From: Thioploca sp.
GTDB lineage: Bacteria; Pseudomonadota; Gammaproteobacteria; Beggiatoales; Beggiatoaceae
Assembly: GCA_012032555.1 (NCBI GenBank)
Contig: JAAUSR010000004.1
Location: 1 to 64,000, forward strand
DNA: 64,000 nucleotides
Direction: 5' to 3'
In this document: positions 1 through 64,000 of the stretch, in pieces
How the letters are laid out: the number at the start of each line of letters is the position of its first letter
How positions within the stretch are numbered: position 1 is the first letter of the stretch
Program-made: the position numbers and the translations under genes
The notes under the pieces: model-generated
Told to the model about the DNA's origin: nothing
Seen by the model: only the letters and a program-made list of their open reading frames with translations
Database searches by the model: none

Positions 1-1738
1 TGGTCCGATAAGTCGAGTCGAATGGGCCAAGTGATTTTGTTTGGGGAGGATAATGATTGACGGTCAAGCAACCCCACCCACTGGATTGAGCCATATCCAA
101 GCGATTGCCACGGGAGACTTTCATACTTGTGCCTTAGCAAATGATGGCCAAGTGATTTGTTGGGGAGATAATTCTTTTGATCAAGCAACTCCACCAATTG
201 GATTGAACTCTGTCCAAGCAATTTCAACCGGAAGTTCTTATACTTGTGCGCTAACCAATGATGGCCAAGTGGCTTGTTGGGGATATAATGAGTATGGTCA
301 AGCAACCCCGCCAACGGGATTGAACCATGTCCAAACAATTTCAGCGGGACATACTCATGCTTGTGCTCTAAAAAATGATGGTCAGGTGGTTTGTTGGGGA
401 AATAATGATTATGATCAAATAACTTTACCAACCAGATTGCTCCCTGTTCAAGCGATTGCAGCGGGAGGCTTTCGTACTTGTGTCCTAACCAATGATGGCC
501 AAGTGATTTGTCGGGGAGATAATTATTATAATCAAGCAACTCCACCAACGGAATTGAGCACTGTCCAAACGATCTCAGTGGGAGGAGCGCATACTTGTGT
601 CCTAACCAATGATGACCAAGTAGTTTGTTGGGGAAATAATGAGGATGGTCAAGCAACTCCACCAACGGGATTGAGCCATGTCCAAGCGATTACAGCAGGA
701 TACATCCATAATTGTGCTCTGACCAATAATAGCCAGGTGGTTTGTTGGGGAAATAACCGTTACGGTCAGGCAACTCCACCCACTGGATTGAGCCATGTTC
801 AAATGATCTCAGCGGGGGGCGATCATACTTGTGCCCTGACCGATGATGGTCAGGTGGTTTGTTGGGGAAATAATGAGGATGGTCAAGCAACTCCATCAAC
901 GGGATTGAACTATGTCCAGGCGATTGCAGTAGGCGGAACTCATACGTGTGCCCTGACCAATGATGGTCAAGTAGCTTGTTGGGGAGATAATTTTTCCGGT
1001 CAAGCAACCCCACCCACTGGATTAAGCCATGTTCAAGCAATTTCAACGGGATTTTATCATACTTGTGCCCTAACCAATGATAATCAGGTAGTTTGTTGGG
1101 GAGATAATCTTTATGGTCAAGCAACTCCGCCAACCGGATTAAGCCATGTCCAAGCAATTTCAGCGGGACTTTATCATACTTGTGCCTTGAAAAATAATGG
1201 CCAAGTGGTTTGTTGGGGAAATAATGATTACAGTCAAATAACTTTTCCTTCAATATCACTGCCGGTAGAACTTTCTAATCTGACTGTTTCTCGCTTTAGG
1301 GATAATGTTCTGGTGAAATGGGAAACCGGTGTGGAGCTAAAAAATGTCGGGTTCCGACTCCGACGTGCTATCGAAAATCAACAGGGAAGTTATGATGCTA
1401 TAATTCTTGGAGAATCTGACACCAAGCCAATTGATCTAGATTCTCACGAAAGCTGCTCAAATAAAATTCAGGGTCAGTTAAAAATGGTTGATTCTAACCA
1501 AGATAACAATATTATTTCCGCTATTGGTAATTCCAGGGAAAGTACTTGTTATTCCTTCGTGGATACCAGCCATCTTAATGATGGAACTTACTATTATCTA
1601 TTAGAAGATGTTGATGATGACGGCAAAGGTACCTTCCATTGTAATCAGATTGAGGCAGTAACTATTGCTCAAGGTCTAGCTATCGATTTAAAATCGGCTA
1701 TTAATTATTGTAAAAAAGTGACTAGTAGTAACAACTAA
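1..1738 (+). CDS. RCC1-repeat protein, 5' partial, frame broken near the window start
   Basis: The product has ten tandem repeats of about 39 residues, each with a GLSHVQAI-type start, a HTCAL strand and a QVVCWGDN strand. These are RCC1/BLIP-II-like beta-propeller blades, enough for more than one seven-bladed propeller. After about residue 405 comes a non-repeat tail starting LPVELSNLTV and containing WETGVELKNVGF, like the Fn3-like domain found near the C-terminus of many bacterial surface proteins. The open frame starts only at a TTG at position 41, but positions 22-57 in another frame also read as a blade (GQVILFGED), so the gene enters from the left. That first blade has about four extra single bases compared with the others, so it is either decaying or of low sequence quality. 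The function is unknown; an extracellular ligand- or protein-binding role is inferred. Confidence 0.8.
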
Positions 1739-1748
1739 GCGTGGCTGG

Positions 1749-1782
1749 CTGGTTGGGCATAACATTAAAAATACCCAACCAG
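1749..1782 (+). terminator. Hairpin just after the RCC1-repeat gene
   Basis: Nine bases (ctggttggg) at 1749-1757 pair perfectly with cccaaccag at 1774-1782 across a 16-base loop, 11 bases after the stop codon. No T-tract follows, so it may be a transcript-end or mRNA-stabilising hairpin rather than a classical terminator. Confidence 0.35.
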
Positions 1783-2243
1783 AAACTACGAGCTGGTTCT
1801 TTCTCTAACAAAGCTGGTTGCTTTGCTAATTCTGCAGAAGTTGCTAATGCCTTCCCGATATTAAGAATCAACTAATCTCGATAAATTCTCTTGCGATTGT
1901 AAAATTAGGCCCAACTCCTGACTAATTTGTTAACCAAGTTTGATTTGGTGGAATTAAGCTAAGTTAACTTGATATAACAATGATCTGGATAGTTTTGAAT
2001 GAATAGAAGTAATGTTAAAAAGTGTGTAGTTTTGTTAGAGAATATAATTAAGTATCGAGATAATCTCAGCAATCCAACACACTTCTTTAATGATAAGAAT
2101 ATCATTTCATTATCTGATAAAAATTATAAAATGGCTAGAACTAATAGCTAAATACAAATTAACTCAGCACACATAATGTGCACAATATCCTACCTACGGA
2201 TTGCTCCAACTTGTACTGGCTTTGAACAAATAAAAGCTAATTA
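1783..2243. other. AT-rich spacer with no recognised gene
   Basis: I see no supported gene, RNA or repeat array. A short plus-strand stretch at about 1805-1875 reads SNKAGCFANSAEVANAF and ends at a stop. It could be the relic of a coding end but matches nothing I know. Confidence 0.5.
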
Positions 2244-2684
2244 TTATTCTTTTTTAGACAGCAAATTTTCTATTTGAGGAAAATCTGAAATAACTTGACG
2301 TAAATTACCAGCTAATTTATCTAAATGATTGGGAAAAGCTTCAAAGTGTTTTTCGTGTTTAAGGCACAGATTTATTGAGCTACATATATTTTTAGCATCT
2401 TTAACCCCTTCTAATAATTCTTGAATAGTTTCTCTAATATCATTATCTTTACTTGCCTTTTTCATATCCTCAAGAAATTTCATTAAAGTGCCAAGTTTTT
2501 TAATTGTTTCATCTATAAATTCAATTTTGTAGTTTCCTTTTTTATCGGACACAATAAGATTAGCGGGATCATGAAAATATACTGCTTCAATCTCTGATAT
2601 TACATATTCGAAGTATTCCTCATATTTCTTAATATTTTCTAAGCTGACACCAACCACTTCAGTAGGTTGGCTTGATGCATTCAT
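2244..2684 (-). CDS. Small helical protein of unknown function
   Basis: The 146-residue product has no signal peptide or membrane segment and is rich in Lys, Glu, Ile and Leu in helix-like spacing, especially residues 15-35, 55-95 and 115-140. I recognise no family. It is the last minus-strand gene after two trypsin-like proteases, separated by about 230 bases. The helical C-terminal half of the neighbouring protease (2914-4242) has similar composition, so the two may be related partner or adaptor modules; this is inference. The ATG start is unambiguous, with stops in frame upstream. Confidence 0.55.
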   Translation of the reverse strand: MNASSQPTEVVGVSLENIKKYEEYFEYVISEIEAVYFHDPANLIVSDKKGNYKIEFIDETIKKLGTLMKFLEDMKKASKDNDIRETIQELLEGVKDAKNICSSINLCLKHEKHFEAFPNHLDKLAGNLRQVISDFPQIENLLSKKE

Positions 2685-2913
2685 ATCTACTATTCCGGAT
2701 ACTTTAAGTAATAGTAATATCGGTTAGAAACTATAGGATCTCCTTCAAGTAACTATGTGATAATAAATTTTTAGAAAGCGTTAAGTACAGATTTAGTTAA
2801 GAATGACAACGGAAATTCAATGGTTTTAGATTCCAAAAATTTACAATAAGCCAATTATCAGAGTGCCTTTTTGAAAGCCCAGAAAAATCTAAATTAGTGT
2901 TATATTCGGTAAA

Positions 2914-4242
2914 TTATTTTTCTACCGCTTCTTTTAGAAGGTTCGAATATTCGTTTATTGAATAAGATAATCTATTTAGATTACTTTCCAGTTCTTGAGA
3001 ATTCAATCCTTGTTCTCCTCCTTTGTTGTTGACACTTTCGGTAACTTTTCTAAGGTTACCTATAAAATTGGAAAGATTTTTATACCTATTTAAATTATCT
3101 AACTTCTCATATAGCTCATCTCTAGGGGAAAATTTCTGAAAAAGTTTTCTGATACAACTTATAATGGTTTCAATTTCTTGTAAAATACTTTCTGATCGAT
3201 CAAGAAGAGGATCTTTAGGGCTGCACGTTGCGAATAAATTAGTATTTTCTTTGAAATCACCAAATTTTTTTGGTAATTCTTCTGAAATAGCCTTAACCAT
3301 ATTAATAGCTTTAATTTTCCTAAATTCATTAATATCAATAACATTAGCCACTTTTTCTAAATTCCTCTGATGAAATAATTGGTCAATTTTTTCAAAAAAT
3401 CCCGTTCTATTATGAGATAGACTTTCAGATATCTCAAAATAACGGATGATGCTTAAGCATATTTTATCGATTGCATTATTTTTTATAGTAGGAATGTTAA
3501 CACGAAATTTAGACGTGCTTTCACCTAAAAAAGAAGTAGGTTCGTAGCCCAGTTCATGTAGCCTTTCACAAATTTTTTTAGCTGATACAGCACGAATTTG
3601 GAGAGTTGGATCGAAACGATATCGGTGGATGCCAGCAAATGCATGGCTATCAGATTCAAATACACCTCCACCGCTGATACCTGGACGTGTTTGAGTTCCC
3701 ACCAATTGTAAGATTCCGTTAGCTTCCTGTCGGCATTCAAATTGTTTAGATATTGAGGTTGGTTTCACCACTTCAGTTTCAATAAACCCTTTTAATCCAT
3801 AAGGATATCCGACAATCGTGTAGGTTTGTCCAATTGGATAAGCATCGATCCATTGCCTAACAGCGTCTGTACTGCTTTGATATTCAACGGGTAATTCTAG
3901 AATGATCCAATCGTCGGCTTCATCAGCTTTCTTTTCTGGTGGCACTTCACCAGGCATCAGTTGTTTAATACTGCTAGCAATTTTGGCTTCTTTTTCTTTG
4001 CTATATGCAGTGTTTGGCTGCCATACCCGAATTTTTGTCAAGGGACAACCACAACCTTTAATCCCATCTTTAGCTTGGCGAAGCACATGTTCGCAGGTAA
4101 TCAGACAGGTTGCTACAGATTATGGATCATCAACCTTTCGGAGCCGAATTGCCACTGCACTCCCCTGATTTGAAGCTGAGTTATCAGGAAATTTTGCTTC
4201 AACATACCAAATTACGTTCTCAGGGTACGGCAGGGTAGGCAT
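2914..4242 (-). pseudogene. Trypsin-like serine protease with helical C-terminal domain, interrupted by an in-frame stop
   Basis: Read from the ATG at 4242, the protein would be about 442 residues. It begins MPTLPYPENVIWYVEAKF, then GSAVAIRLRKVDDP, then a TAA at 4120-4122 (codon 41), then SVATCLITCEHVLRQAK in the same frame. The triad is visible: His in TCEHV (about residue 52), Asp in DDW (about 110) and Ser in GISGGG (about 190). From about residue 240 on it is a helical region with no recognised domain. The longest uninterrupted frame starts at a GTG (4086) just after the catalytic His, so a product begun there would lack the nucleophile activator. Either the gene is recently inactivated or the stop is a sequence error. 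It lies downstream of the protease-lipase gene on the same strand. Confidence 0.75.
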
Positions 4243-4284
4243 AAATTGATTCCAGACTATTAGTTATCGGTTTAATAGCTTAGC

Positions 4285-4488
4285 TTAAGAAGTTTCAGTC
4301 TTAATTTTTCTAATATACTCGCCCAAACTGTGGTCACTTATCATACTTGGAGAAAGACTTTTTGGAAAGATGCCTTCAATTGATTCAATGGTGACGGTAT
4401 CTTGACGAGCTTTTTGAATGAGCAACTGGGCACGAAAGTAATCGAATTCCTGCTCTGACATCATCTGCGGCTCGACATCATCATTCAT
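4285..4488 (-). CDS. Small acidic protein coupled to the protease-lipase gene
   Basis: The 67-residue product is acidic with a MSEQEFDYF segment and no membrane segment. Its ATG shares one base with the TAA of the upstream protease-lipase gene, and its ribosome site (aaaggagg) lies in the last codons of that gene, so translation is very probably coupled. I recognise no family. Tight coupling suggests a partner such as an inhibitor or adaptor, which is inference only. Confidence 0.65.
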   Translation of the reverse strand: MNDDVEPQMMSEQEFDYFRAQLLIQKARQDTVTIESIEGIFPKSLSPSMISDHSLGEYIRKIKTETS

Positions 4489-6557
4489 TACCTCCTTTTT
4501 GCTCCATTACGCGCATTGAGATGAAATAACTTTCCAATATGTTGATATGTGGGAGGAACAGTCGTGACAATATCATTACCGTTAACAAATCTGAAAAATT
4601 TATTGCTGTAATAGCTGAAAAATGTTAGGAATTCTCCTTTACCAACTGCCGGCTGACCGAATGTGTAAATTCCCGTTATAGGATATTTGTTCTTCCATTC
4701 AGCCGCTGCAATTGTCGCTAGAGCGCCGCCAAGGCTATGACCAGTAAGCAAGACGCTACTGGGTGAGAGCCGCTTGAGTTCTTTTTCCAAAGGTTGTTTC
4801 ACCTCATTGAAGCTATTGTAAAAACCTTTGTGTACTACACCATACGTTGGGGTTGTACCCAAGAAGTCCAGATTGCTCAACCAATCTCCTAAGCTATCCG
4901 TACCGCGAAAGGCAACCAATACGCTATTTTTAGTAAAGGATGCAATGAAGCATTGAGTATCCTCTACCGCTATAAATTTACAGCTGTTAAATCCCCAGGA
5001 CTTTTGAGCTATACTCTCAACATTCTCTTTACTTTGGTATGCAAGCTCACTGGTGATAGCTAGTGATAAAGCTGTATGCCAGTCAAATTCATCTATCGCT
5101 AAGGAAGGTAGCGAGAACATTTTGGTTAACTCGGCGATGGAGAATTGGTGAGGTTGACGACCGAATAACCCTTCCCTGGAAATTGCTTTGGGAGGACTTG
5201 AAGTTGGAGAAGTTAATTGGTGAGCAGATGAGCCTTCCTCAGGAACGGCTGAAGTTTTAGGGATGCTTGAGGTTGAAGAAATCAATTCCGGCGTCCCAAT
5301 TGTTACTGATACTTCAAATGGTATTTTCCAAGTTGCTGTCCCACTACTTAGCTCAAAAGATTTGTTCTCAGGTGAATGTGGCTTCGATACTGAATCCGGA
5401 GGAACTGAGGAAGAATTATTCGATGGGCGTTCGGAATTTATACTTAACCAGCAATCCTGATAGTCGTTGCTTAATGGTACCGATTCAGAGAATTTAATTC
5501 CGGTATCAACAATACGGCTGTCAGTGGCAAGGTCGTAGGTTGACACAGCATAGTTAGCCCGCAAGTATTCGCCTGCAAAATGTAACCCAATCACTTCAAT
5601 GGACTCATTTGGAGATTTAGGAAGTAGTAGGACAGCAGACCCGGAATTACCACCCAATGTTGTGCAATCATGAGTGATGACTGGCACCTTTCTATTATAG
5701 CTTGCAAAACTCATCGGAGTTCTTAGAATACCTGGTTGAAGGCGTTTTACATTGTAAATGTAATTAAAAATGCGGTCTTGGATGTTTTGAATGGAACGAT
5801 CGTCTTCTGGTTTATTACCTGGGTAGCCAATCGTAACAACCTTACGTCCTAGTAAACTTTCCGGATCGTCAACATTTAGCGTTAATGGCTCACGTTCTTC
5901 ATCTAAACCCATAACCTGAAGTAACGCCATATCCCAGCAAGGATGAATCATCAAGATCTTTTCGATAGTTAGCTTATTAGATGCATCATCCTGATTACAT
6001 TCTTTTAGAAAATCAATAGCAACCTTTTGTCCTGAACGAAATTGCAAATTTTTATTACCAATCCCCGTAGAAAAAATTTCTGCCACATGTCGATTTGTCA
6101 TTAAGATGCCACGATCATTATTGTCTTTTCCCACCAGGAATCCGGTTCCTAAATAAGGTACTGAAGAAAGCGAAGTCTCAATACGTCCAATAGAATTAAA
6201 AGTTGATTCAATAATATGTTTGAGTTTATTATCTGTACCGAGGTGTTGCCACTCGGAGCCGAGTTCATCGGTTACTATTTTACCATTGCTAATGCAAACA
6301 ACCGGTCTATAGTAACGCATCACAATCGCTTCTAACGCAAATTGTCTATCTGAATCAATATCTTGAATTCTTTCTTGTTGCAGTAACTCTAACGACTCAG
6401 TCGCAATATTGACATCTTCTTCCACATTGGTTTCTCGCTTAGCATCATCTTGAGTTATATTCTCCAAAAAAGGTTTTAGCGATGTGGCTAAGTCCTTCGG
6501 ATCGGCTCCTACTTGTTCAAGCATCTTCTTTAAGTGTTGAAGTCTATTGTTTTTCAT
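4488..6557 (-). CDS. Trypsin-like protease fused to a class 3 lipase
   Basis: The 689-residue protein has three parts. Residues 1-75 are charged and helical and may be an adaptor region. Residues about 76-365 are a trypsin-like domain with His157 (TNRHVAE), Asp209 (CWDMALL) and Ser305 (GGNSGSAV). After a Ser/Pro-rich linker (about 372-460) comes an alpha/beta-hydrolase of the lipase class 3 type at about 465-689. It has an AFRGT oxyanion-hole motif, the nucleophile elbow GHSLGGA with Ser608, Asp662 and a candidate His673. All six catalytic residues look intact. No signal peptide is seen, so a cytoplasmic place is likely, which would suit a stress or conflict effector whose lipase is controlled by the protease part; that role is inference. 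It heads a minus-strand cassette with 4285-4488 and another trypsin-like gene. Confidence 0.85.
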   Translation of the reverse strand: MKNNRLQHLKKMLEQVGADPKDLATSLKPFLENITQDDAKRETNVEEDVNIATESLELLQQERIQDIDSDRQFALEAIVMRYYRPVVCISNGKIVTDELGSEWQHLGTDNKLKHIIESTFNSIGRIETSLSSVPYLGTGFLVGKDNNDRGILMTNRHVAEIFSTGIGNKNLQFRSGQKVAIDFLKECNQDDASNKLTIEKILMIHPCWDMALLQVMGLDEEREPLTLNVDDPESLLGRKVVTIGYPGNKPEDDRSIQNIQDRIFNYIYNVKRLQPGILRTPMSFASYNRKVPVITHDCTTLGGNSGSAVLLLPKSPNESIEVIGLHFAGEYLRANYAVSTYDLATDSRIVDTGIKFSESVPLSNDYQDCWLSINSERPSNNSSSVPPDSVSKPHSPENKSFELSSGTATWKIPFEVSVTIGTPELISSTSSIPKTSAVPEEGSSAHQLTSPTSSPPKAISREGLFGRQPHQFSIAELTKMFSLPSLAIDEFDWHTALSLAITSELAYQSKENVESIAQKSWGFNSCKFIAVEDTQCFIASFTKNSVLVAFRGTDSLGDWLSNLDFLGTTPTYGVVHKGFYNSFNEVKQPLEKELKRLSPSSVLLTGHSLGGALATIAAAEWKNKYPITGIYTFGQPAVGKGEFLTFFSYYSNKFFRFVNGNDIVTTVPPTYQHIGKLFHLNARNGAKRR

Positions 6558-7798
6558 TAGTATGTACCAAGTATGATATTGAAAAATAATGACAACTAAC
6601 TTTTGCTCAGATAATCATAACTGATAAGTTGCCGTTAAATTAGACAAATTAGCGCGGTACTCCTTTTTGCTGTTCACGGTTAAAGTGAGCGAATTTTTTA
6701 GAAAGGGAATAATTATTATAAGTTAATGGCGCACAAAAGTAGTCAGTAGAATTTTATTGTAGAATTTTATTTATATTGTTTGATTTTTGCTGTGAATTTA
6801 GCGCTACTAATAAAGTAGCGTAAGCCCATCCCCCACCACCGTTTTATGCTATCTTAACTGAAGATTTTAAGAAAAGGATATGTGGATTGGAGTTTGAAAT
6901 TTATAGCATTTAATAAGTCAATTTGCAAGCAGTTTATAGGCTAGGATTAGATCACTGCAAGTGGGAATGGGTATGTCTGCGTGAGAATGGGTATGTGATT
7001 TCAACGTGGCAGTCTCTACGCCAGTTATACCAAGCAATTTCTTACTCACTTTGCGGATAGCTGTGGCAATCACTACTCTCTGAATTACTCGTCGGCTGGC
7101 TTTGATGCGCTTGATCTTTTTGGAGTAAAAGATATTAATACACAATATGGCTTTGGACATACTGGCAATCTTTCTGACGGAAGATGAGGGGTTCGCTACT
7201 GACCGCACTCAACCTCACTATAAGTGCAATGCACACCGGCTGCTCACCGAACTCTCACCGAAAGCAACCGAATACTTGGTTAACTCTGCTCTGGTATCTG
7301 ACTCCCTGGGGCTTAAGTTGATGCGTATGGCTGTGTAAGCGAAGCGTCATACACCCTAATTTTCAGGTTGATAGATGATAATTGATGTCTTATCCACTTT
7401 ATGCTTTAGAGTCAATCATCAAATCATCACTAATGAGATTAATCCTTTTTCCGACGTAACTGGTCTAATTCTTGTTGTAATTCAATAATCTTAGCTTCCA
7501 CCAAGATACTTTTTCACCCCTTTAATTAAATCACCATAACCTCTTTTTTCAAATAGAGTTTCTCTTCATTTAGTCCACTCAACATAACTTCAATAAGGTA
7601 TGAACACCTCAATTTTAATGTTTGGGTTAGGAGCATAGTTGATTTTAGTAGTAGTCTTCATCCCATCGGTTAGATCATTTTAGCTTTTTCTTACCTTGAA
7701 TTTAGGTTAAATTGATCATGAAACTAAATTAGTCTAATAAGAAGGAATGAGTTTTAAGAAGGAATGAGTTTAGTCTATGTTAATTTATTTCACCTTGG
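6558..7798. other. Long non-coding, decayed stretch
   Basis: No intact gene is convincing here. Two short opposed frames at 6918-7208 (minus) and 7147-7338 (plus) overlap each other, have unusual composition and match nothing recognised. A decayed coding fragment lies at about 7437-7665 on the minus strand and is described separately. The rest is AT-rich with short direct duplications, for example aaggaatgagttt twice near 7740-7770. Confidence 0.5.
7437..7665 (-). pseudogene. Decayed fragment with a coiled-coil C-terminal end
   Basis: Pieces of one former protein can be read in shifting frames. The 5' part gives MKTTTKINYAPNPNIKIEVF, the middle gives RETLFEKRGYGDLIKGVKKY, and the end gives VEAKIIELQQELDQLRRKK. 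A short C-terminal coiled coil of the form EAKIIELQQELDQLRR is common at the end of DUF820/Uma2-like and Rpn-like mobile nucleases, but the family is not certain. Stops and frame changes show that it is dead. Confidence 0.35.
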
Positions 7799-7825
7799 GT
7801 GTGCCTGATAAATAACTTCACCATC

Positions 7826-9352
7826 ATGAATATTGACCATACTTATATTAAAAAAATTCTCCAAGCCCGTGTTTACGATGTTGCTATTAAGACCCGATTG
7901 GATTACGCCGCCAATCTATCTAGCCGATTCAATAATCATATTTGGATTAAGCGAGAAGATATGCAACCGGTGTTCTCCTTTAAAATACGAGGTGCCTATA
8001 ACAAAATTGCCAGCTTACCCCCCCTGGTTTTAGCACAGGGTGTTATTGCTGCTTCCGCTGGCAATCATGCTCAAGGAGTCGCTTTATCAGCCGCACAATT
8101 AGATATCCCAGCGATTATTGTTATGCCTAAAACCACGCCGGAAATTAAAGTAGCGGCAGTCAATCGGCGAGGTGCAGAAGTTATCTTACATGGCACAACT
8201 TATGACGATGCCAGTCACTATGCTAAACAACTCGTTAACCAAAAAGGACTTTCTTATATTCATCCTTATGATGATGTGGATGTGATTGCCGGGCAAGGTA
8301 CGATAGGCATGGAAATTTTACAACAACATAGTCGGGAGTTAGACGCGATTTTTGTTCCGGTTGGTGGTGGCGGATTAATTGCCGGCATAGCGATATACAT
8401 TAAGTACTTACGTCCAGAAATTAAAGTGATTGGGGTGGAGCCACATGATGCGCCTACTCTTCGGGCTGCCCTAATGGCTGGAAAACGAGTTAATCTTGAT
8501 CAAGTTGGTATTTTTGCTGACGGGGTAGCTGTTCGCCAGATTGGTGAGTTACCTTTTGAAATTGCTCGTCATCATGTGGATGAAGTCTTACTCGTCAATA
8601 CGGATGAAATCTGCGCAGCGATTAAAGATATTTTTGATGATACGCGTACCATTACTGAACCGGCGGGGGCATTAGCTTTAGCCGGCTTAAAACAATATGT
8701 TATGCGAGAAAATTGTACTGACCGGCATTTAGTGACTATCGCCAGTGGTGCCAATATGAATTTTGACCGTTTAGGTTATGTTGCTGAACGGACCGAAATT
8801 GGCGAACAACGTGAGGCTTTAATGGCCGTTACTATTCCGGAACAACCTGGCAGTTTTCGCCAATTTTGTCATACCCTTGGACAACATCCGATTACTGAAT
8901 TTAATTATCGCTATGCCAATGCGAAAGAAGCGCAGGTTTTTGTGGGGTTACGTTTAACGGCAGGTTTTTCAGAAAAAGATAAATTAATTAATAAATTACG
9001 CGATAAAAGCTATGCGGTAGTTGATATGACGGCTAATGAAATGGCTAAAGCACATATTCGCCACATGGTTGGTGGACATCCACCGCATTTACTCGATGAA
9101 CATCTTTACCGCTTTGAATTTCCAGAACGACCTGGTGCCTTATTACATTTTTTAACTAAAATGGGACAACGTTGGAATATTAGTTTATTTCATTATCGTA
9201 ATCATGGTTCAGCTTATGGACGGGTATTAGTCGGAATCCAAGTACCTCATAAACAACTCGACGAATTCCAACATTTTCTTGATACACTAGGTTATCCTTA
9301 TTGGAATGAAATCAACAATCCGGCTTACCGTTTATTTCTTAACGCTTTCTAA
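7826..9352 (+). CDS. ilvA: Threonine ammonia-lyase, biosynthetic (threonine deaminase)
   Basis: The enzyme converts threonine to 2-oxobutanoate and ammonia, the first committed step to isoleucine, using pyridoxal phosphate in the cytoplasm. The N-terminal catalytic domain carries the cofactor lysine in FSFKIRGAYNK (Lys53), the SAGNHAQG loop and the glycine-rich phosphate loop VGGGGL. The C-terminal part (about residue 325 on) has two ACT-like regulatory repeats starting AVTIPEQPGSF and RFEFPERPGAL, the site of isoleucine/valine control in this family. I chose the ATG at 7826 (508 residues) over the GTG at 7799 because MNIDHTYIKKILQARVYDV fits the family start. No strong ribosome site is visible. 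A small membrane-protein gene follows 9 bases later. Confidence 0.95.
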   Translation: MNIDHTYIKKILQARVYDVAIKTRLDYAANLSSRFNNHIWIKREDMQPVFSFKIRGAYNKIASLPPLVLAQGVIAASAGNHAQGVALSAAQLDIPAIIVMPKTTPEIKVAAVNRRGAEVILHGTTYDDASHYAKQLVNQKGLSYIHPYDDVDVIAGQGTIGMEILQQHSRELDAIFVPVGGGGLIAGIAIYIKYLRPEIKVIGVEPHDAPTLRAALMAGKRVNLDQVGIFADGVAVRQIGELPFEIARHHVDEVLLVNTDEICAAIKDIFDDTRTITEPAGALALAGLKQYVMRENCTDRHLVTIASGANMNFDRLGYVAERTEIGEQREALMAVTIPEQPGSFRQFCHTLGQHPITEFNYRYANAKEAQVFVGLRLTAGFSEKDKLINKLRDKSYAVVDMTANEMAKAHIRHMVGGHPPHLLDEHLYRFEFPERPGALLHFLTKMGQRWNISLFHYRNHGSAYGRVLVGIQVPHKQLDEFQHFLDTLGYPYWNEINNPAYRLFLNAF

Positions 9353-9361
9353 GGAAGAACG

Positions 9362-9853
9362 ATGATTTTTTATACACCTGATGATTATAATAAATATGAT
9401 GTTTTAAATGTACCATTCAGTTTAGTCATAGTTAATCTTTACTTGCTCAAACATTACTTTATTTTTGCTTTTCCGGTAATGGTGCAACTCCCGATGATTA
9501 GCATCGTGGCACAATCGTTAGAGCAAGTTATACCATCAAAAAACTATTCTAATGGTGCCTTACTTTATTCTTGTATTCCGGCGTTACTCGTTGTTATCAG
9601 TATGGTTAGACGTGTACCTTCAGCCGGTTCTTTCTTACGTTGGGTGTGGCGAAATGGACGTGGGTTACTCTTGCTCAGTTTAGTACTAGAAATAGGGCTG
9701 ATTTCATTGTCTGTTTGGTTACATATTCAAAAGTTAAATGAAGTGAATTTAGCCTTTCTCTATATTGATGTGTTATTAATTATTTTTTTATTTAAATATC
9801 AAAACTTTGTTGATGTATTTGCTGAATTTCCTCAACCTAAAATAATTAAATAA
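9362..9853 (+). CDS. Small multi-pass membrane protein of unknown function
   Basis: The 163-residue protein has about four hydrophobic segments, near residues 18-45, 62-80, 95-118 and 128-146. There is a basic loop (MVRRVPSAG ... WRNGRG) between the second and third. The ATG lies shortly after a purine-rich site (aaggaag) and 9 bases after the ilvA stop, so it is probably co-transcribed with ilvA. I recognise no family. Confidence 0.6.
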   Translation: MIFYTPDDYNKYDVLNVPFSLVIVNLYLLKHYFIFAFPVMVQLPMISIVAQSLEQVIPSKNYSNGALLYSCIPALLVVISMVRRVPSAGSFLRWVWRNGRGLLLLSLVLEIGLISLSVWLHIQKLNEVNLAFLYIDVLLIIFLFKYQNFVDVFAEFPQPKIIK

Positions 9854-10040
9854 CTGCGTAAAACAAATAAAACGGTAGATTATTCATCAATGAGCGTAAG
9901 ATAGGTAGAGGCACGTTTGTTTGCGCCAAAAATTGTTATACCATATCTTGGCGATAGACTCTCGGCCCGGTAATGAATCCCACCACGGTTGAGCAGTCTG
10001 ATGACTATAGTCCCTATTCTCCCCTATCTCAGTTTAGTTA

Positions 10041-10086
10041 GGTAGGGTGAGCAACGACAAATCACGTTGTTTATCCTATCTAATTA
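10041..10086. repeat. Imperfect hairpin related to the dispersed gtagggtg repeat
   Basis: The stretch taggtagggtgagcaacg is followed within a few bases by cgttgtttatcctatcta, its imperfect inverse. The taggtagggtg edge matches the repeat copies at 28.9, 31.4 and 40.1 kb. It sits between convergent genes and may also end transcription. Confidence 0.45.
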
Positions 10087-10119
10087 CCGATCTATTTACC
10101 GATCTATATAGAATTATCA

Positions 10120-10698
10120 TTATTTATCAATCAGTTCAGCACAATAAGCGGTCATTGGCGCACCCGAACCATCATCAAATTCAATCCCAGCGGCGACACC
10201 CATGCGCGCGATAGCTTCGGCTGAATCTAACTGATCATAAACTGCATACATCGCGCCGAGGGCGTACTCACTTCCGGAACCAATAGCCCAAAATTTAAGA
10301 TATTCAAATACTTCCCGTAAGCTAAAAATGCCAAAGATACCATAACGATTGGCGATAAACATATCAATTTGACTCGATTCATACGGATCTTCTTCATCTT
10401 CTTGTGGGTTAAGAAAATATTCTTTTTTTAACCGTGGATGCAGTTTTCTAAAAAATTCAAATATTTCTAAGCGATTTTTAAACTGCGGTATTTGCTTTTC
10501 TCGCGCAAAAATGCTTTCGATAACTAAATTATGTGCCGCACTGCCAACTAGACCTAGATAAGCAGAGTTACCCAGGCTCACTATTTTAGTGGGATACGCA
10601 TCATAAGTAGCCAATTGTTTATTGTTGCCAAAAGAAGTCATAGTATCAGCGGCGATACAGACTATTCCTTGTTTTTTTACGACGACCACGGTTGACAT
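10120..10698 (-). CDS. HslV/BPH-like Ntn-hydrolase (proteasome-type subunit) with Ser in the nucleophile position
   Basis: The 192-residue protein has the beta-subunit fold signature: an N-terminal STVVVVKK strand, AADT with Asp17 (counting after Met), a Lys near residue 37 in PTKIVSLG, VGSAAH and the late GSGSEYALGAM motif. It resembles the HslV-related beta-proteobacterial proteasome homologue group more than HslV, and a true hslV is present at 61.6 kb. In HslV the nucleophile is Thr1 of TTIVSV; here the aligned residue after Met is Ser, followed by Thr. Serine can act as an Ntn nucleophile, but activity is not proven. It follows gatB on the same strand by 55 bases. No dedicated unfoldase lies nearby. 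Confidence 0.75.
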   Translation of the reverse strand: MSTVVVVKKQGIVCIAADTMTSFGNNKQLATYDAYPTKIVSLGNSAYLGLVGSAAHNLVIESIFAREKQIPQFKNRLEIFEFFRKLHPRLKKEYFLNPQEDEEDPYESSQIDMFIANRYGIFGIFSLREVFEYLKFWAIGSGSEYALGAMYAVYDQLDSAEAIARMGVAAGIEFDDGSGAPMTAYCAELIDK

Positions 10699-10753
10699 AA
10701 TAATTTGTTATTTTTAAAAATAATGGCTAGTTAGATTGAGATAGTCATAAAAT

Positions 10754-12187
10754 TTATTGAGTAAGTTGCTTTTTCAGTAACTCATTGACTTGGTTTGGAT
10801 TTGCTTTACCTTTAGAGGCTTTCATCACTTGTCCCACGAAAAAGCCAAATAATTTTTCCTTGCCGCTACGGTATTCTTGTAATTGCTCTGGATTTTGTGC
10901 AAGTATTTCGCTAATGATTTTTTCAATCGCTTCGTTATCAGTTACTTGTGTTAGACCTCGTTTTTCTATGAGCGCGTCTGCCTCACCTTCACCATTCCAA
11001 ATGGCTTCAAACAATGGTTTAGCTATTTTTCCCGAAATCGTGTTATCACTGATCCGACGTAATAAACCCGCTAATTGTTTGGCACTGACTGGAGATTTTT
11101 CAATCTCTAAATTACCTTTATTTAAAAAAGCCGCTAAATCGCCCATAATCCAGTTAGCACATAATTTGGCTTCACTTTCGGACCATTGCACCGTTTCTTC
11201 AAAATAATGAGCGAGTTCGCGACTGGTAGTTAATACACTAGCATCATAGAGAGATAAACCATATTCTTGCATAAACCGTTGTTTTTTCTGATCGGGTAAT
11301 TCGGGTAATTCGGTTTGGATTTGTTCCAAAAAGGTTGGTTCTATGATTAAGGGTAAGAGATCCGGATCAGGAAAATAACGGTAATCATTAGCTTCTTCTT
11401 TGGCACGCATGGAGCGAGTTTCATTTTTATCGGCGTCGTATAAACGTGTTTCCTGCTTAACGGTACCACCACTTTCGAGTAGTTCAATTTGACGCTCAAT
11501 TTCGACATTTAAGGCGCGTTCAACGAAGCGAAATGAATTGAGATTTTTCAATTCAGTGCGAGTACCAAGTTGCTGTTGTCCCAACGGACGAATAGAAACA
11601 TTAGCGTCACAGCGAAAAGAGCCTTCTTGCATGTTACCGTCACAGATTTCTAAATAACGGACTAGAGAGTGAAGCTTTTTCATGTAAGCAATGGCTTCTT
11701 TAGGAGAACGCATATCCGGTTCAGAGACAATTTCTAATAAGGGTGTTCCAGCACGATTCAGATCAATGCCGCTTAAGCCATGAAAATCTTCATGTAACGA
11801 TTTCCCAGCGTCTTCTTCCAAATGCGCGCGGGTGATACCCACAATTTTTTCACGGCCATCCACTTCAATTTTTAATTGTCCAGTTTGGACAATTGGCCAT
11901 TCATATTGACTAATTTGATATCCTTTCGGTAAATCCGGATAAAAGTAATTTTTTCTAGCAAATACGGAACGAGTTGCGACGGTGGCGCCAACCGCTAGCC
12001 CAAATTTGCACGCCATTTTCACAGCGGCTTCATTTAATACCGGTAATACCCCGGGTAATCCTAAATCAACTGCACAAGCTTGAGTATTGGGAGGCGCACC
12101 ATAAGCAGTTGCGGCACCAGAAAAAATTTTACTTTGGGTAGCTAACTGCGCATGAATTTCTAAGCCAATCACGACTTCCCATGCCAT
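10754..12187 (-). CDS. gatB: Asp-tRNA(Asn)/Glu-tRNA(Gln) amidotransferase subunit B
   Basis: The protein is full length at 477 residues. It starts [20 protein letters not shown], has the family PGVLPVLNE and [12 protein letters not shown] segments, and ends with the helical YqeY-like tail (ASKGKANP). GatB binds the misacylated tRNA and carries out ATP-dependent activation and amide transfer with ammonia made by GatA. It is separated from gatA by about 580 bases, unlike the tight gatCAB order in many genomes. Confidence 0.96.
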
Positions 12188-12331
12188 ATAAATTCCTCTT
12201 AATAACTGATTAACTATTACTGAATAAGTAGCAAAAATTTAAAGATAAGTACTTAATTAAGAATTGTCATATGCTTGTCATCATAACACACTATCATAAT
12301 CGAACTTGCTATTTACTTAGAGGAGCTATTT

Positions 12332-12472
12332 ATGAGGACGCTAATAGAGAATCTTCCTTACCTGATTATGATAGTGAATTACAGTGTGCTCTTTGGTTTG
12401 TTTAGTTACGGGTTGTATCAAGCGCTTATGTCCACTATTCAGCACTTAACCCTAACTCGGGTAAATAATTAA
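12332..12472 (+). CDS. Possible 46-residue single-pass membrane peptide
   Basis: An ATG at 12332 follows a good ribosome site (agaggagc, about 6 bases away) and opens 46 codons to a TAA at 12470. The product begins MRTLIENLPYLIM and has a hydrophobic core at residues 8-32 with polar ends. It lies antisense to the gat genes in the gatA-gatB gap, and a plus-direction hairpin with a T-rich tail lies about 230 bases downstream. No family is recognised, so this is a candidate only. Confidence 0.4.
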   Translation: MRTLIENLPYLIMIVNYSVLFGLFSYGLYQALMSTIQHLTLTRVNN

Positions 12473-12699
12473 CTTACCGGTTTAAACCCAATTAAGCAGA
12501 TTATCAGGATGAACCGAATGGATTAGCCCTTAGAAGTGATTAGTACCAATCTTGTAAAACTATGTAAGCTAAGCCCAATTGAGTAAATTCTGGTAATATT
12601 TTAACCCGGTTAATCTGGTTCAGAAGTGAAAGTTGAGCTTATCCTCAACGTAATTAAAATACTCATTGAATTTGATTTCATTACCTTTGATTAGCTATT

Positions 12700-12739
12700 C
12701 CCTCCTCTTTCTAAGTTTTTTAGGAAGGGAGGGTCTTTT
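12700..12739 (+). terminator. Strong hairpin with T-rich tail, plus orientation
   Basis: The arm ccctcctctttcta (12700-12713) pairs with taggaagggaggg (12721-12733) with one bulge and a G-T pair, and is followed by tctttt. The T-rich side is on the plus strand, so it would stop transcripts from the small frame at 12332. It is also 24 bases past the gatA stop on the other strand, where the tail is not T-rich. Confidence 0.6.
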
Positions 12740-12763
12740 AATTGGGTTTTATCTCAATCATTT

Positions 12764-14218
12764 TTAAGTAAACTGTGGGGGTATTTGTTTATGCCAAGCA
12801 GTGCGTTGTTGATACTGATGAGCAATATTCAACAATTGCGCTTCGCGTAAATAATTACCAATTAATTGCATACCTACCGGACGTTGTTTGATAAACCCAA
12901 CTGGTATCGATAAAGCCGGTAAACCGGCTAAATTAACGGGAATAGTGTAAATATCAGACAAATACATCTTGACCGGATCATCAGTTTTTTCACCTAAATT
13001 AAAAGCGGTCGTCGGTGAAGTTGGTCCTAAAATAACATCAACTTCTTTAAAAGCATTAGCAAAATCCTGACTAATTAACCGCCGGATTTTTTGAGCCTGG
13101 AGATAATAAGCATCATAATAACCCGCCGATAATGCATAAGTTCCTATCATAATTCGACGTTTCACTTCCGCACCAAAACCTTCGCCCCGGGAACGTTTAT
13201 ACAAGTCAATAATATCGCTTGGATCTTGACAACGATAACCAAAACGTACTCCATCAAAACGAGATAAATTAGAAGAACATTCTGCTGGAGCAATGATATA
13301 ATAAGCTGGGACAGCTAAGGCGGTATTCGGTAAATGGATATCATGGCAAGTGGCACCGGCTTGTTCGAGTTCTTTGATAGCCGTTTCTAATACTTGGCCA
13401 ATATCACTTGATAACCCTTCACCAAAGTATTCCCGGGGTAACCCAATTTTTATACCAGCCAGGCTGTCATTTAAATGGCTTTGATAATCTTCAGGTGGAT
13501 GTGCTAATGAAGTTGAATCACGGGTATCAAAACCCGCTAGCACATTTAATAATAAGGCAACGTCTTGAGCGGTCAATCCAATTGGCCCACCTTGATCGAG
13601 ACTCGAAGCAAAGGCGATCATACCGTAACGTGATACGAGACTATAAGTCGGTTTTAGACCAGTCAAGCCACACAAAGCAGCCGGTTGTCGAATTGAACCC
13701 CCAGTATCCGTACCAGTAGCAATTGGGGTTAGGCGAGCAGCCACTGCTGCGGCAGAACCACCCGATGAACCACCCGGAACAGCTTGTAAATCCCAAGGGT
13801 TTTTCACGGGGCCATAATAGCTGGTTTCATTAGAAGAGCCCATGGCAAATTCATCCATATTGGTTTTACCCAACATAACTAAACCCGTCGCTTGACATTT
13901 TTCTACGACAGTTGCATTGTAAGGAGCAATAAAATTATCTAATATTTTAGAGCCACAGGAAGTTTTGATTCCTTGAGTACAAAAAATATCTTTATGAGCC
14001 ATAGGAATACCGGTGAGCCGGTCAGCTTGCCCGGATTGTAACCGCTGGTCAGCGGCGTGAGCTTGTGCCAAAGCGACTTCAGTCGTCACGGTAATAAAAC
14101 TGTTCAACTGGGCATTATAGCGTTCAATTCTGTTTAAAAAATAATGGGTTAACTCAACACTTGAGCATTGACGTTGTTGTAATGCCTGTGCAAGTTCAGT
14201 AAGGGTTTTATTATGCAT
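12764..14218 (-). CDS. gatA: Asp-tRNA(Asn)/Glu-tRNA(Gln) amidotransferase subunit A
   Basis: This is an amidase-signature enzyme of 484 residues. The Ser-cisSer-Lys triad is visible as Lys in AHKDIFC (about residue 76) and the two serines in [14 protein letters not shown] and [10 protein letters not shown]. It releases ammonia from glutamine for transfer by GatB. It follows gatC by 92 bases on the same strand. The presence of GatCAB implies that Gln-tRNA or Asn-tRNA, or both, is made by the indirect route in this organism. Confidence 0.96.
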
Positions 14219-14310
14219 AGTCAGTCAAGTTAATTATTCCTATTTGCTGTTATTATCAATCGTCACCCTATTAAGCCGATTAGCAAGGTAAATTGCTAAT
14301 CGATAAGGTT

Positions 14311-14598
14311 TTACTCAATCACTTTGGGAACTAAATATAACCCGGCTTCAACTTGAGGTGCAATCGTTTGAAAATGGTCGCGTTGGTTAGTTTCCGACAC
14401 AATATCAGGACGTAGTCTAGCGGTTGCGTCCAATGGGTGTGCCATAGGGGTGAGTGAAGCAGTGTCAATCTGATTCATTTGTTCAACAAAAGCTAATATA
14501 TTAGACAGGTGATGGGTATAAAGCGGAATATCCGCTTCACTGAGGGAAATACGTGCTAAATGAGCAATCTTTTCAACTTCTGCTTTTTGCAGAGACAT
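14311..14598 (-). CDS. gatC: Asp-tRNA(Asn)/Glu-tRNA(Gln) amidotransferase subunit C
   Basis: The product is about 95 residues from the ATG at 14598 (MSLQKAEVEKIAHLARI, the usual GatC start). An in-frame TTG at 14616 would add six residues and is less likely. The C-terminal LRPDIVSE segment is typical. GatC is the small wrapper that holds GatA and GatB together. It begins the gatC-gatA run and is divergent from mreB. Confidence 0.92.
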   Translation of the reverse strand: MSLQKAEVEKIAHLARISLSEADIPLYTHHLSNILAFVEQMNQIDTASLTPMAHPLDATARLRPDIVSETNQRDHFQTIAPQVEAGLYLVPKVIE

Positions 14599-14616
14599 TT
14601 GAGACTCCATGGCCAA

Positions 14617-16020
<1,404 letters not shown>

Positions 16021-16076
16021 CTAATAAATTAACAAGAATGAGTGTTTTCTAAAAATATTTTCATAATCAGTTAAAT

Positions 16077-16970
16077 ATGAAATCTTTACTTAAAAACGTG
16101 CAACCACTATCCTTACAATTAAGTCTACTGGTTTTAGGTTCAATTTTTTTAATGTTTGCGGATCGCTACCAATGGAGTTATTTAGGAATAGCACGGTCTC
16201 ATTTATTGGCATTAGTTTATCCGGTTCAATATTTGGTAGATTTACCGGTAAGAGCTGGACAATGGTTATTGGTTACGGCCAGTAGTCATGCCCAACTCAT
16301 TAATGAAAGAAATAAATTCTATGCAGAAAATTTACATTTACAAGCTACCTTACAAAAATTTGAAGCACTAGAAAATGAAAATGCTCGACTTAGGCAACTA
16401 CTCGGTTCTTCAAAGAAAACGGGTGAAAAGACCCAAGTAGCAGAGGTATTAGCGGTTGAATTAGACTCTTTAGATCCTTCTAAAAGAAAAATACTCATTG
16501 ATAAAGGTGAACAAGATAAAATTTGTCTTAATCAACCCGTTATAGATGCCTATGGTATAGTAGGGCAAGTTACCCGTTTAGGTTCTTTTACGAGTGTGGT
16601 GACACTGATCACTGATCCAAGCCATGAATTACCGGTCCAAGTTGTTCGAACTGGATTACGAAGTATAGCCAAAGGAGAAGGTGTGGTTAATCGTCTGTCT
16701 TTACTCTATTTATCTAATACGGGACTTAACATGGGTATTAAAGTAGGTGATTTAATTGTTACCTCTGGTTCTGGTGGACATTTTCCGAAAGATTACCCAG
16801 TGGGAACTGTCGTTGAAATCAATCCTGATATAGGAACACCACATGCTCAAGTACAGGCTATTCCTCGTTCAGCCCTAGAACGCAATCGTGAAGTATTACT
16901 CGTTTGGACAGAAGAGCAAATGACTGCTGAAACTTGTGAGAAGAGTAGAGAAACGCTATTAACGCATTAA
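16077..16970 (+). CDS. mreC: Rod shape-determining protein MreC
   Basis: The 297-residue protein has a short cytoplasmic start, one membrane segment (residues about 15-27), a periplasmic coiled coil with LENENARLRQLL (about 95-115) and the beta-barrel domain with PVIDAYGIVGQV and HELPVQV. It is the scaffold that links MreB, MreD, PBP2 and RodA. The gap to mreB is 56 bases. Confidence 0.94.
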   Translation: MKSLLKNVQPLSLQLSLLVLGSIFLMFADRYQWSYLGIARSHLLALVYPVQYLVDLPVRAGQWLLVTASSHAQLINERNKFYAENLHLQATLQKFEALENENARLRQLLGSSKKTGEKTQVAEVLAVELDSLDPSKRKILIDKGEQDKICLNQPVIDAYGIVGQVTRLGSFTSVVTLITDPSHELPVQVVRTGLRSIAKGEGVVNRLSLLYLSNTGLNMGIKVGDLIVTSGSGGHFPKDYPVGTVVEINPDIGTPHAQVQAIPRSALERNREVLLVWTEEQMTAETCEKSRETLLTH

Positions 16971-17009
16971 AACCAGTTGTTTCTGGTTCTTAACTCTGCA
17001 ACTATCGAT

Positions 17010-17498
17010 ATGAGCGTAGAACGACATCATGGTGGCTGGATTATTGTTCTCAGTTTTGTGGTGAGCTTTATGCTAGCGATTATGCCGCTACCCGGTTGGG
17101 CAACCCTATGGCGCCCAGATTGGGTTGCCTTAGTTTTGATCTACTGGTGTATAGCCATTCCTCAACGTGTCGGGATAGTGACCGGTTGGTTAGTTGGCCT
17201 TACCAGTGATGTACTCAATGAAACTCTATTAGGACAACAGGCCTTGAGCTTATGCCTAATCGCTTATATTAGTGTGAAATTACACCGTCGCATTCGCTTG
17301 TTTCCATTATGGCAACAAGCCGTCGGTGTATTAGTACTCATTACTTTAGATCAATTACTCATAGCTTGGATACGGGGTATCCAGGGTCAACCATTGGTAG
17401 ATGGATCATTTATTTATCCGGCGTTAACGAGTATGTTGCTATGGCCATGGGTATTTATTTTATTACGGGATTTGCGCCGATTTTACCAAGTTTTTTAA
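17010..17498 (+). CDS. mreD: Rod shape-determining protein MreD
   Basis: From the ATG at 17010 this is a 162-residue multi-pass inner-membrane protein, the usual length. A TTG at 16977 would extend it by 11 residues with little support. It has five to six hydrophobic segments and the conserved RPDWVALVLIYW and GLTSDVL stretches. It is part of the elongation complex with MreC. Confidence 0.92.
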   Translation: MSVERHHGGWIIVLSFVVSFMLAIMPLPGWATLWRPDWVALVLIYWCIAIPQRVGIVTGWLVGLTSDVLNETLLGQQALSLCLIAYISVKLHRRIRLFPLWQQAVGVLVLITLDQLLIAWIRGIQGQPLVDGSFIYPALTSMLLWPWVFILLRDLRRFYQVF

Positions 17499-17576
17499 CC
17501 GTTGATTTTTCTGCAATTGAAACAATCTCACCACAATGGATTCAATAAATTGACCTCGCTACCCGGTTATTAAAAT

Positions 17577-19453
17577 ATGTTGTCAAATCGGTTCATACTA
17601 AAAGATTCAACCAATGAGAATCAAATTTTCTACCATCGGGTCATTGTGGCTTGGATAAGCGTCATTGTAGCGATTTTATCCATCATCGGCCGGTTAATTT
17701 TTTTACAGGTTGTTGCCCATGAACGCTATACGACTTTATCTGAAAATAACCGCTTAAAAATTCGTCCCCTACCACCAAATCGAGGTCTTATCTATGATCG
17801 CAATGGTGTATTATTAGCAAATAATCGAGTTTCCTATAGTTTGGAAATTATTCCAGAACAAATAAAAGATATAGACAAAACAATCAGTGAATTAAGTCAA
17901 ATTATTGTCATCAATGAAACCGATATTGCTCAGTTTAAAAAACGCTTGCAACAAACTCGAAGTTTTATTCCGGTTCCTTTACGTTATCGCTTAACGGAAG
18001 AGGAAAAAGATCGTTTCTCCGTGCAAAATTACCGCTTTAATGGTGTGCAAATTAGCTCCAATTTAAATCGTTATTATCCACTCGGACCAATTGGTGTTCA
18101 TGTGATTGGTTACGTTGGTCGCATTAACGAACATGAAATGGAGATAATTGATCAATCCAATTACATGGGTAGTGATTATATCGGCAAGATTGGTGTAGAG
18201 GGATACTATGAAAAAGAACTGCATGGTAAAACCGGTTTTCAACATGTTGAGACTAATGTTCAAGGACGTACTGTTCGGATTTTAGAAAGTATGCCTTCGG
18301 TTCCCGGTAAAAATCTTTATCTCAATATTGACATTGATTTACAACAATATGCTGAAAGCTTGGTTGCGCAACACCGTGCTGCAATAGTCGCTATTGAACC
18401 CCAGAGTGGTGGTATATTAGCTTTGGTGAGTATGCCCTATTATGATCCCAATTTATTTGTCGATGGGATTGATGTTAAAACTTATCGAGAACTCCGAGAC
18501 TCACCGGATAGACCTTTATTTAATCGCGCTATCCGTGGACAATATCCACCGGGTTCGACGATTAAACCCTTTGTGGGCTTAGCTGGTTTAGAATATGGTG
18601 TAAGATCCGAACGTAGTCGAACTTGGTGTCGAGGTTGGTACAGCCTCAAAGGTCAAAGTCACCGCTATCGAGATTGGAAAAAGAGTGGGCATGGCAGTAT
18701 GAACTTACATAGTGCGATAGAACAATCTTGTGACGTTTATTTTTACGATTTGGCTTATGATCTTGGAATAGAACGGTTATACAGTTTCTTAACTCGATTT
18801 AGCTTTGGTAAAAAAACCGGTATTGATATCAGTGGTGAGTTAAGCGGATTAATCCTTCGCCAGAATGGAAACAAAAATTCTTTGATAAACAATGGTATGC
18901 CGGTGAAACCATTATCGCTGGGATTGGACAAGGATATATGTTAACGACTCCCCTGCAATTGGCTGTAGCAACTGCAACCTTAAGTGTTCGTGGTCAATTT
19001 AAACAACCACGAGTAGTTTTTGCTATGGAAGAAGAAGGATTTAATGAAATGAGTTTAGTATCAACTCACCAGGAAACCCTTTCTCTCAAACAAGAATCTT
19101 ATTGGGATGCGGTTATTGGTGGGATGAAAGCGGTTATTCATGGCGCTAGAGGAACCGCTCGTAAAGTTGGCTTGCGCTCACCTTATTACTTTGCTGGAAA
19201 AACCGGTACAGCACAAGTTATCACTATTAAGCAAAATGAACGCTACAATGCCAAGCGAATCGCTAAGAAATTTCACGATCATGCGTTATTTGTAGCATTT
19301 GCACCCTTAGATGAGCCACGGATTGCCCTAGCTATTATTGTAGAAAATGGGGGCGGTGGGAGTAAAACGGCTGCACCGATTGCCAAACAAGTGATGGATT
19401 ATTATTTGTTACGTAAACCACCTTTATCGGTAGCCACTCAAAATGCTCCATAA
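17577..19453 (+). CDS. mrdA: Penicillin-binding protein 2, frame broken near 18854
   Basis: PBP2 is the transpeptidase of lateral-wall synthesis. An N-terminal anchor (about residues 22-45) is followed by the dimerisation domain and the transpeptidase domain. The active-site SxxK is Ser327-Lys330 (PPGSTIKPF), the second motif is SCD, and KTGT lies in the later frame (FAGKTGTAQ). The first frame runs to 18944 but becomes non-homologous after SGLI. Adding one C to the cc at 18854-18855 restores LIPSPEWKQKFF and continues through GIGQGYMLTTPLQLA to 19453, about 625 residues, the normal length. It is either a sequence error or a recent lesion; because the gene is usually essential for shape, an error is more likely. 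Confidence 0.9.
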
Positions 19454-19536
19454 TATTTCAGTCATGCGTATATAAAAAGCAATAAAAGGTTTATTTCACG
19501 GTTGAGTAATTTATTCTTCATTAGGCAAAATTTGAA

Positions 19537-20630
19537 ATGCAAAATCATTGGAGCAATAACCATTTTTTTCACTTAGATAAACCTTTATTGTTGGGAATTT
19601 TGATTTTATCGGGGATGGGGTTAGTCGTTTTATATAGTGCTGGTAATCAAGATTGGGATTTAATTATTCGCCAAATTATCCGTCTTTTGATGGGATTTGG
19701 GGTTATGTTGGTACTGGCTCAAATTCGCCCCCAACAAGTTTTGTCTTGGACACCTTGGTTATATCTCATTGGGGTGCTTTTATTGATCCTCGTGTTGATA
19801 ATCGGAGAAATTAGTAAGGGTTCACAACGTTGGCTTAATTTAGGACTGTTTCGATTTCAACCTTCAGAAATGATGAAATTAGTTGTACCCATGATGGTTA
19901 CTTGGTATGTCACGGGTAAACCTTTACCACCCAATTATGGACGAGTAACTATTGCCATACTTATCATTATGGTTCCAGTGACCTTAGTCTTAAACAACCC
20001 GATTTAGGAACGGCTTTATTAATCGGTTCCTCCGGGATGTTTGTTCTTTTTTTGGCCGGATTAAGTTGGCAACTCATTTTTGGGTTTCTGGCTTTAAGTA
20101 GCTTATGTGCCCCGGTAATGTGGTTCTTTATGCATGATTATCAGCGTCAACGCATTATTACCTTTTTAAATCCAGAACAAGATCCTTTAGGATCGGGCTA
20201 TCACATTATTCAGTCTAAAATTGCAATTGGTTCGGGGGGATTGTATGGTAAAGGTTGGTTGAATGGCACACAATCGCATTTAGAATTTTTACCAGAACGG
20301 CATACTGATTTTATCTTTGCAGTTTATAGTGAAGAACTAGGTCTATTGGGAATACTACTTTTATTGGGTATCTATATTTTTATTATCTCACGTGGCTTAT
20401 ATATTGCTGTACAAGCTCAAAGCACTGCTGCTCGCTTGTTAGCAGGAAGTTTAACCCTAGCTTTCTTCGTGTATATCGTTATTAATATGGGAATGGTTAC
20501 CGGTTTATTACCGGTAGTCGGTTTGCCTTTACCGCTGATTAGCTATGGTGGAACTTCTTTAGTCACTTTAATGGCTAGCTTTGGATTAATCATGGCAGTA
20601 CATACTCACCGACGATTTTTGTTAGGCTAG
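19537..20630 (+). CDS. rodA: SEDS peptidoglycan polymerase RodA, frame broken near 19993
   Basis: RodA is the glycosyltransferase partner of PBP2, with about ten membrane segments. The first frame (19537-20007) has the start [12 protein letters not shown] and the [14 protein letters not shown] motif, and ends falsely at LNNPI. Adding one A to the aaa at 19992-19994 gives [13 protein letters not shown] and joins 20037-20630, which has [12 protein letters not shown] and [13 protein letters not shown]. The mended length is about 364 residues, normal for the family. The local codons gtc tta aac resemble a slippery site only partly, so an undercalled base is the simplest reading. Confidence 0.9.
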
Positions 20631-20667
20631 TTAAACCCATTATTTCACTAAATGATAACGAGTTAAA

Positions 20668-21705
20668 ATGAGTAATCAATTGGAATTATTTAATTTTATA
20701 AAAATATTTTGGCGTAAAACTACTCTCGTTGTTAGCGTCTTGTTGTTAAATATTGTTAATACGATGGCCCAAACTGTCACTCAAGAAAGATTTATTACTG
20801 ATATGGTAGAACGACATCAGTTTGATAGATCCTATTTAGAGTATCTATTCAACCAGGCTAAAGTGCGTAAAAGTATTATTAAAGCGATGACTCCTCATCC
20901 CACTGGTAAAGCTAAACCCTGGTATCAATATCGACGGATTTTTATCCAGGATCAGCGAATCAATGAAGGTGTTAATTTTTGGCATAACAACGCCTTAACA
21001 CTGAAACAAGCTGAAGCCACTTATGGGGTTCCTCCCCAAATTATCACCGCAATTATCGGTGTCGAAACACTTTATGGGCAAAATCAAGGCAATTTCCGTG
21101 TCATTGATGCCTTGGTCACATTAAGTTTTCATTATTTAAGACGAGCTGATTTTTTTCGTGAAGAATTAGAACATTACCTATTATTAACTCGGGAAGAAGG
21201 ATTTGATCCTTTACAATTACAAGGTTCATATGCCGGTGCCATGGGAATTGGTCAATTTATGCCCAGCAGTTTCCGCAGCTATGCCGTTGATTTTGATGGT
21301 GATGGCCAACGTAATATTTGGAATAATTATGCTGATGCCATCGGGAGTGTAGCTAACTATTTTCATCGTTTCGGTTGGCAACCGGGACAACCTATCGTCA
21401 AAGCGACTCAAATTAATCCCACTGCCCTAGAAACTTTACTGGAATTAGCCTTTAAACCGGAATATACACTAACACAATTACAACAATTTGGCTTAAAGTA
21501 TCACGGTGATGAATCAGCCAATACGTTAGGTCTGTTTATTGATTTAGAAACCGAACAAGGTCCAGCCTACTGGCTGGGATTCCAAAATTATTACGTCATT
21601 ACACGTTACAACCACAGTAAACATTATGCCATGGCAGTCTATCAACTGGCCCAGGAGATTGCACATCAATATGCTCAAGAAAATTCGCTTTTGGAATCAA
21701 ATTAA
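20668..21705 (+). CDS. mltB: Membrane-bound lytic murein transglycosylase B
   Basis: The 345-residue protein has an N-terminal hydrophobic stretch (about residues 18-34), then the MltB fold: GVPPQIITAIIGVETLYG with the catalytic Glu in GVETLYG, GAMGIGQFMPSS, and FDGDGQRNIWN. It cleaves glycan strands to 1,6-anhydro ends in the periplasm. I see no clear lipobox, so it may be a soluble or membrane-anchored form. It overlaps rlpA by 35 bases. Confidence 0.92.
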   Translation: MSNQLELFNFIKIFWRKTTLVVSVLLLNIVNTMAQTVTQERFITDMVERHQFDRSYLEYLFNQAKVRKSIIKAMTPHPTGKAKPWYQYRRIFIQDQRINEGVNFWHNNALTLKQAEATYGVPPQIITAIIGVETLYGQNQGNFRVIDALVTLSFHYLRRADFFREELEHYLLLTREEGFDPLQLQGSYAGAMGIGQFMPSSFRSYAVDFDGDGQRNIWNNYADAIGSVANYFHRFGWQPGQPIVKATQINPTALETLLELAFKPEYTLTQLQQFGLKYHGDESANTLGLFIDLETEQGPAYWLGFQNYYVITRYNHSKHYAMAVYQLAQEIAHQYAQENSLLESN

Positions 21706-22174
21706 TATCGTTTCGTTGTTAATTTTAACGGCTTGCTCTATGTGGACAGAGAAACAGTCGGTGGAAACTAATAAACCATTGGTTCAAACCACGCCTCAAC
21801 CATCCATTATTCCTAGAAGAGAAGAAAATCGGTCTTTGTCACCCAAAGACCAACCACAGCCTATTCCTAACCTAAATGGTTATCTTGAGCAAGGGATCGC
21901 CCGGTGGTATGATGTGACCGAAAATGGTACCAGAACCGCTAGCGGTGATATTTATGACCTTTATGAAATGACAGCTGCTCATGCTACGTTACCACTGTTA
22001 AGCCGTGTTAGAGTAACTAACCTTCGCACGGGTCAGCAGGTGATGGTCACTATCAATGATCGTCTTGCGGATAGGAGCGCAGTGATTAAGTTATCTTACG
22101 CAGCGGCCTCCCAATTAGGCTTGGTGACTAACAATTCATCGGTTGAAATACGTGGATTGCCATCAACACTATAG
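21671..22174 (+). CDS. rlpA: RlpA-like lipoprotein, septal/lateral-wall lytic transglycosylase family
   Basis: The ATG at 21671 gives a lipoprotein signal (MLKKIRFWNQINIVSLLIL followed by TAC lipobox) and a 167-residue product. The double-psi beta-barrel domain is at about residues 70-165, with GIARWYD, TASGDIYDLYEMTAAH and VTINDRLADRS. No SPOR domain follows, so it is a short form. The start lies inside the end of mltB. An upstream in-frame ATG at 21626 would bury the signal and is rejected. Confidence 0.9.
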   Translation: MLKKIRFWNQINIVSLLILTACSMWTEKQSVETNKPLVQTTPQPSIIPRREENRSLSPKDQPQPIPNLNGYLEQGIARWYDVTENGTRTASGDIYDLYEMTAAHATLPLLSRVRVTNLRTGQQVMVTINDRLADRSAVIKLSYAAASQLGLVTNNSSVEIRGLPSTL

Positions 22175-22287
22175 AGAGAGCAATGACTCCAGCTTATCTC
22201 ATTGCAAACACTTAAATTAACAATTATTTTTAATCCTGCTTAGTTCACGCCGTTATTTTTTCTCCGTTTTTAACCGGAATCAACATC

Positions 22288-23436
22288 ATGAAGAGAAAAT
22301 TCAATTCATTATTATTTAGCTTCATTTTAATGTATCCCGTTGTTATTCAAGCTAATATCGGCTTTGTGGTACCGCCAGCACCGTCTATTACCGCGCGTGC
22401 TTATATTCTGCAAGATTTTCACAGTAGTGAGACTTTGATGGCAAACAATGCTGATGAGCGACTGGAACCAGCGAGTCTGACTAAATTGATGACCGCTTAT
22501 TTAATTTTTCAAAAATTACGTGCTCATAAAATTCAATTAACCGAACCAGTTAAAATTAGTGAAACCGCTTGGCGTATGACCGGTTCACGAATGTACTTGG
22601 AAGTCGGTACCAGTGTCACTATTGAAGATCTCCTGCAAGGGATGATTATCCAATCTGGTAATGATGCGAGTATAGCATTAGCCGAATTTGTGGCCGGTTC
22701 TGAAGCCGCTTTTGTCAGTTTAATGAACCAACAAGCTCAACAATTAGGCTTAACTAACACGCATTATACTAACAGCACTGGTTTACCTCATGAACAACAT
22801 TACAGCACTGCCCAGGATCTCGCTATAATGGCTAAGCGGTTGATTCAAGATTTTCCAGAATATTATCGGCGTTGGTATTCAAAACGAGAATTTACTTATA
22901 ACAATATCACTCAACTCAATCGCAATCAGCTATTATGGCAAGATCCCACAGTCGACGGGGTTAAAACTGGTTATACGGCCAGTGCGGGTTATTGTCTCAT
23001 CTCTTCGGCGCAACGAGGTAATATGCGGTTGATTGCGGTCGTTATGGGTAGTAAAAATAGTAAGGAGCGTACTCAAGGCAGTAAAGCAATGCTTGATTAT
23101 GGATTTCGCTTTTTTGAAACTTACCCCTTGTATCAAGCCAAACAACCGCTGACCACCGAACGAGTTTGGCAGGGTAAAGTCAATCAAATTCAACTTGGTC
23201 TAATGGAAACATTATACGTTACTTTACCTAAAGGTCAGCAACAACAATTAAGTGCTAGCATTAAAGTCGATAAATACTTGAAAGCACCTATAGAAGCTGG
23301 GAAACCCTACGGTACCTTAAAAATCAATTTAGGTGATCAAGTGATTGCTAAACGTCCTCTCACGGCACTGGCCTCCGTCGAGCTTGGTCAGGTTTGGAAG
23401 AATTTAACAGATTCTTTTTTATTACTTTTTTATTAA
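22288..23436 (+). CDS. dacA: D-alanyl-D-alanine carboxypeptidase (PBP5/6 type)
   Basis: The 382-residue protein has a signal peptide (residues 1-22), then SLTK (active Ser in EPASLTKLMTAY), SGND and VKTGYT, the three penicillin-binding motifs. The C-terminal PBP5-associated beta domain and an amphipathic end (SVELGQVWKNLTDSFLLLFY) anchor it to the inner membrane. It trims terminal D-Ala from pentapeptides. It is 12 bases from dat. Confidence 0.94.
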   Translation: MKRKFNSLLFSFILMYPVVIQANIGFVVPPAPSITARAYILQDFHSSETLMANNADERLEPASLTKLMTAYLIFQKLRAHKIQLTEPVKISETAWRMTGSRMYLEVGTSVTIEDLLQGMIIQSGNDASIALAEFVAGSEAAFVSLMNQQAQQLGLTNTHYTNSTGLPHEQHYSTAQDLAIMAKRLIQDFPEYYRRWYSKREFTYNNITQLNRNQLLWQDPTVDGVKTGYTASAGYCLISSAQRGNMRLIAVVMGSKNSKERTQGSKAMLDYGFRFFETYPLYQAKQPLTTERVWQGKVNQIQLGLMETLYVTLPKGQQQQLSASIKVDKYLKAPIEAGKPYGTLKINLGDQVIAKRPLTALASVELGQVWKNLTDSFLLLFY

Positions 23437-23448
23437 ATTAATACAATT

Positions 23449-24291
23449 ATGATGGTTTATCTTAATGGCGAATTTTTACCGGTAGAGTCGGCTAAAATAT
23501 CAGTACTTGACCGCGGTTTTATTTTTGGTGACGGGGTATACGAAGTCCTGCCGGTTTATAATGGACATCTCTTTCGGTTAGTAGAACATTTACAACGCCT
23601 AGAAAACAGTTTGCAAGCAATCCGCTTAGCTAATCCTTTATCTCGTCAGCAATGGAGCGACTTATTAGAAAAGTTAGTTGCTTATAATCACGGTGGCGAT
23701 CAATCAATTTATTTGCAAGTCACTCGTGGTCCGGCTAAACGTGAACATAATTTTCCCCATTTAATCCAACCAACCATTTTTATGATGAGTGAAACCATCC
23801 AAGCTCAACCACCTTCACTTGGAGTAAAAGCCGTCACTTGCCCAGATATTCGTTGGCAACGGTGCGATATTAAAGCAACTGCTTTATTAGCTAACGTATT
23901 ACTGCGTCAACAAGCGGTTGATGTGGGCGCAGTAGAGGCTATTCTCATTCGCGATGGTTATGTTATGGAAGGTGCAGCCAGTAACGTTTTTGTCGTTATT
24001 GATGGCATTACCATGACCCCACCTAAAAGTCAGTATATTTTACCGGGTATCACCCGCGACTTAATCTTAGAAGTCATGCAAGCGAATCAACTGCCTTATC
24101 AAGAAGTCGCTATTACTGAAATACAATTACGTTCAGCAGATGAAATTTGGGTAACCAGTTCAGTTCGAGAAATTCTGCCCATCATTACCCTGGATGAGAA
24201 AACGATTGGTTTGGGAAAACCGGGACCCATTTGGTTCCAGGTTTGGCAACTCTATCAAAATTATAAACAGCAATTACGTTCTCATGTCTAA
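23449..24291 (+). CDS. dat: D-amino acid transaminase
   Basis: This is a class IV aminotransferase of 280 residues. The start MVYLNGEFLPVESAKISV and DRGFIFGDGVYEVLP are typical, the cofactor lysine lies in RCDIKATALLANV, and EGAASNVF binds the phosphate. It interconverts D-alanine and D-glutamate with their oxo-acids. Its place after dacA fits a role in D-amino-acid supply. Branched-chain aminotransferase is the main alternative, but length and motifs favour Dat. Confidence 0.9.
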   Translation: MMVYLNGEFLPVESAKISVLDRGFIFGDGVYEVLPVYNGHLFRLVEHLQRLENSLQAIRLANPLSRQQWSDLLEKLVAYNHGGDQSIYLQVTRGPAKREHNFPHLIQPTIFMMSETIQAQPPSLGVKAVTCPDIRWQRCDIKATALLANVLLRQQAVDVGAVEAILIRDGYVMEGAASNVFVVIDGITMTPPKSQYILPGITRDLILEVMQANQLPYQEVAITEIQLRSADEIWVTSSVREILPIITLDEKTIGLGKPGPIWFQVWQLYQNYKQQLRSHV

Positions 24292-24583
24292 AAATTTATC
24301 TTCTACTGAGTCGGCCATGCTAACTCAGGATACTTTATTTGAATTTCCGTGTACTTTCCCCATTAAAGTCGTGGGAAAAACCACTGAACATTTTGACTTA
24401 TTAGTCATCGAAATTATACGTCATCATTGTCAAGATTTGACTGAAAATACCCTAACAACACGTACTAGTCGTGGTGGTAAATATTCAGCGGTGACCGTAA
24501 CTATTATGGCACAGAGTCGTGCTCAATTAGACGCTTTATATCAGGAACTGAGCGCTCATAAACAGATTATGATGGTATTTTAA
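24284..24583 (+). CDS. ybeD: YbeD-like protein (UPF0250/DUF493)
   Basis: The ATG at 24284 overlaps the dat stop by 8 bases and gives 99 residues. It has the family LFEFPCTFPIKVVG start and TTRTSRGGKYSAVTV ACT-like fold motifs. The exact function is unknown. In many gammaproteobacteria it precedes lipB-lipA, which are not seen here. An upstream in-frame ATG at 24194 lies inside dat and is not used. Confidence 0.9.
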   Translation: MSKNLSSTESAMLTQDTLFEFPCTFPIKVVGKTTEHFDLLVIEIIRHHCQDLTENTLTTRTSRGGKYSAVTVTIMAQSRAQLDALYQELSAHKQIMMVF

Positions 24584-24737
24584 ATTTTTAAAACAATTCA
24601 CTTTGGAGCAACTGAATTTTTTTTGACAATTATGAATTTCTTTGTCATCTTAAATAAGATTTTTAGTGGTCTTTTAGAAAATTTTGGCTAGATTTTCTCT
24701 AGAATCAATTAAACATCCGCCTCTTTTAAGGATTATT

Positions 24738-24944
24738 ATGGGTAGTCAAGCGTCACTCATTTGGGGCTTAATATTTGGTTCAATCGGTACCGGGTACTTT
24801 CTCTACGGAAAAAAGCAAAAGAAACCAGTTCCCCTCATTTGTGGTATTGGTTTAATGGTATTTCCAATTTTAGTTTCTAATACGGTTTTACTCGTTATTA
24901 TCGGTTGTTTACTATTAGGCCTGCCTTACTTTTTAAGGTATTGA
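24738..24944 (+). CDS. Small conserved two- or three-pass membrane protein
   Basis: From the ATG at 24738 (preceded by taaggatt) the product is 68 residues: MGSQASLIWGLIFGSIGTGY, then LYGKKQKKPVPLICGIGLMV, then a hydrophobic end. It belongs to a widespread family of small proteobacterial membrane proteins sometimes named amino acid transport protein without proof. An earlier TTG at 24684 lacks support. Confidence 0.7.
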   Translation: MGSQASLIWGLIFGSIGTGYFLYGKKQKKPVPLICGIGLMVFPILVSNTVLLVIIGCLLLGLPYFLRY

Positions 24945-25288
24945 TTACTTTGTTGCTCCATTGCAACTGTTGTCACGTTGACAATGTAGCAGTTGGAGTA
25001 AGCGTTAGCAAACTCCAACAACTGAAAATAAACGATTCACTTCAGAGACTCGCAATTTAGCTGAGCTTCGTTCGCTAACAAACTTTATTAACCTAAGTAG
25101 CATTACTGTTACTTAAACCGCTTTGGCATTGCTACAAAAAAATGGATTGGCAATTTTTTACCATGACAGAAAGCAGAATCAAATAAAAATGACTATTTCT
25201 CGCTATTCTGATTAGCATTGCGAGTTTACTTTGGTTTCTTTAAAATTAGATTTTTCATTTTCAGTCCTAATCAGGAATAAGGAGGCGT
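24945..25288. repeat. Spacer with an intergenic hairpin
   Basis: There is no gene in these 344 bases upstream of surA. Bases gttggagt at 24992-24999 pair with actccaac at 25012-25019 around an agcgttagca loop, a hairpin whose loop resembles the agcgttagcg loop of the 39.8 kb repeat. A surA promoter must lie here, but I cannot place it with confidence. Confidence 0.5.
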
Positions 25289-26599
25289 ATGACCAAATTA
25301 CAAAATAGCTTAATCAGTTGGTTACTACTCAGCATTTGTTCAGTGCAAGCTCATTCTGATCGACAAGTGCTGGATTATATTGTTGCAGTTGTCAATGATG
25401 AAGTCATTGTCAAAACTGATTTACAACAGGAGTTACAAGAGGCCGAAAAAAATTTACAACAGCAGAAAATTGCCATTCCATCCCGTCAAGAACTAGAAAA
25501 ACAAGTTCTAGAACGGATGATCATGACTACCCTACAATTACAGTTAGCGGAACGTTCTGGTATTGCCGTTGAAGATAATCGTCTCAATGAAAAATTACGC
25601 AATTTGGCAGAACAAAATCAAATGGATTTATCAAGCTTTCGACGTCAATTAGAACATGAAGGTCAAAACTATGAAAAAGTGCGAGAAAAAATTCGCAGTA
25701 GTTTGATTCTAGAACGTTTACAACAACACCAAGTTGTCAGTCGAGTGAATGTTACCGATCGTGAAATTGATAATTTCCTGGCCAACCAAACTCAACAAGG
25801 CACAGCCCATCAGGAGTATCATCTCTGGCATATTTTAATCGCTACACCAGAAGCCCCTTCTCCTGAAAAAATCGAAGCAAAGCGACAACAAGCTAATACT
25901 GTGTTAGCCAAACTAAAACAAGGTGCTGATTTTCAAGCGACAGCCGTTGCTATTTCTGATAGCCGACAAGCTTTAGAAGGTGGCGATTTAGGCTGGCTTA
26001 AAGCGGGAGAGATGCCCAGTTTATTTAATGATATTGTTGAACAGATGAATATTGGTGAAATTCAAGGACCATTAAAGGATGCCAGTGGGTTTCATATCAT
26101 TAAATTGGTCGGTAATCGTGGTAGTAAACAAAATATTGTCACTCAAACTCAAGTACGACATATTTTAATTAAAACTAGTGAATTCGTATCAGAATTTGAA
26201 GCTAAAAACCGCTTAGAAACGCTGAAAGCTCGTATTGAGCAAGGTGATGATTTTACTGAGTTAGCCCGTGCTAATTCTCAAGATGGTAATTCTGCTGTTC
26301 AAGGTGGCTTAATTGGCTGGGTTAATCCTGGTGATTTAGTACCTGAATTTGAAAATGTCATGAATAATTTAGCACCTAATCAACTCAGTGAGCCGTTTAA
26401 GTCACGTTATGGATGGCATATTGTGCAAGTGTTAGCTCGTCGTCAATACGATAATACTGAACAAGCTTTGCGTACCAAAGCCGCTCACCAAATTCATCAA
26501 CGTAAAGTTGAAGAAGAATTACAAGCTTGGTTACGACAACTACGTGATGAAGCTTATGTCGAATATCGATTGGAAAATGCTGAAGAAGGATTGAGTTAA
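25289..26599 (+). CDS. surA: Periplasmic chaperone and peptidyl-prolyl isomerase SurA
   Basis: The 436-residue protein has a signal peptide (to about residue 22), the SurA N-domain (VAVVNDEVI, then helices with KQVLERMIMTTLQLQLAE) and two parvulin domains at about 178-280 (EYHLWHILIATPE) and 289-390 (QVRHILIKTSE). It escorts outer-membrane proteins. A good ribosome site (aaggagg) precedes the ATG. The lptD gene often found upstream is absent; pdxA follows by about 100 bases as usual. Confidence 0.95.
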   Translation: MTKLQNSLISWLLLSICSVQAHSDRQVLDYIVAVVNDEVIVKTDLQQELQEAEKNLQQQKIAIPSRQELEKQVLERMIMTTLQLQLAERSGIAVEDNRLNEKLRNLAEQNQMDLSSFRRQLEHEGQNYEKVREKIRSSLILERLQQHQVVSRVNVTDREIDNFLANQTQQGTAHQEYHLWHILIATPEAPSPEKIEAKRQQANTVLAKLKQGADFQATAVAISDSRQALEGGDLGWLKAGEMPSLFNDIVEQMNIGEIQGPLKDASGFHIIKLVGNRGSKQNIVTQTQVRHILIKTSEFVSEFEAKNRLETLKARIEQGDDFTELARANSQDGNSAVQGGLIGWVNPGDLVPEFENVMNNLAPNQLSEPFKSRYGWHIVQVLARRQYDNTEQALRTKAAHQIHQRKVEEELQAWLRQLRDEAYVEYRLENAEEGLS

Positions 26600-26702
26600 G
26601 TGAACCGTTATCCATTTTAATTATAAATTATTAATTACGGAGTCAGTGGTTGTTATGGCGAGTTAATAGTTTAACCTATTATTGATAACGGATAACTGAA
26701 AT

Positions 26703-27710
26703 ATGTCAAATGATTTACCACGTTTGGCCATTACACCCGGTGAACCCGCTGGAATTGGCCCGGATATTGTTTTAACCTTAGCTCAACAAACAATCCCCGC
26801 TAAACTGGTTGCATTTGCGGATCCCGAGATATTACTACAACGCGCATCTCAGTTAGGTTTAACTATTGAGTTACATACTTATTCTAGTGACAAGCCCAAC
26901 CAACTTAGCCCACATCAACCCGGTCATTTGTATGTACAACCCATTGCTGTATCGCAGCCCGTCATTAGCGGTAAACTGAATCCCGCCAACGCTTCTTATG
27001 TGCTAGAAACATTACAACAAGCTTGTCAAAGCTGTGTGAATAATCATTTTGATGCGCTAATTACTGCACCTATTCATAAAGGGGTTATTAATGAGGCCGG
27101 TATTCCTTTTAGTGGGCATACTGAATTTTTAGCTGAGAAAACGAGTACTAAAACGGTGGTTATGATGTTAGCTATACCCGGGCTACGTGTTGCCTTAGTA
27201 ACTACTCATTTACCATTATCACAAGTCAGTGCAGCAATTACTTTTTCTCGACTGGAGTCGACTATCCAAACTTTAGATAGTGAATTAAAAAGTAAATTTG
27301 GCATAGATACTCCCCATATTCTAGTATGTGGTTTAAATCCACACGCTGGTGAAGGTGGACATTTGGGAGTAGAAGAAATTGTGACGATTATTCCGGTATT
27401 AAATAAACTGCGTGGGGAAGGAGTTCAACTCGTCGGGCCGGTACCAGCAGATACCGCTTTTACACCTTCATTATTAGCCGGGATTGATGTGGTCTTAACA
27501 ATGTATCATGACCAAGGCTTACCGGTACTTAAACAGCGTGATTTTGGTAAAGCAGTGAACATGACGCTAGGATTACCTATTATCCGTACTTCCGTTGATC
27601 ATGGTACGGCTTTAGAACTCGTTGGGACAGGACAAGCATCCAGTAACAGTTTATACTGTGCTATTCAAATGACCTTGGAAATCATTATGCAAAATAGAAG
27701 CAAGAGATAA
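26703..27710 (+). CDS. pdxA: 4-hydroxythreonine-4-phosphate dehydrogenase
   Basis: The 335-residue enzyme oxidises 4-phosphohydroxy-L-threonine in pyridoxal phosphate synthesis. Visible signatures are ITPGEPAGIGPDI at the start, TAPIHKGVINEAGIPFSGHTE with a metal-binding His, LNPHAGEGG and YHDQGLPVLK. Its place after surA is the usual gammaproteobacterial order, although rsmA does not follow. Confidence 0.95.
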   Translation: MSNDLPRLAITPGEPAGIGPDIVLTLAQQTIPAKLVAFADPEILLQRASQLGLTIELHTYSSDKPNQLSPHQPGHLYVQPIAVSQPVISGKLNPANASYVLETLQQACQSCVNNHFDALITAPIHKGVINEAGIPFSGHTEFLAEKTSTKTVVMMLAIPGLRVALVTTHLPLSQVSAAITFSRLESTIQTLDSELKSKFGIDTPHILVCGLNPHAGEGGHLGVEEIVTIIPVLNKLRGEGVQLVGPVPADTAFTPSLLAGIDVVLTMYHDQGLPVLKQRDFGKAVNMTLGLPIIRTSVDHGTALELVGTGQASSNSLYCAIQMTLEIIMQNRSKR

Positions 27711-27728
27711 TAGGAAGGATCTTCCCTC

Positions 27729-28334
27729 ATGCTTAAAACACTTTTTGTCACCGTGTTCATTGGTTTTTTAGTGATTTTATTGAGTTATCTCAGTGGTTGT
27801 ACCTATCGAATGGCTTTTGGCGGGTGTGAATATCGAACTCGGAGCGGTGAATGTCCCCAAAAAGTACTCATTCACGATACTGATTTAATTAAATCCAGTT
27901 ATCAGGCAGCTGATAATCTGATAAGCAATAATAAAACGATTTTCAAACCGAAGTCTCGATTGCTTATAACAACCATTGCCGATATTGATAACTTAGAAGA
28001 CAGTACTTCTTTAGGGCGACTCATCGCTGAACAACTCGCCACTCGGTTTAATCAACGTGGTTACAGCGTAATAGAAGCCAAATTGCAAAGTGGATTATTC
28101 ATGATACCCAAAACCGGGGAATTTATCTTGTCACAACAGTTACGTCACTTGGAGCAACAATATCAAGCGAATACTGTGGTGGCGGGCACTTATGCGGTTG
28201 CTAAAGACCAGGTTTATCTTACTTTGAAGATGCTTGATTGTAAAAGTAGCGAGGTAATATCTTCTTATGCTTATACTCTGCCACTGGGTTCAAATACTTT
28301 AACTTTACTCCAAAAATCCTTTTGGTGGTGGTAA
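27729..28334 (+). CDS. FlgO-domain lipoprotein
   Basis: The 201-residue protein has a hydrophobic start and a possible lipobox (LSGC, about residue 27). The FlgO domain runs from about residue 55, with ITTIADIDNLEDSTSLGRLIAEQLATRFNQRGYSVIEA split across two motifs. FlgO proteins are outer-membrane lipoproteins linked to the flagellar H-ring in Vibrio, yet many relatives occur without flagellar genes. No other flagellar gene lies in the window. It follows pdxA by 18 bases. Confidence 0.75.
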   Translation: MLKTLFVTVFIGFLVILLSYLSGCTYRMAFGGCEYRTRSGECPQKVLIHDTDLIKSSYQAADNLISNNKTIFKPKSRLLITTIADIDNLEDSTSLGRLIAEQLATRFNQRGYSVIEAKLQSGLFMIPKTGEFILSQQLRHLEQQYQANTVVAGTYAVAKDQVYLTLKMLDCKSSEVISSYAYTLPLGSNTLTLLQKSFWWW

Positions 28335-28464
28335 GAAACCGGAGTTAGATATCATTCGTATGTCGCTTTCGGCTTAGTTATTATCAACAGATACGCGAAA
28401 GTCATACATAAAACGCTAGATGTCACAAATAGTCGTATTCATTTTCAACACTTTACTTTTTTCG

Positions 28465-28850
28465 GTAGTGTTCCTAAAGTAATGATGAATTATAATGGTG
28501 AATAAAATAGGCAATGGCTCCAAGGTGATTTTCAAGCTTTTTAGAGAAAGGGTTTTTCGACTTAAGCGAGAAATTCTCTGACGTAAAGTATTGTTAAATC
28601 TCTCAAGATGATTAGTTTGGCCGGTATTGTTCTCGACGACTCGATGGCGAGTTTGGAGTAGAATTCTCCGAGAAGCTTACCAGTTATCCGTAAAGCCAAC
28701 CGCACACTGCCGATAGACGGGTGGCCATGATTGCCATAATCTTAATGCCGCTCTTTGATCACGTTAGCCAACCGCATACCCCACTATTCTCTGATTAACC
28801 ACATCTAGAGCTAACCACACCCAACTTAGGGAAGCTTTATTATCAACCTA
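28465..28850 (-). pseudogene. Decayed IS1-family transposase
   Basis: Reading leftwards, the protein fragments WVWLALDVVNQRIVGYAVG, then LWQSWPPVYRQCAVGFTDNW, then NHLERFNNTLRQRISRLSRK match the catalytic end of IS1-family transposases (InsAB'-like DDE enzyme). Two in-frame stops follow YAVG and TDNW, and a frame change near 28540 is needed to reach KLENHLGAIAYFIHHYN. The sequence ggtagtgttcctaaagta at about 28465 looks like an IS1-type terminal repeat. The 5' part is missing and a repeat element begins where it should continue. Confidence 0.8.
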
Positions 28851-28860
28851 ACTCCACCCA

Positions 28861-28999
28861 AGTAGGGTGGGCAAAAGCGAAGCGTTGCCCACCATTTCTT
28901 CGTACCATGCCCCATTGATGGTGTGCAAAATGCCGTGTGAGTTTGGTGCCATACCCAGACCGAGGTGGCATTTTGTCTACCCACCCTACCTAGCTTAAC
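28861..28999. repeat. Dispersed palindromic intergenic repeat, copy 1
   Basis: The left hairpin has ggtgggcaa paired with ttgcccacc across aagcgaagcg, and the right edge reads ggtggcattttgtctacccaccctac. The same cores recur at 31.3-31.4 and 40.0-40.1 kb. It abuts the IS1 relic. Confidence 0.75.
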
Positions 29000-29014
29000 T
29001 CAACATGTCTAATG

Positions 29015-29236
29015 TTAACTCTGGCTATCGGACAATATTTTTAACTTTTTTTGCGCTGTAGAATGTCCTTGAATAGCTGCTTTTTTATACCATTTAATGG
29101 CTTGTGCAAGATCTTTCTTAGAAACACCAACACTGTTTTCATATGCCATTCCCAAACTACACTGGGCATCAGCATGTCCTTGTTCCACTGACTCTTGAAA
29201 ATATTTAATAGTGAAGCGTAGGGTCACTGCCATCAA
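29015..29236 (-). pseudogene. Sel1-like repeat fragment
   Basis: The 73 residues contain one clear Sel1 repeat, DAQCSLGMAYENSVGVSKKDLAQAIKWY (seen as DAQCSLGMAYENS followed by KDLAQAIKWYKKA), and the start of the next. Sel1 proteins usually have many repeats and a signal peptide; neither is here. The neighbours are repeats and transposase relics, so this is most likely the end of a larger broken gene. Confidence 0.6.
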
Positions 29237-29243
29237 CTTAAGC

Positions 29244-29411
29244 CTAAAAAGCGGTTGTTTTTAATCGTTTATGAAAATGGAGCAAAGGTCGATAAGCAGG
29301 TTTTTTACGATAAACCAGGCGATGAGGACGAGAACCGCTTGGATTAAGTAAAAACAACTGAGATAATTCATTCAATAATTGTTCGGTATCTGACTCCAAA
29401 TAAAACAACGG
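29244..29411 (-). pseudogene. Short relic resembling a transposase C-terminus
   Basis: An open stretch without a start codon reads ESDTEQLLNELSQLFLLNPS, then GSRPHRLVYRKKPAYRPLLH, ending FHKRLKTTAF. The basic RPHRLVYRKKPAYRPLL end looks like the tail of an IS transposase. The family is not certain. It lies in the same decayed zone as the IS1 relic. Confidence 0.4.
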
Positions 29412-29775
29412 TTAGGTGGGTGGAATGGCTATCGTTCCCAATCACCTCCCGGATATATTACCATAAAACGTGGAATGGAACGTTTCTCACAGCGGTTGCT
29501 GGGATGGCGTTTAGCTCAAGGCTCATTTTGAATGAGCCAAGACAGAGATGTGTGTAAAGATTAGCCCGATTTTGAGCAGTTATGTAACTACGGTACGATT
29601 GCCATGTAAAACTGTGCGAACTATTGATAAAACAATCACTTACGATATTAGCCACTTTAGATTAACCTATTGAAATATAAATTATTTTCATATTTGTGTA
29701 GATACCTTTGGTCAAAGGGTCAAGAGCTTAACTTAATGGCCGTGATCCTACGCTCGCTACACTCGCTAATATACC
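29412..29775. other. Spacer without a recognised gene
   Basis: The sequence contains only a 65-codon minus-strand frame (29458-29655) of odd composition with no recognised motif, and a few transposon-like scraps. I see nothing I can support as a gene. Confidence 0.4.
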
Positions 29776-30294
29776 TTAACGATTGCTGAATTGAGGTGAA
29801 AAAATTTCAATCAACTGGCCCCAATCGAATAAGAGACCTATACACATCAATTCGGTTGGTAGTTTCATCGTGGTATTTCTTGTCATCAGCGCTTCCACAA
29901 ATTGGGTTTGGTATTGGCTCTCTTCGAAAAGTGACAAATCACCCGAGAGGATAATCAGGCCTAAATAATCGCTCCGGGCATTGAAAAATCTAGGAAGAAG
30001 AAATTGAAATAATTGCCTATCATTGGTTTTCAAAGCCCATCCTTGATTTCCCCAGTTAGAATAATTATATTTCAGATAGTTATCTTCTTTTAATTGGTAC
30101 CATGCCTTGATCCATTTATCAATTTGAGTGATGACCGGTGCAGGGGGATCGGGCACGAGAAAGTAAAGCAATTGCCCACTTGACTCCAGCACTGGAAAAA
30201 AAGATTTAACTAGTTCAAAAATCTGCTGAGTTGCTTTGGCTTCCTCAAGGGGATTGTTATCTTCAGGCCAAATAATTTCATGATACTCATTCAT
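29776..30294 (-). CDS. Possible immunity-type protein downstream of a candidate T6SS cargo gene
   Basis: The 172-residue protein is acidic, without signal or membrane segment, and Trp/Phe-rich (KWIKAWYQL, YSNWGNQGWAL). I recognise no family. It follows the glycine-rich candidate effector gene by 17 bases on the same strand, and small acidic cytoplasmic proteins in that place are often immunity proteins. This role is inference from position. Confidence 0.55.
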   Translation of the reverse strand: MNEYHEIIWPEDNNPLEEAKATQQIFELVKSFFPVLESSGQLLYFLVPDPPAPVITQIDKWIKAWYQLKEDNYLKYNYSNWGNQGWALKTNDRQLFQFLLPRFFNARSDYLGLIILSGDLSLFEESQYQTQFVEALMTRNTTMKLPTELMCIGLLFDWGQLIEIFSPQFSNR

Positions 30295-30311
30295 GTGATT
30301 AGCCTCTGTTA

Positions 30312-31226
30312 CTAAAGGCCTGTTTTAGCACCATGCCAAAGAAGCTTTAACAGGCCTTTAGCAATGGTTCTCCAATTAGACTCATGACGAAGTATATTTT
30401 GTACTCCAACAATCCTTCCGTTCGCGTAGAGCCTCCCATTCTGAAATACAAACCGCAAAAAACTCTGGCCTTGATTATTAACCAAACTAAAAACGGTCAT
30501 GCCATTGCCTCGTAAGTTTGGATAAAGTGCCTGAATTCTTCCTATTTGGATTCCTCCTGGTTGTCCCCCAACACCCATTCTTATGAGAGACTGGCCATTA
30601 ATGTGTAACACTCTAAAAGCAGCCACCGATCCAATAACAATAGAGCTTACCAAAAAACTACCACGCCCAATAGTATCTCCGAGTCTGGGATCACCTCCAG
30701 CAAGTTCAGCAATAGTTGAACCAATCTGCGCAAATCCTTCCTCTAACAAATTAATTCCTTGACCCTGATTGATACCGGCATACTGGGTTATAGCATCTCC
30801 AATCGTATTCACTCCTAAAACTGTGAGTGTAACTCCTGCAGCGGTTGTTCCAGGTTCTGGAACAATGATACCAACAACACCTATTCCCGTTTCAACAAGT
30901 CCTACAACCAACTTTCCAGTACCCCAACCAATCCGTGATAATAACGATGCTCGGGTTTCCAGAAACTCAACCTCTAAAGCTTCTCTAAGTTGTAATGCAA
31001 GTTCTTCCGTCGAGTTCTGAGAAAACATTCCATGGGTATCAAGGGTAATCACCTTTTGATTTTTATCCACATCCCAACCAAAAATTGGATCAGCTACTTC
31101 AATTCGATATCCAAGTCCTCCCTGAGAAGGATATGCCAATATCTTCATTAGAGAAAGAGTAAGTTCTGGGGTGTAATGATCAACAAAATATTCTAAAATC
31201 CCTTCCACAAGCTGTGATTTAGTCAT
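30312..31226 (-). CDS. Candidate T6SS cargo protein with a glycine-rich hydrophobic core
   Basis: The start is the ATG at 31226, just after a strong ribosome site (aaggagg); the product is 304 residues. Residues about 100-225 are a small-residue hydrophobic stretch (VGLVETGIGVVGIIVPEPG, TLTVLGVNTIGDAITQYAG), like the membrane-insertion or glycine-zipper regions of polymorphic toxins. The last 80 residues (QNGRLYANGRIVG) could be a compact toxin domain. No enzyme motif is recognised. It lies in the same direction as tssEFG-clpV. A membrane-active or carrier role is inferred. Confidence 0.5.
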   Translation of the reverse strand: MTKSQLVEGILEYFVDHYTPELTLSLMKILAYPSQGGLGYRIEVADPIFGWDVDKNQKVITLDTHGMFSQNSTEELALQLREALEVEFLETRASLLSRIGWGTGKLVVGLVETGIGVVGIIVPEPGTTAAGVTLTVLGVNTIGDAITQYAGINQGQGINLLEEGFAQIGSTIAELAGGDPRLGDTIGRGSFLVSSIVIGSVAAFRVLHINGQSLIRMGVGGQPGGIQIGRIQALYPNLRGNGMTVFSLVNNQGQSFLRFVFQNGRLYANGRIVGVQNILRHESNWRTIAKGLLKLLWHGAKTGL

Positions 31227-31254
31227 AATTTTCCTCCTTATCAGAGATTTGGTT

Positions 31255-31476
31255 TCTCTCGCACCTCGCTGGAGTGAGGTAGTACGCATTCCTACCGAGA
31301 CGGTGGGAACGAGAAAAACTCACACGGCATTTTGCATCAACGGGGGATGTGGTATGGAAATGGTGGGCAACTCTGCGCTTTTGCCCACCCTACCTGGCTA
31401 CCAAGCTAAAGTTCACCAGCAAGCGACCAAAGGGAGAGTCCGTGTACAGCGACGGGTTACCAACCTATGTCATTAT
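31255..31476. repeat. Dispersed palindromic intergenic repeat, copy 2
   Basis: ggtgggcaactctgcgcttttgcccaccctac at about 31361-31392 forms the ggtgggcaa/ttgcccacc hairpin of copies 1 and 3. Left of it is cacacggcattttgc, matching the cggcattttgc edge of the other copies, and an imperfect cctcgctggagtgagg hairpin. Confidence 0.7.
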
Positions 31477-32088
31477 TTATTTAACATCCAGTAATAATTT
31501 CGGACGTTCATCAGGTTCACTCTTAAATGACTCTCTATACGCATATTTTTGATCCGAGGTGATGCCCTCAAGGGTTTCAATATAATCGAGCCATTTATTT
31601 TTGTCCGGCCGGTTAGATGCAAATATCGTTATCACCGGATATGGATGATAAAGTCTTTTAAAAAATTCTGCCCCTTGTTCCTTGAAGAATTGAAATATCC
31701 TTTCATCTTCTTTTTCCGAATCGAAGAGCGAAAGAGCACAAACCGCACCACCGGAATGTGCATCTTCCCACCAGTCTTTTTTCAAAAAACCTGATTTTAT
31801 AGTTTCCAATGTCAGGGTCAATGCAGCATCTCTTCCGTCTTTGAATAAAACATCTTTTGCCTTTTTCACTCTGTTGAATACTGACAAGCACCCCTTGGAT
31901 TTTTTCTTTTGGCATTGTTCGAGATCTTTGCGACTCATTGGAAAATCGAGGGCTTCATACATATTTATCAACTGAACATATGCCTCTTTTTTTTCAGATA
32001 CAATATCAGCAGAAAAAGAATATGATATACTGATAATTAAAGTAAAAAGAAGACCTGTCATTCTGATGAACGGAAATTTAAAACTCAT
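31477..32088 (-). CDS. Exported protein, possible periplasmic immunity protein
   Basis: The 203-residue product has a clear signal peptide (MTGLLFTLIISISYSFSA, cleavage after about residue 27). It then has a helical, charged mature part with two paired cysteines (LEQCQKKKSKGCLS) and AVCALS. No family is recognised. It directly follows the candidate cysteine-peptidase-like cargo gene. A secreted partner next to a T6SS cargo gene fits immunity to a periplasm-acting toxin, which is inference. Confidence 0.55.
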   Translation of the reverse strand: MSFKFPFIRMTGLLFTLIISISYSFSADIVSEKKEAYVQLINMYEALDFPMSRKDLEQCQKKKSKGCLSVFNRVKKAKDVLFKDGRDAALTLTLETIKSGFLKKDWWEDAHSGGAVCALSLFDSEKEDERIFQFFKEQGAEFFKRLYHPYPVITIFASNRPDKNKWLDYIETLEGITSDQKYAYRESFKSEPDERPKLLLDVK

Positions 32089-32147
32089 TTCATTTTCCTT
32101 TTAGTTCATATTCGCCGAACACATTGAACATATTAAATTTTGAAAAG

Positions 32148-33274
32148 CTACCAATATCCAAGGATTGTATTTAAACAAATCATCTTGATATCACACTCAC
32201 AGTATCCGCTCCTAATACTGATATCATAGTTTACCCATGTAATTGTCTTTCTCAATCTCGACAATATGGACTCATCACTACTTCCCTGATTGATGACTGC
32301 AAAATCCATAGTGCCCTTCGCTCCTTGTGTCTGAATATAAAATTTCTTACACCATGCTTCAGCAAGTGCATCAGTGTTGCAACCATAAAATTCAGAAGCT
32401 TTATCCGCTCCAGCAAGAAATTTCTTTGTGATATCGCTGGTAGTAAAATTCACCTTCGCGACATCGAGTATTGCATCCAGAGCCGGAGAAGGCCCTACAG
32501 CATCATGGGTGGCATTATGTCCTATTGTAAACCAGAATGCATCTCTCGCATGACCAAAATACCATACCCTGCTGATTGAATTGTCTCCAAAAACGCCAAC
32601 TTGGACCAAAAATCACGTACATTCTGTATTCCGTGATACTCCGCATTATTCTCCTTGGCAATCTGATTTATCCTGTCTAAATAATTAGTCGCTTTATTTT
32701 TTATCTGTTCAACGTCCTTTTGTATGAAATCGATTTTACTCTTCACATCGCTTTCCCATCGCTTCTTGTAAGCCGGCTCATAGACAAAAAAATGTAGTGA
32801 TTCATTGGCACCAGCTGTTACATTTTTCTTCTTCAGAGATATTTGAATCGGAACGACAAAATTTTTCCACGTCGAATCATGTAAATCAGGATCTTTGCTA
32901 TCGTATTCACCAGTCCCTCCGAGCAAGATCACAAAATTTTTTGAACATTGCGGAATGTTTTTCTGATTGAACAGACAAATCCAACGCCTTTCGGCCAATC
33001 CCTGGATCTCATTTCTTATTAAGTTTTTAGTCTCATCTTTGAGTTTGGCTTGGCCTAAAAAACCTATCAATTCATGACGATTCTTGTTAGCATCGATACG
33101 CTGGATAAGCTTTTTCAACATGTTATTGGGTGCATTGTTTATTGCCCGTATCGTTTCTGATATTGCTTTATCGTTTTTCAGCATATCAACGATGCTTTTT
33201 TGTTCCACTTCGCTTAGTCTTCCTGGCTTTGCAAGCAGTTTGATTATTTTTTCGCTTATTGTTACATTAATCAT
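32148..33274 (-). CDS. Candidate T6SS effector with clan CD-like His/Cys motifs, frame broken near 32596
   Basis: Two overlapping frames, 32522-33274 and 32148-32609, join into one protein of about 375 residues if one base is added near 32596 (SKL then GVFGDNSISRVWYFGHA). The N-terminal 100 residues are helical. Then come FVILLGGTGEYDSKD and DLHDSTWKNFVVPI. The second frame carries SRVWYFGHARD and, 57 residues later, EFYGCNTDALAEAW. A His after a hydrophobic strand (GHA) and a Cys after another (YGCN) at this spacing are the arrangement of clan CD cysteine peptidases and DUF4347-like proteins. It follows clpV on the same strand. The enzymatic assignment is inference from motif shape only. Confidence 0.6.
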
Positions 33275-33320
33275 AAGATTTCTCCCATAATATTAGGGTT
33301 GTGTAAAAAAGTTTTGCTAG

Positions 33321-33342
33321 TTCCCACGCTGGAGCGTGGGAA
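33321..33342. repeat. Short palindrome ttcccacgctggagcgtgggaa
   Basis: The arms ttcccacgct and agcgtgggaa pair perfectly around a two-base centre, 7 bases past the clpV stop. A half copy (gagcgtgggaa) is at about 52827. It probably acts as a dispersed repeat and perhaps a transcript end. Confidence 0.65.
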
Positions 33343-33348
33343 TTCATA

Positions 33349-36078
33349 TTACGCTGACTTCAACCATTCCAACAACGCCGGCAAATCATTCGACCACTGA
33401 CTAAGTGATAAAGTATCCACCGCAATGACTTCATCTTCAGTCGTGTCAACTTTAAACTCATAGTTGAGATTACCTTCCTCGTCACAACCTAAATGCACAG
33501 CAGTAAAGTTCTGACCCTGAGCGATGCGTTTGAGAATTTCTATAGCGAGTGCCGGTAAAATCGTATCGGTGAGAATGTGGTCGATATTGCGCGCACCACT
33601 GTCAACTTCGGTACAACGATTGGCGATGGCGGTAACTAAATTGTCGTCGTAAGTGAATTTAGCATGATGGTTTTCTACAAATCGTTGCTGCACTTTGGCT
33701 AATTTGAGTTTGACGATGGCGTAAATTTCTTCATCACCGAGTGCATAATAAGGAATGACAATGAGGCGACCTAAAAAACCGGCTTGGAAGTAGCGCAATA
33801 ATTCTGGGCGTAAGGCATCTTGGAGTTGTTCGACATCCCATTCTTTTGGAGCACGCATAATGATTTCGGTGCCGACGTTGGAAGTCAGTAAAATGAGCGT
33901 ATTTTTGAAATCGATAATAGCACCTTCGCCATCCTCTAACGTTCCTTTGTCAAACACTTGATAAAACAGTTCCATGACATCCGGATGCGCTTTTTCGATT
34001 TCGTCTAGTAAGACAACGCTATAAGGATTTCGCCGTACCGCTTCAGTGAGGATACCGCCTTTACCATAACCGACGTAACCGGGTGGCGAACCGCGTAACG
34101 CTGAAATGGTGTGCGCTTCTTGATATTCGGACATATTGATGGTAACCACATGGTGTTCGCCACCATACAGTAAATCGGCTAAAGTTAAGGCGGTTTCAGT
34201 TTTACCGACCCCACTGGGACCAACCAGTAGAAACACACCAATGGGTTTCTTGGGATCATCGAGGCTAGCACGAGACGTTTGAATGCGCCGGGCGACCATT
34301 TCTAAAGCTTGGTCTTGACCGACTAAGCGTTCGGCCATTTTCTCTTCCATGTTGAGGATGGTCGTAATTTCATTGATAACCATTTTGCCAAGCGGAATCC
34401 CCGTCCAACCTGAAATAACGGTAGCAATTAAATGACTATCGACGTGAATTGGAATCATCGGTTCTGGGGTTTGGAGGGTTTCAAGCTGCTGCTTGGCAGC
34501 GGCTAATTCAGTTTGGAGGTTGCTAATCGCTTCGAGATCTGCCGGAATCGCTTGAGTGGTCGCTGTTAAGCGTTCTTCGATTTCGCGTAGTTGTTTGACA
34601 ACGGTAAGTTCAGCTTGCCAGCGGCTATCTAGCTGATTTTTTAATTCTTCGAGTTGTGTTAATTCGGTGGTTAAATGCTGAAGACGGTGTTGATGCGGCA
34701 TGCCAGCATCTTGTTCACGTTGTAATAATTGTGATTCTTTTTGGCGGCGGGTAATCCGATTTAAAATTGCTTCGAGTACCGGTGGCGTACTATTTTGGGC
34801 AATCGCTACTCGTGCACAAGCGGTATCTAAAACGCTGATAGCTTTATCTGGTAAATAGCGATCCGAAATGTAACGGTGAGATAAGCGCACCGCATCTCGA
34901 ATTGCTTCATCCAGAACGCGAACATGATGATGTTTTTCAAGATTGGGGACGATACCACGTAACATGGTGATAGCCATATCTTCACTCGGTTCCTCGACTT
35001 TAATGACTTGGAAGCGACGAGTGAGGGCTTTGTCTTTCTCAAAATAAGTTTTGTATTCTGACCACGTGGTAGCGGCAATGGTTCGCAATTCGCCACGGGC
35101 TAAAGCCGGTTTTAATAAGTTAGCGGCATCACTTTGTCCACTTGGTCCGCCAGCACCAATTAAAGTATGAGCTTCATCAATAAATAAGATCACCGGATTA
35201 AGCGCAGCTTTGATTTCATTAATAATGGACTTGAACCGATTTTCAAACTCACCCTTCACCCCGGCGCCCGCTTGCAATAAACCCAGATCTAAAACTCGTA
35301 CCGAAACTTGGCGTAGGATTGGCGGCACTTCGCCTTGCGTAATTTTTAGAGCTAAGCCTTCCACAATAGCGGTTTTACCAACGCCAGCGTGACCGGTTAA
35401 AATCGGATTATTTTGGCGGCGGCGGGTTAGAATATCGATAAGTTGCCGAATTTCAGCATCTCGACCGGTAATCGGATCGAGCTTGCCAGCACGCGCTGCT
35501 TCCGTTAAATTGATGGTATATTGGTCTAAGGCGGGCATCGCGGTTTGAACGGCTGCCGCTGTACCCGACGTATCAGACTCAACCGTTACAGTAATGGCTT
35601 CGGTTTCAGTTGAGTATTCAACTAAATCCGCTAAATCCTGTCGTAAGGATTCACGCGGAATTTTAAATAACGTAGGCAAAGTTTCAATCAGGCTACCGCG
35701 TAAAGCATCATGATCAATAATGGCTAATAATAACGCCCCCGAACGTAATGCCTGACCATTAAATTGTAATGAGGTAATCAACCAAGCTTCGCGTAATAGC
35801 GTGATAATGTAGGGAGACATCGCTGGAGTACGTTCATTGCCCCGTTTAAATCGTTCAATGGTGCGAGTTAGTTCGTTAGTTAGACGTGTCGTAGAGATCT
35901 CATAATGTTTTAAAATGAAGAATACGTCATTATCAGAAGGTTCGATTAATTTAAGTAACAGATGTTCAATTTCTATAGTGTAATGAGTTTGGGTAACACA
36001 TAATTCGGCCGATTTTTCAAAAGCTTTACGACAAGTGGCGTTGAGTCTGGCAATAAGGGGTTTTAATTCAGTAGTCAT
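33349..36078 (-). CDS. clpV: Type VI secretion AAA+ ATPase ClpV (TssH)
   Basis: The 909-residue protein has a Clp-N domain (residues 1-150), a first AAA+ domain with GHAGVGKTA (about 211-219) and FIDEAHTL, a long middle domain (about 425-530), and a second AAA+ domain with GPSGVGKTE and VVLLDEIEKAH. The extended Clp-N and low-conservation middle region fit ClpV rather than ClpB. It disassembles the contracted TssB/TssC sheath. It is the last of the tssE-tssF-tssG-clpV genes. Confidence 0.94.
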   Translation of the reverse strand: MTTELKPLIARLNATCRKAFEKSAELCVTQTHYTIEIEHLLLKLIEPSDNDVFFILKHYEISTTRLTNELTRTIERFKRGNERTPAMSPYIITLLREAWLITSLQFNGQALRSGALLLAIIDHDALRGSLIETLPTLFKIPRESLRQDLADLVEYSTETEAITVTVESDTSGTAAAVQTAMPALDQYTINLTEAARAGKLDPITGRDAEIRQLIDILTRRRQNNPILTGHAGVGKTAIVEGLALKITQGEVPPILRQVSVRVLDLGLLQAGAGVKGEFENRFKSIINEIKAALNPVILFIDEAHTLIGAGGPSGQSDAANLLKPALARGELRTIAATTWSEYKTYFEKDKALTRRFQVIKVEEPSEDMAITMLRGIVPNLEKHHHVRVLDEAIRDAVRLSHRYISDRYLPDKAISVLDTACARVAIAQNSTPPVLEAILNRITRRQKESQLLQREQDAGMPHQHRLQHLTTELTQLEELKNQLDSRWQAELTVVKQLREIEERLTATTQAIPADLEAISNLQTELAAAKQQLETLQTPEPMIPIHVDSHLIATVISGWTGIPLGKMVINEITTILNMEEKMAERLVGQDQALEMVARRIQTSRASLDDPKKPIGVFLLVGPSGVGKTETALTLADLLYGGEHHVVTINMSEYQEAHTISALRGSPPGYVGYGKGGILTEAVRRNPYSVVLLDEIEKAHPDVMELFYQVFDKGTLEDGEGAIIDFKNTLILLTSNVGTEIIMRAPKEWDVEQLQDALRPELLRYFQAGFLGRLIVIPYYALGDEEIYAIVKLKLAKVQQRFVENHHAKFTYDDNLVTAIANRCTEVDSGARNIDHILTDTILPALAIEILKRIAQGQNFTAVHLGCDEEGNLNYEFKVDTTEDEVIAVDTLSLSQWSNDLPALLEWLKSA

Positions 36079-36168
36079 AATTAATTTACACTAATTCCCA
36101 AGGCAATTCTATTTGGTGTTGATCTTGTTTAGATCCCAATGTTTGAGCTACGCTATCAAAAGTAATTA

Positions 36169-37320
36169 TCAGCGTGACAGTGACTTTAATTTAACAATTT
36201 TATCTTGTTGTCCGGGTTGACTTTTCAGGAAAGAAGTCCAGCCTAATCGAATTGGTGGTTCACCTAAACGGCTTTCTGGAATTTCATCCGCTTTGAGGAT
36301 CAGATTAATTTCAAAATCTAATTCATCCCTGACAAAAAAGCGAGTTAATTCACACAGACGAGTATAACCAGAACCGGTAGGTAAAAAGTCGAGGAATTGT
36401 TCTAAATTCAGTGGTCCAACTGACAGTGCAAATTTGCCATCTTGATCCCAAATTCGGGTTCCTAAAACGGTAGTACGACCTAATGCTTGATTAGGTTGGT
36501 TAATGCCAAGCCGAGTATGACTTTCTGCTGACAAATATTGCCAGCATCCTATCCACGGTTGACTGGTGACTTTAACCTGAAAAAAGTCAGTGAGTAAATG
36601 TTCTAAAGTACTGAGTGAACGAGATTGATGTGTTAGTAACCCAGCGTAAAATAATAAAGCGTTATCATCAATCGCCATTCGTTCTCGCAAGCCCGGTGTT
36701 CCTAAGCCGACTAAAGCAAATAAGCGCTGGGCAAAATGACTTTGCCAAGGTAAATTGGCTTCTAAACCAATGCGTTGATTCTTGCGACCACGATATAATA
36801 ATGAGATAAGGTAATGATTGAATAAGTCTAGAAAATCACGTAAAGTGGTATCCTTTTTCCACACGCGTTCGATAATGAGTTCAGTATACGGCATAGGCAA
36901 CGGTCCATGAGCACCGGCTAACCCCATGAAATTAACTTGCATGAGGATAACAATGCGCTGTAGCCGACCGAGTTGTCCATTGATATTGACTTCAGTTAGC
37001 GGTTCTAACCGACTCAGTGTCGGGTAACGTTCACCAGTAATATCTCTAAAATCAATCATTTTGGTTTGCTGACGACCATTAATCTGGAAAACAACTGAGG
37101 CCATTAAACGAATCTGCTCAATATCACTAGCCGGAAAAGCGGCACTGACGGTTGAAGCAAAACGGATTTCGATAGGAATGTTTAAACGGGGTTGAGCATT
37201 TGCCGCCAATTTTTCTAGTAGTTGTACCGCTTTGTAAAACTCAAATCGGTAACCTTTAGTAAAGAGGAGTTCTTCTACAGTTGGATTTGTTTGCCTGGAC
37301 GAGTGGGCCATTTTTTCCAT
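36169..37320 (-). CDS. tssG: Type VI secretion baseplate protein TssG
   Basis: The 383-residue protein has the family start (FEFYKAVQLLEKL), AFPASDIEQI and GLAGAHGPLPMPYTE, and ends RLGWTSFLKSQPG. It forms the baseplate wedge with TssF and TssE. It overlaps the end of tssF by 46 bases if the first ATG is used; the next, at 37311, is also possible. In the next frame the reading stays open past its stop to 36086, discussed under findings. Confidence 0.92.
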   Translation of the reverse strand: MEKMAHSSRQTNPTVEELLFTKGYRFEFYKAVQLLEKLAANAQPRLNIPIEIRFASTVSAAFPASDIEQIRLMASVVFQINGRQQTKMIDFRDITGERYPTLSRLEPLTEVNINGQLGRLQRIVILMQVNFMGLAGAHGPLPMPYTELIIERVWKKDTTLRDFLDLFNHYLISLLYRGRKNQRIGLEANLPWQSHFAQRLFALVGLGTPGLRERMAIDDNALLFYAGLLTHQSRSLSTLEHLLTDFFQVKVTSQPWIGCWQYLSAESHTRLGINQPNQALGRTTVLGTRIWDQDGKFALSVGPLNLEQFLDFLPTGSGYTRLCELTRFFVRDELDFEINLILKADEIPESRLGEPPIRLGWTSFLKSQPGQQDKIVKLKSLSR

Positions 37321-39134
37321 ATGTCCTCTGGTGCGGAGTTAACTTCTTTTAAGATTAACTGAGAAAAAGAATTAGCGGAAACATAAAGGGCAAAAAAGCG
37401 TTCTAACACACTAGCCAGTACCAAAGCACTACTGCCTCGATAAGCATCTTTATCGACCTCTAGTGTAATTTCAAAACCCCGGATAAAACCACGCCACGCA
37501 TCTAAACCTAACCGTCCCATTTTGCGCCTAATTTTCAAGTTACGAATCCCAATAATTCGTTTTTCAATCGCTTTATCCTGGGTAAAGTTATAAAGGCGTA
37601 AAATTTCTTGTAAAGCGGTTAATCCCTGAGTAGGTTCAGTAAACGATAAATGATTCAGAGATAAATGCGAAATAATTCGCCAAATAGCTGCACCTTCTAA
37701 AGGGGGTGAAATTTGGGCCGTAGGATGCTTTAAAATATAAACGCCTTTTATGGGCGCCGAATCATCTAATTGTAATACGGTACCGGGTTGGATATGGTTA
37801 GATAATTCTCGATTAGTACAGAGTAACTGAGCAAAAGTCGTGGGATAAGCCGGTAATTCAGGGGTAAAATCCAAATCGAGAAAACTTAATAAGATATCCG
37901 TACCAGTCAAATCAGCGCGTTGCGTGGGTATACGACGAGTAAACCAAAATCCGCGGGGCCGATTTTTTTGCGTATGATGACGGAAAGAAAAATAAGGTTG
38001 TAATTCAACTACCTCAGTTTCTTCTTTGTTAGAAGCGAATACTTTAAGAACCGAATGAATTTCCGTATAACGTTCCCGATAAAGATCGCCAGCCAACCGA
38101 TATTCTAATTGGCGGTGATCTAAGCGCAGTGGTTCCGAATATTTGGTAAATAAGTTGACAATGGGGACACAACTTAATTTAAAAGCATTCTTATCAACAG
38201 TTAAAGTCGGGGGAGGGGTATTCTTTAGTAAAAATAAAATCTCAAAAGTGGCTTGTTCTTTTTGTAAATATTGAAATTGACCGGTTGAATCTCGCGCAAA
38301 TAGTTGCTCTAACTGTGATAATTCAAAAAATAAAAATTTATCTGGGAAAACAAAATATTCTTGCAATAAGGCATAAGCTGGATGAGCATGGGGTGGATAG
38401 GGTAAAACGCTCTCTTCTTCTTCAAATCCAATGGGTCTAATCGCCTCCGTAGGTAAAGTGATGCGGTGTTCATTGGACAATAATACGATTTCTATCACTT
38501 CGCCAAATAACAATTCATACAACGGGCCGGCTTGTAACCACGGTTGGTTTAAATGAATACACAATTGCTTGAGCTTAGCGAGATCAGATAAAGCGACTTT
38601 CAATTGACAAGCCAATTGTAAACGTAATACCCCCATTACATCGGTTCTAGTATCGAGGAAATAATATTTGTCAGTTGATTCGAATTGTGCCTCACTAATT
38701 TCTAATGGCCATAAAGTTAAGGGATAACAAGTGCGAAATTGACCCAGCAAACCTTTATTACTCTCCAAAGTGGAGAGCGCAGCCTGTTTCGGAATCAAAT
38801 AACCATCATTAATTTGGCCTTGACTAGGGTCAATCTCAAATTCAGCAATCGTTAAAGACGGAATCGGTTGTAGGTATTGTGGGTAGAGAATATCAAGTAA
38901 CGCGGTGGTAAAAATCGGAAATTCACTCTCAATCTGATATTGAATGCGTCCCGTTAAAAAGGCCACCGATTCAATTAGACGTTCAATGTGCGGATCAGCA
39001 CATTCATCCTTATCGAGTTCTAGGCGAGCAGCGATTTTAGGATACTGGGCAGCAAATATCGCCCCCATTTTTCGTAAATAGGTTAATTCTTGGATATAAT
39101 GATGTAATAAAATTTCTTGCTTATTCGCTGACAA
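37275..39134 (-). CDS. tssF: Type VI secretion baseplate protein TssF
   Basis: The 619-residue protein begins with LLHHYIQELTYLRKMGAIFA and DPHIERLIESVAFLTGRIQY, the conserved N-terminal TssF block, followed by ALLDILYPQYLQPIPSL. Length and order agree with the family. It overlaps tssE by 14 bases and tssG by 46. Confidence 0.95.
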   Translation of the reverse strand: MSANKQEILLHHYIQELTYLRKMGAIFAAQYPKIAARLELDKDECADPHIERLIESVAFLTGRIQYQIESEFPIFTTALLDILYPQYLQPIPSLTIAEFEIDPSQGQINDGYLIPKQAALSTLESNKGLLGQFRTCYPLTLWPLEISEAQFESTDKYYFLDTRTDVMGVLRLQLACQLKVALSDLAKLKQLCIHLNQPWLQAGPLYELLFGEVIEIVLLSNEHRITLPTEAIRPIGFEEEESVLPYPPHAHPAYALLQEYFVFPDKFLFFELSQLEQLFARDSTGQFQYLQKEQATFEILFLLKNTPPPTLTVDKNAFKLSCVPIVNLFTKYSEPLRLDHRQLEYRLAGDLYRERYTEIHSVLKVFASNKEETEVVELQPYFSFRHHTQKNRPRGFWFTRRIPTQRADLTGTDILLSFLDLDFTPELPAYPTTFAQLLCTNRELSNHIQPGTVLQLDDSAPIKGVYILKHPTAQISPPLEGAAIWRIISHLSLNHLSFTEPTQGLTALQEILRLYNFTQDKAIEKRIIGIRNLKIRRKMGRLGLDAWRGFIRGFEITLEVDKDAYRGSSALVLASVLERFFALYVSANSFSQLILKEVNSAPEDIWKKWPTRPGKQIQL

Positions 39135-39627
39135 TTTTTAGTTCTCCAGTTTGGCCGCCTTTAATGAAAAAGGAAATCGGCTCCTCCACTTTATCCATTA
39201 ACAAAGTTGCATCGAGTCGCGCATCTAAACCAACTTGTAATTCACTATGGATATGACTCTCTTCTGGTGGCATAATCACAATTTTAATATCTTTTAACCG
39301 GGGTTCATAAGCGGCTAAAGTTTTTTCTATAGCTTTAACTAATCGATCATAATCACTGGGATTATGCGTAAAAAAAGTGGCAAAGTCCATTAAACCATAT
39401 TCCAATACAGTAAGTTGTTGACGATCAGCTAACTTAGCTTCGGTTAGTGGACAATAAGTATTTAATAACCATTCTAAATCACGAAAAAATGCTTGCCGCC
39501 ATTCCCGCAGCGGCAGTGCTCTAAGGGGTTGTGCTTCCTGTTGCGCTTCCGGTTCTAAATCAATGAGGCGGTCAAGTAGCGAGGCACGCGCGTGAGTAGC
39601 TATTCTTTTGTTATATAAAGGTGGCAT
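39121..39627 (-). CDS. tssE: Type VI secretion baseplate protein TssE (gp25-like)
   Basis: The 168-residue protein has the lysozyme-like gp25 fold motifs seen in TssE: SLLDRLIDLEPEA at the start, LEWLLNTYCPL (the conserved ExLLNTR-like region), LTVLEYGLMDFA and YEPRLKDIKI. It begins the minus-strand T6SS run. The tssB, tssC, hcp, vgrG, tssK, tssL and tssM genes are not in the window. Confidence 0.93.
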   Translation of the reverse strand: MPPLYNKRIATHARASLLDRLIDLEPEAQQEAQPLRALPLREWRQAFFRDLEWLLNTYCPLTEAKLADRQQLTVLEYGLMDFATFFTHNPSDYDRLVKAIEKTLAAYEPRLKDIKIVIMPPEESHIHSELQVGLDARLDATLLMDKVEEPISFFIKGGQTGELKIVSE

Positions 39628-39793
39628 AATTTATTAATAATTATCTGATCGTTAAGGTATGCTGAGTTTATTAGCAATTAGGTGGGGTGCGTTGTAATGC
39701 ACCAAAATATCTATATTTAGCAACAGTGCGTTGCACTCTATGTTGACTGCGTCGTTGGGTTACAGTGCCAAAAGACGCTCTTAACTCAGCCTA

Positions 39794-39950
39794 CACCCCA
39801 CTGCTATTAAGTTAAGCTCAAACCAGTTCTAGAGTAGGATGGGTAGAGCGTTAGCGAAACCCATCAAATTGTTGATGATATTAATAAAAGATGGGTTTCG
39901 CTCCGCTCTACCCATCCTACTAAATTTCTTAACTTAATGGCAGTGGGGTG
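39794..39950. repeat. Nested inverted repeat
   Basis: The outer arms, 23 bases at 39794-39816 and 39928-39950, match with one mismatch. Inside lie arms of about 32 bases at 39833-39865 and 39890-39921 (both ending in gatgggtttcgc-type sequence). The central spacer is about 25 bases. The inner pair carries the taggatgggtagagcg edge. It looks like one palindromic element inside another, or one long two-stage cruciform. Confidence 0.8.
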
Positions 39951-40012
39951 TTGGATGCGCTTATGAATATGGGACGAGCCTTTTGTATTCCCAACTAGTT
40001 GCAGTTAGGTAG

Positions 40013-40139
40013 GGTGGGTAAAATGCCGTCTCAGTGCTAGGTATAGAGATAAAACTCACCTGGCATTTTGCCCACCGTTAGGGAAATCCGATATCAAAGG
40101 AAATGGTGGGCAACGCTGCGCTTTTGCCCACCCTACTTG
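40013..40139. repeat. Dispersed palindromic intergenic repeat, copy 3
   Basis: The left part pairs ggtgggtaaaatgcc with ggcattttgcccacc; the right part is ggtgggcaacgctgcgcttttgcccacc, the same hairpin as at 31.4 kb with two changes. It is the most complete copy in the window and lies between tssE and the PIN-domain gene, both read leftwards. Confidence 0.8.
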
Positions 40140-40229
40140 ACTACTTGACTTGAACAAGAAAAAATGCCTATCGTGGCAGAATATCTGCAACAAGGTTGTC
40201 AAGAATGTTATTATGAAGTTGAGGTTGAA

Positions 40230-40742
40230 TCATAATGATTGGTTAAGTAAAGGGGTTAAATCACTCACCGGTGATCTATATTTTTGTTCAATCATTCGAG
40301 CTAACCATTCATTTGCTTGTTCCAAGGTACAAATATGACGTTCGATGGCTAAAATCAAACAACCTAATGAACCGGAGAGACTGATTCCCAATTGCTTGGC
40401 TTGAGTACGTGCGGCACGATCATCAGTCATAAAATGCCACTGGCGATGATAAGCTATAGCTAATGAAGACGCTTCACCTGAATGTAATCGGTTGGGTAAC
40501 TCATGAAAAAGCCGAAACTCTTGATCATCTCGCATGCTGGTTAATTGTATCCAACCCGTTTCAAGTGGATAGATTTGCTCATCAATAGAAGCATAGAACT
40601 CATAACCTTCTTCCAAACCAGTTTGGATTTCTTCATAAACTGCTGTAGAAATATATAAGGTTGAGTGAAGTTGGCGAAGAAGATCCAATTGTTCAATACG
40701 AGCAAAATTAGAGATAACCGTTGTATTAGCAATCACATTCAT
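40230..40742 (-). CDS. PIN-like toxin (DUF3368 type)
   Basis: The 170-residue protein has an N-terminal acidless start (VIANTTVISNF, where PIN enzymes often have Asp), then Glu in HSGEASSLAIA and Asp-Asp in FMTDDRAAR, the later PIN acidic residues, and GSLGCLILAI of the DUF3368 group. It is probably a ribonuclease of a type II toxin-antitoxin pair. The first conserved Asp appears to be Asn (ANTTV), so metal binding may be weakened. It overlaps the antitoxin gene by four bases (ATGA). Confidence 0.8.
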   Translation of the reverse strand: MNVIANTTVISNFARIEQLDLLRQLHSTLYISTAVYEEIQTGLEEGYEFYASIDEQIYPLETGWIQLTSMRDDQEFRLFHELPNRLHSGEASSLAIAYHRQWHFMTDDRAARTQAKQLGISLSGSLGCLILAIERHICTLEQANEWLARMIEQKYRSPVSDLTPLLNQSL

Positions 40743-41041
40743 GGTGAACTGGTTAATGCTTGACGTAACGCTGTAATATCTGCTTTAACTTCATCAAGCG
40801 TTTCTACACCTAATTGTGGTGAAATATCTTGTTCAATTAAAATATCTTGCATTTGTGCCCAACTTACACCGGCTAGATGAGCCGCTTTAGCTAAAGAAAG
40901 ATTTTCAGTTTGAAAGCGATAAATAGCCAGTTGAATACGAAGTTCTGGACGGGCCCGTAATAAATGACGCAGCGCATCTTGGATAACACTATTTTCATCC
41001 TGATAAAGTCGAGCTTTGACAAAATCTTGCACCTGCAACAC
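40739..41041 (-). CDS. Antitoxin of the UPF0175/ribbon-helix-helix kind
   Basis: The 100-residue protein has a short DNA-binding-like start (LYQDENSVIQDALRHLLRARPEL) followed by a UPF0175-like helix-turn-helix (LSLAKAAHLAGVSWAQMQDIL). The GTG start at 41041 follows aaaaggaaa. It precedes and overlaps the PIN toxin gene, the usual order, and would repress the pair. Confidence 0.8.
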   Translation of the reverse strand: MLQVQDFVKARLYQDENSVIQDALRHLLRARPELRIQLAIYRFQTENLSLAKAAHLAGVSWAQMQDILIEQDISPQLGVETLDEVKADITALRQALTSSP

Positions 41042-41134
41042 TTGGAAATTTCCTTTTTGTTAAAAACAATATATCTTATAACATTACTTAGGAGTGACAC
41101 CCATCATCCATTTTAATAATAATGAGATTATTTT

Positions 41135-43803
41135 ATGAGTAAAGGGATAATTTGGCATTCAATAATAATTTTCTTCTTAATGCTGGCTTTACCGGCGAGT
41201 GGAGCAGAAGCAGATAGTTTTGTAGAACCGATTCTACAAGGCGATACTTTTTTTCAACAAGGGCAGACCCAACCAGCGATAACCATATGGGAAAAAAGTC
41301 TAACATCTCTTGATTGTACCAAGTATGGAGAACAATGTCTTGACCTGTTAACTCGGTTAGCACCGGCTTATCTTAAAAGTGAAATGCATACCAAGATGTT
41401 GGCGACACTGGTTCAAGCATTGTCATTGGTCGATCAAATTAAATCAGCTAAACGTCGTGCGCTGGTTTATAGTCAAGCCAGTGATGCGTGGTTATTGCTG
41501 GGGGAACGATTAGCAAACTGGCAACCACAACTTAATCAAATTGAACTATGGCAATCTTTGAATAAGCATGCCACTCATTCAGAAAATATACCCAACTATT
41601 TAGAACAAGCACTTTGGCTAGCAGAGGCTAGCGTTTCAGCGGCTCAACCAGCCAATTTACCCACCCTATTAGCGAATGCTTTCAACAGTAAAGGTAATGT
41701 GTTGATGGTCTTGGGAAAACGGTTAGAAAATCAAGAAAATATTGAAAGTGCCTGGCAAAAGTATTTTGAAGCCATTGCAGCCTATCAGAGTAGCCGCCAA
41801 GCTGCCGAGAAAGCAAATGATGATACCTTGGCTATTACCCCTTTTTTGAATGAATTAAAAGTAAAACTAGCCAGTATGGTACCTTGGAGTGAAATATTAA
41901 ATGCTATGGCAATCCTCCAGCAGCTCATTGAGAAACAACCTGACAGTAATGATAAAGCTAACTTTTGGCTTTCTTTTGGGCTATTGGCTTTAGATCTGTT
42001 ACAAACCAATGAATTTTTAGCAACAGAACGACAGAATGCGAAACAATTGTTAACAGATAAAGACAATCTCAGTCAAGAAGAACAACAGCAATTTGAAACC
42101 GTTGTAAAAGAAACCGGTTTGAATAAATCAGAACAGCAACATATTGTCTACCAAGCTTATTCAGCGTTTCAAAACAGTGCCCATATTGCGCAAACGTTAT
42201 CCAACACGCAGACCTTGTCTATGGCTTATGGCTATTTAGGGCAATTATATGAAAGGGAACAACGTTATACCGAAGCGTTGAGCTTAACTAAACAAGCGCT
42301 TTTCTTTGATAATCAACATTCAATCTCTCATACTGATTCAGATCAGAACAAAGAAGATATTCCTTTGGCCGGTCATTATTCTCACACGTTATATCGTTGG
42401 TATTGGCAACAAGGGCGAATTCTCCAAGCTTTAGACCATGATTTGGATCAGATTATAGCGGCATACCGTTTAGCTTCTCAAAATTTAACCCCGATTCAAC
42501 AATCTTTAGATAATGGTTATCGTCTCCCGGTCGGATTATTTGAGGAAGTGGTTAGACCCATTCACTATGGACTAGCTGATGTATTACTCCAAAAAGCAGA
42601 AAAAACGGCTAATGTTCAAGAGCAGCAACGCTTGCTAAAAGAAGCCATGACCACGATTGAATCTGTCAAAATCACCGAGCTCCAAGATTATTTGCAAGAT
42701 GATTGCGTGGTGGCGCTACGGGCAGAAACCCATTCGATACTCGATTATGATGAGTTAGATAAAAAATTACAACAAGAATTACAACACACTGCCATCCTTT
42801 ATCCCATTTCTTTAGCAAACCGATTAGTTTTACTGGTTAGTATTCAAGGGCATATTTTTCAATCAATAGTCGTTCCCGAAGGAATTGCTGAAGAAACGGT
42901 CCAAGATAGAATCAAAAATACCGCTTGGGACTTACGCTTACAACTCCAAACCCGACCCAATAATCATTTTTTATTTCCAGCCCAACAACTTTATAATTGG
43001 TTAATTAAACCGCTTGAAGATAAAGGTCAATTGCAAACGATTGATACTTTAGTGATTGTGCCAGATGGTAATCTGCGTATGATTCCTTTTGCCAGTTTAC
43101 ATGATGGTCAACAGTTTCTAATTGAAAAATATGCCATAGCTACCACGCCAGGCTTAACCCTAGTTGCACCGCGTAGTCCGCATTGGCAAGACAAAAAAAT
43201 GTTGTTAGTGGGTTTATCAGCTGCTAGACTGGAACATTCTCCCTTACCAAATGTTGACAAGGAACTCGATCATATTGCTTGTATAACCAATAACCTCTTT
43301 GTTAAAGAACGATTATTCAATGAAGATTTTTCACGTGCTCATTTGGTGGCTGCTTTGAAACAAAATCAATACTCGGTTATTCATGTTGCTACTCATGGTG
43401 AATTTAACGCCGATCCGCAAAAACCTATTTACTCTCTTACCATGAAAAGATTAAAATAAATGAGTTACAAGAAGCGATTGGTTTAGGGCGTTTTCGGAGT
43501 GATACCCCACTGGATTTATTAACTTTAAGTGCTTGTAAAACGGCAGTCGGTGATGATCGGGCTGCGCTGGGTTTAGCTGGGGTTGCTATTCAAGCCGGTG
43601 CCAGAAGTGCAATAGCGACCTTATGGTTTGTTGACGACGAGGCGACTTCGATTGCGATGAGTGAGTTTTATCAGCAACTGTTGAAACCCGGTATATCTAA
43701 AGCCAAAGCTTTACAAGAAACTCAAAAAAAGCTGCTCAAGATCAAACGTTATTGGCATCCTTCTTATTGGGCACCTTTTTTATTAATCGGTAATTGGTTA
43801 TAA
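41135..43803 (+). CDS. Secreted TPR protein with CHAT peptidase domain, frame broken near 43440
   Basis: A signal peptide (to about residue 24) is followed by a long helical TPR region (about 30-560) and a CHAT caspase-like domain. The His is in HVATHGEF (about residue 754). The first frame stops at 43459, but one base added near 43440 gives SLT-HEKIKINELQEAIGLG and carries on to the Cys motif LSACKTAVGDDRA, then AIATLWFVDDEAT and a stop at 43803. The mended product is about 889 residues, with a complete His-Cys dyad. CHAT proteins with signal peptides next to two-partner-secretion exoproteins recur in cyanobacteria and large sulfur bacteria. It may process the following exoprotein, which is inference. 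Confidence 0.85.
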
Positions 43804-43932
43804 ATAAGAGAGGAGGAGTTATTTTAAGGGGATGCTAGTTACCTTAGCGGTCATCATGGATTGTGACGAACAACATCATGATTCTAAAAGGGACTATAAT
43901 AATAACAGGGGCCATATCAAGAGTTAAACCGG

Positions 43933-46900
43933 ATGAAATTTCAATCGCTATTCATAATGATTTTGTTAATCAATAGCTTAAATTTAAAAGCTGAAATTAC
44001 CCTAGATGGCACACTCGGACACAGTGGTGTACTACAAGGTCCTGATTATTCCATTGAAGCTGACTTAGGGCAACAAGTGGGTAGTAATTTATTTCACAGT
44101 TTTCATGACTTTAACCTCAATAAACCCGAAAGTGCAACTTTTTTAGGGCCTAATAGCATCACCAATATTATCAGTCGTGTTACCGGCGGGAATCCATCAA
44201 ATATTGATGGGTTAATCCATTCTACCATTCCTAATGCGGACATGTATTTTCTTAATCCGTATGGCATTATGTTTGGCCCCAATGCCCGATTGGAGGTTCA
44301 AGGGAGTTTTCATGCGAGTACTGCCCATTATGTGCGTTTAGGTGAAGAAGGGCGCTTTGATGCTCGCCAACCGAGTGAAAGTCTTTTAACGGCTGCACCA
44401 GTAGAGGCATTTGGTTTTCTGAATAGCAAGGTTGCGCCTCTTTCAGTAGAAGGGTTAGGAGAAATTGCCGAAACTAATGATAAAATCGGGTTGAGAGTGC
44501 TAGATAGGAAAACGTTGTCATTAATTGGTGGTGAGATTGAAATAGGGATGGGTACTTTTTTTAAAACGGTAACGATTGATGATAAAGGCAATGAATCAAA
44601 TGAAATTAACAATTTACCTAGTATTTCTGCGCCTTACGGTCGAATTAACTTAGCCGCTGTTGCCTCCCAAGGTGAAGTTAAGTTAGGTGGGGATTTTATA
44701 GACATGTCATCATTTAGCCAATTGGCTGATATATCTATCAAAGAAAAATCATTGCTGCAAACTACTGGTGAAGGTGGTGGCAGTATTTTTATTCGTGGCG
44801 GACAATTTGTGGTTGATGACAGTGCACTTAAGGCTAAAACTCGGGGTAGTCAAGATGGTGGCAAGATTAGTCTAAGAGCAGATAAAGTTTCACTGCTTAA
44901 AGGTGCTATTATTAATAGTTTTACAGAAGGTATAGGGAAAGGTTCTGATATTAATGTATGGGCTACCGATTCTATTATTATTACTGGTGAAAATGCTGAA
45001 CATACTCAAGAAAGTTCTATTGTTAGTGGATTAGCATCTTTAATTGGTTCACCTGAACAGACTGATGAGAATTTAGGTGATGCTGGAGATATTTATTTAA
45101 AAGCTAAAAACATTGTCATTAAAGATGGTGGTGGGATTACTACTAGTACTGATACATCTAGCAGGGGAGGTAGTTTAACCATTAAAGCCGATGAAACATT
45201 CTCAGTTAGTGGTGATGGAAAAAGATGGGAGAAAAAGAGAAATTCATGGGATGGTAGTTATATTGCTTCATCTACTTATAGTAAAAAAGAAAATGCCGGT
45301 GATGCCGGTGAAATTTCAATCGACGCAAAAAATATTTCATTTTTAGATGGTAGCTATATTTATTCGGTGAAGGCCAAGGTAAAGGTGGAATAGTTGAACT
45401 AAAAGCTTCAGAAAGCGTCACATTTGCAGGCAAAAAAATAGTAGTAACTATCCCACACGAGTTTATATTAGTACATTAAATGAAGGAAGTAATGCCGGTA
45501 GTTTTTCAATAGATGCTCAAAAAATCTCATTCAAAGAAGATGCTTATATTGATTCAAGTACCAAGGGGAAAGGTCAAGGAGGGAATATTAAGCTTAAAGC
45601 TGCTGATAGTATTAATTTTAATAATGCTTATATTGATGGTAATGCAAATGGCGAAGGAAATGCCGGCCAAATTGACCTTGATGCTCCTAAAATTACTCTA
45701 GATGAAAGCTATATATCAAGTGACAATAATGGTATTGGTACCGGAGGAACAATTACTATTAATGCATCGGAACAACTTGAACTTATTGATCAACGTATTT
45801 TTAGAAAACAGGAAGACATTAAGATAGAAACTTCAATTCAAGCAAATACTTCTTCTGGTAGTGGGAAGGGTGGCTCTATTTTTATTGAGACCGGACAATT
45901 GAAACTAACCAGTGCGAATATACTTTCCCAAACTTTGGGTGAAGGAGGGGGTGGCGAAATTTTAATTAAAGCAAACCATATTGATCTACTTAATGGGAGT
46001 GCAATTAGTACCTCTACTCTTAAATCTGATGGTCAAGGTGGTAATATTAATATTGAAGTCACTGATACACTGGAGCTTTCCGGTTCTAGGCAGGGGTTTG
46101 TAGGTGGTTATAATAATAATAATATTTTTGAAAATGTACAAAGTGGTTTTGGAAGTGTGACGTTTGGAGGAGGTAATGGGGGTACAATTGAAATCACAGC
46201 GAATAATTTAGTTGTAAATGGCGCTAGCATTGGTACAGCAACTATGGGTTCGGGTAAGGCTGGTAATATGAAGATTACGGTAAATAATTTATCTTTAAAA
46301 GGTGGTGGTACCTTAACAAATGGCAATGGTGCTTTCATTGGTGAAAAATTGTTTATAGGAACTGGAAATGGTGGTGAAACTAATGTTAGTGCCAAAGAAA
46401 AAATTATCATTGAAGGCCGTAATCAAATTTATTCAAGCAGTATAACTAGTAATACTTTTTCTAGCGGTAAAGGTGGTAATATTAATATAGAAACTGACAG
46501 ACTCGTTTTAGGTGATAAAGGTACTATTTCTGCAAATAGCATAGATATTAACCAAGGTGGTATTGGTCCACTTTTACGTGAAAAGGGTTTTCTAAAGAGC
46601 AGTATAAATATTGACAACAATGGTACCGGTGAAGGTGGTAGTATTAATATACAAGCTGATAACATCATTCTTCATAATGATAGCAATATTTCTGCGAACA
46701 GTATAGGTATCCTTCAGCTTGTTAAAGATGGTTATATGAATCTATCAGTTGATAGTCTACTAATTGGTGATAATCTAATCATGGATGGTAATATTAAAAA
46801 TAGTCAACTTGTTGGCAATGCTGGAAATATTAAATTAACCGTAGGGCAATTATCCTTAACAAATCAAGCAGCAATCTCAGCAAATGCCCAAGCAAGTGCT

Positions 46901-47362
46901 GGTGGTAACATTAATCTTACTTCTCCCGGTTATCTCTATCTAAAAGACAGCTATATAACCACCAACGTCAAAGAAAAAGGTAATGGTGGTAATATAAAAC
47001 TAAATCCTGAATTCATCGTCCTAGACAGCGGCAAAATACTTTCTCTATCTCAACAGGGCGATGGTGGTAAAATCAATATTAGTCTTACCGGCCTTTACAA
47101 TTTTTCGCAAGGTAATTTAGAAGAGTTCATCAATGCTAAATCCTCTGGTGGCGGAATAGATGGCGAGGTTAATATTAACTATGCAGATACTCGTTTAACC
47201 GAAAATTTATTAGCTCTATCTACTGAGTTTGATGCAAGTAACCAACTTCAAACGCCTTGCGGTGCTAAGCTTGCTGAAAACTTGAGTAGTTTGGTGATGG
47301 TACCCAGCGAAGGTGTTACCAATGCACCGAACGACTTGCTCCCAAATAGCCCTTATTGCTAA
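43933..47362 (+). CDS. Two-partner-secretion exoprotein (filamentous haemagglutinin-like), two frame breaks
   Basis: A signal peptide (to about residue 20) is followed by the TPS secretion domain (about 25-150) with FHSFHDFNLNKPESATF, NIISRVTGG and FLNPYGIMFGPNARLEV. Then comes a long beta-helix with recurring GGxI-L-A and GNGGNI motifs. The first frame ends at 45393; adding one base to gg at 45366-45367 continues GEGQGKGGIVELKA, and one more A in the seven at 45432-45438 leads to YPTRVYISTLNEGSN and on to 47362. The mended length is about 1143 residues with a TPCGAKLAENLS end found in similar proteins. The matching TpsB transporter is not in the window. Confidence 0.85.
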
Positions 47363-47408
47363 AACCATCGACTCTAAGAGTCGCAACTGCTATGAAAAAC
47401 CAAGAGAC

Positions 47409-47600
47409 GACAACAACCAAACCTTCGATATCAACTATTGCCCTTATGACAGAATGCCAACCCAAGAAATCAGCTACCCATAGGCTTAAAATAATGAAAA
47501 AAATAGTGTGATTCCTAAGCAGTTGTTTTAAGATTATTCTAAAAGAAGATGAGTTATGAAAATTTTTTTCAATTAGATGTTAGTCATTGCTTTATTGAGA
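47409..47600 (+). repeat. Degenerate direct repeat, copy 1, left of the toxin-antitoxin pair
   Basis: aaccaaaccttcgatatcaa and cttatgacagaa are nearly repeated at 48.23-48.28 kb. The end, about 47550-47595, imitates the first codons of the OppA-like gene (ATGAGTTATGAAAATTTTTT against its ATGAGAAGTTATGAAAAAAT). Confidence 0.65.
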
Positions 47601-47610
47601 ATATTACATT

Positions 47611-47859
47611 ATGAATTTCTCAACATTATTGCAGAATGTCCAATTCGTGACGGATGCACAAGGTCACACGCAAGCCGTTCAAATTGATTGGCATACTTGG
47701 GAAGCACTCATGGCTTACCTTGAAGAAGTTGCTATTGAAGAAGAGGCTACCGAGGAATTGTTAGCCATACCCAATTTGCTTGAAGCGATTGAACAATCCA
47801 AACAACGTGTCAAAGCTGGAGAATTCATCCGTTATCAAGATTTAAAACGTGAGGTATGA
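47611..47859 (+). CDS. Antitoxin, RelB/Phd-like
   Basis: The 82-residue acidic protein (VTDAQGHTQAVQIDWHTWEALMAYL, split as an N-terminal beta hairpin and helix) overlaps the RelE-like toxin gene by 11 bases. Such small acidic proteins with an AVQIDW strand are typical antitoxins and probably repress their own promoter. Confidence 0.75.
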   Translation: MNFSTLLQNVQFVTDAQGHTQAVQIDWHTWEALMAYLEEVAIEEEATEELLAIPNLLEAIEQSKQRVKAGEFIRYQDLKREV

Positions 47860-48112
47860 ACTCAGATTTGATAAAGATGCCGCACAAGTCTATCGCCAAG
47901 CTGACAGATTGATGGTAAAACGATTTAATCGTTGTTTTGAGTACTTGCGCGAAAATCCTTTCACTCATCCTAATATCAAAGCACTTACGGGTACTTTAAG
48001 TGGTCTTTACCGTTACCGAATTGGTGATTGGCGGATAATTTATGAGATTCTTGTTGAAGAACAAGCAATTAATATTTTGCAGATTGTTCATAGAAGCAAT
48101 GCTTATCGTTAG
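47849..48112 (+). CDS. RelE/ParE-type toxin
   Basis: The 87-residue basic protein has the RelE/ParE fold pattern: YELRFDKDAAQVYRQ helix, HPNIKALTGTLSGLYRYRIGDWRIIYEI core and a final IVHRSNAYR strand (with the common HR.Y ending). RelE kin cut mRNA on the ribosome; ParE kin poison gyrase. The core RYRIGDWRI fits the RelE side. It is translated from within the antitoxin gene. Confidence 0.85.
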   Translation: MRYELRFDKDAAQVYRQADRLMVKRFNRCFEYLRENPFTHPNIKALTGTLSGLYRYRIGDWRIIYEILVEEQAINILQIVHRSNAYR

Positions 48113-48513
48113 GTTGAGATCATCTTGCTCGTTACCAATAACCAGTTGGAATTTGGTAATGCTTGTTGGTCAAGCTTGGCTTGAAGTGAAGCCTAGCACA
48201 CAGACACTAGCCAGCCTCGTTTGGTAGCAAGCCAACCAAACCTTCAGTACCAACAGTTGCCTTTATGACAGAAGGACAGCTTAAGAGATTAGCTCTTCAG
48301 AAGTTTCAAGCAGTGAAAAAAAGTAGCATGATTCCAGAGCAGTTATTTTGAGGTTATTCCAAAAAATTAAAATACTACCAATAGGGTAACTATAAAGAAT
48401 TTTTCCTACCTTGTTATTAATTGGCAAGGGGGTAGTGCTAGATAAGTAGTGATTCTCTTCTACTTGGCTTAACACCACCGGCAAGGGGTCATAAAATTTT
48501 AATAAAACGAAAA
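48113..48513. repeat. Spacer with direct repeat, copy 2
   Basis: The part 48225-48370 (gccaaccaaaccttcagtac, ctttatgacagaa, gcagtgaaaaaaagtagc, gagcagttattttgaggtta) is an imperfect copy of 47430-47545. After an insertion of about 140 bases it meets the real start of the OppA-like gene. It has no gene. Confidence 0.6.
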
Positions 48514-50340
48514 ATGAGAAGTTATGAAAAAATTTTTCAGATGATGTTAATCATTTTATGGTTTTCAGCCACAATCATAACGGGTTGTAACAAGCAAATT
48601 CATAATCCCGAAATGGATTCAAATGAATTATTACCAACTGCGGTTGACCAAGATTGTGATGGTGATTACCAAACACTTCAAAACCGCAAACCCTGTTTAA
48701 GACTAGCTTTAAGTCAAGCCTTTGGTGATATTGATCCGGGCTTAGCGCGTGATACGAGCCAAGCTGAGATAGTTGAACAATTGTTTCTTGGATTAACGGA
48801 CTTTCAAAGGCAGGCAGACGGTTCTTATCACGTGGTAGGAGAATTAGCGACTGATTGGCAATCAACTGAAAATAATACAGTTTATACCTTCAATCTTCGC
48901 CACGATGTTTCCTGGGTTAAATGTGAAAATAAGGAAAAAGAAAAGTGTATCTCTTGGCGTTCAGAAGAACCCGTAACAGCTCACGATATTGTTTGGGCTA
49001 TTCGACGTAACTTGTTAGTTAATCAAGATGCACCGTTAGGATATATCAACAACGCTATCACTATACTTGAATACCTCAAACAAAATCAAATACAAACAGA
49101 AAATTTTCTTAAAACGGGAAATATTTCTAGTGAAAATGGCATATTGTCTTTAGGTGTTCACGCCATTGATGATTATAAGGTTGAGTTTATCCTTGAACAA
49201 GCCTATACCAATTTTCCTAGTTTAGTGAGTGTAGCGGCTTATCGTCCTTTGCCTCGTCATGTTATTGAGAAATACAAAAACCAATGGACCGAATTAGATA
49301 ATATTCAAACGAATAGTTCTTATGTGCTAGCTGAGTGGCAAAAAGGAAATGACATTATCTTGGAAAAAAATCCTCATTACTATGATGCTAACCACGTTAA
49401 CATTCTAAAAGTACATTACTACATCATTCCAGAAACGGAGTTAGGCTTAACTCTGTATAAAAATAATGCCCTGGATATTTTAGGCGGTTCGTATCTTGAA
49501 TTACCCATGGCAGAAATTTACCATATTAAAACCGATCCACTCTTGGCCGTTGATCTGAAAAAAGGCCCTCAAGCGTGTACGGCATGGTATGGTATTAACA
49601 CACAACGACCACCCACAAACAACCGATTAATTCGTGAGGCGTTGGCTGCTGCTATTGATAAACAACTGTTAATTGATACGATTATTCAGGAAAATAATCC
49701 GGCAAAAACATTAGTTCATCCTAGCAGTATCGATTCGATTGATCCCAAAGTAAATGTAGGCATTTCATTTGCGCTAGAACAAGCTAATACAAAGCTGAAA
49801 GAATATAAAAAAGCTCATCTACACCAAAAAATACCCCCAATTGTTTTAGCATATGATCGTAATGATGATATCAGTAAGATCACTCGTGGCGTTCAAACAT
49901 TACTCACCTATTACTTAAAAGGTATCGACTTTCAGGTAAAGGCAATCGATGCAAGTATTTACGATGAGCAAATCATCCCTCTCCAGCCAGAAACAACACC
50001 ACATCTATTTTGGTTTAATCTTTGTTCTGATTATTTTGATCCCTACAATTGGTTAGGTCTTTTCCATTCTCAACAAGGTTTAAATTGGTTAAGTGGGGAC
50101 AAAAGTGTGTTATTCGATAAAATATTAGATGAAGCGTACCAAATGGATGATCCCAACGAACGGCAAAAGAAATACCGTCAAGCAGAACAAATCCTGATAC
50201 AAGAAGAAATAGCCGTTATTCCCCTTTATTTTAATTACGCCAACATATTAGTGAAACCATACATTGTCGGTTGGTATAACATGCCAATAGGGGGTCAACA
50301 TATTCGTGATTGGGCGTTGGAAAAATCGATAGATAGGTAA
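48514..50340 (+). CDS. OppA-like peptide-binding lipoprotein, orphan
   Basis: The 608-residue protein has a lipoprotein signal with lipobox ITGC (Cys25) and the SBP family 5 fold: LRLALSQAFGDIDPGLARD, TAHDIVWAIRRNL, NNRLIREALAAAIDK and a final IPLYFNYANILV. It would be anchored in a membrane facing the periplasm and bind oligopeptides or similar ligands. No oppBCDF permease or ATPase lies near. Six bases separate it from the binding-protein/channel fusion gene, so the two are very probably one operon. A role in presenting ligand to the channel is inference. Confidence 0.85.
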   Translation: MRSYEKIFQMMLIILWFSATIITGCNKQIHNPEMDSNELLPTAVDQDCDGDYQTLQNRKPCLRLALSQAFGDIDPGLARDTSQAEIVEQLFLGLTDFQRQADGSYHVVGELATDWQSTENNTVYTFNLRHDVSWVKCENKEKEKCISWRSEEPVTAHDIVWAIRRNLLVNQDAPLGYINNAITILEYLKQNQIQTENFLKTGNISSENGILSLGVHAIDDYKVEFILEQAYTNFPSLVSVAAYRPLPRHVIEKYKNQWTELDNIQTNSSYVLAEWQKGNDIILEKNPHYYDANHVNILKVHYYIIPETELGLTLYKNNALDILGGSYLELPMAEIYHIKTDPLLAVDLKKGPQACTAWYGINTQRPPTNNRLIREALAAAIDKQLLIDTIIQENNPAKTLVHPSSIDSIDPKVNVGISFALEQANTKLKEYKKAHLHQKIPPIVLAYDRNDDISKITRGVQTLLTYYLKGIDFQVKAIDASIYDEQIIPLQPETTPHLFWFNLCSDYFDPYNWLGLFHSQQGLNWLSGDKSVLFDKILDEAYQMDDPNERQKKYRQAEQILIQEEIAVIPLYFNYANILVKPYIVGWYNMPIGGQHIRDWALEKSIDR

Positions 50341-50346
50341 ATAATT

Positions 50347-52790
50347 ATGAAAATAATATATGGGCTGATTTTCCTAGTGGCGATAGGAGTTATTTTAATA
50401 ATAGGATACCGCTTTTTTAATAAGGATACAATTTATATTGCTGTCGCTGGACCTTTAACTGGAGATAATGCATTTTACGGCAAAACCATGCTTCAAGGCG
50501 TTGATCTTTATCTTGAGAAAATCAATCAAGCAGGCGGTATTTATGGCAAGCAGGTTAAACGACTCCAGTTTGATGACGGTGGCAGAAGATGCGATAGGGT
50601 ACCACCGAACGATCCAGCACCAAGAAAATGCGCGAAAGAAGTGGCCAACCAAATAAGTATCAGCCCCGCCCTAGCTGTCATCGGTCACTATAGCAGTGAA
50701 CCCTCATTAGAAGCAGCCGAAGTTTATAAGAGTAAGGGTATTCCGGTAATTACCAGCACGGCAACAGCCGATGATATCACTAAAGATAACCCGTGGTATT
50801 TTCGGGTGACTTTTAAAGATAGTGATCAAGCGGCAGTGATAGCTAACTATGCACATAAAATACTGGGTTATAAAGCATCCTATATATTTTATGATAATGA
50901 CTCTTATGGCCGTGGACTTAAAAAATCATTTAGTAATACCGCTTCTAAAATTGGGTTAAAGATCCAAAATGAGCACAAATGGGGCTTTGACCAAGAGCAA
51001 GATAACAGTTTTAAAAACAATCTTAACCAGATGATTGAGACATTAAAAACGTTTGATGAAAAAGAGGGTATTCTGTTTCTAGCTACCCATCCCACTGAAG
51101 CAATAAAAGTTATCAGGGAATTAAGGCGTTTACCCTATAAATTACCCATTATTAGCACAGATGCATTATCGAGTAGTGGTTTTAGAAAAATATTAAATCG
51201 CTATCCACAAGAAAAAGCGTTCCCAGGTTATTATACCGATGGTATCTATGTCGCCTCCCCTTTTCTGCTGGATATTGCCGGTAGGCAAGCTCAATATTTT
51301 TACCAACAATATAAAAAGAAATACCAAATGGAGAAAGACAGAGAGACAGATATAGGTATTTCTGTCGTAACCCCAGCTTTATATTATGATGCCACGATGG
51401 TTGCTGTTGAGGCGATTAAGCAAATGTTAGCACCCCAAGAAGGAACCGAAGTAGCAACTCATCTTGAAGATCAACGTAAACAAGTGAGGAATCACTTACG
51501 CCAGTTATCTCGATTAGAAAATGCGGTAGAAGGTGTCACGGGTTCTCTTTATTTTGACAGCAATGGTGATGCGATTAAATCTATTCCCATCGGGATTTAT
51601 AATAAAGGTAAACCGGTCACCGCTTGGTATCAATACCAACCTTTGACTGCTATGCCAGAAGCCAACAACCTCTTGCGAAATATTTTGAATAATAACATTA
51701 TCCAAGTAAATGATAAGTTCATGCAGAAAGCCCAAGTTGTTTATACTGGAATAGATTTTAATGATATTAGTGAACTTGACCTTAACCAATCTACTTATAA
51801 AGCTGATTTTTATGTTTGGTTTCGTTTTCTGCAACCCAATAAAACGCAACAACATTTTGATTATATTGATTTTATCAATATTTTTGATCCCAAAGATAAT
51901 GATATAAAAAAGGCAGTCCTTTAAAACCGGAAGAATATTTACCTGAAAAAGGTTCTAAACTTGATAAAGTCATTATAAACGCTTATCGATTCAAAACGCA
52001 GTTCAAAATCGACTTTGATCTTCATGATTATCCTTTGGATCAACAAATTTTACCTATCCGATTTCGCCACAATCACTTGACAACTGATAAACTGATTTAT
52101 GTTGTCGATAGAGACGGTATGACGTTAGATGAAACTAAAACTAAAATACATGAGGTTTTTCCGGGTTGGAAAGTAGTTGATAAGGGCATTTCATTTTTTC
52201 AAGATACCCAGAAAAACGATTCTACCTTGGGGAATCCGAAACAGTTTAACTTAAAAAAACGACTGGAGTACTCGCAATTCAACGTGGAAATCGAAATTGA
52301 ACGACATGTATTGGGCTTTCTGTTAAAAACGTTATTGCCAACGCTGTTTGTATTAGGGTTAGGATATGCCGTTTATTTCACCTATGTGTTTGCTATTAAA
52401 ATGGCACTGAGCATGAATCTAATCATCTCCACTTCGCTGTTTCATTTAAAACTAGCTTCTTCTGCATTGAGTGCAGTGGAATACACTGTTTTGATTGAAT
52501 ATGTTTTTTACATTGTCTATTTACTGGGCATATTTGGTGTGATTACTTCTCTCATTATTGATAAAGAAGAATTAAAAGTGAAAACAATGAAAGATAAGCT
52601 TGATGAATTGCGGAAAGACGACGAATTTTCAAAAGACGAATTTTCAAAAGAAGAAATCGAACGGATTGAGAAAACAACTAATCGAAGTAAATTGTTAATC
52701 AATCGTATTGAATGGGCCGGAAAGATAGGATACCCTGTGGTAGTGGTGTTGGTTATAGCCGGGGTATGGATATTTTATCAGTACCGATAA
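50347..52790 (+). CDS. Type I periplasmic binding protein fused to a pentameric ligand-gated ion channel, frame break at 51906-51912
   Basis: An N-terminal membrane segment (residues 4-22) leads to a LivJ/ANF-receptor-like domain (about 30-430): VAGPLTGDNAFYGKTMLQG, GHYSSEPSLEAAEVYKSKGI, YDNDSYGRGLKKSF. From about 470 starts a channel extracellular domain: VVYTGIDFNDISELDLNQ, then KADFYVWFRFLQ. The first frame ends at 51924. In the -1 frame the reading stays open without a start codon through FKIDFDLHDYPLDQQ, the Cys-loop counterpart with its Pro and without cysteines, to a stop at 52790. Four membrane segments follow at about 655-680 (with the M1 Pro in LLPTLF), 683-705, 712-737 and 793-812, with a charged M3-M4 loop. 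The joined protein is about 814 residues. Prokaryotic pLGICs with extra N-terminal domains are known. Confidence 0.85.
51906..51912 (+). other. Slippery heptamer A AAA AAG at the domain joint
   Basis: In the reading frame of the binding domain the codons are ata aaa aag gca gtc ctt taa. The last a of ata plus aaa aag is the heptamer used for -1 frameshifting in E. coli dnaX. A -1 slip here continues ggc agt cct tta into the channel domain. I see no strong downstream stem or upstream Shine-Dalgarno stimulator, and a missing A in the run of six would have the same effect. Confidence 0.5.
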
Positions 52791-52875
52791 TTAATTCACT
52801 GAGGTTACACAGCTTGCGTAGCTAGCACATCACTAGAGCGTGGGAAGGAGAGAACTCACCGTAACAGAATCTCTA

Positions 52876-55053
52876 CTAATTATTAGACATCTTGACTTGT
52901 CCGTTGGTTAAAGCCTGAATGACTTGTTCTTTAAGACCAAAAGCCACAATTTGTCCGCCATCTACCACCATTAAGTGATTAACTAATGATAATAACGACA
53001 TACGGTGCGTTACCAACAGCAGGGTTTTATCCTCTAAATGGGCTTGTAATCGTGTTTTTAACAGTTCTTCAGCGCGATTGTCCATCGCATTAGTTGGTTC
53101 ATCCAGTAATAAAATCGGTGGATTGAGCAATAATGCTCTGGCTAACACTATCGCTTGTCTTTGTCCACCCGATAAACCTTCACCCCGTTCACCTATCAGC
53201 ATATCAAATCCTAGAGGATGACGATTAGTGAATTCATCAACACCAGCTAATTGAGCCGCTTGGAGTACCATACTGTCTTCCACATAACTGGCGCCAATGA
53301 CAATATTATCTTTAACTGTGCCATAAAATAATTCAAGATCTTGTGGAATATAACCGATATTGCGTCGTAATTCGGCCGGATCCAATTGGCGACTGTCGAC
53401 ACCATCTAGCAGAATACTGCCCCCAGTGGGCTGATAAAGTCCTAAAATTAATTTGGCCAGGGTGCTTTTTCCAGAACCAATTCGGCCGATAATACCAATT
53501 TTTTGACCGGCATTGATTTTAAATGACATTTTAGTGAGAGCGGCTACCGGTTGTTGCGGATAGTTAAAATCAACTTGTTTGAACTCAATATCACCGCGTA
53601 ATTGTGGACGATGTAAAAAGGGTTTGCCTAACGGACGTTCGAGTGGCATCGACATGATGTGATTTAATACGCGCAATGCCGCTAACGATTGGTGATAACG
53701 GGTGAGTAGGTTGGCTATGGGCGCTAAAGGTGCCAAGGCGCGTCCGGCCAAAATAGTGCTAGCAATGAGCGCCCCGGTAGTTAGTTTACCATCAGCAATG
53801 AGATAGACTCCAGTGACAACCACCACAATCGTAGTCATTTGTTGAACGAACACTGAAAAATTCACTGCTAGTGCCGATAAAAACCGTGACTTAAGACTAG
53901 ATTGCGCAATTTGCCCAATTAGCAGTTCCCATTTACGTTGCATTTCTCCTTCGGCACCCCTAGCTTTGAGCGTTTCTATTCCGCTTAAGGTTTCAATTAG
54001 TAGGGCATGTTTTTGGGCACTGGCGCGAAAAGTTTGGCGAACGACATAGCGTAACGGCAATTGCACTAATAAGCTTAATCCCATGACAATAGCCATGCTG
54101 TATAGCGGAATCATGGCTAATTCAGGATTTAAAGTCCAAATAACTGTAATAAAGAGTAAGGCGAAGGGCAAATCAACCAAGGTGGTTAAAGTCGCTGAGG
54201 TAAAAAATTCCCGAAAAGTTTCAAATTCATGTAAATGATTGGCAAAAGCACCGATAGAACGTGGATGAGCTGCACGTTGGGTCCCCAAGATTTGTTCATA
54301 GATGATGCTGGCGAGTAAGACATCTGATTTTTTACCTGCCATATCAATAAAATAACCTCGAAGGATTCGCATAATAAAATCAAAGCTAAACACAATTCCT
54401 ACCCCAATGGCTAATACCCATAGCGTTTCTATGGCTCGATTAGGAACGACACGATCATAAACGTTCATAACAAATAAGGGGGATGCTAAAGCAAATAAAT
54501 TGATGAGCAAAGAAGCGATAATGACTTCGCTATAAATTGACCAGGATTTAAGTAAAGTACCCCAAAACCAACTGCGTGAATGCGGGATAATGTCCTCAGC
54601 AGTGCGTTGATCAAACGTGTAAATTGGACGGGCAAATAGGGCATAACCACTATAGTTTGCTTGCAGATCTTTTCTAGTAATGGTAAGCATTCCTTCGCCA
54701 GTCATGGGGAGAATAATTTGAGCTTGTTTCTTTTTCTTATCGAGGTATTTAACTAGGATGCAAGCTTGTTGATCTTTAAGTAATAAAACAGCGGGCAACA
54801 CCAATGGATTCAGTTGAGTAAGAGATCGTTTGATTAATCGGGCAGATAAGTGAACACGCTCAGCCGCACGGATAAATAATTCCGGGGTAAAGCGGTTATT
54901 GACTAAAGGTAATCCGGCTTTCAGGGCTTCGGCTGAAACCGGTTTACTCAATAATTTAGTGAGAATGACTAGGCATTGTAAAAGCGGATCATCCGGAATG
55001 ATAATTTTTTCACTATCTTGCCAAGCATTACTTTCAAACTGGTTAGTTGTCAT
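52876..55053 (-). CDS. Type I secretion ABC exporter (LapB/HlyB-like, inactive C39-like domain)
   Basis: The 725-residue protein has an N-terminal C39-like domain (about 20-150) without the catalytic Cys, so it likely binds rather than cuts its cargo. A six-helix exporter domain with EVIIASLLINLFALASPLFV follows (about 170-470), then the ATPase with Walker A GRIGSGKST, signature LSGGQRQ and Walker B ILLLDEPTNAMD. It exports large repeat adhesins in this family, together with an adaptor (LapC/HlyD) and TolC. Neither is seen nearby. Confidence 0.92.
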   Translation of the reverse strand: MTTNQFESNAWQDSEKIIIPDDPLLQCLVILTKLLSKPVSAEALKAGLPLVNNRFTPELFIRAAERVHLSARLIKRSLTQLNPLVLPAVLLLKDQQACILVKYLDKKKKQAQIILPMTGEGMLTITRKDLQANYSGYALFARPIYTFDQRTAEDIIPHSRSWFWGTLLKSWSIYSEVIIASLLINLFALASPLFVMNVYDRVVPNRAIETLWVLAIGVGIVFSFDFIMRILRGYFIDMAGKKSDVLLASIIYEQILGTQRAAHPRSIGAFANHLHEFETFREFFTSATLTTLVDLPFALLFITVIWTLNPELAMIPLYSMAIVMGLSLLVQLPLRYVVRQTFRASAQKHALLIETLSGIETLKARGAEGEMQRKWELLIGQIAQSSLKSRFLSALAVNFSVFVQQMTTIVVVVTGVYLIADGKLTTGALIASTILAGRALAPLAPIANLLTRYHQSLAALRVLNHIMSMPLERPLGKPFLHRPQLRGDIEFKQVDFNYPQQPVAALTKMSFKINAGQKIGIIGRIGSGKSTLAKLILGLYQPTGGSILLDGVDSRQLDPAELRRNIGYIPQDLELFYGTVKDNIVIGASYVEDSMVLQAAQLAGVDEFTNRHPLGFDMLIGERGEGLSGGQRQAIVLARALLLNPPILLLDEPTNAMDNRAEELLKTRLQAHLEDKTLLLVTHRMSLLSLVNHLMVVDGGQIVAFGLKEQVIQALTNGQVKMSNN

Positions 55054-55059
55054 AACGAA

Positions 55060-55965
55060 TTATTCATGACCCATTTTGTTAATTAATTGTTTGGTTTCTT
55101 GAATGCGCTGCTTTATTTTAATGACTTCTTGTTCTTTTTGGGCTAACTGTTCTTGCAACAAGGCTAAATACTTTTGAGGATTGCGATATTGGTAAAACTG
55201 TTTAAAGATATCTACCACAATAAGTATTCTCAGAATTCGATTAAATACCGAACGCGTTCGGTAAATATTTAATATTCTTCTTATTCTGGCAATTTTTAAT
55301 AAGTTTTCTGGCTTGATGAATTTAAATTGTCGCAATAGGGCATAGCGACTGACTAAAATACTAGCCAAAGCTAGCATTGGTAGGATAATGACCAATAATT
55401 CTAACCAATGTTTTTTTAAATAAAATAGCTTTTTCTCCGCTATAGAGAACATAATAATAAATTCAATAACAAATAATTCCCATATCAAAGCATTTCCCAA
55501 ATTGACTAAATGATAGAGTAATTCATGATTATTGAGTTTATCAGGAGCAATGAGTTCGGTTACCCAGAATGGACTCATAAATAATGAAAGGAATAGAATG
55601 GATAATAAAAACTGTTTTTCAAGTTCTGTATAGCAAGCAGAATCCGTTAATCGCCAACCAAATAACCAAATCATATTGGCGTGATTACAACGTCGGGTTG
55701 CTAACCGGATGGGCGGTAATAAAATAATAAAAACTAATCCTACATAACTTTTCCAACGGTGTTGACAGAAAAATAAATAAATAATTCTTTCTATAGCAAA
55801 AATAGGCCAACAGATAAAAAGCAGCATCAATAATTGTGGTGCATACAGCAATCGTTCTAAACCAGATTCAAGTTGCCCATATTGAACAATGATAGCCATT
55901 ATGGTAAGAAAGACTACCGTTATCAAAAACATTATGGCAGCATTCACGGCTTCGATAAGCTGCAA
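55060..55965 (-). CDS. Voltage-sensor-like membrane protein without a pore, with C-terminal coiled coil
   Basis: The 301-residue protein has hydrophobic segments near residues 8-30, 42-66, 75-88, 115-135, 155-175 and 185-205. The block FVIEFIIMFSIAEKKLFYLK, HWLELLVIILPML, then a run with Arg at RYALLRQF, ARIRRILNIYRTRS and NRILRIL, is like S2-S4 of voltage-gated channels (a negative/basic S2, a D/E in S3, a repeated Arg S4). No selectivity-filter sequence (TVGYG type) follows. Instead there is a coiled coil (ALLQEQLAQKEQEVIKIKQR). A voltage- or mechano-sensing part in an exporter operon is possible; this is inference. It is 6 bases from the exporter gene. Confidence 0.65.
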   Translation of the reverse strand: MQLIEAVNAAIMFLITVVFLTIMAIIVQYGQLESGLERLLYAPQLLMLLFICWPIFAIERIIYLFFCQHRWKSYVGLVFIILLPPIRLATRRCNHANMIWLFGWRLTDSACYTELEKQFLLSILFLSLFMSPFWVTELIAPDKLNNHELLYHLVNLGNALIWELFVIEFIIMFSIAEKKLFYLKKHWLELLVIILPMLALASILVSRYALLRQFKFIKPENLLKIARIRRILNIYRTRSVFNRILRILIVVDIFKQFYQYRNPQKYLALLQEQLAQKEQEVIKIKQRIQETKQLINKMGHE

Positions 55966-55997
55966 AATTATAATCCTATTAAGAGCAATTAATTAGG

Positions 55998-57428
55998 CTA
56001 TTTTTCACATTGTTGGAGTTTATCTGTGGGAATAAAAATATTCATGGTTTTTAGATTATTGAGGTAGTTACCTCTCTCAGTATCGATATTTTTAAGTTCA
56101 ATACCAGGTTGTAAACTGGTAATACTAGCTTGTCCAACTATAGTTCGTTCTCGCTCCCCCCTTTCATTTTTAGTCTTAATACTCCAGAAGTTGTGAAACA
56201 TAATCGCTTTATCCTGATAGGTACCTAAATACAGCATGATATGTCCAGGTTTCCAGAGTAGCGTTAGATAAGGAATAGCTTCCTTAATTATTTTTTGTTC
56301 TTTTGCTGCCGGGGTTAAATTTTCCAAAGAAATGAGTTCCCCTATCCTCGATTGGGTAGCAGAATTTCTGGGTAACCACAAACCAAAGGGTGTAAATAGG
56401 TCATGTAATGTTGATGAACAATCTCGATCCTCATAAAGACCACCCCAACCATAAGGTTGAGTTAATAATTTATTGATCATCTTAGCTAAATTAGTTGGTA
56501 ACACGGTAATGGGTTTTAATGCAGAGACTGTTTTTGACAGCTGAGTTTTTTCTAGGATGGCTTGGCGGGTTTTATGATCAACCGTTGCAATTAATATATC
56601 ATAATGCGTTGCATTTTCACCTAAATAGGGAAATAAAGCACCAATATGAGTTTTGAATCTAAAGAGTTGGTTTTCGCCATAAAGCGGAATTTGATCTTGA
56701 GTCATGGTGACATATTTATGAGTTAACCACTTTGCGATAAAAGCTTCATCAACAAAAGCAATATCTTCCATTGGAACCCAACCTTCCACAAAAGGTGATT
56801 CGACTAACACCCAAGACTGATCTTTAGAAATGTGGGCAATAAATAGCGGTGTATTAGCCCAAATCGCTGAGTTTTGTAAAGTATCAAATGGATAACCATT
56901 TTCGGTGTTAAAGTGTGGCTTAGCTGTGGGTAATAATCTCAAATAAGTATTAGTAATTGTGATCGCTTGGCGATTAGCATTAGGATAATTTTCCAAATGC
57001 GCTAAATCAGTTAATTGCTTGAGCCATTCTGGTGAATGAGGTTTCTGATTTTCACCAAAACCAAGGTTATTGATATAGCTACCAAAATGCCATAAATATT
57101 CAGCTTTAAGAATGCTGGGTTTTTGTTGTTGCCAAGGAGAGAAAAATTTTTTATCAAATTCAGCATTAAGTGCACGATGATTTTCTGGTTCGATTAGTGC
57201 TTGAGATGAACAAGTTGGGTTAAGGTAAACGGTCGCATCTTGAGGTAATGTTCGTAGGTCTCTAATAACATAGGGCTTCTCGTTAGCTAATTGTTCTGAT
57301 TCTAACAAAGTTTCATCGTCAATTTGCCTAATCTCATCGACCTTATTTTTGGTAACTTCTTGAGCCTCAACATATCCCAACCAGGATAAAGAGAGAAAAA
57401 AAATTATTTTAAATAGGTGACTGAACAT
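55998..57428 (-). CDS. SH3/NlpC-P60 family cell-wall peptidase
   Basis: The 476-residue protein has a signal peptide (to about residue 22), the N-terminal stabilising region, SH3-like parts (about 150-280, with WVLVESPFVEGWVP), and a C-terminal NlpC/P60 domain. Its catalytic Cys lies in YGWGGLYEDRDCSS (about 345) and the His in KPGHIMLYLG. Such enzymes cut the D-Glu-diaminopimelate or similar bond of cell-wall stem peptides. It heads the run with the voltage-sensor-like gene (32 bases on) and the exporter, so it may open the wall for the secretion complex. Confidence 0.88.
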   Translation of the reverse strand: MFSHLFKIIFFLSLSWLGYVEAQEVTKNKVDEIRQIDDETLLESEQLANEKPYVIRDLRTLPQDATVYLNPTCSSQALIEPENHRALNAEFDKKFFSPWQQQKPSILKAEYLWHFGSYINNLGFGENQKPHSPEWLKQLTDLAHLENYPNANRQAITITNTYLRLLPTAKPHFNTENGYPFDTLQNSAIWANTPLFIAHISKDQSWVLVESPFVEGWVPMEDIAFVDEAFIAKWLTHKYVTMTQDQIPLYGENQLFRFKTHIGALFPYLGENATHYDILIATVDHKTRQAILEKTQLSKTVSALKPITVLPTNLAKMINKLLTQPYGWGGLYEDRDCSSTLHDLFTPFGLWLPRNSATQSRIGELISLENLTPAAKEQKIIKEAIPYLTLLWKPGHIMLYLGTYQDKAIMFHNFWSIKTKNERGERERTIVGQASITSLQPGIELKNIDTERGNYLNNLKTMNIFIPTDKLQQCEK

Positions 57429-57868
57429 GGTAATTCTCCTTAGTATGGTCGGTTTATTTTAAACCTGTTGCAGTTAACCAAAATATTAAATAATAATCCT
57501 CGTTTAGAAATGAGGTTTGATTTTTAGCTAATTGACTTAGTAAACAAGCTTAGTTTTAATTCAACAACGCTAATAAACTTATAAATATAATAAAATTGGC
57601 ACATTAAAAATTCTATCATCAAGGTATGAGGTTGGATAGTTGAATAAAGTTAAGAATCGGTAATAATAGAAAGAATAGATAAATAAATTTTTTGAGTCGT
57701 TGTTAAAGGATAACTCAATCACATTGGGTTAAAAACACAGTGGCTTAAAGCATTTAAAAATGTCATAATAACTTCAACCCGAATAAGGGTTAGTGAGCTG
57801 AATTAATCTATTGCATTCTAAATGTTAAATTTTATTTTCCAAACCAATGCTATAAATACTTTTTGTCA
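57429..57868. other. Divergent spacer between the NlpC/P60 gene and prmA
   Basis: AT-rich, with no gene. It must contain promoters in both directions. A candidate plus-strand -10 sequence (tataaat) lies at about 57850, shortly before prmA, but no matching -35 stands out. Confidence 0.35.
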
Positions 57869-58752
57869 ATGCCATGGTTACAAGTTATCTTAGATACCGA
57901 AGCACAATACGTTGAGGAAATTTCTGACGGACTTGTTGCAATGGGTGCTATTTGCGTCACTTTGCAAGATGGAGCTGACCAAGCTTTGTATGAACCTCCC
58001 TTAAATACAACGCCATTATGGAAGCGCACCCAGATAGTCGGATTATTTGATGAAGATAAAATTGATGGCTTAACACTCCCCGTTCAGTTACAAAATGTAT
58101 TGGCGCCTTTACCATTACCGTCCATTCAATGCCAGCGTTTAGAAGACCAAGAATGGACCCAACGGAGTATGAGTGATTTTCATCCAATGCAATTTGGGCA
58201 TCGAGTGTGGATTTGTCCAAGTTGGACTCCTCCACCGCAACCACAAGCCGTTAATATATTCCTTGATCCCGGATTAGCCTTTGGAACTGGTACTCATGCA
58301 ACAACTGCTTTATGCTTAGAATGGTTGGAGCAGCAAGGTGATTGGTCAAACAAAGTATTAATTGATTATGGTTGTGGTTCAGGCATTTTAGCGATTACTG
58401 CTGCTAAATTAGGTGCGACTCAGGTTTGGGCAGTTGATATTGATCCGCAAGCTTTATATGCGACTCAAGCCAACGCTGAAAAAACCAAGTCACTTTGCAA
58501 ATTAATGTGACTTTACCCACGCAATTACCTCACCTCAAAGTGGATGGTTTAATTGCTAATATTTTAGCTACTCCTTTAATCGAGTTAGTACCCACTTTAG
58601 CCGATTATTTAAAACCGACTGCTCCAATCGTCTTGTCTGGCATTCTCAAAGAACAAACTCAAGCAGTCATAGCCGCTTATACACCCCATTTTACTCTCAT
58701 TGACGTAACGGAACGTGACAATTGGATGCGTATTGTAGCTACCAAACTTTGA
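57869..58752 (+). CDS. prmA: Ribosomal protein L11 methyltransferase, frame broken near 58490
   Basis: The ATG at 57869 (MPWLQVILDTEAQYVEEISD) is the usual PrmA start; an earlier TTG is less likely. The first frame carries FLDPGLAFGTGTHATTALC and VLIDYGCGSGILAITAAKLGA, the S-adenosylmethionine site, but stops at 58510. One A added to the six at 58489-58494 gives AEKNQVTLQINVTLPTQLP and continues with VDGLIANILATPL to 58752. The mended length is about 294 residues, the normal size. PrmA trimethylates L11. Confidence 0.92.
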
Positions 58753-58786
58753 CATATTCTATCAAAATTCAAAATAGATTCATTTT

Positions 58787-59533
58787 ATGCATACGCAATG
58801 TCCTCACTGTCAAACTATTTTTCGAATCACTTCGGCACATTTAAACATTGCCCAAGGGCATGTTCGTTGTAGCCATTGTCAACGTGCTTTTAATGCCACT
58901 CGTCATTTACTGAAACAGTTACCGACACAACTAGGTGTTCCAGAACAATTCAATATTGATGAAGACGAACCCAGTCTAAGCCTAGATTATAATCTGCCGG
59001 CATTATTACAAGAAGATATCTATAAACCACATCGTAACAGTTGGAATGCCTTTTTGTTTTGGGGAATGATAACACTTCTGTTGGCTACCATGCTGGCTGC
59101 CCAAATTTTTTGGTTTTGGCAACCGGATAAGATCCTACAACACCCACAAATCCGACCAGTATTAGATCGATTTTGCCATGTATTTTTATGTACTCTACCA
59201 GTAACTCGGGATGTAGAAAGCTTTTATATACAGGAACATATTGCTAGTGTTCATCCAACGTTAACTAACGTGATTCAATTTGAAGTGACTTTTGTAAACA
59301 AAGCGATTTTTTCACAACCTTATCCCAATTTTTCCTTAACTTTTGAAGATTCTAATGGTAAACCCATCGCACAACGTTTGTTTAAACCAAGTGAATACTT
59401 GCCAACCTCACCTAAACCGGATCAAGAAATACCACCTAAAGCCGCTATTCATTTCAAGTTAGAATTGATGAACGTTGCCAATCTTATTGAAGGTAATCAA
59501 ATTGCTCAAGGTTATCATTTTGAATTTTTATAA
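58787..59533 (+). CDS. Zinc-ribbon, membrane-anchored DUF3426 protein
   Basis: The 248-residue protein has an N-terminal MJ0042-type zinc ribbon with four cysteines (CPHC at 4-7 and CSHC at 28-31), a membrane segment at about 86-105 (WGMITLLLATMLAAQIFWFW) and a periplasmic DUF3426 domain (about 140-248). Its role is unknown. It commonly follows prmA in gammaproteobacteria. Confidence 0.88.
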   Translation: MHTQCPHCQTIFRITSAHLNIAQGHVRCSHCQRAFNATRHLLKQLPTQLGVPEQFNIDEDEPSLSLDYNLPALLQEDIYKPHRNSWNAFLFWGMITLLLATMLAAQIFWFWQPDKILQHPQIRPVLDRFCHVFLCTLPVTRDVESFYIQEHIASVHPTLTNVIQFEVTFVNKAIFSQPYPNFSLTFEDSNGKPIAQRLFKPSEYLPTSPKPDQEIPPKAAIHFKLELMNVANLIEGNQIAQGYHFEFL

Positions 59534-59596
59534 TTTGGGTAATCGTCTCAGCATAGCTAGAATAAAGTAAAGACTGAAATAAAGGATTTTAGTAAG

Positions 59597-60319
59597 ATGA
59601 ATAAACCCAAAACCCCGAAGCGTTCTTTCCAACGTCCAGTCAATGAAATTAGTTTACACCCAGAGTCATGGAAAATTTTTCAGATTATGGCTGAATTTGT
59701 AGAAGGATTTGAACAATTATCTAACATTACGCCTTCAGTAACTCTGTTTGGTTCAGCCCGATTTACTGGTGAACACCCTTATTATCAATTAGCAGAACAA
59801 ATTGCACATCAATTATCTGATGCCGGTTTTTCAGTGGTTAGCGGCGGTGGACCTGGAATCATGGAAGCGGCTAATAAAGGCGCATTTACCGGAAAATCCC
59901 AAAGTATTGGCCTCAATATTGCTTTACCACAAGAACAACAGGTCAATGCTTACCAGGATATCTCGGTTAATTTCAAACATTTCTTTGTCCGCAAAGTCAT
60001 GTTGGTTAAATATGCCTCAGCTTATGTCATCTTGCCGGGGGGATTTGGTACCTTAGATGAATTAACAGAAATTCTAACCCTAATGCAAACTAATAAAGCT
60101 CAATCTGTTCCAGTTATTTTAGTGGGTAGCGATTTTTGGCGAGGTTTATTAGATTGGTTTAAAAATACGTTATTAATGCAACAGACTATCAGAGAAAATG
60201 ATTTAAATATCATTACTTTAGTTGATACATCGCAAGCGGTGCTTGATAACATTTTCAATTACTATGAAAAAGGCGGAATAAAATCGAATAATGGGAAAGA
60301 AAAACGGTTTCATTTATAA
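59597..60319 (+). CDS. LOG-family nucleotide phosphoribohydrolase-like protein
   Basis: The 240-residue protein has SVTLFGSARF, the SVVSGGGPGIMEAANKGA loop and VILPGGFGTLDELTE, the PGGxGTxxE motif of the LOG (TIGR00730) family. These enzymes release ribose 5-phosphate from AMP or cytokinin nucleotides; many were misnamed lysine decarboxylase. The exact substrate is unknown. Confidence 0.9.
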   Translation: MNKPKTPKRSFQRPVNEISLHPESWKIFQIMAEFVEGFEQLSNITPSVTLFGSARFTGEHPYYQLAEQIAHQLSDAGFSVVSGGGPGIMEAANKGAFTGKSQSIGLNIALPQEQQVNAYQDISVNFKHFFVRKVMLVKYASAYVILPGGFGTLDELTEILTLMQTNKAQSVPVILVGSDFWRGLLDWFKNTLLMQQTIRENDLNIITLVDTSQAVLDNIFNYYEKGGIKSNNGKEKRFHL

Positions 60320-60482
60320 TCTAATCCTATAGATATGTATTACTGACTCTTATTTTTCTTATCCGCTTTCTATTCATACTATTCCGCTGATGACAACCAA
60401 CACACTGATGTACACGACCCTCTCATCTTAGAAAAGTATTTTTTATCTCATTTTTATTTAAACTTGTTGAATTTTAACTGAC

Positions 60483-61421
60483 ATGTCTGTTTATACTATC
60501 GTTGAACGTGATCAACTTAACGCGTTTCTGTCTCATTATAATTTAGGTTCTTTAATATCTTATCAAGGGATTAATGCCGGTATAGTTAATACTAACTATT
60601 TTGTGACAACTCAAACTGGGGAATGGGTATTAACTTTATTTGAGCAATTAAACTGCGAAGAATTACCCTATTTTCTCAAATTGATGGCTTACCTAGCAGA
60701 ACATAAAGTTCCCTGTCCTCATCCTTTAGCCGATGAGACTAGTTGTTACTTACGTCAGTTAAATGGTAAACCGGCCGCTTTATTTGAAAGAATATTATGT
60801 GGTGAAGCGGTAGAACAACCCACTTTAACACAATGTCAGGTTTTAGGAACTGCTTTAGGCCACTTTCATATTATTAGTCCCCATTTTTCCCTTTATCGCC
60901 CCAATGAACATGGACCGCACTGGTGGAAAATTACTGCTGAACGGGTTCTACCTTACTTAAGTCCAGAAGAAGCGACTTTATTACGAGAAGAACTTCGTTT
61001 TCAGGCTCAATACCAACATATCGATTTACCTCGTGGTGTGATTCATGCCGATTTATTCCGAGATAATGCTTTATTTGAAGGTGATAAATTATGTGGTATT
61101 CTTGATTTTTATTATGCTTGTAACGATGTTTTGCTCTATGACTTGGCTATTACAGTTAATGATTGGTGCACTTTTCCAGATGGTCATCTTGATGAACAAC
61201 GCGTACAGATTCTTTTTACCCATTACTGCAAACAAAGACCGCTCACTTCGCTTGAATACCAAGCATGGCCAGTGATGTTACGAGCAGCCGCTTTACGATT
61301 TTGGTTATCGCGATTACAAGATTGGTATTTTCCTCGTGCTGGTGAATTAACCCATACCAAAAACCCGGTTGAATTTCGGGAGATTTTATTATCACATATT
61401 AACCGTTTTTTAGTGAGTTGA
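60483..61421 (+). CDS. thrB: Homoserine kinase (APH-fold ThrB)
   Basis: The 312-residue enzyme phosphorylates homoserine in threonine synthesis. It starts MSVYTIVERDQLNAFLSHYN and has GINAGIVNTNYFV (nucleotide loop), GVIHADLFRDNALF (catalytic HxDxxxxN) and GILDFYYACNDVLLYDLAI (metal-binding Asp). This is the aminoglycoside-kinase-fold type common in pseudomonads and sulfur bacteria, not the GHMP type. Confidence 0.94.
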   Translation: MSVYTIVERDQLNAFLSHYNLGSLISYQGINAGIVNTNYFVTTQTGEWVLTLFEQLNCEELPYFLKLMAYLAEHKVPCPHPLADETSCYLRQLNGKPAALFERILCGEAVEQPTLTQCQVLGTALGHFHIISPHFSLYRPNEHGPHWWKITAERVLPYLSPEEATLLREELRFQAQYQHIDLPRGVIHADLFRDNALFEGDKLCGILDFYYACNDVLLYDLAITVNDWCTFPDGHLDEQRVQILFTHYCKQRPLTSLEYQAWPVMLRAAALRFWLSRLQDWYFPRAGELTHTKNPVEFREILLSHINRFLVS

Positions 61422-61629
61422 ATTATTAACCATCAGTACTGACAATTGATAAATCGTGTATAATTTTTTTATTTCGTTTTGAGTTGTTAATGCGAATATA
61501 GGTTGGTTAGAACATAGTGAAACCCAACAAATCCATTTAGTTAGGTTAAAAATACCTAAACTGAGTTAACACTTTTAGTTAAAGCAAAATTATTTTTTAT
61601 ATCGTATCGATTCAATTAAAGGTTGAGCA

Positions 61630-62178
61630 ATGGAACAATTTCGAGGTACCACGGTATTATCAGTCCGTCGCAATGGAGAAGTCGTGATAGGCGGAGATGG
61701 GCAAGTCACTGTAGGTAATACCGTGATGAAACACAATGCTCGCAAAGTACGGCGACTCTACCACGATAAAGTCATTGCCGGCTTTGCCGGCGGTACAGCA
61801 GATGCTTTTACCCTATTTGAACGATTTGAAGGTAAGTTGGAAAAACATCAAGGTCATCTTATTCGTTCAGCGGTAGAATTAGCCAAAGATTGGCGAACTG
61901 ACCGGATGTTACGGCGATTAGAAGCTTTATTAACTGTCGCTGATCAAACAACTTCGTTGATCATTTCCGGTAATGGTGATGTAATAGAACCCGAAGAAAG
62001 TTTAATGGCGATTGGTTCTGGTGGTGCATTTGCGCAAGCGGCAGCACGCGCTTTACTGGAAAATACGAATCTATCAGCTAAAGACATTGTGGAAAAATCA
62101 TTGCATATCGCAGCGGATATCTGTATTTACACCAACCGTCAGTTAACGATTGAAAGCCTAACGATGGGTACCTATTAA
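61630..62178 (+). CDS. hslV: ATP-dependent protease subunit HslV
   Basis: The 182-residue protein has a six-residue leader (MEQFRG) before the nucleophile Thr in [10 protein letters not shown], then Asp in [10 protein letters not shown], Lys in KVRRLYHDK and [11 protein letters not shown]. It forms a double hexamer inside HslU caps. The hslU start is 12 bases on. Confidence 0.97.
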
Positions 62179-62190
62179 GTTAAGACAACT

Positions 62191-63519
62191 ATGAGCGAGA
62201 TGACTCCTAAAGAAATTGTGAGTGAATTGGATAAACATATTATCGGTCAAACTGCTGCCAAAAGAGCCGTAGCGGTGGCTTTACGAAATCGCTGGCGACG
62301 CATGCAGCTTGAACCCAATTTACGCAATGAAATTACACCTAAAAATATTTTGATGATTGGTCCAACGGGAGTTGGTAAAACCGAAATCGCCCGTCGTTTA
62401 GCTAAATTAGCCAAAGCACCCTTTATTAAAATTGAAGCGACCAAATTTACGGAAGTGGGTTATGTTGGTCGTGATGTCGAATCGATTGTCCGTGATTTAA
62501 TCGATATGTCGATGAAAATGACCCGTGAAGAGGCTATGCAACAAGTAAGACATCAGGCTTTGATAGCCGCAGAAGAACGTATTTTAGATGCTTTACTACC
62601 ACCAGCACGGAATGTTCGCTCGGATTCACCCAGTGACGAAGCCTCTTCAACGCGACAAAAGTTTAGAAAAATGTTGCGGGAAGATAAATTGAATGATAAA
62701 GAAATTGAAATTGAACTCAGTGAAACTCGTATTGGCGTAGAAATTATGGCACCACCGGGTATGGAAGAAATGACCAGCCAATTGCAAAGTATGTTTCAAA
62801 ATATTACCGGTGGGCGGACTAGAACGCGGAAATTACGTATTAAAGAGGCATTGAAATTAATTCAAGAAGAAGAAGCCGCTAAGCTCATTAACGAAGATGA
62901 TTTAAAAATGAAAGCGGTAGAACGGGTTGAACAAAATGGGATTGTATTTTTAGATGAAATTGACAAAATCACTAAACGTTCTGAAACGAGTGGGCCGGAT
63001 GTATCACGAGAAGGTGTACAACGTGATTTACTACCATTAGTTGAAGGTAGTACCGTGAGCACCAAATATGGAATGGTAAAAACGGACCATATTTTATTTA
63101 TTGCTTCCGGTGCATTTCATCTTTCTAAACCATCGGATTTAATTCCAGAATTACAAGGGCGTTTACCGATTCGAGTGGAATTAAGTGCGCTTAATGTCGA
63201 TGATTTCGTTAATATTTTAACTGAACCGGATGCTTCCCTAACCGAACAATATATCGCCTTAATGCAAACCGAAGGTTTAATAATTCAATTTACCCAAGAT
63301 GGCATTAGACGTATTGCCGAGATGGCTTGGCAAGTCAATGAAAGAACAGAAAATATTGGTGCTAGACGGTTACATACTGTTATAGAATGTTTACTGGAAA
63401 GTATATCTTTTGAAGCCCCCGATCGGCATGGAGAAACGGTTATTATTGATGAGGCTTATGTGAATAAATACTTAAACGATCTCGTTAATAATGAAGATTT
63501 AAGTCAATATATCCTTTAA
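62191..63519 (+). CDS. hslU: ATP-dependent protease ATPase subunit HslU
   Basis: The 442-residue AAA+ unfoldase has Walker [10 protein letters not shown] (about residue 56), the pore motif GYVGRDVE, an I-domain (about 110-240) and Walker [11 protein letters not shown]. It unfolds substrates for HslV. The C-terminal end LSQYIL is the conserved tail that docks into HslV. Confidence 0.97.
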
Positions 63520-63619
63520 TAGTTTTTGGTTATCAGTGAACAGTTGTCAGTTATTCAGGATAGCTTAACCAATTGATTAATAATGGGAAAACCTTAGTTG
63601 ATAACTCATGCTGTTGTGT

Positions 63620-63671
63620 TGATAACTGATAACTGAAAGGAACTGATAACTGAAAGGAACTGATAACTGAA
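63620..63671 (+). repeat. Short tandem repeat of tgataactgaaaggaac
   Basis: A 17-base unit containing gataactga and aagga is repeated about three times just before the last gene. The part upstream (63530-63570, atcagtgaacagttgtcagtta) is a further relative, and gataactgaaat near 26692 shares the core. The aagga stretches offer repeated weak ribosome-site-like sequence. Confidence 0.7.
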
Positions 63672-63672
63672 T

Positions 63673-64000
63673 ATGACTAAAAATACTCCGATTCCTACTG
63701 AAATTAATTTGCGGCAAAAATCTCGTCTTTTAGAAATTGCTTTTGATGACGGTGAACATTTTGAATTCACTTGTGAATATTTGAGAGTTTATTCACCTTC
63801 AGCAGAAGTACGTGGACATGCCCCTGGTCAGGAAGTGTTACAAGTTGGCAAAGCTGATGTGAATATTGAACAAATTGAATCGATTGGAACTTATGCCATC
63901 CGATTGTATTTTGATGATGGACATGATACGGGAATCTATTCTTGGGATTGGCTACATTATTTGGGTAAAAACCAAGATAAATTGTGGCAAGAATATTTAG
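63673..64000 (+). CDS. DUF971 protein (gamma-butyrobetaine hydroxylase N-terminal-like), 3' partial
   Basis: From the ATG at 63673 an open frame of 109 codons runs out of the window. It reads INLRQKSRLLEIAFDDGEHF, then CEYLRVYSPSAEV, and DGHDTGIYSWDWLHYLG, all typical of DUF971. These small proteins are linked to iron-sulfur cluster biology, and following hslVU is a common position. Confidence 0.9.
   Translation, partial: MTKNTPIPTEINLRQKSRLLEIAFDDGEHFEFTCEYLRVYSPSAEVRGHAPGQEVLQVGKADVNIEQIESIGTYAIRLYFDDGHDTGIYSWDWLHYLGKNQDKLWQEYL

Follow-up and report, generated by a model that had tools for sequence, protein, structure and literature searches.

Prokaryotic pLGICs serve as structural models for nerve receptors, although for most of them, to our knowledge, neither the natural ligand nor the role has been established. 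Channels topped by binding-protein domains are familiar from ionotropic glutamate receptors and GluR0, whereas the bCNG channels of the MscS superfamily combine an MscS pore with a cNMP-binding domain; the known MscS is heptameric. A binding-protein-topped pLGIC is a known, little-studied design. Excerpts of an earlier study describe PBP-I/ART-LGIC fusions in Magnetospirillum and Bradyrhizobium as well as ART-LGIC operons with stand-alone PBP-II genes, and propose a chemoreceptor role for these arrangements (Tasneem et al., 2005; PMC549065). We analyzed a 64,000-nucleotide stretch of DNA from Thioploca sp. (hereafter the window), in which the following features were placed.

Positions 48514 to 50340, plus strand: SBP_bac_5 (OppA-like) lipoprotein of 608 aa, assigned by Pfam, PDB match, lipobox and SBP5 clade.
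Positions 50347 to 51924, plus strand: first ORF of the channel gene, with an anchor-like N-terminal helix, a type I periplasmic binding domain (PBP1, about 50428-51522) and the start of the pLGIC ECD (about 51703 on).
Positions 51802 to 51828, plus strand: ADFYVWFRF motif of the ECD, read from the sequence.
Positions 51906 to 51912, plus strand: A-run with the heptamer A_AAA_AAG just ahead of the frame break, the stop lying at 51922-51924.
Positions 51924 to 52790, plus strand: second part of the channel in another frame, with the remaining ECD and M1-M4 (TMD from about 52284), read from the translation.
Positions 52029 to 52046, plus strand: Pro-loop YPLDQQ at the Cys-loop position, without cysteines, read from the sequence.
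Positions 52392 to 52469, plus strand: M2 pore helix AIKMALSMNLIISTSLFHLKLASSAL, its prime positions numbered by alignment of class A to GLIC.

The original prediction paired an OppA-like lipoprotein with a channel gene 6 bases downstream, and this pair is real: the SBP5 ORF (48514-50340) is followed by a gene for a type I domain and a pLGIC (50347-52790), with 6 bases between the SBP5 ORF end at 50340 and the channel ORF start at 50347. The SBP5 protein matched SBP_bac_5 (PF00496) at E 1.4e-45, above the family cut-off, had OppA chains as its top PDB matches (E 1.5e-36) and carries the lipobox ITGC. We take SBP_bac_5 to have the PBP-II fold; the locus then holds a stand-alone PBP-II gene beside a PBP-I-fused pLGIC. 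As also predicted, no importer permease or ATPase was found among ten window ORFs scanned around the SBP5 gene (a set without ORF 45899-47362), so within this set the gene lacks the adjoining permease and ATPase genes of an Opp/Dpp importer. Upstream, the scanned ORFs encode a RelB/ParE-like pair, a TPS protein, a CHAT-TPR protein and TssG; downstream they comprise a C39-type ABC exporter on the opposite strand (52876-55053, the only ABC gene of the ten), one matchless ORF, NlpC/P60, PrmA and DUF3426. An Rfam search of 47000-54000 returned no match.

We next consider the channel gene. Its first ORF matched Peripla_BP_6 (PF13458) over residues 28-392 (E 5.1e-31) and ANF_receptor (E 2.4e-20), bearing out the claim of an N-terminal type I binding domain. 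An AlphaFold model of an intact homologue, L036 (pLDDT 83.1, pTM 0.79), has a PBP part that resembles the leucine-binding LivJ (4gnr; Z 41.4, rmsd 2.4 Å over 344 residues). Because binding proteins filled the Foldseek and VIA lists for this model, the pLGIC part of class A, the head-bearing channels with a pLGIC pore, was tested by sequence profile only. The C-terminal part of the window channel had no Pfam match and reached NCBIfam LIC (TIGR00860) at E 3e-6 and 26.2 bits, far under the cut-off of 280.2. Since Pfam alone misses both the ECD and the pLGIC TMD here, profile-profile and PDB-profile searches were needed, and a profile of 32 intact homologues (21-327) aligned to GLIC 18-313 at E 4.7e-21, spanning the ECD and all four helices. 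The C-terminal part is thus homologous to a pLGIC over its full length. SBP_bac_3, Lig_chan and Ion_trans_2 had no Pfam match in the two window proteins, and the hallmark of ionotropic glutamate receptors, an SBP_bac_3/Lig_chan domain interrupted by a P-loop pore, was not found; of the proposed likeness to those receptors, the design (a binding domain on a channel) stands, whereas the pore is of pLGIC type. The source organism is a sulfur bacterium carrying a relative of nerve-cell receptor channels.

The W, F and R of ADFYVWFRF are invariant in the ECDs of 32/32 class A and 31/31 class B proteins (class B, described below, has the same head on another pore), and the Pro-loop Pro and Asp and the pre-M1 Arg are all present in 32/32 class A homologues. 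In the window channel the Pro-loop reads YPLDQQ, the cysteine-free loop predicted, and the pre-M1 Arg stretch reads IERHV; the M1 Pro and four hydrophobic segments were also found. Position 9' of M2 is hydrophobic in 32/32 class A proteins, and Lys or Arg occupies 0' in 21/32 and 17' in 28/32, with prime numbers transferred through the profile alignment to GLIC, whose own residue numbers in this scheme we assume. The class A pore may be anion-favoring or weakly selective.

The prediction of a complete pLGIC body holds for the motifs, the M1 Pro, the four segments and the match of homologues to GLIC; it left out that the gene is not one open frame in the window, where ORF 50347-51924 stops and the remainder continues in another frame from 51924. 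An assembly error likely lies behind the break, since prmA, a conserved single gene of the same window, is broken too, near an A-run, and is intact in a genome of the same genus (G040). Outside the break the channel keeps 61-69% identity to L036 in each domain, and judged from these comparisons the cell itself probably has an unbroken copy, with the break confined to the assembly. A true pseudogene has a slim chance: the frame is broken here, contig C94 carries a class B paralogue that is likewise broken, and a homologue in genome G030 (L040, the same as L108) is broken in several places, against which stand the per-domain identity to L036 and the prmA break, which speaks for assembly errors. 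We think it very improbable that programmed -1 frameshifting at A_AAA_AAG yields two products, a pore-less head and a full channel. The heptamer does coincide in frame with the break, and no second in-frame copy occurs across 39,069 bases (27 window ORFs counted), but the downstream RNA fold is ordinary (z -0.29), the nearest homologue, L036, is a single frame, and A-runs also attract sequencing errors. The other class A genes counted are also in one frame, which was a condition of the count.

We then asked how the pair is distributed in relatives, a check that the original prediction had proposed. Counting only genes with PBP1 and ECD within one open frame (a single frame being a condition here, not a result), an SBP5 gene adjoins 29/35 Beggiatoa-group class A genes and 12 further class A genes elsewhere (11 in Desulfobacterota, 1 in Mariprofundaceae), or 41/81 across all groups; these counts exclude the multiply broken L040/L108 and three truncated frames (L130, L166 and the second gene of L167). 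The pairing is therefore not unique to this assembly, and because it recurs in two phyla it is more than chance; in L160 the gene order differs. Halobeggiatoa sp. HSG11 has an intact pair (L096: SBP5 at 2990-4726, channel at 4711-7077). The partner is dispensable, since 6/35 Beggiatoa-group genes and all cyanobacterial class A genes seen have no adjoining SBP5. One match among the 31 positive genomes (L095, in G027) was dismissed as an AI-2E transporter.

In an SBP5 tree, 43 channel-linked SBP5s formed one clade (100/100), which includes the window protein and holds 1 of 24 other SBP5s, with a long-branch join of L221 to the channel-linked group as a caveat; no channel gene accompanies the outsider, L227, within the 10.8 kb around it. 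Distances among channels and among SBP5s correlated at r 0.64 over 28 pairs (L075 left out), whereas within-genome partner swaps averaged 0.32 and only 4/5000 were as high. Such co-divergence is equally expected if both genes merely duplicate as a block. In a further set, class C, an SBP_bac_1-type domain is fused after M4 (11 proteins by profile, 2 of them Pfam-checked), and other solute-binding families lie beside related channels at 5/17 loci that were read by eye before a Pfam check, and at L204. These results bear on whether the SBP5 is an ordinary peptide-uptake protein for an ABC importer encoded elsewhere, placed beside the channel incidentally. SBP5 is a transport fold, and another SBP5 gene of the genome, L199, adjoins two permease-like ORFs by eye, which leaves room for an importer, albeit one that has an SBP5 to itself. 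We nonetheless give the uptake role only a small chance, given that the channel-linked clade is separate from 23/24 other family members, that the pairing (29/35) extends to two phyla with another gene order in L160, and that co-divergence is partner-specific.

The explanation we favor, with more conviction than doubt, is a two-protein periplasmic chemosensor with an ion current as output, which leaves the sensor reading of the original prediction partly supported. The SBP5-fold lipoprotein would capture a ligand that is probably a peptide or resembles one, and would present this ligand, or itself, to a pLGIC in which each subunit carries a leucine-binding-protein-like PBP1 above the ECD. PBP1 would bind ligand, possibly modified by docked SBP5, and its signal would pass through the ECD and Pro-loop to the four-helix pore and alter ion flow. 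The domain identities, the two-phylum pairing, the separate SBP5 clade, the co-divergence and the second binding protein fused in relatives, all found here, form the base of this proposal; SBP5-channel contact, ligands, gating and the pentameric state are what we infer.

A competing possibility confines PBP1 and SBP5 to assembling or modulating the channel, the part that amino-terminal domains play in glutamate receptors; a proton, amine or ion would then open it from the ECD. GLIC, ELIC and sTeLIC have no such head and respond to protons, amines and alkaline pH, signals that act at the ECD. However, in the homologue model PBP1 retains an intact leucine-binding-protein fold, its stretches GHYSS...TATADE align with GHLCS...ATAPE of LIVBP, which presumably line the amino-acid site there, and binding-protein genes recur next to the channel. 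We consider pure modulation unlikely, while giving it real weight, and parts of two papers on DeCLIC, in which an extra domain influences gating kinetics, speak in its favor (PMC9897478; PMC12664993).

In the same genome we unexpectedly found the sensing head on a different, mechanosensitive-type pore: the four other head-bearing genes all place a PBP1-ECD head on an MscS-type pore (class B). Of 31 class B genes examined by profile, 17 also have the cNMP-binding domain of bCNG channels; the L076 gene, for example, matched the MscS beta-domain (PF00924) at E 3e-17 and cNMP-binding (PF00027) at E 4.7e-23. Another class B gene is L079:4644-8180. The class B ECD aligned to class A ECDs with hhalign (prob 100, E 1.8e-55), and a model matched nAChR alpha7 in Foldseek (E 5.6e-10) and a GABA-A receptor chain in VIA (ECD; Z 14.9, rmsd 3.6 Å, 167 residues). 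Searched directly against the PDB, the class B ECD profile yielded a single unrelated match (E 0.18) and no pLGIC; its identification as a pLGIC ECD fold therefore rests on class A homology and the model. Domain placement in that model is unsure at pTM 0.42. Its longer Foldseek matches to pLGICs extend into the membrane part, with rmsd of 12-20 Å as a result; the ECD-only VIA rows are the trustworthy ones. The Pro-loop Pro is kept in 3/31 class B proteins, the Pro-loop Asp in 1/31 and the pre-M1 Arg in 0/31, compared with WFR in 31/31, which suggests that the residues for coupling in pLGICs were lost along with the graft onto the MscS pore, the WFR in the ECD core staying in place.

A quick ECD tree, with two ECD rows of unknown pore class left out of the count of pore changes, gave a single swap of pore, a result weakened by the long branches L202, L238, L201, L204, L094 and L203. 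We see it as an even call whether the PBP1-ECD head was transferred, perhaps in a single event, between the pLGIC pore, which is pentameric, and the unrelated MscS-type pore, about half of the MscS versions having a cytoplasmic cNMP-binding domain, so that such a channel would integrate outside amino-acid or peptide, inside cyclic-nucleotide and perhaps tension signals, the pLGIC version in the same bacteria having its own peptide-binding lipoprotein. If so, channels that are unrelated can swap receptor heads and pores in nature, and rules of head-pore coupling could be tested by comparing pLGIC and MscS versions. For the pLGIC version, an amino-acid-binding-type domain with its own peptide-binding-type lipoprotein offers a testable natural ligand and partner. 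We found no report of an ECD-MscS fusion in the parts of the open-licence literature covered, which is no proof of absence, and no open-licence papers on Beggiatoa and ligand-gated ion channels.

The window arrangement is not new in kind, because excerpts of Tasneem et al. (2005; PMC549065) already describe both the fusion with PBP-I and the operon with PBP-II. Both that work and the window have a type I binding domain ahead of a pLGIC and a PBP-II gene in the operon; in those excerpts, however, fusion and operon are separate cases, whereas here they occur together, the partner is an OppA-type SBP5 from its own clade, and relatives either have SBP_bac_1 fused behind M4 or bear the head on a pore of MscS type. 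Added here, as far as gene comparisons indicate, are the SBP5 at 29/35 Beggiatoa-group genes and in another phylum, its clade, the co-divergence and the SBP_bac_1 fusion. Compared with GLIC and other prokaryotic pLGICs, class A aligns full length over ECD and M1-M4, with a Pro-loop in both, but has the PBP1 that GLIC lacks, and its M2, mostly basic at 0' and 17', has no conserved counterpart to the acidic residue that we take to be at -2' of GLIC. Glutamate receptors and GluR0 share the stacking of binding domains on a channel, with unrelated pores. Part of class B resembles bCNG channels (PMC4560390) in its MscS pore and cNMP-binding domain, and differs in the PBP1 and pLGIC-type ECD added in front. 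DeCLIC, as described in parts of two papers (PMC9897478; PMC12664993), is likewise a pLGIC with a large additional periplasmic N-terminal domain, but its extra lobes are jelly rolls, whereas the head described here has a binding-protein fold.

The original prediction paired an orphan peptide-binding lipoprotein with a fusion of a binding protein to a pentameric ligand-gated ion channel (pLGIC), and both genes were found in place, separated by 6 bases. The features of the locus are as follows.

36172-37320, minus strand: TssG gene (type VI secretion)
47611-48112: RelB-like/ParE-like toxin-antitoxin pair, just 5' of the SBP_bac_5 gene
48514-50340: SBP_bac_5 protein (SBP5), 608 residues (Pfam SBP_bac_5, E 1.4e-45; ITGC lipobox)
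50347-51924: channel gene, first ORF (Peripla_BP_6, E 5.1e-31, and the start of the extracellular domain, ECD, with ADFYVWFRF)
from 51924, other frame: remainder of the channel gene (YPLDQQ, M1 Pro, four hydrophobic segments)

OppA proteins are the closest solved relatives of the SBP5 (PDB search, E 1.5e-36), and a strict lipobox pattern is found in 19 of 29 channel-neighbouring SBP5s examined. As predicted, no importer permease or ATPase lies beside it: none of the ten neighbouring window ORFs scanned encodes an importer component. These are the RelB/ParE-like pair, a TPS protein, a CHAT-TPR protein and TssG upstream, and a C39-type ABC exporter (opposite strand), one ORF without a match, NlpC/P60, PrmA and DUF3426 downstream.

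The predicted 814-residue channel chain has the expected head, ECD start, YPLDQQ, M1 Pro and four segments, but occupies two frames in the assembly, split at 51924; we searched it as two pieces joined only by X, with no bases restored. The break adjoins an A-run (51906-51911). At the break lies the heptamer A_AAA_AAG, which would fit programmed frameshifting and occurs in frame nowhere else in the 27 ORFs counted (39,069 bases), although the RNA fold that follows is not unusual (z -0.29). An assembly frame error is the simplest account. The window's prmA (57863-58749) is likewise in two frames, split close to an A-run, yet is a single 310-aa frame in the same-genus genome G040 (88% identity over the second piece), so the assembly probably contains frame errors. 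A class B paralogue (different pore; see below) on contig C94 of the window's own genome is also split, whereas its counterpart in G040 (L079:8379-11375) is not. L036, the channel gene's nearest homologue, is a single frame of 789 aa; another (L040/L108) has several breaks.

L036 (also L096), the nearest intact homologue, comes from Candidatus Halobeggiatoa sp. HSG11, with identities of 57% (SBP5), 62% (type I periplasmic binding domain, PBP1), 69% (ECD) and 61% (membrane domain, TMD). An ECD+TMD query matched 31 of the 42 genomes of the window's family, at up to 15 places per genome; one match, in G027, proved false. Of 448 pattern matches on named contigs, 241 were relatives, and the best 80 of these were kept. 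The 126 distinct genes annotated, drawn from chosen regions and named contigs rather than as a census, comprise 81 PBP1-ECD-TMD genes (class A), 31 PBP1-ECD-MscS genes (class B, whose regions were picked deliberately), 11 PBP1-ECD-TMD-SBP_bac_1 genes (class C) and three truncated genes; counting required PBP1 and ECD in one frame, and annotation used profiles built for the analysis. L075:1831-4701 encodes a head (PBP1 + ECD) protein that adjoins an SBP5 gene and has a DUF697 region at its N-terminus; its match to the pLGIC TMD was missed by BLAST and found only by profile.

Class A proteins combine a pLGIC with a head of the leucine-binding-protein type. A profile built from 32 class A ECD+TMD sequences aligns with GLIC along its whole length (E 4.7e-21), bearing out the pLGIC body originally proposed, and the Pro-loop Pro, Pro-loop Asp and pre-M1 Arg are each invariant (32/32). 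In the AlphaFold model of L036 (pLDDT 83.1, pTM 0.79), the PBP1 part superposes on LivJ (Z 41.4, rmsd 2.4 Å, 344 residues). Pore columns were numbered by alignment to GLIC, using its prime numbering. Because M2 9' is hydrophobic in 32/32 sequences, and 17' (28/32) and 0' (21/32, with no acid in any) are mostly Lys/Arg, we infer a pore that may have a hydrophobic gate and be anion-leaning or weakly selective.

In related genomes the gene pair recurs. Within the Beggiatoa group (the window's family plus Thiotrichaceae contigs among those named for search), 29 of 35 class A genes adjoin an SBP5 gene, 28 of them within 500 bases and the other 1,425 bases away; L051, L117, L119, L129, L133 and L145 lack such a neighbour. 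An SBP5 also lies beside 11 Desulfobacterota class A genes and downstream, not upstream, of one Mariprofundaceae channel gene. None neighbours the 31 class B or 11 class C genes. The same holds for the cyanobacterial class A genes seen, with only short upstream sequence available for some of them. Chance adjacency is unlikely, since SBP5s are few: three in the window's own genome, and two to four matches in each of 17 family genomes drawn, a draw that left out genomes rich in channel pairs, among them G010 and G031. A tree of 67 SBP5s places the 43 channel-linked members, drawn from two phyla, in a single group (100/100); of the 24 remaining SBP5s, that group takes in just L227, which has no channel in 10.8 kb of locus sequence. 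These 24 are a subset of the genome matches, from 31 loci examined minus seven that were channel-linked genes themselves. Distances among channels correlate with those among their SBP5s (r 0.64, 28 pairs), partner swaps within seven multi-pair genomes give a mean r of 0.32, with 4 of 5000 as high as the real pairs, and the nearest neighbour is the same for both proteins in 21/28 pairs. This shows that channel and SBP5 are inherited as pairs, and we infer contact between the two proteins.

In Desulfobacterota, a PBP1-like domain is part of the SBP5 gene itself (Pfam-checked in L174). At nine loci (L148, L154, L155, L157, L158, L161, L165, L173, L174) a PBP1-SBP5 gene, in some cases cut by the locus end, precedes two PBP1-ECD-TMD genes in tandem, suggesting hetero-oligomeric channels. 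A different binding-protein gene or domain lies beside the channel at five of 17 SBP5-less loci whose neighbours were read; at the other 12, none was seen on reading by eye. The five, and one further locus, are:

L150: SBP_bac_3
L169: PBP_like_2
L159: Peripla_BP_4
L152:3611-4690: SBP_bac_3 within a GluR0-type channel
L163:2372-3475: SBP_bac_3 within a GluR0-type channel
L204 (outside the five): NMT1_3

At L152 and L163, from two Desulfobacterota genomes, the GluR0-type gene, in which Ion_trans_2 splits SBP_bac_3 and which has a TVGYG filter, lies directly 5' of the PBP1-pLGIC gene; two ligand-gated channel superfamilies apparently share one operon. In class C, SBP_bac_1 is fused after M4 (E 9.3e-32 in L065) and should again be periplasmic, since the channel has four membrane helices and its head is periplasmic; on the ECD tree, four changes are needed to account for this fusion. 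Thus, through SBP5, other neighbours and class C fusion, a second binding protein is placed next to the same channel by several routes.

The four other head-bearing genes found in the window's own genome carry an MscS module instead of the pLGIC TMD. Two are on C94, of which the first (L076) has Peripla_BP_6, MS_channel_2nd (E 3e-17) and cNMP_binding (E 4.7e-23) and the second is broken; the others are on C38 (L077, cut by the contig end) and C127 (L078). Such genes, with or without a cNMP-binding domain (17/31 by profile), also occur at L079-L094, and tandem pairs at 12 of 19 class B loci examined. The class B ECD is homologous to that of class A (hhalign 100%, E 1.8e-55); a PDB search with its profile alone found no pLGIC. 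A class B ECD+MscS model (pLDDT 73.0, pTM 0.42) has hits to YnaI-MscS (E 7.7e-14) and, in separate matches, to nAChR alpha7, sTeLIC, GLIC and ELIC (E 5.6e-10 to 3.0e-9), and its ECD-only rows match GABA-A receptor chains (3.2-3.6 Å, 165-167 residues, Z 14.6-14.9). Because five helices are predicted between ECD and beta-domain, the C-terminus would be cytoplasmic.

WFR of the ECD core is retained in 31/31 class B proteins, whereas the Pro-loop Pro remains in 3/31, the Pro-loop Asp in 1/31 and the pre-M1 Arg in 0/31: residues facing the pLGIC TMD are lost where the TMD differs. The two pore types, pLGIC and MscS, require a single change (branch support 97) on a quick ECD tree of 131 rows with known pore and several long branches, which does not give the direction. 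Beyond the family, among the matches listed from 274 genomes of the class (three from the window's family), the head-on-MscS graft occurs in G279 (PBP1 and cNMP domain), G272 (without PBP1) and G156, and partially in G271. The ECD-MscS graft was not found in the literature searched, most subscription journals being outside its reach.

The accessible text of Tasneem et al. (PMC549065) describes PBP-I domains fused to pLGICs, as well as operons in which a pLGIC is accompanied by a separate PBP-II gene, and proposes chemoreceptors; that of Jaiteh et al. (PMC4795631) sets terminal domains aside. Because Tasneem et al. described both features, the window locus, with its PBP-I fusion and PBP-II-type neighbour gene, is a variation on a known theme. 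Unlike the cases in that text, it combines the two, and its SBP5 belongs to a distinct clade.
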